From Desulfobacteraceae bacterium 4572_35.2 (GTDB taxonomy: Bacteria; Desulfobacterota; Desulfuromonadia; Desulfuromonadales; Desulfuromonadaceae), in contig NBLY01000005.1 in NCBI GenBank assembly GCA_002084665.1, positions 1 through 34,693 of the forward strand: DNA of 34,693 nucleotides, given 5' to 3'. Below, piece after piece: positions 1 through 34,693 of this stretch; within the stretch, counting starts at the first letter, position 1, and every line of letters starts with the position of its first letter. Both the position numbers and the translations under genes were made by a program. The notes below the pieces were generated by a model. That model did not search any database. It worked only from the letters and a program-made list of their open reading frames with translations, and was not told the DNA's origin.

Positions 1-1
1 G

Positions 2-925
2 GTGTTTCACCCGAATCCTGATTATAAATTAATGGATCAAGTCCGAGAGACATTGCGATATTCTCATTACGCTTATCGCACGGAACAATCGTATTGTCAA
101 TGGATAGTCCGTTACATCCGATACCATGGCGGTACCACTCATCCTAATCAACTGAGTGCTTCCGATATTGAACGTTACTTGTCATATCTTGTTGTTGAGG
201 GCAAGGTTTCTGCCTCGACACAGAAGCAAGCGTTGAACGCTTTGATCTTTTTGTATCACAAAGTTTTAGACATTCAAATTGAGGATAAAATCGCCCCTAT
301 CCGGTCTAAAAAGGGGAGGCGACATGCCTTGATGTCAAAACTACTTTATGGTGCTGGCTTGCGTCTGACTGAGTGCATCCGACTGCGGGTTCAAGATGTT
401 GATTTTGGTCAAAATCAACTTTATGTACGTGCTGGCAAAGGGGATAAAGATCGAATCAGTTTATTACCGCAGGGGTTAATGGATGAACTGGCGCGCCATA
501 TTGAGCGGGTAAAGGTACTCCATCAACAAGATTTAGCTGACGGCTTTGGTGCTGTGTATTTACCTGAATCGGTGGCGCGTAAATATCCTAATGCGGCGAA
601 GGAACTTGGCTGGCAGTATGTGTTTCCATCGCGCGGGCGTTCAACGGATCCCCGTTCTGGGGTGATTCGTCGTCATCATGTTTCGGAGTCGGGGTTGCAA
701 AAGGCGGTTAAAATGGCGGTTCGTAAAGCTGGGATCACTAAGAGGGCCAGTTGTCACACGTTACGCCACAGTTTTGCGACACATCTGTTAGAAAACGGCA
801 CTAATATCCGCATGGTTCAAGAACTTATGGGCCACAGTGATGTGAAGACAACGGAAATTTATACTCATGTGATGGAAAAAGATATTCACGCAACTCAAAG
901 TCCTTTGGATTCTCTTGAGCAATAA
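2..925 (+). CDS. intI: Integron-type tyrosine recombinase (IntI), internal deletion, 5' end at window edge
   Basis: Site-specific tyrosine recombinase of the integron integrase family. The catalytic set is visible: Arg121 in GAGLRLTEC, His252 and Arg255 in [12 protein letters not shown], the [13 protein letters not shown] block and nucleophile Tyr287. The IntI-specific insertion is present ([24 protein letters not shown]), which separates it from XerC/D. The reading frame opens with GTG at the window edge, so the true start may lie upstream. Between [11 protein letters not shown] (about residue 108) and [11 protein letters not shown], about 20 residues usual in IntI (the stretch like LPVVLTxxEV..L..L.G.H) are missing in frame, so this 307-residue copy is shorter than the usual 320-340. 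Activity is doubtful. It is co-directional with the following genes, whereas most mobile integron integrases point away from their cassettes. Confidence 0.85.
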
Positions 926-985
926 GCCTAATGTAATCGACGGGATTGCTATTCTTTAATGACGTTGCCCGAGTCGTAATTAGGT
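926..985. other. attC-like imperfect hairpin downstream of intI
   Basis: Directly after the integrase stop, GCCTAAT (926-932) and ATTAGGT (979-985) form the outer arms of a bulged inverted repeat. Inner pairing is CGAC (938-941) with GTCG (973-976) and GGG (942-944) with CCC (968-970), around a 23-nt loop. The length of 60 bp, the unpaired bases between arms and the RYYYAA-/-TTRRRY pattern recall integron attC sites. However, the invariant AAC/GTT triplets read AAT/ATT here. It could equally be a transcription-related hairpin. Low confidence. Confidence 0.3.
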
Positions 986-1038
986 TGTCACAAGATCACC
1001 TTTTCTATATTGTCTAATGTTTGTTTATTGGCGCAAGT

Positions 1039-1062
1039 TTTCGTGCCACGAAACATTTTTTT
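1039..1062 (+). terminator. Possible intrinsic terminator between intI and the FabG-like gene
   Basis: A perfect 6-bp stem TTTCGT/ACGAAA with a 3-nt loop (1039-1053) is followed after two bases by seven T residues (1056-1062). The stem is A/T-rich and short, so termination would be weak. It would separate integrase transcription from the biosynthetic operon. Confidence 0.35.
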
Positions 1063-1101
1063 GATGAATCCATCATGATCTTTAAGGAGATTTAAAATAG
1101 T

Positions 1102-1700
1102 ATGACATCACAAACGAAAATTGCTCTGGTAACGGGCGGTAGCAAGGGGATTGGGTCGCTGATATGGCGCAAACTGAGGCGGTTCTTAAACCGTTATTAG
1201 AAGAAGCTGTGCCGTTTGCTATTGTCAATAATGCTGGTTTCGCCCGCGACACATTGCTAGCAATGATGGCTGATAATGAGTGGAATGATGTGCTCGATGT
1301 TCACTTGGGTGGCTTTTTCAATGTCACCCGTACCGTGCTGCCACAGATGATGCGTAAGCGTAAGGGGCGTATTGTTAATATTGTTTCGACATCGGGGCAA
1401 ACAGGGGTGGCGGGGCAGGTTAATTATTCGACTGCTAAAGCGGGTTTGATTGGTGCTACCCGTTCGCTCGCTGCTGAAGTTGCCAAGCGTAAGATTTTGG
1501 TCAACGCGGTTTCGCCGGGGTTTATTGAAACCGAGATGATTGAAGATTTACCCCTTGAGCATATTGTGCCGATGATCCCTCTTGGTCGTGTTGGTAAGGC
1601 TGATGAGGTGGCGAATATGGTTGATTTTTTATGTTCTGATAAGTCGAGTTATATTACTGGACAGGTTTTTTCGGTTAATGGTGGGGCTTGTATGCCGTAG
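1102..1700 (+). pseudogene. FabG-like 3-ketoacyl-ACP reductase (SDR), disrupted by an internal deletion
   Basis: Short-chain dehydrogenase of the FabG type, expected to reduce 3-ketoacyl-ACP during polyene elongation (the ApeQ role in aryl-polyene clusters). Translation from ATG 1102 gives MTSQTKIALVTGGSKGIGS, the NADPH-binding TGxxxGIG motif, and then runs out of frame to a stop near 1200. The rest continues in another frame from about 1160 (ADMAQTEAVLKPLLEE) with NNAG, the catalytic YSTAK Tyr/Lys and SPGFIETEM, ending GQVFSVNGGACMP. Compared with a usual length near 245 residues, about 55 residues between the glycine motif and the NNAG region are missing. Both flanks match the family well, so this is a deletion rather than a divergent gene. 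AAGGAG lies 12 nt before the ATG. Either a true pseudogene or an assembly error. Confidence 0.8.
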
Positions 1701-1873
1701 GGTTTGTGGCTTTGCACCGCAAAGATCTGGGACAGCCCCCGGTGAGGCTGGGGACAGTCCCGATTTTGCTACATTAGGCTTGATATTAAAGTAGAAGAGT
1801 AGAGAATCACGGTGGACAGTGCCCACCTTACATAAACTATTCAATTAATTCTTAACGGAAAGAATTTATCTTT
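1701..1873. repeat. Cluster of REP-like palindromes in an intergenic gap
   Basis: This gap holds several short palindromes in a row: CTTTGC-ACC-GCAAAG (1710-1724), CAGCC...GGCTG (1733-1750), GGGAC-A-GTCCC (1751-1761) and GGTGG...CCACC (1811-1827). The motif GGGACAG occurs twice, and GGACAGTSCC is shared by the last two palindromes. Such GGGACAGTCCC and GTGGACAGTGCCCAC units resemble the REP elements mobilised by IS200-like RAYT transposases in many proteobacteria. No transposase is present in the window. The last part contains the leader of the next gene. Confidence 0.5.
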
Positions 1874-2935
1874 ATGACCCTAAATCGTGTTGCCATAACC
1901 GGAGTCGGCATCATCTCATGCTTAGGCTGTGACACATCAACGGTTACTGAAGCTTTGCGCGCAGGCCGCTCGGGGATCGTGGTTGATCCACAACGAACCG
2001 AGTTGGGTTTTCGTAGCCCATTGACTGGTCGAATCGACGGTTTCAATGAGAAGAAGATATTGGGCCGTAAAGAGCGTAAAAGTATGCCGTTGTTTGCTGT
2101 GCAAGCTTATGCCTCAGCACGTGAAGCGTTAATAATGGCTGGCCTTGATGATGAGGCATTACGCAACCCCGATACTGGGCTGATCTATGGCTGTGATTCA
2201 AGTTGTTTGGCGGCAACTGAGCAAGTTGATCTGTTGCGCGAACGAGGGGAGACTAAATCTATTGGTAGTGGTCAAATTTTCCGTTCGATGAACTCTAGTG
2301 TTACCATGAATTTAAACACCCTGCTCGGTACTCAAGGGGCGTGCTGGACATTGAGCTCGGCTTGTTCGAGCGGCGGTCATGCTATTGGTCAAGCTGCGGA
2401 CTTGATCGCCCTTGGTCGGCAAAAACGGATGATTTGCGGTGGCGCGCAGGAGATCAATTGGCAGTCGATGTGTAGTTTTGATGGTTTGGGTGCTTTTTCA
2501 ACTAACACCGGGAAGATTACGCCGTGGCGCAGGCGCGTGGAGCGACAATCTTAGCTGAGATACTCTCCTATGCCTTCTCATCGGATGGCGAAAATCTTTC
2601 GGTGCCTAGCCGTGGTGGTTTACAGCGGGCGATGTAATATTAAAGCGGTATTTGGCCGCGCCGATGCCGGTCATGCTGTGCCGTGGGTGTCATCACTTAA
2701 ATCGCTGACTGGCCACGAGCTGTGGATGTCTGGTGCTTCACAGGTGGTGTACACCATATTGATGGCCCAAGGCGGTTTTATCACCGCGAATCGTAATTTC
2801 ACCAGCCCCGATGAGCACTCCGAAGGGTTGAAGATTGTCACCTCCACCTTAGATCAAGCTCCTGAACTGGTGCTGTGCAATTCGGCTGGTTTTGGCGGCA
2901 CTAACTCGTGCCTTGTGTTGCGGATGGGTGCTTAA
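1874..2935 (+). pseudogene. FabB-like beta-ketoacyl-ACP synthase, broken into three frames
   Basis: Ketosynthase resembling FabB and the third KS of aryl-polyene clusters. Three collinear fragments are visible. The first, 1874 to about 2515, carries TGVGIISCLG and active-site Cys164 in SSACSSGG. The second, about 2527-2634 in another frame, reads AQARGATILAEILSYAFSSD. The third, about 2637-2935, reads KSLTGHELWMSGASQ and ends GFGGTNSCLVLRMGA. About 30 residues are missing at each junction. The first gap removes the RxFDxxRDG region. The second removes the first catalytic His (the NSHGTST / NAHATST segment). Without that His, condensation activity would be lost. The gene directly abuts the oxidoreductase ATG at 2936, so the operon arrangement itself is intact. 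Confidence 0.8.
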
Positions 2936-4450
2936 ATGTACGATGCGCTGGTTGTCGGTTCAGGTGTCAGTGGCCTGACCAATGCCCTGTTGCTAGCTCA
3001 GGCTGGGCAACGGGTTGCGGTGGTTGAACGGGCGCAACAATGTGCGCCGCTACTGCGTGGTTTTGAGCGTTGGGGCATTCAGTTTGATACCGGTTTTCAC
3101 TATGCTGGGGCGCTGGCTGATGGTGAAGGGTTGCAACGTTTTTTCAACCTCCTTGGTCTAGATCGCCATGTTGAAATTGAACCGATGCGTTCGAGTGGTT
3201 TTGATCGAATCATTACCGCCGCCGGTTTTAGTTACGATTTCCCCGTCGGCGGCGATGAGATCGTGCGCAGCCTGAGTGACAAGTTCCCCCGTGAACGTAG
3301 CGCTATTCGCCGTTTTATAGATGATACGTTGCAGGTGAGTGATCATCTACCGTATATCAATCCCACTACGCCAATTGATCAATTATCGGCTTTTGACCGT
3401 GCTCACGATGTTAGTTTAACAGACTATTTAGCGGCTTTAACAACCAATCCGATGTTGCGCCGCCTGTTGTCGCTCCACTGTTTGCTCCATGGCATTGCGC
3501 CAGAGCGGGTACCGTTCCGTTTTCACGCTAGTGTCATCGGCCCCTATTTTCGTTCGGCTTCAACTATCGTTGGTGGTGGTCTAGCGCTGGCTAATGCTTT
3601 TGAGCGTTGTTTGAATGAGGCTGGCGTTGATCTGATTTGTGATGCTGAGGTTGAGCAGATTCTGTTATCTTCTAATGAAGGTGTTGAAGGGGTTGAACTC
3701 AGTGACGGCACAGTGATACACTCCCAAACCGTTATCAGTACCATTCATCCACATTACACGTTGAACTGTTTACCTGATCGAGTATTTAGGCCCATTTATC
3801 GTAAGCGCTTAAGTAGTTTAGACGAAAGCATGTCGGCGTGCGTACTGTTTGCCCGTTGTCGACAACCGCTTGAGGTGTTGCGTGGCCGCAATCTGTATCT
3901 GTTGTCAGCGTCAGCGACATCGCCTCCGATACAACAGCAACACCAGCAGTATGGCAGGGGCTCCGTGGATGAAAAGCTCCTTTATGTGACATCAGCCAAT
4001 GCTGCTTCTGGCTCTGATTGTGGCGGTTTTATGGTGATTGCCCCCACCACGGCGGCTCAGTTTTCACAATGGTGCCAGAGTCGATTAGGTCAACGGCCAG
4101 ATTCGTATAACATGTATAAACAACGGATTAGTGCTCAAATGATTGGTCAATTAGAGCAGTCACAACCTGAGTTGATCGCTGCGATGGATCGTTGCCAGTT
4201 AGCTACGCCGCTGACGTTACGCGATTACATGTTTAGCCCCGATGGCGCATTGTATGGGGTGCAACATCAGGTGGATCAATATCCGTTACAGGCCATAACG
4301 CGCATCAAAGGTCTTTATCTTTCAGGGCAAGCACTTATCGCTCCGGGGGTGATGGGGGCGATGATTAGTGGATTTAGTACCTGTGGCACCATTTTGGGCC
4401 ATGACCGATTAGTGGGAGAATTGAAACAGTGTCATCAAACGATTCAGTAA
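2936..4450 (+). CDS. CrtI/phytoene-desaturase-like FAD-dependent oxidoreductase
   Basis: Flavoprotein of the phytoene desaturase/amine oxidase superfamily, 504 residues, about the usual size. The N-terminus has the dinucleotide-binding motif VVGSGVSGLTNALLLAQAG followed by VVERA. The C-terminus has the FAD-contacting GLYLSGQALIAPGVMGAMISG. Relatives desaturate or saturate polyene chains (CrtI, RetSat), and such genes occur in flexirubin/aryl-polyene-type clusters and among candidate ladderane genes. The substrate here is unknown; an ACP- or lipid-bound polyene is a reasonable inference. It starts right after the stop of the broken KS and overlaps the next KS by 22 nt, so it is part of the operon. 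No truncation is seen. Confidence 0.8.
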   Translation: MYDALVVGSGVSGLTNALLLAQAGQRVAVVERAQQCAPLLRGFERWGIQFDTGFHYAGALADGEGLQRFFNLLGLDRHVEIEPMRSSGFDRIITAAGFSYDFPVGGDEIVRSLSDKFPRERSAIRRFIDDTLQVSDHLPYINPTTPIDQLSAFDRAHDVSLTDYLAALTTNPMLRRLLSLHCLLHGIAPERVPFRFHASVIGPYFRSASTIVGGGLALANAFERCLNEAGVDLICDAEVEQILLSSNEGVEGVELSDGTVIHSQTVISTIHPHYTLNCLPDRVFRPIYRKRLSSLDESMSACVLFARCRQPLEVLRGRNLYLLSASATSPPIQQQHQQYGRGSVDEKLLYVTSANAASGSDCGGFMVIAPTTAAQFSQWCQSRLGQRPDSYNMYKQRISAQMIGQLEQSQPELIAAMDRCQLATPLTLRDYMFSPDGALYGVQHQVDQYPLQAITRIKGLYLSGQALIAPGVMGAMISGFSTCGTILGHDRLVGELKQCHQTIQ

Positions 4451-5712
4451 TATCCTCAACAGTACCATCGTCACCAATCACATCACGTCGCGTTGTAATT
4501 ACCGGTATGGGAGCGGTTTCCCCTTTTGGCCCGTCGGTGACTGAACTCGAACGGGGGTTGCGTGCTGGTGAAAGTGCCGTGCGTTACCACCATGAGATGA
4601 CTGAAATTCATGGCTTACGCAGTCTGGTGGCGGCGAAGGTGGTGGGGATCGATCCCAAACAGATCGCCCGTAAACACCGCCGTTCCATGTCAAAAATGTC
4701 GATCTATGCCGCATTGGCTGCTCAGGAGGCGTTGGCTCAGGCTGGTGTCGATGTTGAGATGTGTCGTTCTGGTCGCCTTGGGGTGTCGTTGGGTTCCACC
4801 GTTGGTAGTACTGAAGTATCGCAGGCTTTTTTTGAAGATTACTTATACGATCACAGTTTAGAGCGGATGAAAACGACGCTGTTTTTTCAATTGATGAATC
4901 ATAGTTGTGCGGCCAATGTGGCGCAGACTTATGAGATAAATGGCCGAATTTTAGCGCCATCAGCGGCTTGTGCAACGGGCAGTCAAGCGCTTGGTTATGG
5001 GTATGAGATGATCGTTGCTGGCTATCAAGATATGATGCTGTGTGGTGGGGCTGATGAACTTCATCCACTCACCACTGCCACCTTTGATGTGATGCATGCC
5101 GCATCAACGGCTTACAATGAGCGGCCGCAGTTGACACCACGGCCATTTGATAGTCAACGTGATGGTATGGTGTGTGGCGAGGGCAGCGGAGTACTGCTAC
5201 TTGAATCTCTTGACTCGGCACTATTGCGTGGGGCGACAATTCATGGTGAAGTGATCGGTTTTGCCACCTTGTCCGATTCAACTAGTATTGCTAATCCAAA
5301 TACCAGCATGATGGCGAAATGTATGCGTCAAGCGTTGGCTGATGCCGGTATTGATGCTGAAACTGTGGATTATGTTAATGCTCACGCCACAGCAACAGCG
5401 CAGGGTGATATCGCTGAGAGTCAAGCGATTGCCGAGGTGTTTGGTGAAGGTGCTGCGGTCAGTAGTTTGAAAGGCCATTTAGGTCATACAATGGCAGCCA
5501 GTGGCGCATTGGAAACTATTGCCACCATCGGTATGTTACGTGATGGTCACTTGGTGCCGACACTGCATTTAGATCAGGTCGACCCTCAGTGTGCCGACCT
5601 TAACTATGTGCGCCAGCCACAACAAAAGAATATTCAGATAGCACTTAAAAATAACTTTGCCCTTGGAGGGGTTAACACCTCTCTCATTTTAAGGAGGTAC
5701 ACCAGTGACTGA
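4429..5712 (+). CDS. Beta-ketoacyl-ACP synthase (KS, FabF-like)
   Basis: Full-length condensing enzyme, 427 residues. TGMGAVSPFG opens the thiolase fold. Active-site Cys181 sits in SAACATGSQ, the first His in NAHATATAQGD, and the Lys/second His in SLKGHLGHTMAASGA. It extends acyl-ACP by two carbons. Start is GTG 4429, with GGGAG ten bases upstream, giving a 22-nt overlap with the oxidoreductase and suggesting translational coupling. An extra Ser/Thr/Pro-rich tail (MSSNDSVISSTVPSSP) precedes the fold. Because the upstream FabB-like KS is broken, this copy and the one at 14534 are the intact condensing enzymes of the aryl-polyene operon. Confidence 0.9.
   Translation: MSSNDSVISSTVPSSPITSRRVVITGMGAVSPFGPSVTELERGLRAGESAVRYHHEMTEIHGLRSLVAAKVVGIDPKQIARKHRRSMSKMSIYAALAAQEALAQAGVDVEMCRSGRLGVSLGSTVGSTEVSQAFFEDYLYDHSLERMKTTLFFQLMNHSCAANVAQTYEINGRILAPSAACATGSQALGYGYEMIVAGYQDMMLCGGADELHPLTTATFDVMHAASTAYNERPQLTPRPFDSQRDGMVCGEGSGVLLLESLDSALLRGATIHGEVIGFATLSDSTSIANPNTSMMAKCMRQALADAGIDAETVDYVNAHATATAQGDIAESQAIAEVFGEGAAVSSLKGHLGHTMAASGALETIATIGMLRDGHLVPTLHLDQVDPQCADLNYVRQPQQKNIQIALKNNFALGGVNTSLILRRYTSD
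5691..5698 (+). promoter_or_regulatory. Full-consensus ribosome binding site for the ACP
   Basis: AAGGAGGT lies six bases before GTG 5705, inside the last codons of the preceding KS. This is full complementarity to the 16S anti-Shine-Dalgarno, stronger than at neighbouring genes. It supports the GTG start and suggests that the carrier protein is made in excess over the enzymes around it. Confidence 0.75.
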
Positions 5713-5962
5713 GCAACAGATGATCACGATCATTAATGACGCTTTGGTTGAAGAGTTTGAATTGGATGCAGATGAGATGCAGCCCGAGTTGTCGATCTAT
5801 GATGATCTTGGTTTAGATAGCCTCGACACCGTTGATATGGTGATCGTGCTTGAGGGGGCATTTAAGTTTAAAATTCGTGAAGAGGCCGAGATTAAAGAGA
5901 TTCGAACTCTGGGCGATATTCACGAATTTGTTAAGCGTAAACTTGCAGCCGAAGTCAACTAG
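5705..5962 (+). CDS. Acyl carrier protein 1
   Basis: Small acidic carrier protein of 85 residues. The phosphopantetheine attachment site is Ser39 in LGLDSLDTVDMV, with the acidic helix II and the usual C-terminal FVKRKLA. It would carry the growing polyketide/polyene chain for the KS, ketoreductase and hotdog dehydratases. It overlaps the KS stop by 8 nt and precedes an acyltransferase that may take acyl groups from it. It needs a phosphopantetheinyl transferase, which is not in this window. Confidence 0.95.
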   Translation: MTEQQMITIINDALVEEFELDADEMQPELSIYDDLGLDSLDTVDMVIVLEGAFKFKIREEAEIKEIRTLGDIHEFVKRKLAAEVN

Positions 5963-5974
5963 CGGAACGCCTTG

Positions 5975-6745
5975 ATGAACAACGAACAGCTCAAAATTAT
6001 AGCCATGAACGTGTGGGTGTATGGACTACTACTATTGTTAACAATAGTTGGCATTCTATTGACTCCAACCGTTGGCTTTTATTTTTTCTTGCGCTATGGC
6101 TGGGATACGCCGCGCGTCATACGCCATATTATTTGGTTGTATGGTAAGGGTTGGTTGGCGATTATCAGCCCCTTTGTATCGTTTGAACGCCAAGGACTTG
6201 ATGACGCTGATGTTCCCGACAACTGTATCTTTGTCATCAACCATCTGTCGTTTTTTGATACCTATTTTATGGGAGCTTTGCCGCAGAGTGACATCACCTT
6301 TGCTGTGCGTTCGTGGCCATTTAAGATGTTTTGGTATCGGTTATTTATGCAGTTGGCCAATTATCTTGAGGTTGAGGATTCATCGTGGCAACAGACCCTC
6401 ATCAAAGGCAATAGCGTATTAAAACAGGGGGGGGCGGTGTTGTTCTTTCCTGAAGGGCATCGTAGTCGCAGTGGTAAAATACAGCGTTTTTATTCAGGGG
6501 CATTTCACTTAGCACTACAGAGCGGTTGCCCCGTTGTGCCACTGTGTATCACTGGAACAGATCAACTGTTGCCACCAGATCGGCGTAGCCTCAGACCGGC
6601 GACGGTGATGTTGAAAATTCTCCCTGTTGTTGAGGTGAAGGATTATCAGCACGAAGGCGGCCATCGCCAGTTACGTAAGGACGTTAAGGCGATGATGGTT
6701 AAAGAGCTTGAGCAGATGCTTGCTGGCGACAGTGAAGGACGATAA
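5975..6745 (+). CDS. PlsC-like 1-acylglycerol-phosphate acyltransferase family protein
   Basis: Membrane-associated acyltransferase of the lysophospholipid acyltransferase (LPLAT) superfamily, about 256 residues. One or two hydrophobic segments lie near the N-terminus (WVYGLLLLLTIVGILL). The HX4D motif is NHLSFFD (His90, Asp95) and the substrate motif is FFPEGHRSRSG. In aryl-polyene clusters such enzymes are thought to transfer the acyl/polyene chain to a glycerolipid-like acceptor. ATG 5975 is preferred to the in-frame TTG 5972; the ribosome site is weak, and the gene follows the ACP after 12 nt. The acceptor cannot be read from sequence. Confidence 0.85.
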   Translation: MNNEQLKIIAMNVWVYGLLLLLTIVGILLTPTVGFYFFLRYGWDTPRVIRHIIWLYGKGWLAIISPFVSFERQGLDDADVPDNCIFVINHLSFFDTYFMGALPQSDITFAVRSWPFKMFWYRLFMQLANYLEVEDSSWQQTLIKGNSVLKQGGAVLFFPEGHRSRSGKIQRFYSGAFHLALQSGCPVVPLCITGTDQLLPPDRRSLRPATVMLKILPVVEVKDYQHEGGHRQLRKDVKAMMVKELEQMLAGDSEGR

Positions 6746-6748
6746 TTG

Positions 6749-8053
6749 ATGGAGTTAACCTATTTTTCAACGGATAACCCACAACAGATACGCCGCTGCC
6801 AAGATCAACTGTTGCGCGATCATGTTCAGTATAGTTTGAGCCATTCCTCTTTCTACCAGCAGGTGTTTCAGCGCCTCGCTCTCACTGGCGAAGATATCAA
6901 CGGCTATGATGATCTGATTAAAATACCACTAACCACCAAGGCTGACCTTGAGGGGTGTGAAAATGATTTTTTGGCTGTTGCTGAAGATCGAATTGCCGAC
7001 ATCTGTTTAACATCGGGAACGACGGGGCTACCAGTGTCTTTCTATCAGACCAGTTTAGACCTTGATCGTTTAGCTTTAAATGAAGAGATCGCGTTTCGCA
7101 CCGCTGGAATTCGGCGTGATGATCGGGTGTTGATCGCTGTCGCCATTGATCGTTGCTTTATGGCGGGGATGGCCTATTTCCTCGGCCTCAAGCAGATAGG
7201 TGCTACGGCGATTCGTGGTGGGTCGAGTTCGGTAGCGGTGGTGGCGCAATTAGTTCAGCGTTTTCGGCCAACGGCAATTGTCGGAGTGCCCACTTTTTTC
7301 TTGGCCTTAGCCGAGCGTCTTCGCGGCAACGGTATCGATCCTGCCTCGTGTGGTATTAAGCGTTTGATCTGTATTGGTGAGCCGGTACGTCAGGCCGATC
7401 TGTCGTTGTCGGTGCTCGGTCAACGGTTGGTGGATTGTTGGCAAGCGCCAGTGTTTGGTACTTATGCCAGTACCGAAATGGCAACCACGCTGAGTGATTG
7501 TTCACACGGTCAAGGTGGTCACTTGCCGCCTGAGTTGATGATGGTTGAGGTGCTCGATGATGATGGTCAGCGCATCACCGATGGCCGCCCCGGTGAGGTG
7601 GTAGCCACACCGTTGCAGGTAACGGGAATGCCACTGTTGCGTTTTCGTACTGGTGATATTGCCACGCTTTACACTGAATCATGCCGTTGTGGGTTAACCA
7701 GTCAACGGATTGGCCCCATTCTGGGGCGCAAAAATCAGATGCTTAAATACCGTGGCACGACGGTTTATCCTCCCGCTATTAGTGCGGTATTGCAGGAGAT
7801 CGAGGCGGTTACGGCGTATTATATAGAAGTGTATGATGATTTTGCTTTGTCAGACCGTATTAAAGTGGTGGTGGGTTGTGTTGATGACTCAATTGATAGC
7901 CACCACATAGCCGAGCGTATTTCAGCACGAATTCGGGTGAAACCTGAAGTCGAAATTGCTGATTTGGACGCGGTGCGGCGTAAAATTATCAGTGAAGATA
8001 AACGGAAACCAGTTACGTTTTTTGATCATCGCACGACATCGGTGTGTTGTTAA
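6749..8053 (+). CDS. PaaK-like AMP-forming acyl/aryl-acid ligase
   Basis: ANL-superfamily adenylating enzyme most like phenylacetate-CoA ligase, about 434 residues. The ATP-loop LTSGTTGLPVSFYQT is near residue 86. FGTYASTEMATT serves as the aryl-binding/A5-type motif, FRTGDIATL is the A7-type motif, and a Cys cluster (SCRCG) follows. Position directly before the aromatic ammonia lyase implies it activates 4-coumarate (or cinnamate) for loading on CoA or ACP as the aryl starter; this is inference. E. coli-type aryl-polyene clusters instead activate 4-hydroxybenzoate. GAAGGA stands ten bases before ATG 6749 (in-frame TTG 6746 is an alternative). Confidence 0.8.
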   Translation: MELTYFSTDNPQQIRRCQDQLLRDHVQYSLSHSSFYQQVFQRLALTGEDINGYDDLIKIPLTTKADLEGCENDFLAVAEDRIADICLTSGTTGLPVSFYQTSLDLDRLALNEEIAFRTAGIRRDDRVLIAVAIDRCFMAGMAYFLGLKQIGATAIRGGSSSVAVVAQLVQRFRPTAIVGVPTFFLALAERLRGNGIDPASCGIKRLICIGEPVRQADLSLSVLGQRLVDCWQAPVFGTYASTEMATTLSDCSHGQGGHLPPELMMVEVLDDDGQRITDGRPGEVVATPLQVTGMPLLRFRTGDIATLYTESCRCGLTSQRIGPILGRKNQMLKYRGTTVYPPAISAVLQEIEAVTAYYIEVYDDFALSDRIKVVVGCVDDSIDSHHIAERISARIRVKPEVEIADLDAVRRKIISEDKRKPVTFFDHRTTSVCC

Positions 8054-8075
8054 TTTGCAATGAAGGGTGTTTGAT

Positions 8076-9533
8076 ATGTCTACAAAAAAAACAGTTGTCT
8101 TAACGGGGTGTGATCTCACCGTTGAACAGATTATTGCCGTTGGCGTTGGTGACCTCAATGTTGCACTTGATGAGCAGGCGTTGCAACGTTGTCGCGAAAG
8201 TCGCGAGTTTTTAGAGAATGCGGTGGAGCAAAAGCATGTCATCTATGGCGTGAATACCTCCTTTGGTCCCATGTGTAACAAAATTATCGACAACAATTCT
8301 CTTAAGGCGTTGCAGGTCAACCTTATCCGTAGCCATGCGGCCGGCTTAGGTGACCCGTTAAAGCCCTATGTTGCTCAAGCGGTGATGTTGATCCGTTTGA
8401 ATACCCTGGTTAAGGGCTACAGTGGTGTTCGCTTTGAACTGCTTGAATTTATGCAGTGGATGATCAACAACGACATCGCGGCTTATATTCCTGAGTGCGG
8501 CAGTGTTGGCGCCTCGGGTGATCTGATCCATCTGGCTCACCTTGGTTTAGGGATTATCGGCGAAGGTAATGTCTATTATCAAGATCAGTTACGCCCAGCA
8601 GCAGAGGTGTTTGCCGAATTGGGACGAAAGCCGATTCGCCTGAGTTACAAAGAGGGTATTGCCCTCATGAATGGCACCAGTGCCATGACAGCGTTGGCGG
8701 CCTTTGCCATCTATGGGGCGAAAAAGCTGCTGCGTGTCAGTTATGTGACTGGTGCTTTTGGTATTGAGCTGTTTGGTGGTATTGATGATGCGTTTGATGT
8801 TGATCTGCACGATGTTAAGCCCCATCCAGGTCAGTTGGAAACGGCACAGACCATTCGTAACCTTTATCAAGGCTCTACTAACATCACCCGGCGCGAAGAT
8901 ATGCACGATCAGATTCGTGAGCAACATCAGGATGGTTTGGTGTTTGAAACCACCATCAACGTCCAGGATGTCTATTCGATCCGCTGCACACCGCAGGTTC
9001 TCGCACCGGTAACCGAGATGATTGCGGCAGCAACACGCACGGTTGAGATAGAAGCGAACTCATCGAATGATAATCCTATTATCATCCCGAAGAAAAAGAA
9101 GATCATTCACGGTGGTAATTTTCACGGCCAAAGTATCGGTTTTGCCTTTATGGGCGCGCAATATCTGGCTACCTCAACCACCGCTGAAAATCGTCAACTC
9201 GCTAACCCTGTGAGTACCAACAGTATCTCGTGTAACGCCTCCAATCAAGATGTGGTGAGTATGGGAACCATTGCCGCACGCAAGGCGTTCCGTTTGGTGA
9301 GCAATGCCAAGCATATTTTGACCATGGAAGTGTTAGCCGATCTCCAAGCGCTGTCGTTTCGTAATGCTGCTGGTCTTGGTGGTGGTACCGCAAAAATTTA
9401 TGCGTTACTCAATAAAGATTTCGAAGTGTATGACAATAATCGTGTATTTCATGATGATTTGGTCAAGTTGCGTAAGACACTGTTCTCAAGTCAAATATTT
9501 GATGATCTGACTCAATACTGGCAGACAAGATAA
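8076..9533 (+). CDS. Aromatic amino acid (tyrosine-type) ammonia lyase, MIO enzyme
   Basis: Member of the HAL/PAL/TAL family, 485 residues. The MIO prosthetic group forms from Ala146-Ser147-Gly148 (GSVGASGDL). The catalytic Tyr57 is in VIYGVNTSFGP. The selectivity-loop position reads RSH (Ser86-His87), as in histidine lyase but also in flexirubin-associated tyrosine lyases. The HAL-specific Glu of NQED is Gln here (SNQDVVSMG), as in PAL/TAL, which argues against histidine as substrate. It likely converts tyrosine to 4-coumarate and ammonia for the polyene head group. Length matches the bacterial family (about 500). ATG 8076, with AAGGG eight bases upstream, is preferred to GTG 8067. Confidence 0.85.
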   Translation: MSTKKTVVLTGCDLTVEQIIAVGVGDLNVALDEQALQRCRESREFLENAVEQKHVIYGVNTSFGPMCNKIIDNNSLKALQVNLIRSHAAGLGDPLKPYVAQAVMLIRLNTLVKGYSGVRFELLEFMQWMINNDIAAYIPECGSVGASGDLIHLAHLGLGIIGEGNVYYQDQLRPAAEVFAELGRKPIRLSYKEGIALMNGTSAMTALAAFAIYGAKKLLRVSYVTGAFGIELFGGIDDAFDVDLHDVKPHPGQLETAQTIRNLYQGSTNITRREDMHDQIREQHQDGLVFETTINVQDVYSIRCTPQVLAPVTEMIAAATRTVEIEANSSNDNPIIIPKKKKIIHGGNFHGQSIGFAFMGAQYLATSTTAENRQLANPVSTNSISCNASNQDVVSMGTIAARKAFRLVSNAKHILTMEVLADLQALSFRNAAGLGGGTAKIYALLNKDFEVYDNNRVFHDDLVKLRKTLFSSQIFDDLTQYWQTR

Positions 9534-9534
9534 T

Positions 9535-9966
9535 ATGGAGAATGTTACGTCACAATTACCTTTATCAGCACTCACGCTGCTGCCACATCGACCGCCAATG
9601 ATCCTTGTCGATCAGTTGGTCGAATTTGAAGTAGGGCAGGGACGCGTTTCAGCAACGGTTGATGCAAAGGATCTGTTTGTTACTCAAGATGGCACCTTGG
9701 AGAGCGTTGTGTTGATAGAGTTGGTCGCTCAAAGTTATGCCACCATCAAGGGCTATGCTGACCTGATCAATCAGCGTTCAGTACAGCGCGGTTTTTTGGT
9801 CGGTAGTCGCACCTTTAAAGTGTTGCGTTGCCCCCATGTTGGTGAGTCGTTAATGATTGATATTACCACCGTTGCCGAGTTGGATAGTTTTTCAGTGATC
9901 AATGGTGTCATACGGGTTGGTGATGAAGTGATTGCCGAAGGGAGTGTTAAGTTATGGTTGCCCTGA
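9535..9966 (+). CDS. Hotdog-fold 3-hydroxyacyl-ACP dehydratase (FabZ/ApeP-like)
   Basis: Small hotdog protein of 143 residues. LLPHRPPMILVDQLVE carries the FabZ-type N-terminal PHRxPM pattern with the candidate catalytic His near residue 18. The central helix ESVVLIELVAQSYATIKGY holds the acidic partner, as in FabA/FabZ. It should dehydrate 3-hydroxyacyl-ACP during elongation. Aryl-polyene systems use two unlike dehydratases that can pair (ApeI and ApeP); the second is at 13699. It begins 2 nt after the lyase stop and overlaps the LolA-like gene by 13 nt. Confidence 0.8.
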   Translation: MENVTSQLPLSALTLLPHRPPMILVDQLVEFEVGQGRVSATVDAKDLFVTQDGTLESVVLIELVAQSYATIKGYADLINQRSVQRGFLVGSRTFKVLRCPHVGESLMIDITTVAELDSFSVINGVIRVGDEVIAEGSVKLWLP

Positions 9967-10601
9967 AATGGTGTTTAACGCTGTTGCTGTGGCTTAGTAT
10001 CACCTTACCCGCTATGGGTTGGACGACTGAAGTTGCTCTGAGTGCTGAAGTAACGCAGCGCCTCGCTGTTGCCGCGCAACAGGTCGAAACATTACACAGT
10101 GATTTTGTCCAAGAAAAATACCTGAGTATATTTGAAGAAAAATTGATCTCAACGGGGCAGTTTTATTATCAAAAACCAGATCAGCTACGTTGGGAGTTGT
10201 TGGAGCCGGTTGGTTCAGGTTTTGTCATTACTGGTGATTCAGGTCAACGCTGGCATGAGCGCATTGACGGTAGTGAATCATTTAAGCTCGATCAAGACCC
10301 GGCCATGGCACTGATTGCAGAGCAATTGTTTGCGTGGGCAAAAGCCGATTTAGCATGGATAAAGCAAAACTACACCATCAGTGTGGTGAGTGAACAGCCG
10401 ATACAACTGAAGCTGGTTCCCCTTGAAGCGGCGGCACAATTTCTCAGTCATTTAATGATCACTTTTAACGATAGCGATCGCTATGTGGTCGCCGTTGAAA
10501 TACATGAAAGTGATGGCGATTCGACTCGAATCAACTTTAACAACTCTGTGGTAAATAGTGAAATAAACGACGCTATTTTTAGCGATAGGTGTTTAAAGTA
10601 G
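9954..10601 (+). CDS. LolA-like periplasmic outer-membrane lipid/lipoprotein carrier
   Basis: Secreted protein of 215 residues with a signal peptide (MVALKWCLTLLLWLSITLPAMG). The mature part has the LolA-like pattern VETLHSDFVQEKYLSIF..LISTGQFYYQKPDQLRWEL. In aryl-polyene clusters this type sits next to the MMPL exporter and probably shuttles the polyene lipid across the periplasm; chromosomal LolA carries lipoproteins. The 13-nt overlap with the dehydratase and the immediate abutment to the exporter support coupled expression. Confidence 0.85.
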   Translation: MVALKWCLTLLLWLSITLPAMGWTTEVALSAEVTQRLAVAAQQVETLHSDFVQEKYLSIFEEKLISTGQFYYQKPDQLRWELLEPVGSGFVITGDSGQRWHERIDGSESFKLDQDPAMALIAEQLFAWAKADLAWIKQNYTISVVSEQPIQLKLVPLEAAAQFLSHLMITFNDSDRYVVAVEIHESDGDSTRINFNNSVVNSEINDAIFSDRCLK

Positions 10602-13010
10602 ATGTTCGTAACTTTGTATGAACTGTTAGCTAAACGCTCTGGTTTGTTGCTGCTTAGTTACGCTGTTTTTGCCGTACTAAGTGTGAGTTGTATTCTCTTT
10701 ATTCAGCAAAGTGAGAATATCGAGTCGTTATTACCCGATACAGCTGGTACTGAAGTTCGGCGAGATTTTAATTGGCTCCAAAAAGCGCCCTTTGCTCGTA
10801 AGGTGCTGATTGATCTTCATGCACAGCCCGAAGTGACCGCCGAGCAATTAAAAGAGACGGCGTTAACGCTGCATGGTGCCGTGACCCCTTTTTTTACCAA
10901 AGTGTTAAGTGGCCCACCATTGGAGGTGCAGCATAACTTGCCGGCGTTGTTGTTACAGGCGTTGCCTAATCTGGTTAGCGAAAACGATTTAATGGTCATT
11001 GAACAGCGCTTACAGCAACACAGCATTCGCCAACAATTAACCCAACTACGTGAACAACTATTTACCCCACAAGGGTGGATGACCAAGCAGCAGCTGCAAC
11101 GCGATCCGTTAGCGTTGTGGCAGATTAGTGCCGGCCATTTACGCCATCTAAATCCGATGGCACATTCGGATCAACAGCAACGCGATTTTGTCAGTCGCGA
11201 TGGCCGCCATCGCTTAATTGTCGCCGATACCGATATTGCCATTGGTGATGTGATTGCCGGTGGCAAATTGATGGATCAAGTGCAGCAGTGTGTTGATCTT
11301 TACGTACCAGCGGGGATCACTGCCACGGTAATCAGCGGTCACCAGTATACCATTGCCAATGCGCGTACCATTCAGCGTGATCTACGGGTGGTGCTCGGTG
11401 TGTCAACTGTTGCCATTTTGCTGATTTTTATTTTGGCCTTACGCAGTTGGCGCGCGTTGTTTGTGTTTATGTTGCCCGCTTCGGTATTGGGTTTTTCAGC
11501 CGCAACGGTGTCGCTATTTTTCCCAACAGTATCGGGAATCACCATTGGCTTTGGTGCGGTGTTGCTCGGCATAACGGTTGATTTTACCTTGCATGTGTAT
11601 TTTTCATTGCGCCACAGCGGTCAGCCGCAACAACAATTACGCCGCTTAACCCCGCCGTTGATCGGGGGGGCGTTAACCAGCTTTTTAGCCTTTAGTGTGT
11701 TGTTGGCATCATCGCTACCCGGTCAGCGTCAATTAGCCGTTTTTTCCATGACAGCGATTATGCTGGCAGCGTTGCTGGCCTTGATTGTTATGCCCCACCT
11801 TTGTGGCCGTAGTGATAAACGGCACCATCACAGCTGTGATGATTCAGTACCATTACCGCAACGGGGCAAGGGGGTTGTTGTCATTTGGGTGTTGGTGATG
11901 CTGCTGTGCGCCGTGGCGGCACCACAGCTCCAGTTTGACGGTGATATGCGTAGTTTGAGTGTGTCGACTCCGTCATTACGTGCCGGCGAGCAACAGTTAC
12001 GCCAGGTTTGGGGCAACATGCGTAGCAGCGCGTTGTTGTTTGCCCGCGGTGAAACTCTCGATGAAGCGCTGGTGGTAAACGATGAGATCTATCGCGTGGT
12101 GGCGGGACAACAAAGTATTGCTGATCCTGAAAAACCGCCGCACCTTGTCAGTTTAGCCAGTATTTTGCCGTCGCCACAGCAGCAACAACGTAGCCGTGAA
12201 TTGTGGCATAAATTCTGGCTAAAGCATCAACAGCGGCTTGTCGAACGGTTACAGCAACAGGGCGGCGAGATCGGCTTTTCATCTTCGGCTTTTAAGCCGT
12301 TTATCTCTTGGCTTAATCAGCCGACTGCTGGCGTTGACCTTAACTTTTGGCACCAAGCAGGTTTTACTGACGCAATGAGCGGCTTGATGATTGATGATTC
12401 GAGTTCAACCTCAGCTACAAGTGGGGTGGCCTTAATCTCATTGATTGACGAAACTGAATTGACTCCACAGCTACAACAGCAGTTGGCTGCCGTTGATAAT
12501 ACCATTGTCATTGCCCAAGGGATTTTTCGTCAGCAATTGAGTCAGGCGTTAGCTCACGATTTTATCCGTTTTATCATCATGGCGTTAGTGGTAGTGGTGG
12601 CGGTATTGGTTGTTTGGTATCGGCGTCTCTCGTCGGTGCTGTTAGCGTTGCTGCCTGTTGGTAGCGGCATGCTGTTTATGTTTGGCGCAATGGGCTGGTT
12701 TGGATTAAGTTTTAATCTGTTTAACGTGATTGCTGCGATCCTAATTATTGGTTTGGGGGTCGATTACGGTATTTTTATGCTCAGTCGTTGCGATGGTAGT
12801 GGCTGTCAACAATCTGAACATGCGGTGTTGGTGTCAGCGTTAACCACCTTGGCCGGTTTTGGCTCATTGGTGTTGGCCCAACATCCAGCAATGCACTCCA
12901 TTGGGGTGACGGTACTGTTTGGTATTAGTGCTGCGGTGCTAACGGCGTTGTGCGTTGTGCCAGCGATCTATCAACGCTTAAATCGTGAGCAAAGCGGTGG
13001 TGAAAGATGA
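10602..13010 (+). CDS. MMPL/RND-family exporter
   Basis: Inner-membrane exporter of 802 residues with the RND plan: one N-terminal transmembrane helix (LLSYAVFAVLSVSCILFI), a periplasmic loop to about residue 260, a block of helices to about 395, a second helix near 425, a second loop, and a final helix block from about 650. Charged residues within membrane helices, GITVDFTLHVYF and GLGVDYGIFMLSR, are the putative proton-relay Asp residues. Expected to export the polyene lipid toward the LolA-like carrier. Same position and partners as in aryl-polyene clusters. Start ATG directly follows the LolA-like stop. Confidence 0.9.
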   Translation: MFVTLYELLAKRSGLLLLSYAVFAVLSVSCILFIQQSENIESLLPDTAGTEVRRDFNWLQKAPFARKVLIDLHAQPEVTAEQLKETALTLHGAVTPFFTKVLSGPPLEVQHNLPALLLQALPNLVSENDLMVIEQRLQQHSIRQQLTQLREQLFTPQGWMTKQQLQRDPLALWQISAGHLRHLNPMAHSDQQQRDFVSRDGRHRLIVADTDIAIGDVIAGGKLMDQVQQCVDLYVPAGITATVISGHQYTIANARTIQRDLRVVLGVSTVAILLIFILALRSWRALFVFMLPASVLGFSAATVSLFFPTVSGITIGFGAVLLGITVDFTLHVYFSLRHSGQPQQQLRRLTPPLIGGALTSFLAFSVLLASSLPGQRQLAVFSMTAIMLAALLALIVMPHLCGRSDKRHHHSCDDSVPLPQRGKGVVVIWVLVMLLCAVAAPQLQFDGDMRSLSVSTPSLRAGEQQLRQVWGNMRSSALLFARGETLDEALVVNDEIYRVVAGQQSIADPEKPPHLVSLASILPSPQQQQRSRELWHKFWLKHQQRLVERLQQQGGEIGFSSSAFKPFISWLNQPTAGVDLNFWHQAGFTDAMSGLMIDDSSSTSATSGVALISLIDETELTPQLQQQLAAVDNTIVIAQGIFRQQLSQALAHDFIRFIIMALVVVVAVLVVWYRRLSSVLLALLPVGSGMLFMFGAMGWFGLSFNLFNVIAAILIIGLGVDYGIFMLSRCDGSGCQQSEHAVLVSALTTLAGFGSLVLAQHPAMHSIGVTVLFGISAAVLTALCVVPAIYQRLNREQSGGER

Positions 13011-13699
13011 TCAGATATAATTGGCCATGGAGGTCGAAATGGCAATCTCTTAAATTAGCGATGGTGTTGGTCTGTTGCGCGCTAGTGGTTGGTTGTGCTA
13101 ACCACCCATTTGAGCGTCATCAACCGCAACCGCTACCTGAGTTGACAGCCCAGCAATTGGTCGATAGTTGGTGGTTAGTAACTGGTCACCGCTATCTATG
13201 TCGCCATAGTGGCTTGCTCGAAGTGTTCATGCGTAAGGTAGCCCTTGAAGGGGTGGTGAAGGTTGATACCACCCAGCAAACGGCGCGCCTTGTTGCTATG
13301 GATACTATGGGAGTTAAATTGTTCGATCTCTTGGTCACTAAACAAGGGCATCAGTTGAACTATTTGTTGCCGCTATTGGAGGAACATCCGCAGTTGCCAA
13401 AAATGGTGGCCAAGAGTCTGCGCGCCATTTTTTTACAACCTAATCCGTCCGTTCAACAGCGCTTAATTCGGCGTGAGCGTCGTAGTGTGTTGGTGGCCGA
13501 CAGTGGTGATTCCTTTGAATTTATTGGCATGCCGGTGCGTTTGAATCGCAAAGTGGTGTCCTCAGAGCAACATAGTTGGAACGTCGAATATAATCAATAT
13601 CTTGATCAAAATGGCCTTTGGGCACCGACGGGTATTGTATTAACTGATGATAGCGGTTTTCGTCTAACGTTATGGATTCAAGAGATAAGAGAGTTGTAA
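13007..13699 (+). CDS. DUF3261-type outer-membrane lipoprotein
   Basis: Lipoprotein of 230 residues. The hydrophobic N-terminus ends in a lipobox VVGC with the modified Cys30, followed by a Asn-His-Pro stretch that does not suggest inner-membrane retention. The mature part is beta-rich with no catalytic motif. Lipoproteins of this type are regular members of aryl-polyene clusters, just after the exporter, and may receive the product at the outer membrane (inference). ATGA overlap with the exporter. Confidence 0.75.
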   Translation: MIRYNWPWRSKWQSLKLAMVLVCCALVVGCANHPFERHQPQPLPELTAQQLVDSWWLVTGHRYLCRHSGLLEVFMRKVALEGVVKVDTTQQTARLVAMDTMGVKLFDLLVTKQGHQLNYLLPLLEEHPQLPKMVAKSLRAIFLQPNPSVQQRLIRRERRSVLVADSGDSFEFIGMPVRLNRKVVSSEQHSWNVEYNQYLDQNGLWAPTGIVLTDDSGFRLTLWIQEIREL

Positions 13700-14079
13700 T
13701 GAGTCAAATGCGAAATGCTTTGCTAGAGTGCCAAACCGCTGCCGCTACCCTAATAGATGGTGTGGTGTGCCAACGCTATTGTTTACCTGCTGATTTTGTC
13801 GGTTTTGATGGTCATTTTCCCGATTATCCGATTGTGCCGGCGGTGGTGCAAATTTTGATGGCCCAAATTGTTGCTGAACAGCATCTGGTTGCCCAACTGT
13901 CGATTGGTGCCATTGATCGGTCGAAATTTCACCGTCAACTTAAACCCTTCGATCTGATTGATACCTATTGCCAACCGAAACAGGTGCGCGGCAAATCGGT
14001 GATCGACTGTCAGTTGAAGATTGATGATGAGGTGGTAGCGGCTTTTTGGTTGGTGTTGAATGGGGAGGATCAAGGATGA
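13699..14079 (+). CDS. Hotdog-fold dehydratase (FabA/FabZ-like, ApeI-type)
   Basis: Second hotdog protein, about 126 residues. GHFPDYPIVPAVVQILMAQ matches the FabA/FabZ catalytic block, with candidate catalytic His39. The acidic catalytic residue usual in the central helix (PGVxxxE) is replaced (PAVVQILMAQI has Gln in that region), as can happen in partner subunits. It may pair with the dehydratase at 9535. ATG 13699 overlaps the previous TAA by one base and is preferred to the longer ATG 13672 in the track, which would extend 27 nt into the lipoprotein gene. Confidence 0.75.
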   Translation: MSQMRNALLECQTAAATLIDGVVCQRYCLPADFVGFDGHFPDYPIVPAVVQILMAQIVAEQHLVAQLSIGAIDRSKFHRQLKPFDLIDTYCQPKQVRGKSVIDCQLKIDDEVVAAFWLVLNGEDQG

Positions 14080-14534
14080 AAAAACGGTGGTTTCCCAAGG
14101 TAGATAACGCGCCAGAACCTTTGAGCTTCACCGTTGAACGCCAAGTTCGCTTTGAAGAGGTTGATGCCATCGGTATTGTTTGGCATGGCCGTTATCCCAG
14201 CTATTTTGAAGATGCGCGTACTGCTCTGTGTGCTCAATTTGGTCTAGGTTATATGGATTTTCACGCCAAAGGGGTGATCGTGCCGATTAAGCAGATGCAT
14301 ATTGATTATCGCCTACCGCTGCGCTTTGAAGAGCTGTTTACCATTGAGGGGCGTTGGCATTGGAGTGAAGCGGCACGAGTTAATATTGAATTTATTTTAC
14401 GTAATCAACAGCAACAGATTGTGACAACTGGCTATTCAGTACAGATGATGTTAGACCATGACTCGAATATTTTGGTGGTTCCACCCACCTTTTATCAGCA
14501 ATTTCTCCAGCGCTGGAAAGAGGGCAAACTGTGA
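14076..14534 (+). CDS. 4HBT/YbgC-like acyl thioesterase
   Basis: Hotdog thioesterase of about 152 residues. The 4-hydroxybenzoyl-CoA thioesterase signature VDAIGIVWHGRYPSYFEDAR is complete, with catalytic Asp30 and His37. It would release acyl chains from ACP or CoA, either as proofreading or to off-load the finished polyene. Thioesterases of this type are standard in aryl-polyene clusters. ATG 14076 (ATGA overlap with the dehydratase, GGGGAGG upstream) is chosen over the TTG at 14046 listed in the track. Confidence 0.85.
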   Translation: MKKRWFPKVDNAPEPLSFTVERQVRFEEVDAIGIVWHGRYPSYFEDARTALCAQFGLGYMDFHAKGVIVPIKQMHIDYRLPLRFEELFTIEGRWHWSEAARVNIEFILRNQQQQIVTTGYSVQMMLDHDSNILVVPPTFYQQFLQRWKEGKL

Positions 14535-15673
14535 TGAATCGATCCGTACATATTACTGATTACGCTTTGGTTACTGGTTTAGGTTGTGATGTTAAGACAG
14601 TGTGGTCGCGTTTAGTTGCTGGTGACAGTGCGATTCGCCCTGTTGAGCATTTCAAGACCACGAATTGCTTGGCAAAGAGCGCAGCATTAGTGAACGATTT
14701 GCCCTGTCAGGCCGGTGAGTCGCGCCTTTATCCGATACTGGAACAGTTGCTAGAGCAACTTGATTGTGTGCCACAAAGTGCGCGTTTGATCACTGCGACC
14801 ACCAAGGGCGCGATTGATCTGCTTGAAAACGACTGTCAGCACCACGGTCAGGTTAGCGCTGCCGCTGCCGTGGTGCCAAGTAGCATGACCAGTTGGCTGG
14901 CTCGCCAACTTGATGTAGACGATAATGGTATCAACATCAACGCCGCCTGTGCTTCATCGACCTTAGCGATTGCGCGTGGGGCTGGATTGATCGCTCATGG
15001 TGTTGCCGAGGTGGTGGTGGTCTGTTGTGCGGATATTGTCAGTGAATTTGTTTTGTCAGGTTTCTCGGCGTTGCAGGCGCTTTCAGATCAACCGAGTCGG
15101 CCCTTTGATGTCGATCGCAACGGCCTCACCCTCGGTGAGGGTGCTGCGGCGGTGGTGCTGATGAGCGAAGATGCGGCACAGCGTTATCATCGCGTTAAGC
15201 ACGCTGAAGTGTGTGGCTGGGGGGCTGCGAACGATGCCAACCATATTACTGCACCAGCACGCGATGGCTGTGGTTTGATTCAAACGGTGCGGCAAACATT
15301 GAATCGCGCCCAAGTGAAGGCCGATGAGGTGGCAGCAATCAGTGCTCATGGTACCGGAACGGTTTATAACGATATGATGGAACTCACTGCTTTTAAAGCT
15401 ATTTTTGGCGAACGACCACTACCAATCTCATCCATTAAAGGTGCGCTAGGTCATACCCTTGGTGCTGCCGGTGGTATTGAGGTGGTACTCGGTATTGCCA
15501 GTTTGAATGACCAACTGGTGCCACCGACCTGTGGCTGCGTGAATCCAGAACCGCTTGGCGTAGGGCAGATTAGCGCCACAGCGCAACCGTTTAGCGGTGA
15601 TCTGTTGCTATCGACCAATTCTGGCTTTGGTGGTGTGAACGCCGCACTATTGTTAAGACGGGGGCAGCAATGA
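14534..15673 (+). CDS. Beta-ketoacyl-ACP synthase (KS, ApeO-like)
   Basis: Condensing enzyme of about 379 residues, slightly short at the N-terminus. Active-site Cys139 is in NAACASSTLAIARG, His in SAHGTGTVYND, Lys/His in SIKGALGHTLGAAGG. The C-terminus is NSGFGGVNAALLLRRG. Followed with a 4-nt overlap by a KS N-terminal-only protein, the same pairing as the KS and chain-length-factor-like partner of E. coli-type aryl-polyene synthases, so the two probably form a heterodimer. GAGGG is nine bases before ATG 14534; the in-frame GTG 14531 is possible. Confidence 0.9.
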   Translation: MNRSVHITDYALVTGLGCDVKTVWSRLVAGDSAIRPVEHFKTTNCLAKSAALVNDLPCQAGESRLYPILEQLLEQLDCVPQSARLITATTKGAIDLLENDCQHHGQVSAAAAVVPSSMTSWLARQLDVDDNGININAACASSTLAIARGAGLIAHGVAEVVVVCCADIVSEFVLSGFSALQALSDQPSRPFDVDRNGLTLGEGAAAVVLMSEDAAQRYHRVKHAEVCGWGAANDANHITAPARDGCGLIQTVRQTLNRAQVKADEVAAISAHGTGTVYNDMMELTAFKAIFGERPLPISSIKGALGHTLGAAGGIEVVLGIASLNDQLVPPTCGCVNPEPLGVGQISATAQPFSGDLLLSTNSGFGGVNAALLLRRGQQ

Positions 15674-16362
15674 TGAATTGTAACGTGGCAGGTTTTGGTT
15701 GGGTGGCAGTCGATGGTCTTGGCGCAGGCAAGTCGGGTACGTTTCATGGTTTTACCGCTGGTGAACTTGCCCCAGTAACACGCCAAGATCTGTTCGACCG
15801 TCCTGATCGTCGTTTTGGTCGCATGGACTCGTTCTCGAAACTCGGCTTGGCAGCGATCACCTTTGCTCTGCGCGATGCTGGCTTAGAAGAGTGGCAAGAG
15901 AAGCGATCCGTCGGTATTTTAGCCGATACGTTTAGCGGTTGTTTGCAAACGGATTGCGATTATTTTAATAGCGTTATTCCTGATGAGGGCGTTTTTGCCA
16001 GCCCGCAACTTTTTGCCTACACCCTATCGAACACTTTTTTAGGCGAGGCGGCACTACGTTTTGGTCTGACTGGCAATTGCCAAGTGGTTAATTGTTGTGC
16101 TGATGACGGCCTGTCGGTGATTCATCAAGCCATAGAGTCGATCCAGTGGGGCGAAGATGAACGGGTGGTTGTTGGCTTTTGTGAGCTAAGTTCGAACGGC
16201 GCATTAAACGCTCCAGGGGCTTTGTTTATGGTGCTTGAAGCGGCCGATGTGGCTCGATCATCGTTAATGGCGCTAACGATTAACCAACAGGGGGCAATGA
16301 GTTGTCATGGTAAGTCTGTTGATACGGTAACTATGTTGGTAGAGGTTTTAGCTGGTACTTGA
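15670..16362 (+). CDS. KS N-terminal-domain-only protein (ApeC/CLF-like)
   Basis: 230 residues that match only the first half of a ketosynthase (the Ketoacyl-synt_2 type). The pieces FGRMDSFSKLGLAAITFALRDAGL and ILADTFSGC are KS-like. In the nucleophile region it reads VVNCCADDGLS, so a Cys is in register, but the SSG context is lost and the C-terminal half with both catalytic His and the Lys is absent. This is a natural short family in aryl-polyene clusters, not an obvious truncation: it ends cleanly and no remnant follows. Probable chain-length partner of the preceding KS. Last gene of the first operon. Confidence 0.75.
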   Translation: MMNCNVAGFGWVAVDGLGAGKSGTFHGFTAGELAPVTRQDLFDRPDRRFGRMDSFSKLGLAAITFALRDAGLEEWQEKRSVGILADTFSGCLQTDCDYFNSVIPDEGVFASPQLFAYTLSNTFLGEAALRFGLTGNCQVVNCCADDGLSVIHQAIESIQWGEDERVVVGFCELSSNGALNAPGALFMVLEAADVARSSLMALTINQQGAMSCHGKSVDTVTMLVEVLAGT

Positions 16363-16459
16363 TCCATTCTTAAGTCTCTGCGATCACTCGTTTAGATTAA
16401 AGCCGACATTGTGGTATTGGAAAAGAGCAGTCTGGAGCTGGAAAAAAGGTGCTGGAGTA

Positions 16460-17323
16460 ATGGAGAAATCTATAGATCAAAGCAGTAAAATTATTCTGTT
16501 TCAAAGTCGTCAAATAAGGCGAGTTTGGCACAAGGAAGCATGGTTTTATTCTTTGGTAGATATTATCGGTGCATTAACTGAAAGTGTTAATCCTACAGAT
16601 TACCTTAAAAAACTGCGTAAAAGAGATGAAGAGTTAGCGAACTACCTAGGGACAAATTGTCCCCAGGTAGCCATGTTGACTGTAACGGGTAAACACCGAA
16701 AGATTCTGGCGGGAAATACTCAAGATGTTTTTCGTTTGATCCAGACTATCCCCAGCAAAAAAGCTGAACCATTCAAACGTTGGTTGGCAAAAGTTGGACA
16801 AGAACGAATAGATGAAATAGAAAATCCAGAGCTTGCACAAGAACGGATGAAAGCCCTGTACGAACAAAAAGGCTACCCCAAAGATTGGATTGATAAACGC
16901 TTACGAGGCATGGCCGTGCGTCAGAATCTGACCGATGAGTGGCAACAACGGGGCATAGAAAATCAAAAAGATTACGCTATTTTAACTGCTGAAATATCTA
17001 AAGCTACTTTTGGTATGACACCCAGCGAATACAAAAATCATAAAAATATCCCGACAAAATCCAAAGTCAATTTGCGCGATAATATGACAGATTTAGAGCT
17101 GATTTTTACCATGTTGGGTGAAAAAGTAACCACCGAAATATCAGAACAAGAAAAACCTGACACTTTTTCTGACAATAAAAAAGTTGCCAAGCGTGGTGGT
17201 ACGGTTGCTGGCAATGCCAGAAAAGATACCGAAAAAGAGTTGGGAAGAAGCGTTATTTCTAACGATAATTATTTATCCGATCAATTGCCTGACAATGTGT
17301 CGGGCAAGCTTGAGGATAAATAA
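16460..17323 (+). CDS. BRO-family (Bro-N) antirepressor-like protein
   Basis: 287 residues. The N-terminal Bro-N-type domain (IRRVWHKEAWFYSLVDIIGALTES, DYLKKLRKRDEE, AGNTQDVFRLIQTIPSPKAEPF-like, KRWLAKVGQERIDEIENPE) is followed by a conserved C-part (DEWQQRGI, YAILTAEISKATFGMTPSEYK, NMTDLELIFTMLGE). Members are common in prophages and chromosomes of many bacteria and are thought to bind DNA; a defined function is not known. It is AT-richer than its neighbours, has no metabolic link to them and sits exactly between two biosynthetic operons, which suggests an insertion. ATG 16460 with GGAG close upstream is preferred to 16409. Confidence 0.75.
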   Translation: MEKSIDQSSKIILFQSRQIRRVWHKEAWFYSLVDIIGALTESVNPTDYLKKLRKRDEELANYLGTNCPQVAMLTVTGKHRKILAGNTQDVFRLIQTIPSKKAEPFKRWLAKVGQERIDEIENPELAQERMKALYEQKGYPKDWIDKRLRGMAVRQNLTDEWQQRGIENQKDYAILTAEISKATFGMTPSEYKNHKNIPTKSKVNLRDNMTDLELIFTMLGEKVTTEISEQEKPDTFSDNKKVAKRGGTVAGNARKDTEKELGRSVISNDNYLSDQLPDNVSGKLEDK

Positions 17324-17333
17324 TGGAGCATTA

Positions 17334-17357
17334 CTGGAAATATTTGAAATTTTCCAG
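17334..17357. repeat. Inverted repeat after the BRO-family gene
   Basis: CTGGAAA and TTTCCAG form a perfect 7-bp stem with a 10-nt loop, 11 nt after the BRO stop. There is no T-run directly behind it, so it is not a standard intrinsic terminator. It could be an operator or a boundary structure. Confidence 0.35.
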
Positions 17358-17414
17358 AAGATCATTCCTTTGGTGGTTTGGTAAGGAGTTGATGATGAAA
17401 AAGTGTATGCAAAA

Positions 17415-17452
17415 TTGAATAGTTAAGATGATAAGATGTTTTATATATAAAA
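17415..17452 (+). promoter_or_regulatory. Candidate promoter region of the radical SAM operon
   Basis: AT-rich DNA before the radical SAM genes, with TTGAAT at 17415 and, 18 nt further, the perfect 14-bp palindrome TTTTATATATAAAA (17439-17452), which overlaps a possible -10 hexamer. The following gene starts about 60 bp downstream. Match to consensus is only partial. Confidence 0.25.
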
Positions 17453-17509
17453 ATTTTGTCTTTGATGACCAATCATTGATAATGACGGATTGATGAGGAG
17501 TACAAATTT

Positions 17510-18778
17510 ATGAGAATGAAACTGGTTTATCCACGCTGGGCTAAATTAGAACGTCAAACCGAATTTCACTTGCCACCCCATGGCCCTGTTGTGTTTGCCG
17601 CAACCTTGCCAGACGAAGTGGATGTGAGTTTTGTTGATGAGAACGTGCAGACTCTTGACTTCAATGAATCGACCGACTTGGTTGCCTTATCAGTGATGTT
17701 GACCTGTCAATTGCCACGTGCTTTTGAGATTGCCGCTGAGTTTCGTGAGCGTGGTATCCCTGTCATGTTTGGTGGTATTGCCGTCATGTTGCACGCTGAA
17801 GAGGTGCAACAACATGCCGACTGCGTTTTCCTTGGTGAGACCGAAGGGCGGATGCAAACGGTGGTGGATGACTTCAATAATGGTTGCCTGAAGAAGGTTT
17901 ACAACTTCATGCATCAACATCCACCGATTGAACTGGTGGGTACCGCACGGCGTGAAATTTTAGACCGTGACCTTTACAACTACCGTGGCGTGCAAATGCT
18001 TGATCTGGTCCACACCTCGCGTGGCTGTAAGTTTAAGTGTTTCCCGTGCTGTACTGGTTATCTCGGTGGTCAGCAGTTTCGTCCCCGTCCCATCGATCAG
18101 GTGATTGCAGAGCTGGAAGCGATCCCTAATAACCGTCTGTTCTTGGTCGATAATTCGATGGCGCAGGATAAACAGTGGTTGTTGGAACTGTTTGAGGCCA
18201 TGAAGCCGCTCAAGAAAAAATGGGTATCTCATCCGCTGTTGGATGACGATGAAGTGCTCAAAGCTGCCGCTGATGCAGGGGCATGGTACGTCTATCAAGC
18301 GGTGTTCAATACCTCTGATGTGATTCGTGACCGCGTGAAACGTCTGAAGGATCATGGTATTGGCGTTGAGGGAACCATCCTTCTCGGTACCGATGAGCAA
18401 AGTGAAAGTGATATCCGTCATCTGGTCGATTTCTTGATGGAGATCGAGTTGGATGTGGCAGAATTTACTATCATGACCCCGTTTTTGAAGTCACCATTAC
18501 GGACGCAAATGGAAAAAGAGAACCGTATCCTATCCAATAATTGGGGCGACTATACTGCTGATAAGGTGGTGTTTCAACCCAAGCAGATGACACCCGACAA
18601 ACTGCAAGAGTTGTTTTACTATGCCTGGGATACCTTCAATGCCGATGGTGGTTATCAGTTGAAAATGGGTAAGCTGTTTAAGCAGGTCATTACCCGTGAA
18701 ATTGAAGATGGAACCTATCGTCGTTATGACACCAAGCGTCGTCGTCGTTTTAATGTGAAGGATGCGGGAGTAAAATAA
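17510..18778 (+). CDS. Radical SAM protein 1 (B12-binding-type)
   Basis: 422 residues. The [4Fe-4S]/SAM motif CKFKCFPC (Cys173, Cys177, Cys180) follows TSRG, as in cobalamin-dependent radical SAM proteins. The N-terminal domain (about 1-140; VDVSFVDENVQTLDF, VALSVMLTCQLPRAFEIA, IPVMFGGIAVML, CVFLGETEG) has the Rossmann-like plan of a B12-binding domain, without the DxHxxG His, as is usual in this class. Reaction unknown: methylation, cyclisation, desaturation or C-C bond formation are all known in the class. GAGGAG nine bases before ATG. First of three tandem radical SAM genes, overlapping the second by one base. Confidence 0.85.
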   Translation: MRMKLVYPRWAKLERQTEFHLPPHGPVVFAATLPDEVDVSFVDENVQTLDFNESTDLVALSVMLTCQLPRAFEIAAEFRERGIPVMFGGIAVMLHAEEVQQHADCVFLGETEGRMQTVVDDFNNGCLKKVYNFMHQHPPIELVGTARREILDRDLYNYRGVQMLDLVHTSRGCKFKCFPCCTGYLGGQQFRPRPIDQVIAELEAIPNNRLFLVDNSMAQDKQWLLELFEAMKPLKKKWVSHPLLDDDEVLKAAADAGAWYVYQAVFNTSDVIRDRVKRLKDHGIGVEGTILLGTDEQSESDIRHLVDFLMEIELDVAEFTIMTPFLKSPLRTQMEKENRILSNNWGDYTADKVVFQPKQMTPDKLQELFYYAWDTFNADGGYQLKMGKLFKQVITREIEDGTYRRYDTKRRRRFNVKDAGVK

Positions 18779-20157
18779 TGAGTCGCGTGTTTATTCTGTC
18801 GAGCAATGTATCCACAGATCCGTATCCGGTGTATCCACTCGGGATGGCGATCATTGCTTCAGTACTTGAAGAGCAGGGCCATGAGGTGAAGCAGTATGAC
18901 TTTCTCGTTCACGAGCAATCATATCCTGCCTTAGCTGAAGCGTTGTCTGTATATCAACCCGATTTCGTTTTGATGTCATTGCGCAATATCGATAATGTTG
19001 ATTCTTTTAGTTCTGATGACAACTGGTATCTATCCGATGCTCGTAAACTGGTGACGGAGATTAAAACCCGTGTTGATGTGCCGGTGATTGTCGGTGGCCC
19101 CGCCTTTTCAATTATGCCTGAAAAAATTCTCGCCTATATCGGTGCCGATTACGGTGTGGTTGGTGAGGGGGAACAGGTTGTCGCCCCTTTGGTCGCGGCA
19201 TTAGAGCGCGGCGAAACGATTGACTCGCTCCACAGTAGCGCACAACCGTTGACAGGGATACAGATGAAAGGGGCAACATTGGTTCCTGAGTATGTCGATT
19301 TTTATCAACAAAAAAGCGGTATGATTAATCTGCAAACCAAGCGTGGTTGTCCGTTTCGCTGCGTCTATTGTACCTATCCGGGGCTGGAAGGTAATTGTTT
19401 CCGTCCGCGTGAAGTGGGTGCGGTTGTCGATGATATTGAACGGATGCAGCGTGATTATGGCACCAATCATCTATTTTTTACCGACTCCATCTTTAACGAC
19501 AGTCAAGGTCATCACCTTGAATTAGCCGAGGAGATGATTCGGCGCAAGGTCGGTATTAAATGGTGCTCTTTCTTTCGTCCCCAAGGGATCACCGCCGAAA
19601 GCCTAGCGCTGCTCAAACGTTCAGGGTTGTACGCGATGGAGATGGGAACTGATGCGGGTTGTGATCGCACTATGGCCGGGATTAATAAGTGCTTTACTTT
19701 CGAAGAGGTGCTCCGTTGTCACAAGCTTACTGTTGAGGCAGAAATCCCTAGTGCTCATTTTATTATGTTCGGTGGCCCGAATGAAACGCCAGATACGATT
19801 CATGAAGGTTTGAAGAATATAGAACAACTCGATCACAGTGTGGTGTTTGCCTTTTCAGGGATTCGTATTCTGCCTAAATCAACATTGCTAGAGTGTGCTG
19901 TGGCGGATGGTGTTGTGGCTGCGGATGTTGATCTGCTTAAGCCGGTCTATTACCTTTCGCCTGATATCGATCAAGAGTGGATGAATCAGGAAATCTTAAA
20001 CTCCTTTTCGGGCCGCAGAGATCGAATTTTCCCGCCATCGGCTGGTCAAGAACAGATGGCGATGATGAACAATTTTGGTTTTAAAGGCATTTTGTGGGAT
20101 CAAATGGTTTCATTCGGTAACGCACCCAAACGTAAGAGAGCCCGTCGAAATGGTTAA
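18778..20157 (+). CDS. Radical SAM protein 2 (B12-binding-type)
   Basis: 459 residues. N-terminal cobalamin-type domain: YPVYPLGMAIIASVLEEQGHEVKQYD, VPVIVGGPAFSIMPEKIL, ADYGVVGEGE. Radical SAM motif CPFRCVYC (Cys191, Cys195, Cys198) after TKRG. FMFGGPNETPDTI is the usual beta-strand motif late in the barrel. The basic C-terminus KRKRARRNG may be surface exposed. Start ATG overlaps the previous TAA by one base. The product cannot be predicted; a tailoring step on a polyene, acyl or lipid chain is inferred from context. Confidence 0.88.
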   Translation: MSRVFILSSNVSTDPYPVYPLGMAIIASVLEEQGHEVKQYDFLVHEQSYPALAEALSVYQPDFVLMSLRNIDNVDSFSSDDNWYLSDARKLVTEIKTRVDVPVIVGGPAFSIMPEKILAYIGADYGVVGEGEQVVAPLVAALERGETIDSLHSSAQPLTGIQMKGATLVPEYVDFYQQKSGMINLQTKRGCPFRCVYCTYPGLEGNCFRPREVGAVVDDIERMQRDYGTNHLFFTDSIFNDSQGHHLELAEEMIRRKVGIKWCSFFRPQGITAESLALLKRSGLYAMEMGTDAGCDRTMAGINKCFTFEEVLRCHKLTVEAEIPSAHFIMFGGPNETPDTIHEGLKNIEQLDHSVVFAFSGIRILPKSTLLECAVADGVVAADVDLLKPVYYLSPDIDQEWMNQEILNSFSGRRDRIFPPSAGQEQMAMMNNFGFKGILWDQMVSFGNAPKRKRARRNG

Positions 20158-21622
20158 GCGTCCACGCATACTTTTAGTGCATCCTCTCGGTTATGCTAGC
20201 GATAAAGCGGGCGGTGATGTGTCGCGCTTAGCGAACATTATGCCACCCCTCGGTTTGGCGGCGATTGCGGCCTATCTGTTAGAGCGTGATGTCGATGTGG
20301 ACATTATCGACTGCTATGCCTTTCCCGATTCTGATCAGCGTATTATTGATTATGTGCGCACGTATAAGCCAGCATGGCTAGGTTTAAGCTGCACCACCTC
20401 AAGTTTTCTTGACGGGGTGCGCATCGCTCAACTCGCCAAGGCTGAACACCATGAACTACAGGCAGTGGTCGGTGGCGCGCATGTGTCGGCATTAAAAGAA
20501 CAACTGCTGGATGATTATAGTGATCTTGATGCGTTGATTGTCGGTGAAGGGGAGGAGACTATGTATCAACTTCTCTCGACCGAAGCTGCGCAGTGGCCAA
20601 GTTTGGCGGGTGTTGTTTGCCGTGATTCCTCAGGCTGTGCAACCTTTAGCGGCTACCGCAAGCCAGCACTTGACTTGGATAGCCTGCCGTTCCCCGCTTA
20701 TGACAAGTTGACAGGTTTTCCCGAAGCGTATCAGTTGCCCATTTTTAATTACCCTAAGGCTCCTAATACCAGCTGTATCTCCAGTCGTGGTTGCCCTTAC
20801 GCCTGTAGTTATTGTGATCGCTCGGTGTTTCAGCGCACCTTCCGCTTTAATTCAGCCGAGTACCTCTACGCGCACATGAAGTTTTTGCGCGACAAGTATA
20901 ATATCCGCCATATCAACTTTTACGATGACCAGTTTACCTTTCATCGTCAGCGGGTGCTCGATGTCACCAAGATGATGATTGATAAACCTCTCGGCATCAC
21001 CTTCAACTGTGCTATCCGCGCCGAACATGTTGATGATGAGTTGATTGGCCAAATGAAAAAAGCTGGTTGTTGGATGATGAGTTTAGGCATTGAGACGGGT
21101 GATCCCGACCTGCTGGCTCAGCATCGGCAAAATCCTGATTTAGATATGCTCGCCGACACCATTCGCTTAATCAAAAAGCATGGTATTCGCGTTAAGGGGT
21201 TGATGATGGTCGGTTTGCCGGGTGAAACTGAGCAAAGTATCCGCCGCAGTATGGATTATATTTTCAAGCTGCCGATTGATGATCTCAATGTGGCCAAATT
21301 TACGCCTTTTCCCGGTTCACCGCTGTATGAGAATATCCATGAGTTGGGTACTTTTAGCGAGGATTGGGCGCAGATGGATTGCATGGGCTTTCAATTTGTC
21401 ACTCATGGTATGACCGAAGAGAAGCTCGAATCGTTGTTTGCAAATTTTTATCGCGCCCATTTTCACCGTCCCGAAGTGTTATGGGGCTATGTGGCCATGC
21501 TGTGGAAATCGCCCCATAGTTGGTGGCGATTTGTTAAAAACCTCACCGGTTTTCTCTCCTTTATTAAGCGTGGCAAGCGGATAAGCGATGGCGAAACAGC
21601 AGGGGGAGATGGTGACAAGTAA
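20150..21622 (+). CDS. Radical SAM protein 3 (B12-binding-type)
   Basis: 490 residues from ATG 20150. B12-type domain: IMPPLGLAAIAAYLLERDVDVDIID, AVVGGAHVSALKE, ALIVGEGEETMYQL. Radical SAM motif CPYACSYCD (Cys215, Cys219, Cys222). Later MMSLGIETGDPDLL and GLMMVGLPGETEQSI are typical of BchE-like/P-methylase-like members. The C-terminal part beyond about residue 400 is an extra region ending in a basic tail. ATG 20150 overlaps the previous stop by 8 nt and is preferred to the track start 20075, which lies deep in the previous gene. Confidence 0.88.
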   Translation: MVKRPRILLVHPLGYASDKAGGDVSRLANIMPPLGLAAIAAYLLERDVDVDIIDCYAFPDSDQRIIDYVRTYKPAWLGLSCTTSSFLDGVRIAQLAKAEHHELQAVVGGAHVSALKEQLLDDYSDLDALIVGEGEETMYQLLSTEAAQWPSLAGVVCRDSSGCATFSGYRKPALDLDSLPFPAYDKLTGFPEAYQLPIFNYPKAPNTSCISSRGCPYACSYCDRSVFQRTFRFNSAEYLYAHMKFLRDKYNIRHINFYDDQFTFHRQRVLDVTKMMIDKPLGITFNCAIRAEHVDDELIGQMKKAGCWMMSLGIETGDPDLLAQHRQNPDLDMLADTIRLIKKHGIRVKGLMMVGLPGETEQSIRRSMDYIFKLPIDDLNVAKFTPFPGSPLYENIHELGTFSEDWAQMDCMGFQFVTHGMTEEKLESLFANFYRAHFHRPEVLWGYVAMLWKSPHSWWRFVKNLTGFLSFIKRGKRISDGETAGGDGDK

Positions 21623-22805
21623 CGCTGACCTCAAGTCGCCAGCTATTTTGGTTGCGGTGCCGTTATATAATCATAGCGCGACGGTGCGTGATGTGGTGCA
21701 GCGTTGTTTAAAACAGCATCAACATGTTGTGGTTGTCGATGATGGCAGCAGTGATGGTGGCGCGCACAATGTTGCCGACCTAACTGTTATCGTGCTGAGT
21801 CATGAGGTTAATCGTGGTAAAGGGCAGGCGATTTTAACGGCAGCCGATTATGCCCGTGATCATGGTTTTAGTCACTTGATTACCATTGATGCCGATGCCC
21901 AACATCACCCCGAGGATCTACCGCTGTTTTTTGCCGCAATTGAGGCTGAACCGTTAGCGATTTATGTCGGTCTACGCGATTTTGATAGCGCAAATGTTCC
22001 TAACAGTTCCCGTTTTGGTCGTCAGTTTTCCAATTTTTGGTTACGGGTGGAAACAGGTTGCAAGCTCGGTGATGTGCAGAGTGGTTACCGTGCTTATCCC
22101 GTACAGGTGTTAGATCATCTAACTTTTACCGATCAACGCTATTCGTTTGAGGTTGAAGTTTTAGTTAAGGCGAGTTGGGCGGGAGTGCCGCTGTATGATG
22201 TGCCGATTCAGGTATATTATGCTCCCGGTTGTGAGCGTATTTCCCATTTTGACAAGCTGAGAGACAACATGAGGTTGGCGTGGCTAAATAACCGATTATG
22301 CTTACGTTCTATTGCGCCGTGGCCACACAAAAGATTGGTGAAAGCTGAAAGATCACCGTTCTCGTGGCGGCAGCCGTTACGGTCGTTAGCCAACCTTTTG
22401 GCACAGGATATATCGCCTTCTAAGTTAGCTTTAGCGATGGCAATTGGCTTGCTATTAGGAACCTTACCGCTCATCGCTTGTCATACGGTGGCAACACTTT
22501 TTGCCGCGGGCTTTATCGGTGTGAATCGCTACCTTGCCGTAGCCGCAGGTAACTTATGTATGCCACCATTGGTTCCTGCGCTATGTATTGAAGTTGGTTA
22601 TTATCTGCGTAATGGAGAATGGCTTACGGAAATCAGCTATCAAACTCTTGGTACTCAGTGTTTAGATCGTATTTTTGAGTGGTTTCTTGGCTCATTACTT
22701 CTTGGGCCGTTATTTGCTTTGATTGGTTGGCTGGTGGTGTATGGCTTAACGCGCTGGATGCAACAACGTGCTTGGCAATCTTCACCATCGGAGGATGTGT
22801 TGTGA
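21588..22805 (+). CDS. GT2 glycosyltransferase fused to DUF2062
   Basis: 405 residues. The N-terminal family 2 glycosyltransferase domain has HVVVVDDGSSDGG, NRGKGQAI and the metal-binding TIDADAQHHPEDL, as in dolichyl-phosphate-mannose-synthase-like enzymes, with GDVQSGYRAYP and RYSFEVEVL. From about residue 270 a DUF2062 membrane domain follows (ALAMAIGLLLGTLPLIACHTV, two further helices). This fusion is typical of aryl-polyene/flexirubin clusters and may glycosylate a lipid acceptor at the membrane (inference). It overlaps radical SAM 3 by 35 nt; ATG 21609 and GTG 21612, close to GGGGGAG, are alternative starts. Confidence 0.85.
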   Translation: MAKQQGEMVTSNADLKSPAILVAVPLYNHSATVRDVVQRCLKQHQHVVVVDDGSSDGGAHNVADLTVIVLSHEVNRGKGQAILTAADYARDHGFSHLITIDADAQHHPEDLPLFFAAIEAEPLAIYVGLRDFDSANVPNSSRFGRQFSNFWLRVETGCKLGDVQSGYRAYPVQVLDHLTFTDQRYSFEVEVLVKASWAGVPLYDVPIQVYYAPGCERISHFDKLRDNMRLAWLNNRLCLRSIAPWPHKRLVKAERSPFSWRQPLRSLANLLAQDISPSKLALAMAIGLLLGTLPLIACHTVATLFAAGFIGVNRYLAVAAGNLCMPPLVPALCIEVGYYLRNGEWLTEISYQTLGTQCLDRIFEWFLGSLLLGPLFALIGWLVVYGLTRWMQQRAWQSSPSEDVL

Positions 22806-23707
22806 ATCAGCAGACCGCTGAAAAACAGCTTGGTTCAAACTGGGGATATCGGGCTTTTTATCTGCTAATTCGGTTGGGTGGGCGTAAAGCTGCCTACGCA
22901 TTACTTTACCTAGTTTGCGCCTGTTATGTGTTGTTTTGGCCGCAAGTTCGGCGAAGTTGTGATCCCTATCTTAATCATCGCTTTCCAAGCTCTGTTGGCT
23001 TTACTCGGTTGTGGCAACAGTATAAAATGGTGGTTTCGTTTGGCAAGATGATGGTCGATCGTGCCATTGTCGGTTCGTTAGGAGCTGATCAGATTATTGT
23101 TAGTCTTCAGGGTCGAGAACAACTACTCAATATTCGCGATCAAAAGCGTGGCATGATTTTATTGATGTCGCATGTTGGCTGCTGGCAGTTAGCGATGTCG
23201 GCCATGGGCGCTCTCAACGAGCCGATTCACATGTTGATGCATGGTCACGCCAGTTCATTTGAACGACAGGATTACGAACAAGACAACGGTGAAGTGAAAC
23301 ATGAATCACCGTATCGTGTTATCGATCCACAAGGTTATCTCGGTGGTGCTTTTGAGATGCTCGCAGTGTTGAAGCAAGGCGGCATCTTATCCATAATGGG
23401 CGACCGTGTGCCTAAGGACGAAAAGAATCGTGTCCATGTTACTTTTTTAGGCCAGCAGGTCGCGTTGCCGATGAGCGCCTACCATTTGGCCTCATCGACG
23501 GGCGCGCCTCTAGTGGTGCTCACCAGTCGCAAGTGTGATGAAAACCATTATGAAATGGTGGTAGCCGATGTGATTGAGGTGCCTGAAGGGTTGGGCCGTA
23601 AGCCTGAAGCATTTACCGTTTATGCTCAACGTTATGCGACAACTTTGGAAAAATATTGTCAGAATAATCCCTACCAATTCTTTAATTTTTTTGATATGTG
23701 GAATTAA
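22802..23707 (+). CDS. LpxL/HtrB-like lipid acyltransferase
   Basis: LPLAT-superfamily acyltransferase of the lipid A lauroyltransferase type, about 301 residues. An N-terminal membrane segment AAYALLYLVCACYVLFW is followed by a motif I region LMSHVGCWQLAM with His124. The acidic residue expected in HX4(D/E) is Gln129. Other conserved pieces are GGILSIMGDRVPKDE and FLGQQVALP. Such genes accompany the GT2-DUF2062 gene in aryl-polyene clusters and probably acylate the lipid anchor. GTG 22802 (GTGA overlap, GGAGG seven bases before) is chosen over 22679, which lies inside the glycosyltransferase gene. Confidence 0.85.
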   Translation: MNQQTAEKQLGSNWGYRAFYLLIRLGGRKAAYALLYLVCACYVLFWPQVRRSCDPYLNHRFPSSVGFTRLWQQYKMVVSFGKMMVDRAIVGSLGADQIIVSLQGREQLLNIRDQKRGMILLMSHVGCWQLAMSAMGALNEPIHMLMHGHASSFERQDYEQDNGEVKHESPYRVIDPQGYLGGAFEMLAVLKQGGILSIMGDRVPKDEKNRVHVTFLGQQVALPMSAYHLASSTGAPLVVLTSRKCDENHYEMVVADVIEVPEGLGRKPEAFTVYAQRYATTLEKYCQNNPYQFFNFFDMWN

Positions 23708-23911
23708 TTTTTAATGTTTCGAGATTTAATTTAACGTTAAGAGGGTGAGAAGTTTTCATTGCTTGTCTCGTGATATATTTGAAATTATAGTAGTATTATC
23801 TTTATGATTAAAATTAATCAGATAAGTAGTGAATAACTTTTATCATTTAATACCGATATGGGTTTTAAATATGCTTTATGTAACGAATGACGTCGCACTG
23901 GAGTATACAGT
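23708..23911. other. AT-rich intergenic region before the defence gene
   Basis: About 200 bp, clearly AT-richer than the operon upstream. It marks the border between the biosynthetic genes and the Septu-like gene. GGAG stands about ten bases before ATG 23912. I see no clear terminator or palindrome, and no reverse-transcriptase gene or retron-type msr/msd pattern that I can support. Confidence 0.4.
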
Positions 23912-25642
23912 ATGATTATTAAAGATTTAACGCTATTAAATTTTCGCCGATTTACTTTGTTCGACATCTCTTTTGACTCAAAGATGACTGTAATTGTTGC
24001 TCGTAATGGACAGGGTAAAACTTCTATATTAGATGCTGCTACAGTCGCTTTAGGTACTTTTGTTGGCGCTTTTGATATGGGGAGAGCAAAACATTTCTCT
24101 GTTAATGATGCGCGTTATTTGCGGTTGCCTGATAGTCCCGAAAGTGAACAGCAATACCCAGTTTCTGTCATCTCATCTTTTGATGAGCCTGATATCTCAG
24201 GAACCCGTGTGTTGTCCGGTAAAAAAAATAAAACGACAATTAAGGACGCAAAAGAGATTACAGATTATGGAAAAGTTTTGATGCAACAAATTCGTGACCT
24301 TGATAGTGTTGCATTACCTGTTGTTGCTTATTACGGATCAGGCCGACTTTGGAATGTTCACAAGAATATGTCTCGTAAGGCTGTTGTTAGTGAGAGTCGT
24401 ACACTCGGTTACGAAGATTGTTTGTCACCTGCTTCTAATTTTAAACAAGTTCAACAGTGGATGGCAAAGGCCACCTATGCAATGGCACAACATCAGGAGA
24501 TGTCTGAGTATAGTAATTATAAATTTCCAGGCCAAATTAAAGGTATCAAGACTGTTGTTGATAAAATGCTAAACGAAGAAGGTTGGAGTAGATTTCACTA
24601 TAGTATGATTCATGAAGAGTTAACTATGTATCACGATACATATGGTATTTTACCTGTCAGCTTACTTAGTGATGGTGTTCGTTCAATGGTTTCTCTTGTG
24701 GCAGACCTTGCTTGGCGTTGTGCTAAATTAAATCCCCAGCTTGGTGAAGAAGCTCCAGATAAAACACAAGGGATTGTTTTTATCGATGAAGTTGATTTGC
24801 ACTTACATCCAAGCTGGCAACAAAGAATAATTGAAAACCTGCAAGATGCTTTCCCTCGTATTCAATTTATTGTCACGACCCATAGTCCTCAAGTGTTATC
24901 TACTGTACCAAAAGAGTGTATCCGTGTTTTGGGCTCTAATACAGAAGGGGCCACAATCGCAGCGGTTCCTAAAGCATTTTCTTACGGCGAACCCAGTAAT
25001 GATATTCTGCAAGCAATCATGCATGTTGACCCACAGCCGCCAATACCTGAAAAACAAGAACTCGATTTGTTAACATCGTTAGTTGATCAAGGTGATTATA
25101 AGTCAGAAATTGTGGGCCAACTATTGTGTAAATTGAAGCAGCAATTAAACGAAAACCATCCACAAATTATTAAGAAAGCTAATAATGCACCGCCGACAAC
25201 TAGTAAAGGGGCGCAAAGTAGGTGGAAAGGTTTTAAAAAACATAAACCTTCTTTATCGCAGAAATTAAATGGAGAGCAATTTGGATTGTGTGCTTACTCT
25301 GAAATTCGTTTTGATCTGTACTCTCTGGGAACACATGTCGAACATGTCGTGCCAAAAAACCAAGCTCCACAGAGAACCTTTGATTATCACAATTTAGTTT
25401 TGAGTGCCTTGTCAAGTGATGATCTCCATACAATGAATTGCAAAGATGTTTTTGCAGGTCATGCAAAATCAAGTGAATATGATGCTGCACTCTTCATTTC
25501 TTGCTTGCAAGTTGATTGCGCTAGCTTTTTTGTTTATCTCTCTACTGGCAAAGTAGAACCTAAAAACCAATTGACAGAAAAGGTACGGAAAAAAGCGCAA
25601 TATACAATTGATATATTGAACCTGAATAGCCAAATGGATTGA
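23912..25642 (+). CDS. Septu-like ATPase-HNH fusion (PtuA-PtuB type), 3' end frameshifted
   Basis: Anti-phage defence protein candidate, 576 residues in this frame. Residues 1-about 410 are a PtuA-like AAA/SMC-type ATPase: Walker A ARNGQGKTS near residue 32, VVAYYGSGRLW, the LLSDGVRSMVSL signature-like region, Walker B GIVFIDEVDLHLHP and TTHSPQVLS. Residues about 420-576 are an HNH nuclease of the PtuB/TIGR02646 type: GLCAYSE, THVEHVVPK, DYHNLVLS. In Septu and Ec78-like retrons these are separate proteins, so a single chain is unusual. The frame stops after LNLNSQMD, but KWIDELDQLIDE continues in the next frame, suggesting that the true C-terminus was displaced by an indel. AT-rich, probably acquired. 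Confidence 0.7.
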   Translation: MIIKDLTLLNFRRFTLFDISFDSKMTVIVARNGQGKTSILDAATVALGTFVGAFDMGRAKHFSVNDARYLRLPDSPESEQQYPVSVISSFDEPDISGTRVLSGKKNKTTIKDAKEITDYGKVLMQQIRDLDSVALPVVAYYGSGRLWNVHKNMSRKAVVSESRTLGYEDCLSPASNFKQVQQWMAKATYAMAQHQEMSEYSNYKFPGQIKGIKTVVDKMLNEEGWSRFHYSMIHEELTMYHDTYGILPVSLLSDGVRSMVSLVADLAWRCAKLNPQLGEEAPDKTQGIVFIDEVDLHLHPSWQQRIIENLQDAFPRIQFIVTTHSPQVLSTVPKECIRVLGSNTEGATIAAVPKAFSYGEPSNDILQAIMHVDPQPPIPEKQELDLLTSLVDQGDYKSEIVGQLLCKLKQQLNENHPQIIKKANNAPPTTSKGAQSRWKGFKKHKPSLSQKLNGEQFGLCAYSEIRFDLYSLGTHVEHVVPKNQAPQRTFDYHNLVLSALSSDDLHTMNCKDVFAGHAKSSEYDAALFISCLQVDCASFFVYLSTGKVEPKNQLTEKVRKKAQYTIDILNLNSQMD

Positions 25643-25830
25643 TGAGTTAGATCAACTTATTGACGAACATATTGAAAAAAATATGTCATTGTCTGCTTTG
25701 GCAGAAATTGATTTTGGCAGAAATTGATTTAACCCCACTTAATAATAAAATTATTCAATTTTACACAGCCACCAGACAACGTTATGGAAAAATAGCTGAG
25801 CAAGTTTTACAAGCAAATTCCATGTCGTAA
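25632..25830 (+). pseudogene. Displaced C-terminal remnant of the HNH domain with a 16-bp duplication
   Basis: Overlapping the stop of the ATPase-HNH gene, another frame reads KWIDELDQLIDEHIEKN then MSLSALAEID. It is thrown out of frame by an exact 16-bp tandem duplication (TTGGCAGAAATTGATT at 25698 and 25714). Taking out one copy restores a continuous tail DLTPLNNKIIQFYTATRQRYGKIAEQV ending at TAA 25830. This fits the tail of a PtuB-like protein; two small mutations (an indel near 25632 and the 16-bp duplication) separate it from the main frame. Confidence 0.6.
25698..25729. repeat. Exact 16-bp tandem duplication
   Basis: TTGGCAGAAATTGATT occurs twice in direct succession. The 16-bp length shifts the reading frame by one. 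It lies in the remnant tail of the defence gene. Confidence 0.9.
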
Positions 25831-25945
25831 CTGGTTATATGTTTAGAAAATGTTTTTTCTATCTTCAGGACATGTTTCTGATGTTCGTAACTGGTTATAT
25901 GTTTAGAAAATGTTTTTTCTATCTTCAGGACATGTTTCTGATGTT
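25825..25945. repeat. Exact 60-bp tandem duplication (2.0 copies)
   Basis: The unit beginning TCGTAACTGGTTATATGTTT runs 25825-25884 and again 25885-25944 without a mismatch, plus one further matching base. The first copy starts on the last codons of the HNH remnant (TCG TAA), so the duplication followed the coding end. No stop-free frame of note passes through it. Only two units, so not a CRISPR or long satellite array. Confidence 0.95.
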
Positions 25946-26140
25946 ATTTAGTTTAAATCTAGTCTGAATCTGTAAGTCATACAGGTTGTCAGAAAAAATA
26001 ATCCTTGTGATTTTTTACAAACAAACGACTCTTTGGTCATAAACGAATTTTTAACTGCAATTACTTGTTGAATTATGAAAATCTTGATATGTGAAACTAA
26101 TTTTTAGTGATAAATCAACAAACAGCCAGGAGAAAATGCA
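25946..26140. promoter_or_regulatory. Leader region of the second ACP-KS operon
   Basis: The rest of the roughly 500-bp gap that begins at 25643. It is AT-rich, has no gene, and must hold the promoter of the ACP2 operon if that is transcribed on its own. A 5-bp stem CTGTA-AGTCA-TACAG (25970-25984), inside outer TCTGA/TCAGA arms, is the only structure I can support; it is not followed by a T-run. AGGAG lies eight bases before ATG 26141. No -10/-35 pair is clear enough to assign. Confidence 0.3.
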
Positions 26141-26395
26141 ATGACATTGAAAGAACAAATTAAGAAAATTTTGATTGAAGATCTAAATCTTGAAGATATT
26201 ACTGCTGAAGAGATTGCCGATGATGAGCCGTTGTTTGGTGATGGTTTAGGTCTTGACTCTCTTGATGCGGTGGAGTTGGCCGTGTTGGTGCAAAAAAACT
26301 TTGGTGTTGAAATCAAGGATATGGAAGAGGGTCGACCTGCGCTGCAATCGGTACAAGCGTTAGCTCAATTTATCGAAGATAAGCAAGGAAAGTAA
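26141..26395 (+). CDS. Acyl carrier protein 2
   Basis: 84-residue acidic carrier protein with phosphopantetheine site Ser40 in GLGLDSLDAVELAV. The stretch DDEPLFGDGLGLDSLDAVELAV is like that of ACPs in flexirubin/aryl-polyene and ladderane-like clusters, and differs from ACP1 (LGLDSLDTVDMV). It heads the second operon and precedes a KS/KS-like pair by 3 nt, so it probably serves that pair. Confidence 0.95.
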   Translation: MTLKEQIKKILIEDLNLEDITAEEIADDEPLFGDGLGLDSLDAVELAVLVQKNFGVEIKDMEEGRPALQSVQALAQFIEDKQGK

Positions 26396-26398
26396 TAG

Positions 26399-27589
26399 AT
26401 GGCTAACTCTGTTTGCGTAACTGGCATGGGCTGTTTGTGTGCAGCGGGAGATACCCTCGATGAGGCGGTAACGTCGATGATGGCTGGTGAGCGTCACGCT
26501 GGCGATCCGTCGCTATTTAAGTCGAGCCAGCCACAACTCTTCCCCGTTTTTGCGGTACGTAGTCTGGTGCCTAAAGCTGCGGAAGATGTGTTTTTACGCA
26601 CCAGTCAATTGGCGTTAAATGCCGCAAAACAGGCGGTTGAACAGTCGCAGTGGGATTTGACTGAACTACGTAAGTTGAAGGTTGGTGTCTGTATTGGCAC
26701 CACTGTTGGTTGCACTATGGATGTCGAATCGTTCTATGGTGATTATCGTAACGGTCAAGATCCTGAAATGCTCGCCATCGACTGTTTTGTTGAGAGTAAC
26801 CCTGCTACGGTAATTAGTCGTCATTTCGGTTTGAATGGCCCTTGTCAAACCATTGTTAATGCCTGCTCGTCAGGAACCGATGCTATCGGTATGGGCGCGA
26901 TGTGGATCGAGAATGGTCTGTGTGATGTGGTTCTTGCTGGCGGTGCTGATGAACTGTGTCGTACCACCTATAACGGCTTTGCCTCGTTGCAAATCAACGC
27001 TGCAGTGTTGAGTCGGCCCTTTTCTGCGGATCGTTGTGGTTTAAATCTCGGCGAAGGGGCTGCTGTTTTAATTCTTGAATCTGAAACAGTGCGTCAGCAA
27101 CGGCAACATGTTGTCGCTCAAGGTTATGTTCTCGGCTACGGCAGTGGTACCGACGGCTGGCACTTGACGGCACCTCATCCTGAGGGGCGTGGTTTGAAAC
27201 AAGCTTTGCAGGAAGCCTTAGACAGGAGTGGTGTTGAGCCTGACCAGCTGGCTTTTGTTAACACCCACGGTACGGGAACCAAGGACAATGATCGCGTTGA
27301 AAGTTTGGTGCTCGCTGAACTATTACCGTCGACACCGTTTCATTCAACCAAAGGCTATACCGGTCACGCGTTAGGCGCTGCTGGGGCTCTTGAAGCCGCT
27401 TTTTGTTTAGCTTTTTTGCGTCAGCGACAGATCCCCGCCAGTGCTGGTTTTACTGGTCAAGACCCTGAGTTTAGTGTGACTCCGGTGGTGGAAAATAGTG
27501 CTGTTGTCGGCGATATTGCCCTGTCAGAATCATTGGCCTTTGGTGGTAATAATGCCGTCCTTATTTTGGCCAGAGGAGAGATGGCATGA
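26399..27589 (+). CDS. Beta-ketoacyl-ACP synthase (KS) of the second operon
   Basis: 396-residue condensing enzyme. TGMGCLCAAGDTLDEAV opens the fold. Cys156 is in NACSSGTDAIGMG, His in NTHGTGTKDND, Lys/His in STKGYTGHALGAAGALE, and the C-terminus is LAFGGNNAVLIL. Complete by motif. It forms an ATGA-type overlap with a Cys-less KS homologue, the arrangement of a KS-alpha/KS-beta pair, and follows ACP2 closely. Substrate unknown. Confidence 0.9.
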   Translation: MANSVCVTGMGCLCAAGDTLDEAVTSMMAGERHAGDPSLFKSSQPQLFPVFAVRSLVPKAAEDVFLRTSQLALNAAKQAVEQSQWDLTELRKLKVGVCIGTTVGCTMDVESFYGDYRNGQDPEMLAIDCFVESNPATVISRHFGLNGPCQTIVNACSSGTDAIGMGAMWIENGLCDVVLAGGADELCRTTYNGFASLQINAAVLSRPFSADRCGLNLGEGAAVLILESETVRQQRQHVVAQGYVLGYGSGTDGWHLTAPHPEGRGLKQALQEALDRSGVEPDQLAFVNTHGTGTKDNDRVESLVLAELLPSTPFHSTKGYTGHALGAAGALEAAFCLAFLRQRQIPASAGFTGQDPEFSVTPVVENSAVVGDIALSESLAFGGNNAVLILARGEMA

Positions 27590-28683
27590 CACTTTTAAAA
27601 CAGTCGATGGCGATTCAGGGGATTGGTTGCGTTGGCGGCTTTGGCAGTGGCAATGATCAGTTTGTCAGTGCTTTAAAAGCGGGCCATACCAGTGCAACAA
27701 CCGTCGAACTCAATCACCCTGCGGGGCAACAAACCCTACCGGCGTTATTGGCTAACACCGATCGTTTAACGGATTTTGTCTCTCGGCGTTCATTGCGTCG
27801 CATTGATCATTTTTCGCGCATGGCTCTTCTCGGTGGCTACTTAGCCATTGAGGATGCTGGGCTTGCTGTTGAAGACTGTGGCCGTATTGGGATTATTGTT
27901 GCTAGTGGTTATGGGGCGACCAATACTACCTTTAACTTCCTCGGCTCGATCATTGACGACGGCGATAGTTGCGCGTCGCCAACCAGTTTTTCAAACTCTG
28001 TCCATAACGTTGCTGCGGCATATTTATCGATGCAATTGCAGGCACTCGGTCCCAACCTGACGATCAGCCAGTTTGATCTGTCGATTAACGCAGCGCTACA
28101 TAATGCTGCCTGTTGGTTGGCGCAGAGACGTGTTGATACCGTGCTTGTTGGCGGTGTAGATGAACATAGTTCGTTGCTCAATTATTGCTATCAGCGCTAT
28201 TTTGCCAATTCTGATGCGGTCGAGCAGATTGATCCATTTGATTTTGCTCGTCAAAGTGCGGTGGTGGGTGAAGGGGCCGCGTTTTTGGTGCTCAGTCGTC
28301 ATGCTGATAAGGCAAAATATGGTTTTATCGCTGGCCTCGATGCTGGAGATTTTAGCCAGCGTAGCACAGTTGAAGATAGTGATTTACTCCTTATCGGAGC
28401 TGATGGACATCAGACCTGTGGCGCAATGTATGAGCAATTGCCCACAGCGCAGTCGCTACTCAATTGCACGCCGTGCTATGGCAGTCTACCTGTTGGTCAA
28501 GCCTTTGATTTGGCTGCGGCTGGGCTGATGTTGCGTGAGCAAAGCTGTTATGGTGTTGCCCGACAGCAACCTGTTGGTTGTTCGGCTCAGAGTTCTTTTG
28601 ATTCGATTGCGTCACTTAAGTGTACGGCGAACGATCAATTCAGTTTAATCCGCTTATCTCGGCGTGGGGGTGATGATGCGTGA
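27586..28683 (+). CDS. KS-like protein without active-site Cys (chain-length-factor-like)
   Basis: 365-residue ketosynthase homologue. KS-like pieces: IQGIGCVGGFGSG, RRIDHFSRMALLGGYLAIEDAGL, GIIVASGYGATNTTFNFL, SPTSFSNSVHNVAAAYLS, DPFDFARQSAVVGEGAAFLVLS. The nucleophile region reads ISQFDLSINAALH, so the catalytic Cys is absent, and the HGTGT and KxxxGH motifs are also not recognisable. This is the pattern of a chain-length factor/KS-beta partner for the preceding KS. It appears complete, overlapping both neighbours. Confidence 0.8.
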   Translation: MTLLKQSMAIQGIGCVGGFGSGNDQFVSALKAGHTSATTVELNHPAGQQTLPALLANTDRLTDFVSRRSLRRIDHFSRMALLGGYLAIEDAGLAVEDCGRIGIIVASGYGATNTTFNFLGSIIDDGDSCASPTSFSNSVHNVAAAYLSMQLQALGPNLTISQFDLSINAALHNAACWLAQRRVDTVLVGGVDEHSSLLNYCYQRYFANSDAVEQIDPFDFARQSAVVGEGAAFLVLSRHADKAKYGFIAGLDAGDFSQRSTVEDSDLLLIGADGHQTCGAMYEQLPTAQSLLNCTPCYGSLPVGQAFDLAAAGLMLREQSCYGVARQQPVGCSAQSSFDSIASLKCTANDQFSLIRLSRRGGDDA

Positions 28684-29110
28684 ACAGGATGTGCCGCAAG
28701 ATATCGGCGTATTGGAAGAAAACAGAGTTGTCGCTTATGCTGTTGATGAACAGGGGAACTACTGCCTGACCACCACTGCGGGCTGGGATCCTGTCAACGA
28801 AGCCAATCGTATTGCATGGGAAGATATTAAAGAGCAACTGGATGAGGTGCGAGTGAAAATCGAGGCGGGTCGGGCCAGTATTTTAGCCTATTATATGACT
28901 CGTGCGCAAATGGATCGCTCATTGTTGGCCAGCTATTCAGGCATATCATCATGGCGTGTGTGGCGTCACTTGAAACCTGGGCCATTTAACAAGATTAGTG
29001 CAGAAGATCGTCAGAAATACGCCAATCTTTTCCGTATTTCATCAGCGCAACTGTTTCAGTTGCCTGCCGCCGATTCGCTGCCAACTGAAACAACAACGGA
29101 TACACTTTAG
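28676..29110 (+). CDS. Uncharacterised HTH-like protein between KS and BtrH-like genes
   Basis: About 144 residues, no family name I can assign with certainty. The C-terminal half has a short helical stretch MDRSLLASYSGISSWRVWRHLKPGPF that looks like a helix-turn-helix (LLAsYSGisxWrVxRHL), followed by EDRQKYANLFRISSAQLFQL, a pattern seen in XRE-type DNA-binding folds. The N-terminal half is acidic (QEVxxDIGVLEENRVV-like, GWDPVNEANRIAWEDIKEQLDEVRVKIEAG). It could be a cluster regulator or a small structural partner of the BtrH-like protein. ATG 28676 overlaps the KS-like stop by 8 nt; GTG 28664 is the longer option. Confidence 0.6.
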   Translation: MREQDVPQDIGVLEENRVVAYAVDEQGNYCLTTTAGWDPVNEANRIAWEDIKEQLDEVRVKIEAGRASILAYYMTRAQMDRSLLASYSGISSWRVWRHLKPGPFNKISAEDRQKYANLFRISSAQLFQLPAADSLPTETTTDTL

Positions 29111-29147
29111 TTACGTTATTTATTGAATTTGAACGGAGATTAACTGC

Positions 29148-30185
29148 GTGATAGGTCATGATTTTCCTCATCAACAATCGGCACATTGTGAAACTGGTGC
29201 AGCGGCCAGTTTACTGCGTCAAGCTGGATTAAACCTATCCGAGGCGATGGTGTTTGGTATTGGCGGTGGCTTGTTTTTCGGCTATGTACCATTTGTTAAG
29301 CTCAACGGTTTTCCCTTGATGACATACCGTTGTCGGCCCGGCGGTATTTTTAGCCGTTTGACCAAGAGTTTGCAATGTGAAGTAAAGCAACAAAAATATC
29401 GTAATAAAGAGCAGTCGATGATTGAGCTCGATCAGATGCTCGAACAGGGGTTAGTCGTTGGTTTGCAAACCAGCGTGTTTTGGCTCCCCTATATCCCCCC
29501 CGCATTACGTTTCCATTTTAATGCTCACAATCTCATCGTGGTGTCGAAGCAGGATCAGCGTTACTTGATCAGTGATCCGGTTATGCCTGAGCTTGTTTGG
29601 TGTGATAAAGAAGACCTAGTTAATGCGCGCTTTGCTCAGGGTGCTTTGGCACCAAAAGGGCGCTGTTATACTCTCCATTCGCCTAAGGTGACGGATCTAC
29701 GTCAGCCTGTTTTAAAAGGGATTCGGACTGTGTGTCGCGATATGTTGGCACCGATCCCCATTGGAGGTGTGCGTGGCTTACGCTTTATGGCGCGCAGTAT
29801 GCGCGGCTGGCAAAAGAAATATGGTAAACGTCGTTCATTGTCATGCTTAGCCCAGTTAATTCGGATGCAAGAGGAGATTGGTACCGGTGGGGCTGGCTTT
29901 CGCTTTATCTATGCCGCTTTTTTACAGGAAGCGGCAACGCTATTTGATGAACCTCAGCTTGAACAATTAGCCCAACGTCTCACTATTATTGGTGATCAAT
30001 GGCGTGAGTTTGCTTTGCAGGCCACTCGTTGCTGTAAGGGCCGCGCTGAGGTGACCTTTGACGGCTTGGCACAGATGATTGAGACCAATGCTGATATTGA
30101 AGAACAGTTTTTTCGTGAATTACGTCAGCTTGAGCGTCAACTTGGTCGTAAGCTTAAAAAGTCTGTTCAGGAAGTAAGTAGTTGA
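29148..30185 (+). CDS. BtrH-like acyltransferase (butirosin BtrH N-terminal family)
   Basis: 345 residues. The opening HCETGAAASLLRQAGLNLSEAMVFGIGGGLFFGYVPF matches the BtrH N-terminal (Cys-peptidase-like) domain, with nucleophile Cys14 next to His13; FHFNAHNLIVV with DPV may give the catalytic His/Asp. The C-terminal part is the helical DUF4872-like region. BtrH moves an acyl group from a carrier protein to an aminoglycoside. Here, among two ACP genes, KS genes and an ABC exporter, it may transfer the chain from an ACP to an amine or hydroxyl acceptor (inference). GTG 29148 with GGAG ten bases upstream. Its stop overlaps the following ABC gene. Confidence 0.8.
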   Translation: MIGHDFPHQQSAHCETGAAASLLRQAGLNLSEAMVFGIGGGLFFGYVPFVKLNGFPLMTYRCRPGGIFSRLTKSLQCEVKQQKYRNKEQSMIELDQMLEQGLVVGLQTSVFWLPYIPPALRFHFNAHNLIVVSKQDQRYLISDPVMPELVWCDKEDLVNARFAQGALAPKGRCYTLHSPKVTDLRQPVLKGIRTVCRDMLAPIPIGGVRGLRFMARSMRGWQKKYGKRRSLSCLAQLIRMQEEIGTGGAGFRFIYAAFLQEAATLFDEPQLEQLAQRLTIIGDQWREFALQATRCCKGRAEVTFDGLAQMIETNADIEEQFFRELRQLERQLGRKLKKSVQEVSS

Positions 30186-30771
30186 GTTTGCAGCCGTTAT
30201 TACGCGCTGAAGCGCTCGTTAAACGTTATGCTGGTATGGGGCAGCCTGCGGTTAAGTCCTTTGATTTCGAGCTGCAACGTGGTGAGTTTGTCGGACTTCT
30301 CCAACATTGACCCTACGCGAAAACCTAACCTTTTGGGGTCGCCTCTATGGAGTTCGTGGTTCATTGCTGAAGCAGAGAATTCAGCAAAGTAGTGATTTTG
30401 TTGGGTTAGCAGAGGTGTTAGATCAAACCATCGCCACCTATTCTGGCGGGATGAAACGTCGTGCTAACCTCGCTGCTGGTATTCTGCATCAACCTGAACT
30501 GCTCTTTCTCGATGAGCCGACGGTGGGAATTGACGCTCAGTCTCGTCACCAGATTTTGGATAACTTACGTCAATTGAACCGTGACGGCATGACCATGGTT
30601 TACACCACTCACTATATGGAAGAGGTCCATCAGTTGTGCTCACGGGTGATCATTGTTGACGCTGGTGAGATCGTAACTCAGGGTGATGTTGCTCAATTAC
30701 TTAGTCAGTATGAGTGTACCCACCTTGAAGACCTTTTCTTGAAACTTACTGGCAATCAATTGCGAGATTAA
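30182..30771 (+). pseudogene. ABC transporter ATPase lacking Walker A (internal deletion with frameshift)
   Basis: ATP-binding subunit of an ABC-2 type exporter. From TTG 30182 (TTGA overlap with the BtrH-like stop) the frame reads LLRAEALVKRYAGMGQPAVK ... GEFVGLL and stops at 30309. A second frame continues at about 30304 with LTLRENLTFWGRLYG, the signature YSGGMKRRANLAAGIL, Walker B LLFLDEPTVGID and the switch His TTHYMEE. About 55 residues between these parts, including Walker A GPNGAGKTT and the Q-loop, are missing. As written it cannot bind ATP normally. Both flanks are conserved, so this is a recent deletion or an assembly error. Confidence 0.8.
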
Positions 30772-31981
30772 ATGAATCCTTCAGCGAACGTGAATTTTTT
30801 TTATCAACTTCTAGCAGTATTCATCAAGGAGTTGCATCTGTTGCGTCGTGATCGGGGCGGGCTGGCTGTCCTCTTTATCATGCCCGTTGCCTTAGTACTT
30901 ATTGTGTGTTTGGTTCAGGATAATATTTTAAAAGTAAGTGGTGCGACCACCGTCAAAATGGTGTTGGTTGATCATGATCAAGGCACTATTGGCAAAGCTT
31001 TTATTGAACAGTTAAGCGCTACAGGTAGCTTCGATCTCAGTGTTTTTGATCAAGAGATGAGCTTTGAACGTGCAAAAGAGATGGTCAGTGACGGCGTTTG
31101 GCAAGTTGGTGTTTATCTTCCTGTGGCGGCTTCAGAACAGCTAAAGGGGGCGATTGATATTCAGGTTAAAGCGGCTATGACTGCTAAAACTGATGACTTG
31201 AGTGCGGAGAATCTGTCCCATGTTTCAATGGGGTATTTTTTTGATCCAGCTGTTCAGGGCGGCTTGCCAAGTGTTGGCACAGAAACCGTTTGCGCTCCAT
31301 TTTCCTGCTGATGAAACCTCTTTGTTTCAAGCTGTGCAGCTTAATGCCAAAGATATTGTCGTTACGCCAACATCCATTCAGCACAATGTTCCAGCGTGGT
31401 CTCTGTTTGGTATCTTCTTTATCATCCTGCCGTTGTCAGGGGTAATTTTACAGGAGCGTGACCAGGGGGTATTTACCCGTTTGCTTTTAGTGCCGGGTCA
31501 ACAATTTGGTTTATTGTTTGGTCGGCTATTTGCCTACTTATCTCTCAATATAGTGCAGTTTAGCTTGATGTTGTTGATCGGTTTTTTTATTTTACCATTA
31601 CTCGGTACCGATGTGTTGCAGTTGAACGGTAAAGGATTATCGTTCTTTGTCGTAGCATTGTGTTCAGGATTAACGGCATGTGGTTTTGGTTTGTTGTTGG
31701 GTGTTGTTGCTAAGAGTCAACAGCAAGCCACCCTGACAGCAGCTGTTGCTATTGTTATCTCAGCGGCACTTGGCGGCATCATGGTTCCTGTTTATATGAT
31801 GCCGTCAGTGATGCAATCTTTAAGCGTTGTCTCACCTTTAGGTTGGGGTTTAGAAGCCTTTCAGATTTTATTATTGCGAGGGGGAACATTACACGATATC
31901 TTGCCGCAACTATTTGCCATGTTACTTTGCTTTGCACTGTGTGTTTTGGTTTCATGGCGGCAATTACGTTATCTGAAGTAA
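30772..31981 (+). pseudogene. ABC-2 type transporter permease, frame broken near 31260
   Basis: Membrane subunit paired with the preceding ATPase. The first frame (30772-31311) has the N-terminal cytosolic part and helix (LAVLFIMPVALVLIVCLVQ), then a periplasmic domain with DPAVQGGL. Near 31255-31275 the coding frame changes; the second frame (entering near 31265) runs QVLAQKPFALHFPADET and five C-terminal helices (WSLFGIFFIILPLSGVIL, FFILPLLG, GLTACGFGLLLGVVAKS, IMVPVYMMPSVM) to 31981. The expected stretch after DPAxQGxxxS is shortened, so some residues are missing. Likely substrate: the acyl/polyene product of this operon (inference). Confidence 0.75.
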
Positions 31982-32001
31982 TCTAATCAAGGAGTATGCC
32001 A

Positions 32002-32271
32002 GTGATGGATCAAGATCCAATTTATCAAGAACTGCAAAATGTAATTACTGAAGCATGTCATATTTTTGAAGATATTCCTGATACCATTGACCCTGATAGT
32101 GCGCTCATCGGCCCAGATTCGCCTTTGGGCCTGGATTCGTTGGATGCGGTTGAGGTCGTTGTTGCGATTCAAAAACATTATGATGTTCGTATCGGTGGAC
32201 AGCAATCGGGCCGAGAGGCTCTTGAGTCGCTACGCACCCTCGCTAATTATATTAAATCGAACCCCTCATAG
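32002..32271 (+). CDS. Acyl carrier protein 3
   Basis: About 89-residue carrier protein with phosphopantetheine Ser46 in LGLDSLDAVEVVVAIQ. Its acidic N-terminal part is longer than in ACP1 and ACP2 (ITEACHIFEDIPDTIDPDSALIGPDSP). GGAG at 31991-31994 is too close to ATG 31996 but well spaced for GTG 32002 or ATG 32005, so I use 32002. Last gene of the second operon, after the BtrH-like gene and the exporter; BtrH-type enzymes take their acyl group from a dedicated ACP, which this may be. Confidence 0.9.
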   Translation: MMDQDPIYQELQNVITEACHIFEDIPDTIDPDSALIGPDSPLGLDSLDAVEVVVAIQKHYDVRIGGQQSGREALESLRTLANYIKSNPS

Positions 32272-32577
32272 CGTCGCCACCTCCCTGATGTTAAGCTATT
32301 CAATAACTCCCTGATTAATTGCTGGTGTAAACAGAAATAAGGCTGTGGAATCCTGAGGGGAATAGTCTTAACATTCGACTGTTTTGTTATTGTCAAATGG
32401 TTCTACCTCAGTTATATTCGCTTCGTTTTCACCTGAATCATGTTGCTTGCTTGTCACCTTCTAATCTGTTGTTGGTTTTGAAGTTGCTGGTAGTTACTCC
32501 GTTGCACAAAAATACTGGTGGTATTTATGCCACCGCTTGTCGTTTTGTAACGATAGGCATCCTCTGGGAGGTCAGAT
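32272..32577. promoter_or_regulatory. Gene-free region before the Na/Pi cotransporter gene
   Basis: 306 bp without a supported gene, and a clear boundary between the biosynthetic operon and housekeeping genes, so it should contain a terminator and a promoter. I find only short stems: GGTGG-TATTTATG-CCACC (32517-32534), and CCTC-TGG-GAGG (32561-32571), which overlaps the ribosome binding site GGGAGG and could reduce translation. TTGCAC at 32502 is a weak -35 candidate. No riboswitch class recognised. Confidence 0.35.
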
Positions 32578-34266
32578 ATGTCGGTTCTATTAAGCCAGAA
32601 GCTGATATTTGGGTTGATGGGTGGTCTTGGTATGTTCCTTTTTGGCATGAAAATCATGTCGGAGGGGCTACAAAAGATCGCTGGCGACCGGATGCGTAAG
32701 ATACTTGCAGCTCTAACGAATAATCGTTACATGGCTGCTTTTGTTGGTTTAGCGGTTACGGCAATCATTCAATCTTCCAGTGCGACAACTGTTATGGTTG
32801 TCGGCTTTGTTAATGCCGGACTGATGTCGTTGATTCAGGCCATTGGTGTCGTTCTTGGTGCCAACGTCGGAACGACGGTTACCGCCCAATTGATCGCTTT
32901 CAAAGTCACCAAATTTGCTTTGCCCGCCATTGGTATTGGCGTTGGCTTAAAGCTGTTCTCGAAGCGTAAAGATTGGGTTTATATCGGCGAAATCATCCTT
33001 GGCTTTGGTATTTTGTTCTATGGCCTGTCGGTGATGAAAACTGCCTTTGACCCGGTCAAGGCAAGCAGTGAATTCCGCCATATCTTCATTCTGGTTGGCG
33101 ATAACCATCTTCTTGCTGTCGCTGTCGGTGCGTTGCTAACTGTTATTGTTCAGAGCAGTAGTGCCACCATCGGAATCACCCTTGCCTTAGCAACAAGTGG
33201 TCTGGTGAGCTTTGAGGGCAGTATGGCTCTGATCTTAGGTGAAAACATTGGTACAACCATTACGGCAAACCTTGCCGCTGTCGGTACCAATATTGCGGCG
33301 CGTCGTACCGCTTTCTCCCACTTTTTGTTTAATTTCCTCGGTGTGGCCTACATGCTGGTGTTTTTCCCGTATTTTATTCAGTTTATCGCATGGTTGACAC
33401 CCGGCGATGCCGACTTTGTTGTCACCACTCAACAGCAGGCAACTGCTCTTGGTGTCTCTATTGGTGACAAGCCTTATATCGCTAGGCACATTGCTAATAC
33501 TCATACGTTGTTTAATATTCTGAATGTTATTATCTTTTTACCGATTATTGGTTTGCTGGCCAAGCTTTCTACTCGAATCATTCAAGGTGAAGATACAGAG
33601 ATTGAATACCATTTAAAATTCATTGATAGTCGAGTCCTCAATACGCCGCCATTAGCATTAAGTCAGGCGCGCGCGGAAGCCAACCGCATGGCTTTAATTT
33701 GTGTCGAATGTTTGGATGATACGTTAAAGTTTATCCAAACGAAAGACACGCGGTTACTTGATGGCTTGAATAAAAAAGAGGATTTGATTGATCTTCTGCA
33801 ACGCGAGATTCTCGACTTTCTTGTTGCTGTTTCGCAGCGGCCCATTTCTCAGGAAGTTTCCAAGGAGATCTCCTCATTAATGCATATAGTCAATGACCTC
33901 GAAAAGGTTGGCGACCATTGCGAAAATTTATGGGAGCTTGGTGAACGTAAAATTGATCAAAAAATCAAGTTTTCAGCTATGGCCAATGGTGAATTTGAAG
34001 ATCTAGCTGGGAAAACTCGCGCTTTTCTTTCCTTTACTCAATCAGCTTTAGAACGACAAGATGTTAGCATTCAGGAAAAAGCTCAATTCATGGAGAATCA
34101 GATTGATGCTTTGGAAGAGAGTCTCCGCCTCAATCATATCTCACGCTTGAATACTGGTGAATGTTCTGTGACGCCAGGTTTGATTTTTATTGATATGTTA
34201 CACAATTGTGAAAAAATTGGTGACCATACTCATAGTGTTGTACGAGCTATTTTAGGTAAAAAATAA
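32578..34266 (+). CDS. Na+/phosphate cotransporter (NptA/YjbB family) with PhoU-like domain
   Basis: 562 residues. Two inverted membrane repeats each carry the QSSSAT signature of the NaPi-II family: AIIQSSSATTVMVVGF near residue 62 and VIVQSSSATIGITLAL near 185. GANVGTTVTA and GENIGTTITA are the paired motifs after them. The C-terminal 200 residues are helical and PhoU-like (IVNDLEKVGDHCENL, HNCEKIGDHTHSVV), as in bacterial Na/Pi symporters. Likely imports or exports phosphate with sodium. GGGAGG six bases before ATG. Not part of the biosynthetic operon. Confidence 0.92.
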   Translation: MSVLLSQKLIFGLMGGLGMFLFGMKIMSEGLQKIAGDRMRKILAALTNNRYMAAFVGLAVTAIIQSSSATTVMVVGFVNAGLMSLIQAIGVVLGANVGTTVTAQLIAFKVTKFALPAIGIGVGLKLFSKRKDWVYIGEIILGFGILFYGLSVMKTAFDPVKASSEFRHIFILVGDNHLLAVAVGALLTVIVQSSSATIGITLALATSGLVSFEGSMALILGENIGTTITANLAAVGTNIAARRTAFSHFLFNFLGVAYMLVFFPYFIQFIAWLTPGDADFVVTTQQQATALGVSIGDKPYIARHIANTHTLFNILNVIIFLPIIGLLAKLSTRIIQGEDTEIEYHLKFIDSRVLNTPPLALSQARAEANRMALICVECLDDTLKFIQTKDTRLLDGLNKKEDLIDLLQREILDFLVAVSQRPISQEVSKEISSLMHIVNDLEKVGDHCENLWELGERKIDQKIKFSAMANGEFEDLAGKTRAFLSFTQSALERQDVSIQEKAQFMENQIDALEESLRLNHISRLNTGECSVTPGLIFIDMLHNCEKIGDHTHSVVRAILGKK

Positions 34267-34394
34267 ATTTAGCTATTTATCGTAATGATTAGTTACGGCC
34301 TCATGAGCTGAGGTGCTACTACATATTCGGGTTGATGGTTTCTTCAGATTTTTGATAGTAAATCTTAGCGCATTTAAAATATTGAGAGGTATTG

Positions 34395-34693
34395 ATGAGT
34401 AAAGAGATCATGTCAGGTAATGAAGCGATTGCGCGTGGGGCTTTTGAGGCAGGGGTTAAGGTTGCTGTTGCTTATCCCGGCACGCCAAGTACTGAAATCT
34501 TAGAAAACACCCGTAATTATAACAGTATTGATTCATCGTGGGCACCAAACGAGAAGGTGGCCTTAGAGGTTGGCATTGGTGCCTGCTTTGGTGGTGCTCG
34601 TAGCTTAGTGACGATGAAACATGTTGGAGTTAATGTTGCTGCGGATCCTCTTTTTACCTTGTCTTATACTGGCGTTCGTGCCGGCTTAGTACT
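34395..34693 (+). CDS. iorA: Indolepyruvate:ferredoxin oxidoreductase alpha subunit, 3' cut by window end
   Basis: First 99 residues of the large subunit. MSGNEAIARGAFEAGVKVAVAYPGTPSTEI, PNEKVALEVGIGACFGGARSLVTMKHVGVNVAADP and the pyrimidine-binding-domain pattern are typical of IorA. The enzyme oxidatively decarboxylates aryl pyruvates (from Phe, Tyr, Trp) to aryl-acetyl-CoA with ferredoxin, using thiamine diphosphate. Found in anaerobes, which supports the suggested host. GAGAGG lies five bases before ATG 34395. Confidence 0.85.
   Translation, partial: MSKEIMSGNEAIARGAFEAGVKVAVAYPGTPSTEILENTRNYNSIDSSWAPNEKVALEVGIGACFGGARSLVTMKHVGVNVAADPLFTLSYTGVRAGLV

Follow-up and report, generated by a model that had tools for sequence, protein, structure and literature searches.

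The window analysed here, a 34,693-nucleotide stretch of contig NBLY01000005.1 of Desulfobacteraceae bacterium 4572_35.2, contains three consecutive B12-type radical SAM genes (A, B and C) within an aryl-polyene/flexirubin-type cluster. The well-supported branch and the invariant Arg69 that B has in common with the methylases BzaD and TsrM are newly recognised here. We propose, with about even confidence, that the locus specifies an envelope-attached aryl-polyene lipid whose aryl head group is C-methylated by B in place of ApeB, and that A and C catalyse other tailoring steps. The product, the methylation and its site are those that the family of B, Arg69, the predicted fold and the gene context make most likely.

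Organization of the locus

Nearly the entire window is occupied by one cluster on a single strand (Table 1). Besides the features listed, it includes hot-dog dehydratases, FabG, a LolB-like lipoprotein, a PlsC acyltransferase and an ABC exporter. Ketosynthase (KS), KS-like (chain-length-factor-like) proteins, ACP, dehydratases, ketoreductase, thioesterase, AMP ligase, LolA and MMPL exporter thus all lie in one cluster, as expected of an aryl-polyene locus; this gene content classes the locus as of aryl-polyene/flexirubin type and supports the earlier note on this DNA, which had placed the radical SAM genes in a polyene-type cluster. It is best termed flexirubin-like rather than flexirubin, because the strict flexirubin equivalogs score below their cut-offs (FlxA lyase, 409 against 700 bits; LolB2, 21.8 against 60; DarG equivalog, 127.6 against 170; FlxY, Table 1) whereas the DarG-family and DarH models score above theirs. 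There is no DarB in the window; a KS of the StlD/DarB subfamily is encoded on another contig of the same genome (C53; 565 bits, cut-off 450), where it scores 478 bits against the resorcinol_DarB cut-off of 550. None of the window ORFs scanned could be recognised as a SAM methyltransferase. A search for a consensus sigma-70 promoter was negative, a result of little weight.

Table 1. Features of the window discussed in the text; coordinates count from its first nucleotide.
Feature	Coordinates	Strand	Remarks
Phytoene-desaturase-like flavoprotein	2936..4450	+	
FlxY-like AMP ligase	6746..8053	+	470 bits, cut-off 520
Aromatic amino-acid ammonia-lyase, FlxA/HutH-like	8067..9533	+	Predicted to supply the aryl starter; 45 conserved residues missing
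LolA-like carrier	9954..10601	+	
MMPL/RND-type exporter	10602..13010	+	
4HBT thioesterase	14046..14534	+	
KS3 ketosynthase	14531..15673	+	Cys-His-His motifs present
KS-like partner of KS3	15670..16362	+	Lacks the catalytic motifs searched for; probably chain-length-factor-like; directly upstream of A in relatives
Radical SAM A, B12-type radical SAM protein	17510..18778	+	422 aa; no named family; Met63 at the TsrM Arg69 position; fold nearest AprD4 (6fd2)
Radical SAM B, TIGR04072 (rSAM_ladder_B12)	18778..20157	+	459 aa; invariant Arg69; proposed aryl C-methylase; TsrM best PDB match by sequence and fold; placed in tree
Radical SAM C, B12-type radical SAM protein	20150..21622	+	490 aa from the ATG at 20150; HpnJ/BchE/PhpK-like, below every cut-off; Thr82 at the Arg69 position
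GT2 glycosyltransferase with DUF2062	21588..22805	+	Putative role in envelope attachment; adjoins B or C in most loci
LpxL-type acyltransferase	22679..23707	+	Identified by domain search
Acyl carrier protein	26141..26395	+	Recognised from sequence; conserved in the locus
KS5 (with catalytic motifs) and KS6 (lacking all motifs searched for)	26399..28683	+	Second KS/CLF-like pair
DarG-family protein	28664..29110	+	128.7 bits, cut-off 70
DarH, BtrH-related acyltransferase	29148..30185	+	460 bits, cut-off 300

The three radical SAM genes and their distribution

The three genes overlap as the earlier note had described, A and B by 1 nt, B and C by 8 nt, and C and the GT2-DUF2062 gene by 35 nt, and each has the CxxxCxxC cysteines reported there (A, Cys173/177/180; B, Cys191/195/198; C, Cys215/219/222). 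B12-binding and Radical_SAM domains are detected in all three with Pfam, well over the gathering scores in B and C and just under them in A (31.2 against 32.1 and 27.3 against 29.5 bits, respectively); every one of the 44 aligned A sequences retains the three cluster cysteines. AlphaFold2 predicts both A and B with confidence (pLDDT 90.9 and 88.9, respectively). Chance ORFs are excluded because each gene is conserved in dozens of other genomes, and pairwise identities of 21–28% rule out a recent triplication; A, B and C are three old, distinct families. A selenocysteine in A of two relatives was considered and rejected, the TGA being only the terminal stop, as was a viral or mobile origin of B, which has no relative among viral contigs.

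Across 146 Desulfuromonadia genomes, matches to B (E≤1e-100) are present in 78, to A (E≤1e-60) in 39 and to C (E≤1e-100) in 79. All 35 genomes with a full-length A, the window genome counted, also have B (over 570 bits) and C. A lies directly before B and C directly after it, except that three genomes have C elsewhere or on another contig, and the usual position of the trio in this class is between the KS pair and the GT2-DUF2062 gene. Among 80 named loci seeded by B (so that the universality of B, though not the nesting of A and C, follows by construction), A occurs in 45, C in 26, all three in 21 and B alone in 30; the gap between A and B is 0–41 nt in 42 of 44 loci. These loci span Thermodesulfobacteriota, Omnitrophota, Lentisphaerota, Verrucomicrobiota, Bacteroidota (Alistipes, Flammeovirga) and anammox bacteria (Jettenia), with B alone in Bacteroidota, A and B in many PVC and Desulfobulbales loci, and A, B and C in Desulfuromonadia. 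Given the nested occurrence of A and C and the variable sets across loci, the three genes are modular, B being the common part of the B-seeded set. Given these nested sets, the suggestion that three enzymes act in series on one substrate holds only in part.

Relationship of B to BzaD and TsrM

B is a member of TIGR04072 (665 bits over residues 3–444, cut-off 360). The next curated families are BzaD (TIGR04385; 217 bits, below its cut-off of 450) and tryptophan 2-C-methyltransferase (144 bits), with all other B12-radical SAM models at 99 bits or less. TsrM is the first match both of a profile of 21 B sequences searched against the PDB (147 bits; next 79) and of the AlphaFold model of B in a fold search (TM 0.80, E 1e-27; next 1e-18). 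In a maximum-likelihood tree B, BzaD and TsrM form one branch with support of 99/92 (98 without the long outliers); the sister grouping of B and BzaD is moderately supported (86/66, and 69 in the second tree, without the long outliers), and TsrM is represented by only two fragments on a long branch.

In TsrM, Arg69 lies under the cobalt, where it prevents a lower ligand and weakens the Co-methyl bond, and it is required for tryptophan methylation (PMC8992657; PMC13331322). Arg69 of B aligns onto this residue in the profile alignment and is invariant in all 80 B sequences, including those of Jettenia, Alistipes and Flammeovirga. The position is likewise Arg in 20 of 20 genuine BzaD sequences (those over the cut-off), drawn from Bacillota, the phylum of the L084 genome; in the host phylum BzaD searches gave one weak match only, without the Arg. 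A and C have other residues here (Table 1), and the genome's own HpnR-like enzyme lacks both the Arg and the motif. The position of TsrM Glu273 is Val or Ile in all 80 B sequences, and BzaD also lacks the Glu. The non-radical mechanism of TsrM therefore cannot be assumed for B, which may still use radical chemistry and share with TsrM only the cobalamin environment.

Proposed role in head-group methylation

The cobalamin bound by B would have no lower axial ligand, the space beneath the cobalt being taken by Arg69 as in TsrM. SAM would methylate this cobalamin, from which the methyl would pass to an electron-rich carbon of an aromatic ring, most probably the position ortho to the phenol in a 4-hydroxyphenyl head group. 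BzaD is assigned to the step from 5-methoxybenzimidazole to 5-methoxy-6-methylbenzimidazole, a methylation ortho to the methoxy group, and TsrM methylates C2 of an indole; because both enzymes target electron-rich aromatic carbons, B is proposed to methylate such a carbon as well, and aryl polyenes offer one next to their phenolic hydroxyl, at the ortho position. The methyltransferases that serve anaerobic benzimidazole synthesis are BzaC, BzaD and BzaE (PMC8123684); PMC6461909 gives the pathway intermediates. Head-group methylation is established for APE_Ec (by ApeB in E. coli) and flexirubin (PMC8253772), and since none of the scanned window ORFs is recognisably a SAM methyltransferase, the simplest reading is that B would be the cobalamin-dependent counterpart of the SAM methyltransferase ApeB. 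The product would be a flexirubin/APE-type envelope-attached aryl-polyene lipid of an anaerobic Desulfuromonadia-like host, with A, B and C as tailoring enzymes of differing chemistry. Methylation, one of the candidate reactions of the earlier note, is thus likely, whereas ring closure or C–C bond formation is unsupported as a leading idea, because the nearest relatives of B methylate aromatic rings.

In Bacteroidota, B is embedded in clusters where flexirubin genes exceed their thresholds (FlxA in L110 and L102, LolB2 in L110). The two aerobic-type flexirubin clusters read throughout (L140+L135 and L146) have neither B nor an obvious methyltransferase, and a clean exchange of B for a methyltransferase is not seen there, an unknown ORF and DarB occupying the place. 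B also occurs in clusters with no ammonia-lyase in the stretch examined, including the anammox cluster.

A and C would act on the same product family at other steps. A resembles AprD4 (TM 0.77) as a fold match only, with 24.6 bits against the AprD4 model NF033070 (cut-off 500), and it would use radical chemistry on an AprD4-like scaffold, with Met under the cobalt if cobalamin is bound at all. C scores far below the cut-offs of HpnJ (168 against 577.6 bits), BchE (133 against 481) and HpnR (77 against 650), and reaches 165 bits, again far under the cut-off, with the Sden_1168 P-methyltransferase; it would act as a BchE/HpnJ-like enzyme. That A and C differ in chemistry is argued from their different residues at the Arg69 position. 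Orthology of the trio to housekeeping hopanoid or bacteriochlorophyll enzymes, which the earlier note had set against its own view, is rejected, as even C, the closest of the three, misses the curated cut-offs by far.

Alternative readings

The target of C-methylation by the three enzymes might instead be the polyene chain or several sp3 or sp2 lipid carbons, and not the aryl ring. Cobalamin-dependent radical SAM enzymes most commonly catalyse methylation (PMC13331322), a set of three would allow several methyls to be placed, and TokK is a remote match of C. We regard this as unlikely, because Arg69 of B is shared, in the set examined, only with aromatic-carbon methylases, the nearest fold to A is that of a dehydratase, AprD4, and the literature examined describes no chain-methylated aryl polyene.

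Ranking next, and also unlikely, is that B is no methylase and that the trio performs other, oxygen-independent tailoring of the head group or resorcinol (hydroxylation, deoxygenation or aromatisation) on a flexirubin-like ester. This would suit the presence of DarG and DarH in the window and of the StlD/DarB-family KS on contig C53, the nearness of C to HpnJ and BchE, which carry out oxidative chemistry, and the location of Bacteroidota B genes where flexirubin clusters devoid of radical SAM genes have DarB (and the unknown ORF). However, B is also present in Flammeovirga, an aerobic genus, where flexirubin genes of the same cluster score above their cut-offs, and the relationship to BzaD and TsrM points to methyl transfer for B.

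A third reading is that ring closure by the trio turns a polyene precursor into ladderane-type or other carbocyclic lipids, the role initially suggested for the anammox locus. Rattray et al. described that cluster in 2009 (PMC2649909), together with its synteny with Desulfotalea and the related clusters of Geobacter and Pelobacter, and the name of TIGR04072 appears to derive from the anammox ladderane locus. The earlier note was unaware that B belongs to a named family and that related clusters are on record. Favouring ring closure are this name, the synteny reported with Kuenenia and Desulfotalea (PMC2649909), the formation of rings by some cobalamin-dependent radical SAM enzymes (PMC13142503), and the Jettenia gene order AMP ligase–SPASM radical SAM–B, which is that of Kuste3344-3343-3342 (listed in PMC4790861). 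But no ladderanes were detectable in Desulfotalea (PMC2649909), and the closest characterised relatives of B are methylases, not cyclases. Jettenia has no orthologue of A (best identity 35%) or of C (29%, on which orthology of C to an anammox radical SAM protein is rejected), so that the window does not have the same radical SAM set as anammox, and Jettenia B and Geobacter B form a subclade (99/96) separate from the group that holds the window and the Bacteroidota flexirubin-type loci. Because of these last two differences ring closure is a poor guess for the window, and we consider it quite improbable. The database name 'ladderane lipid' probably misdescribes the role of B here, and the ladderane role of the TIGR04072 family itself is worth doubting.

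The copy of the pathway in the window may be damaged or misassembled. An in-frame gap deprives the ammonia-lyase of 45 residues present in 13 of 13 relatives compared, FabG is N-terminally short (late start), KS1 and the ABC permease are split, and the operon is broken up by two foreign inserts, a Bro-N gene and a PtuA/PtuB-like gene, neither of which is present in the same-genus relative G057. Since the source is a draft assembly, 80% complete and in 129 contigs, the breaks may in part be assembly errors. Decay of the cluster to remnants that yield no product in this strain, as these lesions in a draft genome might suggest, is nevertheless very improbable, since all three radical SAM genes are unbroken, strongly conserved and keep their cysteines and cofactor residues, the breaks may be artefacts, and G057 carries on one contig the whole cluster with a full-length lyase.

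Implications

Ladderane biosynthesis is an open problem for which the TIGR04072 radical SAM family is among the standard candidates. If this family comprises arene methylases of aryl-polyene lipids, the ladderane synthase would have to be sought elsewhere, and genomes of many non-anammox phyla annotated with 'ladderane clusters' (e.g. PMC9902471) would have been misread. More broadly, though we hold this extension to be doubtful, the Arg69 branch (TIGR04072, BzaD and TsrM) may form one class of methylcobalamin-dependent arene C-methylases, in which the 'ladderane' family are aryl-polyene head-group methylases, the anammox cluster is an aryl-polyene pathway or descends from one, and two further anaerobic polyene-tailoring reactions are contributed by A and C. 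The proposal yields a testable rule for cobalamin-dependent radical SAM enzymes, that an Arg under the cobalt would predict methylation of electron-rich aromatic carbons, and one-contig genomes of same-genus relatives (e.g. G057) suggest that cultured strains exist.

Comparison with known systems

With BzaD, an enzyme of anaerobic synthesis of the B12 lower ligand 5,6-dimethylbenzimidazole, B shares a branch, an SLRNID motif containing Arg69, the cluster motif KRGCPxxCxYCxYPxLxG and Val or Ile at the Glu273 position; the substrate of BzaD is an electron-rich arene, as proposed for B. B differs in falling well below the BzaD cut-off and in lying in a polyene cluster rather than a B12-ligand operon. 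TsrM (6wte/6wtf) is its best fold and profile match, with Arg69 aligned, but identity is 22% and Glu273, which keeps SAM off the cluster in TsrM, is replaced. A is like AprD4 in fold, and C like HpnJ and BchE in sequence; both, however, lie far below the curated cut-offs and in other pathway contexts.

The window resembles the E. coli apeA-R cluster in its KS/CLF, ACP, dehydratases, ketoreductase, AMP ligase, thioesterase, LolA, LolB-like lipoprotein, RND/MMPL exporter and acyltransferases. E. coli has the SAM methyltransferase ApeB and, as the earlier note had stated, no radical SAM gene (none is in the apeA-R list; PMC8253772 Table 1), whereas the window has three radical SAM enzymes and an ammonia-lyase instead. 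Bacteroidota flexirubin clusters (L135–L146) share with it the ammonia-lyase, DarG, DarH, the ABC transporter and KS, ACP, GT2 and MMPL genes, but have DarB and the unknown ORF where Flammeovirga and Alistipes have B, and no radical SAM gene in the stretches examined. With the anammox and Desulfotalea FASII clusters (PMC2649909) the window has in common B (by cut-off), KS paralogues, ACP, dehydratases, AMP ligase, and phytoene-desaturase-like, MMPL-type and radical SAM genes; it differs in having A, C, the ammonia-lyase, DarG/DarH, LolA and GT2-DUF2062, in lacking the SPASM radical SAM partner of the anammox locus, and in the different subclade of its B.

Insertions and condition of the window genes

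The window operon is interrupted by two foreign genes. The Bro-N gene, located between the KS-like gene and radical SAM gene A, is an insertion into the operon, since GC content is lower across it, and the relatives have no gene at this site. The fused PtuA/PtuB-like ORF (GC ~0.37–0.41) is a Septu- or retron-effector-like defence gene and is inserted with the LpxL acyltransferase on one side and the ACP on the other.

Several other window genes are incomplete. The ammonia-lyase lacks, in frame, a conserved 45-residue block that is kept in all 13 relatives compared, and this copy is probably inactive or misassembled. FabG and the ABC ATPase are without their N-termini, KS1 is present as two ORFs and the ABC permease is also split, reflecting either frame breaks in the draft genome or decay.

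The extreme start of the contig carries a putative tyrosine recombinase.

Coordinates of features in the window and in compared loci
Feature	Location	Remarks
Tyrosine recombinase, putative	2-925	Integron-integrase-like, judged by eye
FabG, ABC ATPase, KS1, ABC permease	regions 1164-2935, 30307-31981
Ammonia-lyase	8067-9533
Bro-N domain protein	16409-17323	Weak DinD-like match
PtuA-like ATPase, then PtuB/TIGR02646 HNH domain	23912-25642	Single ORF
SPASM radical SAM protein	L076:6457-7521; L100:8887-10026	AhbD/NirJ2-like
Geobacterales cluster	L134:6701-13600	Two A-like proteins, weak C-like protein, divergent B
HpnR-like B12 radical SAM gene, then directly StlD/DarB-family ketosynthase	L150:11851-14312	Contig C53, same genome

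Radical SAM genes in related clusters

The SPASM protein is a fourth radical SAM type of these clusters. In Desulfobulbales it separates the AMP ligase from the A/B genes, and in the anammox bacterium Jettenia it adjoins B. The divergent Geobacterales B groups with anammox B. The C53 pair may belong to a distinct pathway of the dialkylresorcinol or stilbene type that has a methylase of its own. In Flammeovirga and Alistipes, B occupies the place of DarB and a ~300 aa ORF in flexirubin clusters devoid of radical SAM genes (Bacteroidota clusters L110 and L102 compared with aerobic-type L146).

Follow-up and report, generated by a model that had tools for sequence, protein, structure and literature searches.

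The segment at 29148-32271 of the window (the whole analysed stretch of 34,693 nucleotides) contains a BtrH-family gene, the two genes of an ABC-2 transporter and a gene for an acyl carrier protein (ACP). Pfam matches and site checks confirmed that these genes are real and follow each other in the order given by the initial annotation. The segment belongs to a flexirubin-like pigment cluster of a desulfuromonad-type bacterium, where it makes up the conserved DarG-DarH-transporter-carrier block. Such a block is already a named kind, and it is new in its host, not in its kind. The AF2 model of DarG reached a pLDDT of 83 and its helix-turn-helix matches were weak. Further genes in the window encode ApeP/ApeI-like dehydratases, several ketosynthases (KS) and ACPs, a glycosyltransferase and an acyltransferase. 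The ammonia-lyase probably supplies the starter of the polyene.

Table 1. Features of the dar block and of the polyene half of the cluster, in window coordinates.
Feature	Position	Strand	Evidence or remark
FlxY-like aryl-CoA ligase, polyene half	6746..8053	+	NF053551 470 bits, cut-off 520
Aromatic amino acid ammonia-lyase, FlxA/TAL-like	8067..9533	+	PF00221; NF053541 409 bits, cut-off 700
LolA-like carrier and MMPL exporter, polyene half	9954..13010	+	
ACP (ACP2), ahead of KS pair	26141..26395	+	PF00550; 86% identity to L002
FabF-like ketosynthase of dar block	26399..27589	+	
Chain-length-factor-like KS partner	27586..28683	+	
darG	28664..29110	+	NF053536 DarG_fam 128.7 bits (cut-off 70); small protein, predicted C-terminal helix-turn-helix-like domain
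darH (BtrH-like gene)	29148..30185	+	BtrH_N and DUF4872 acyltransferase, putative catalytic Cys14-His127-Asp143
ABC-2 transporter ATPase, broken as assembled	30182..30771	+	two-frame tblastn to L003/L002/L115
ABC-2 transporter permease, broken as assembled	30772..31981	+	134 nt missing and frame change
ACP (ACP3)	31996..32271	+	PF00550; Ser of GLDSLD (DSL site) intact

The BtrH-like protein matched the Pfam families BtrH_N (PF14399) with 155 bits (cut-off 29.7) and DUF4872 (PF16169) with 178 bits. It also scored 460.1 bits against the NCBIfam model NF053550, "BtrH-related acyltransferase DarH", for which the equivalog cut-off is 300. As NF053550 names the BtrH-like protein exactly, the gene is a member of an already named family. 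Proteins with weaker similarity to DarH (60-186 bits) were treated as a different subfamily and excluded from the counts. BtrH from butirosin biosynthesis has the BtrH_N domain in common with DarH, above the Pfam cut-off, but BtrH acylates an aminoglycoside and DarH stands in a different pathway.

The AF2 model of DarH (pLDDT 90.3, pTM 0.89) displayed a papain-like fold with an extra C-terminal domain (Foldseek TM 0.61-0.66). In Foldseek searches with this model AziU3, CtaG and CcbD were matched over the full length with E-values from 2e-10 to 9e-7 and TM scores of about 0.6-0.66 over about 340 columns. When DarH (phmmer) and a profile of 38 DarH sequences were run against PDB sequences, coiled-coil noise only and no true relative was returned, and with the profile no match to CcbD, CtaG or AziU3 was detected at E <= 10. 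The relatives being undetectable by sequence, structure comparison was needed for DarH. Cys14, which had been named in the initial annotation, was invariant in the 38 aligned DarH sequences, as were His127 and Asp143. The spacing of 16 between His127 and Asp143 is the same as between H128 and D144 of CtaG, where the cysteine is C11. DarH thus resembles CcbD/LmbD, CtaG and AziU3 in its full-length fold and its Cys-His-acid residues, and a carrier protein probably serves as its donor; it differs from CcbD, CtaG and AziU3 in sequence (13-17% identity, no detection by sequence profile). The modelled fold and the invariant Cys-His-Asp support the earlier suggestion that a cysteine enzyme may carry out ACP-dependent acyl transfer here.

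Among the weaker fold matches of DarH were C39-type peptidase and PCAT1 peptidase domains, and darH adjoins ABC genes, as would be expected if DarH were a C39-like peptidase coupled to an ABC exporter and a peptide were matured during export. We consider this highly improbable, as the peptidase matches covered part of the chain with TM scores of about 0.3-0.36, compared with 0.6-0.66 for the acyltransferases, and the C-terminal DUF4872 was matched by acyltransferases only (Foldseek); nor did a gene for a precursor peptide happen to come to notice.

Both ABC genes are broken in the sequence as assembled. The breaks were located by protein alignment and two-frame tblastn; in a DNA alignment of the ATPase the missing stretch fell into two pieces, and the protein alignment was preferred. 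The ATPase changes frame between its N-terminus (30182-30301) and its remainder (30301-30771), with about 155 nt gone at ~30301; measured against the intact homologue it lacks residues 40-92 and with them Walker A. The permease is split at ~31267. Neither Walker A nor an uninterrupted permease frame, the two features by which we judged whether an ABC-2 exporter could function, was present. The described overlap between the BtrH-like gene and the transporter was confirmed, the TTG start of the ATPase frame at 30182 overlapping the stop codon of DarH, but a working ABC pair was not found as assembled. These breaks had been overlooked initially, and so had the known identity of the dar block (NF053550, NF053536, order of genes in Azoarcus).

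In the same genus or family, both ABC genes were intact in 8/8 loci holding both (L115, L117-L122, L124), and the intact same-genus homologues measured 249 aa for the ATPase and 435-449 aa for the permease. In a genome-wide check, sampled contigs were compared with a complete same-genus genome. Here 68 genes were intact, 9 were frame-changed with an internal loss of >30 nt and 14 were incomplete away from contig ends; the losses in the 9 frame-changed genes were mostly about 130-170 nt. The same check on a control genome gave 35 intact, 0 frame-changed and 1 incomplete gene. Since the relatives are intact and like losses hit the unrelated genes metH and ettA, an assembly artefact is suggested, and we regard an assembly fault rather than decay of the transporter as the likeliest cause. 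Two separate out-of-frame losses in neighbouring ABC genes could also mean that these are true pseudogenes in the strain and that export is performed wholly by LolA/MMPL, which would be compatible with the function of DarH favoured below. Such decay seems unlikely to us, given that about a tenth of the comparable genes in the draft genome are broken alike, against 0/36 in the control genome. Further out-of-frame losses were observed at 1164-1700 and 1874-2935 of the window and at L139 and L149-L152.

DarH loci were compared among relatives in Desulfobacterota and Bacteroidota and in one Verrucomicrobia record; the loci are not independent, because many are from Flavobacterium. DarG was found upstream of darH in 85/85 loci, and downstream of darH the ATPase was present in 81/88 and the permease in 73/80 loci. 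The initial annotation had looked to BtrH-like homologues away from ACP genes as evidence against its proposal. Instead, an ACP gene was located <=8 kb from darH in 59 of 61 loci. An ACP after the permease (<=4.5 kb downstream) occurred in only 22 of 78 loci. The proposed link to ABC-2 and ACP genes was therefore upheld, but not the idea of a dedicated ACP3 behind the permease. The post-permease ACPs of Desulfobacterota, ACP3 included, formed a clade of their own (support 100/98) apart from the ACP that precedes the KS pair, and judged from the 22 of 78 loci the ACP directly after the permease is a lineage-specific feature. Export had further been thought to be separate from the LolA/MMPL route. 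In several relatives, however, MMPL, DarG, DarH, ABC, ACP and KS genes were present in one array, and this arrangement gives no indication of two distinct routes of export. Tandem copies of DarH (two or three), some with their own DarG, were seen at L249 (G312:C112) and L247 (G388:C4), in one family (f49).

A similar arrangement is known from Azoarcus sp. BH72, which produces arcuflavin and carries a dar cluster with the order darA-B-D-E-F-G-H-I-C-J (PMC3949708). The order conserved hypothetical - BtrH-like - ABC ATPase - ABC permease - ACP is common to Azoarcus and the window (PMC3949708), the Azoarcus block holding darE (BtrH-like), the ABC pair and darC together. In Azoarcus, darA and darB are adjacent and a Phd/PilT pair lies inside the ABC pair, whereas in the window KS/CLF genes precede darG. 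At the corresponding place in L121 (G009) a 534-nt insert at 9766-10299 separates ATPase and permease. Compared with the flexirubin/DAR clusters to which NF053550 (DarH) and NF053536 (DarG) belong, the window has both proteins over cut-off and the same neighbours; it differs in the desulfuromonad-type host, the unlinked DarB, DarA not being found and the B12-radical-SAM gene beside DarB.

DarB passed the wider StlD/DarB model, and with the flexirubin-specific models DarB (477 bits, cut-off 550), FlxA and FlxY (Table 1) all stayed under the strict cut-offs. We therefore call the cluster flexirubin-like and not flexirubin; by DarA, too, it falls outside the flexirubin clusters in the strict sense. 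PF13723 was too weak as a polyene marker and also matched the KS partner of the dar block. A Bro-N domain ORF at 16409-17323 of the window is inserted between two genes of the cluster; in relatives from the same genus the gap between these two genes measures about 70-120 nt. At 17510-21622 three B12-binding radical SAM genes in a row precede the glycosyltransferase, an arrangement conserved in the genus. An AAA/OLD-like ATPase ORF is inserted at 23912-25642 between an LpxAT-like gene and an ACP; this insert is missing from most same-genus loci, and G009 has its own 3-kb stretch there.

We surveyed 296 genomes from the phylum to which the window belongs: DarH was present in 26, the dialkylresorcinol synthase DarB in 25 and both in 23 (over cut-offs). 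That 23 of the 26 DarH genomes possess DarB corresponds to p 7e-29, a value that ignores shared ancestry. In this phylum 19 of the 23 DarH-DarB pairs were 1.4-5.5 kb apart. Among 297 genomes of Bacteroidota, DarB was found in all 24 DarH genomes (p 2e-34, shared ancestry again ignored). Three near-complete genomes (G180, G230, G388) had DarH and no DarB above cut-off. DarB without DarH was seen in G156, where a contig end falls inside DarB, and in G221, which has DarA and DarB; around these two genes of G221 a stretch of 20 kb was free of polyene, ABC and KS genes. In the source genome DarB was located on another contig (G000:C53:13173-14312, 565 bits), unlinked to DarH. Heterologous expression of darA and darB suffices for the production of free dialkylresorcinol (DAR) (PMC3992019). 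DarH is thus not needed for the resorcinol and has to act on something other than the making of the ring. We concluded that the modelled fold and the co-occurrence together give good support to DarH as a carrier-protein-dependent acyltransferase tied to DarB.

In the source genome DarB adjoins a gene for a B12-binding radical SAM enzyme (G000:C53:11851-14315, L125). DarA was not detected in this genome (80% complete) or in the complete same-genus genomes G002, G006 and G008, and the positive controls were found. Of the 25 DarB genomes, 8 had an adjacent DarA, 16 a B12-radical-SAM gene, 0 had both and 1 had neither (exclusion p 8e-6, not corrected for shared ancestry). The B12-radical-SAM enzyme is HpnR/BchE-like with about 431 aa; either this enzyme or DarA, never the two together, was noted ahead of DarB in the source genome, G002, G006, G008 and 15 further genomes of the phylum. 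This looks like a possible swap of partners in resorcinol formation, DarA against B12-radical-SAM. A simple reading as an anaerobic replacement was not supported, because heme-copper oxidase genes failed to separate the two groups (5/8 DarA and 9/16 B12-radical-SAM genomes).

We propose, with a probability of roughly 0.6, that the segment serves coupling and export within an aryl polyene-dialkylresorcinol cluster, with DarH esterifying the polyene to DAR and the ABC-2 pair exporting. Family, fold, invariant Cys-His-Asp, gene order, DarB co-occurrence and the intact ABC genes of relatives were observed by computation; we infer thioester, donor ACP, acceptor, type of bond and cargo as follows. 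The polyene half lies upstream in the window, the resorcinol synthase DarB on contig G000:C53. In a ping-pong reaction aided by His127 and Asp143, Cys14 of DarH would first accept the completed aryl-polyene acyl chain from an ACP, forming a thioester; DarH would next hand the chain over to a phenolic hydroxyl group on the dialkylresorcinol, giving an ester. Passage through the inner membrane would then fall to the ABC-2 pair, probably working with LolA/MMPL, the cargo being the whole ester or either half of it. In both flexirubin and arcuflavin a polyene acid is esterified to a dialkylresorcinol, and for this reason transfer of the polyene from ACP to resorcinol is the simplest account. A comparable ping-pong is known from CcbD, which takes a carrier-bound acyl group onto its own cysteine and passes it to an amine, and which accepts fatty acyl groups (PMC12945683). 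For CtaG a transfer of hydroxybenzoate from carrier to carrier has been proposed (PMC6772006). Against the export step stands the transporter, which as assembled could not work.

The solved relatives of known activity, CcbD and CtaG, form amides, as does BtrH, whereas the acceptor of DarH is probably a phenol. The three DarH genomes in which DarB was not detectable, the unlinked DarB in the source genome and the missing sequence-profile link also weigh against the favoured reading. DarH might instead be an N- or O-acyltransferase that acts on a polar acceptor (amine, sugar or lipid head group), with the resorcinol being joined otherwise, and the acyltransferase and glycosyltransferase genes upstream would fit this. 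The initial annotation had likewise suggested a polar acceptor. We regard such an acceptor as rather unlikely, because the co-occurrence with DarB is near-perfect in two phyla and the known flexirubins are without an amine; as DarH tracks the dialkylresorcinol synthase, a phenolic dialkylresorcinol is the likelier receiver of the acyl group.

Alternatively, DarH could shift the chain from one ACP to another or hydrolyse it to the free acid. Papain-fold enzymes are able to hydrolyse, and the block has two different ACPs. The ester would in this case be made by an ATP-dependent ligase like FlxW, the ligase-like enzyme proposed earlier for this step (PMC3992019), a proposal that also counts against direct esterification by DarH. 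The relatives of the DarH fold are condensing enzymes, however, and the cluster already has a thioesterase gene, which makes a role in carrier shift or release improbable in our view.

For esterification by DarH we put forward, tentatively and at somewhat less than even odds, a wider proposal: DarH is the missing flexirubin ester synthase, an enzyme of the BtrH/CcbD kind turned from amide to phenyl ester formation and accompanied near-obligately by ABC-2 genes, and a B12-radical-SAM enzyme replaces DarA in many Desulfobacterota. In the literature covered, the enzyme joining polyene and resorcinol in flexirubin-type pigments has only been guessed at. Its fold and its co-occurrence with DarB in two phyla make DarH a concrete candidate for the joining step. 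If this is true, carrier-protein-dependent enzymes of the papain fold reach from amides to aryl esters. Flexirubin-type pigments serve as a chemotaxonomic marker of Bacteroidota, and the block in desulfuromonad-type genomes carries them into sulfur- and metal-cycling lineages.
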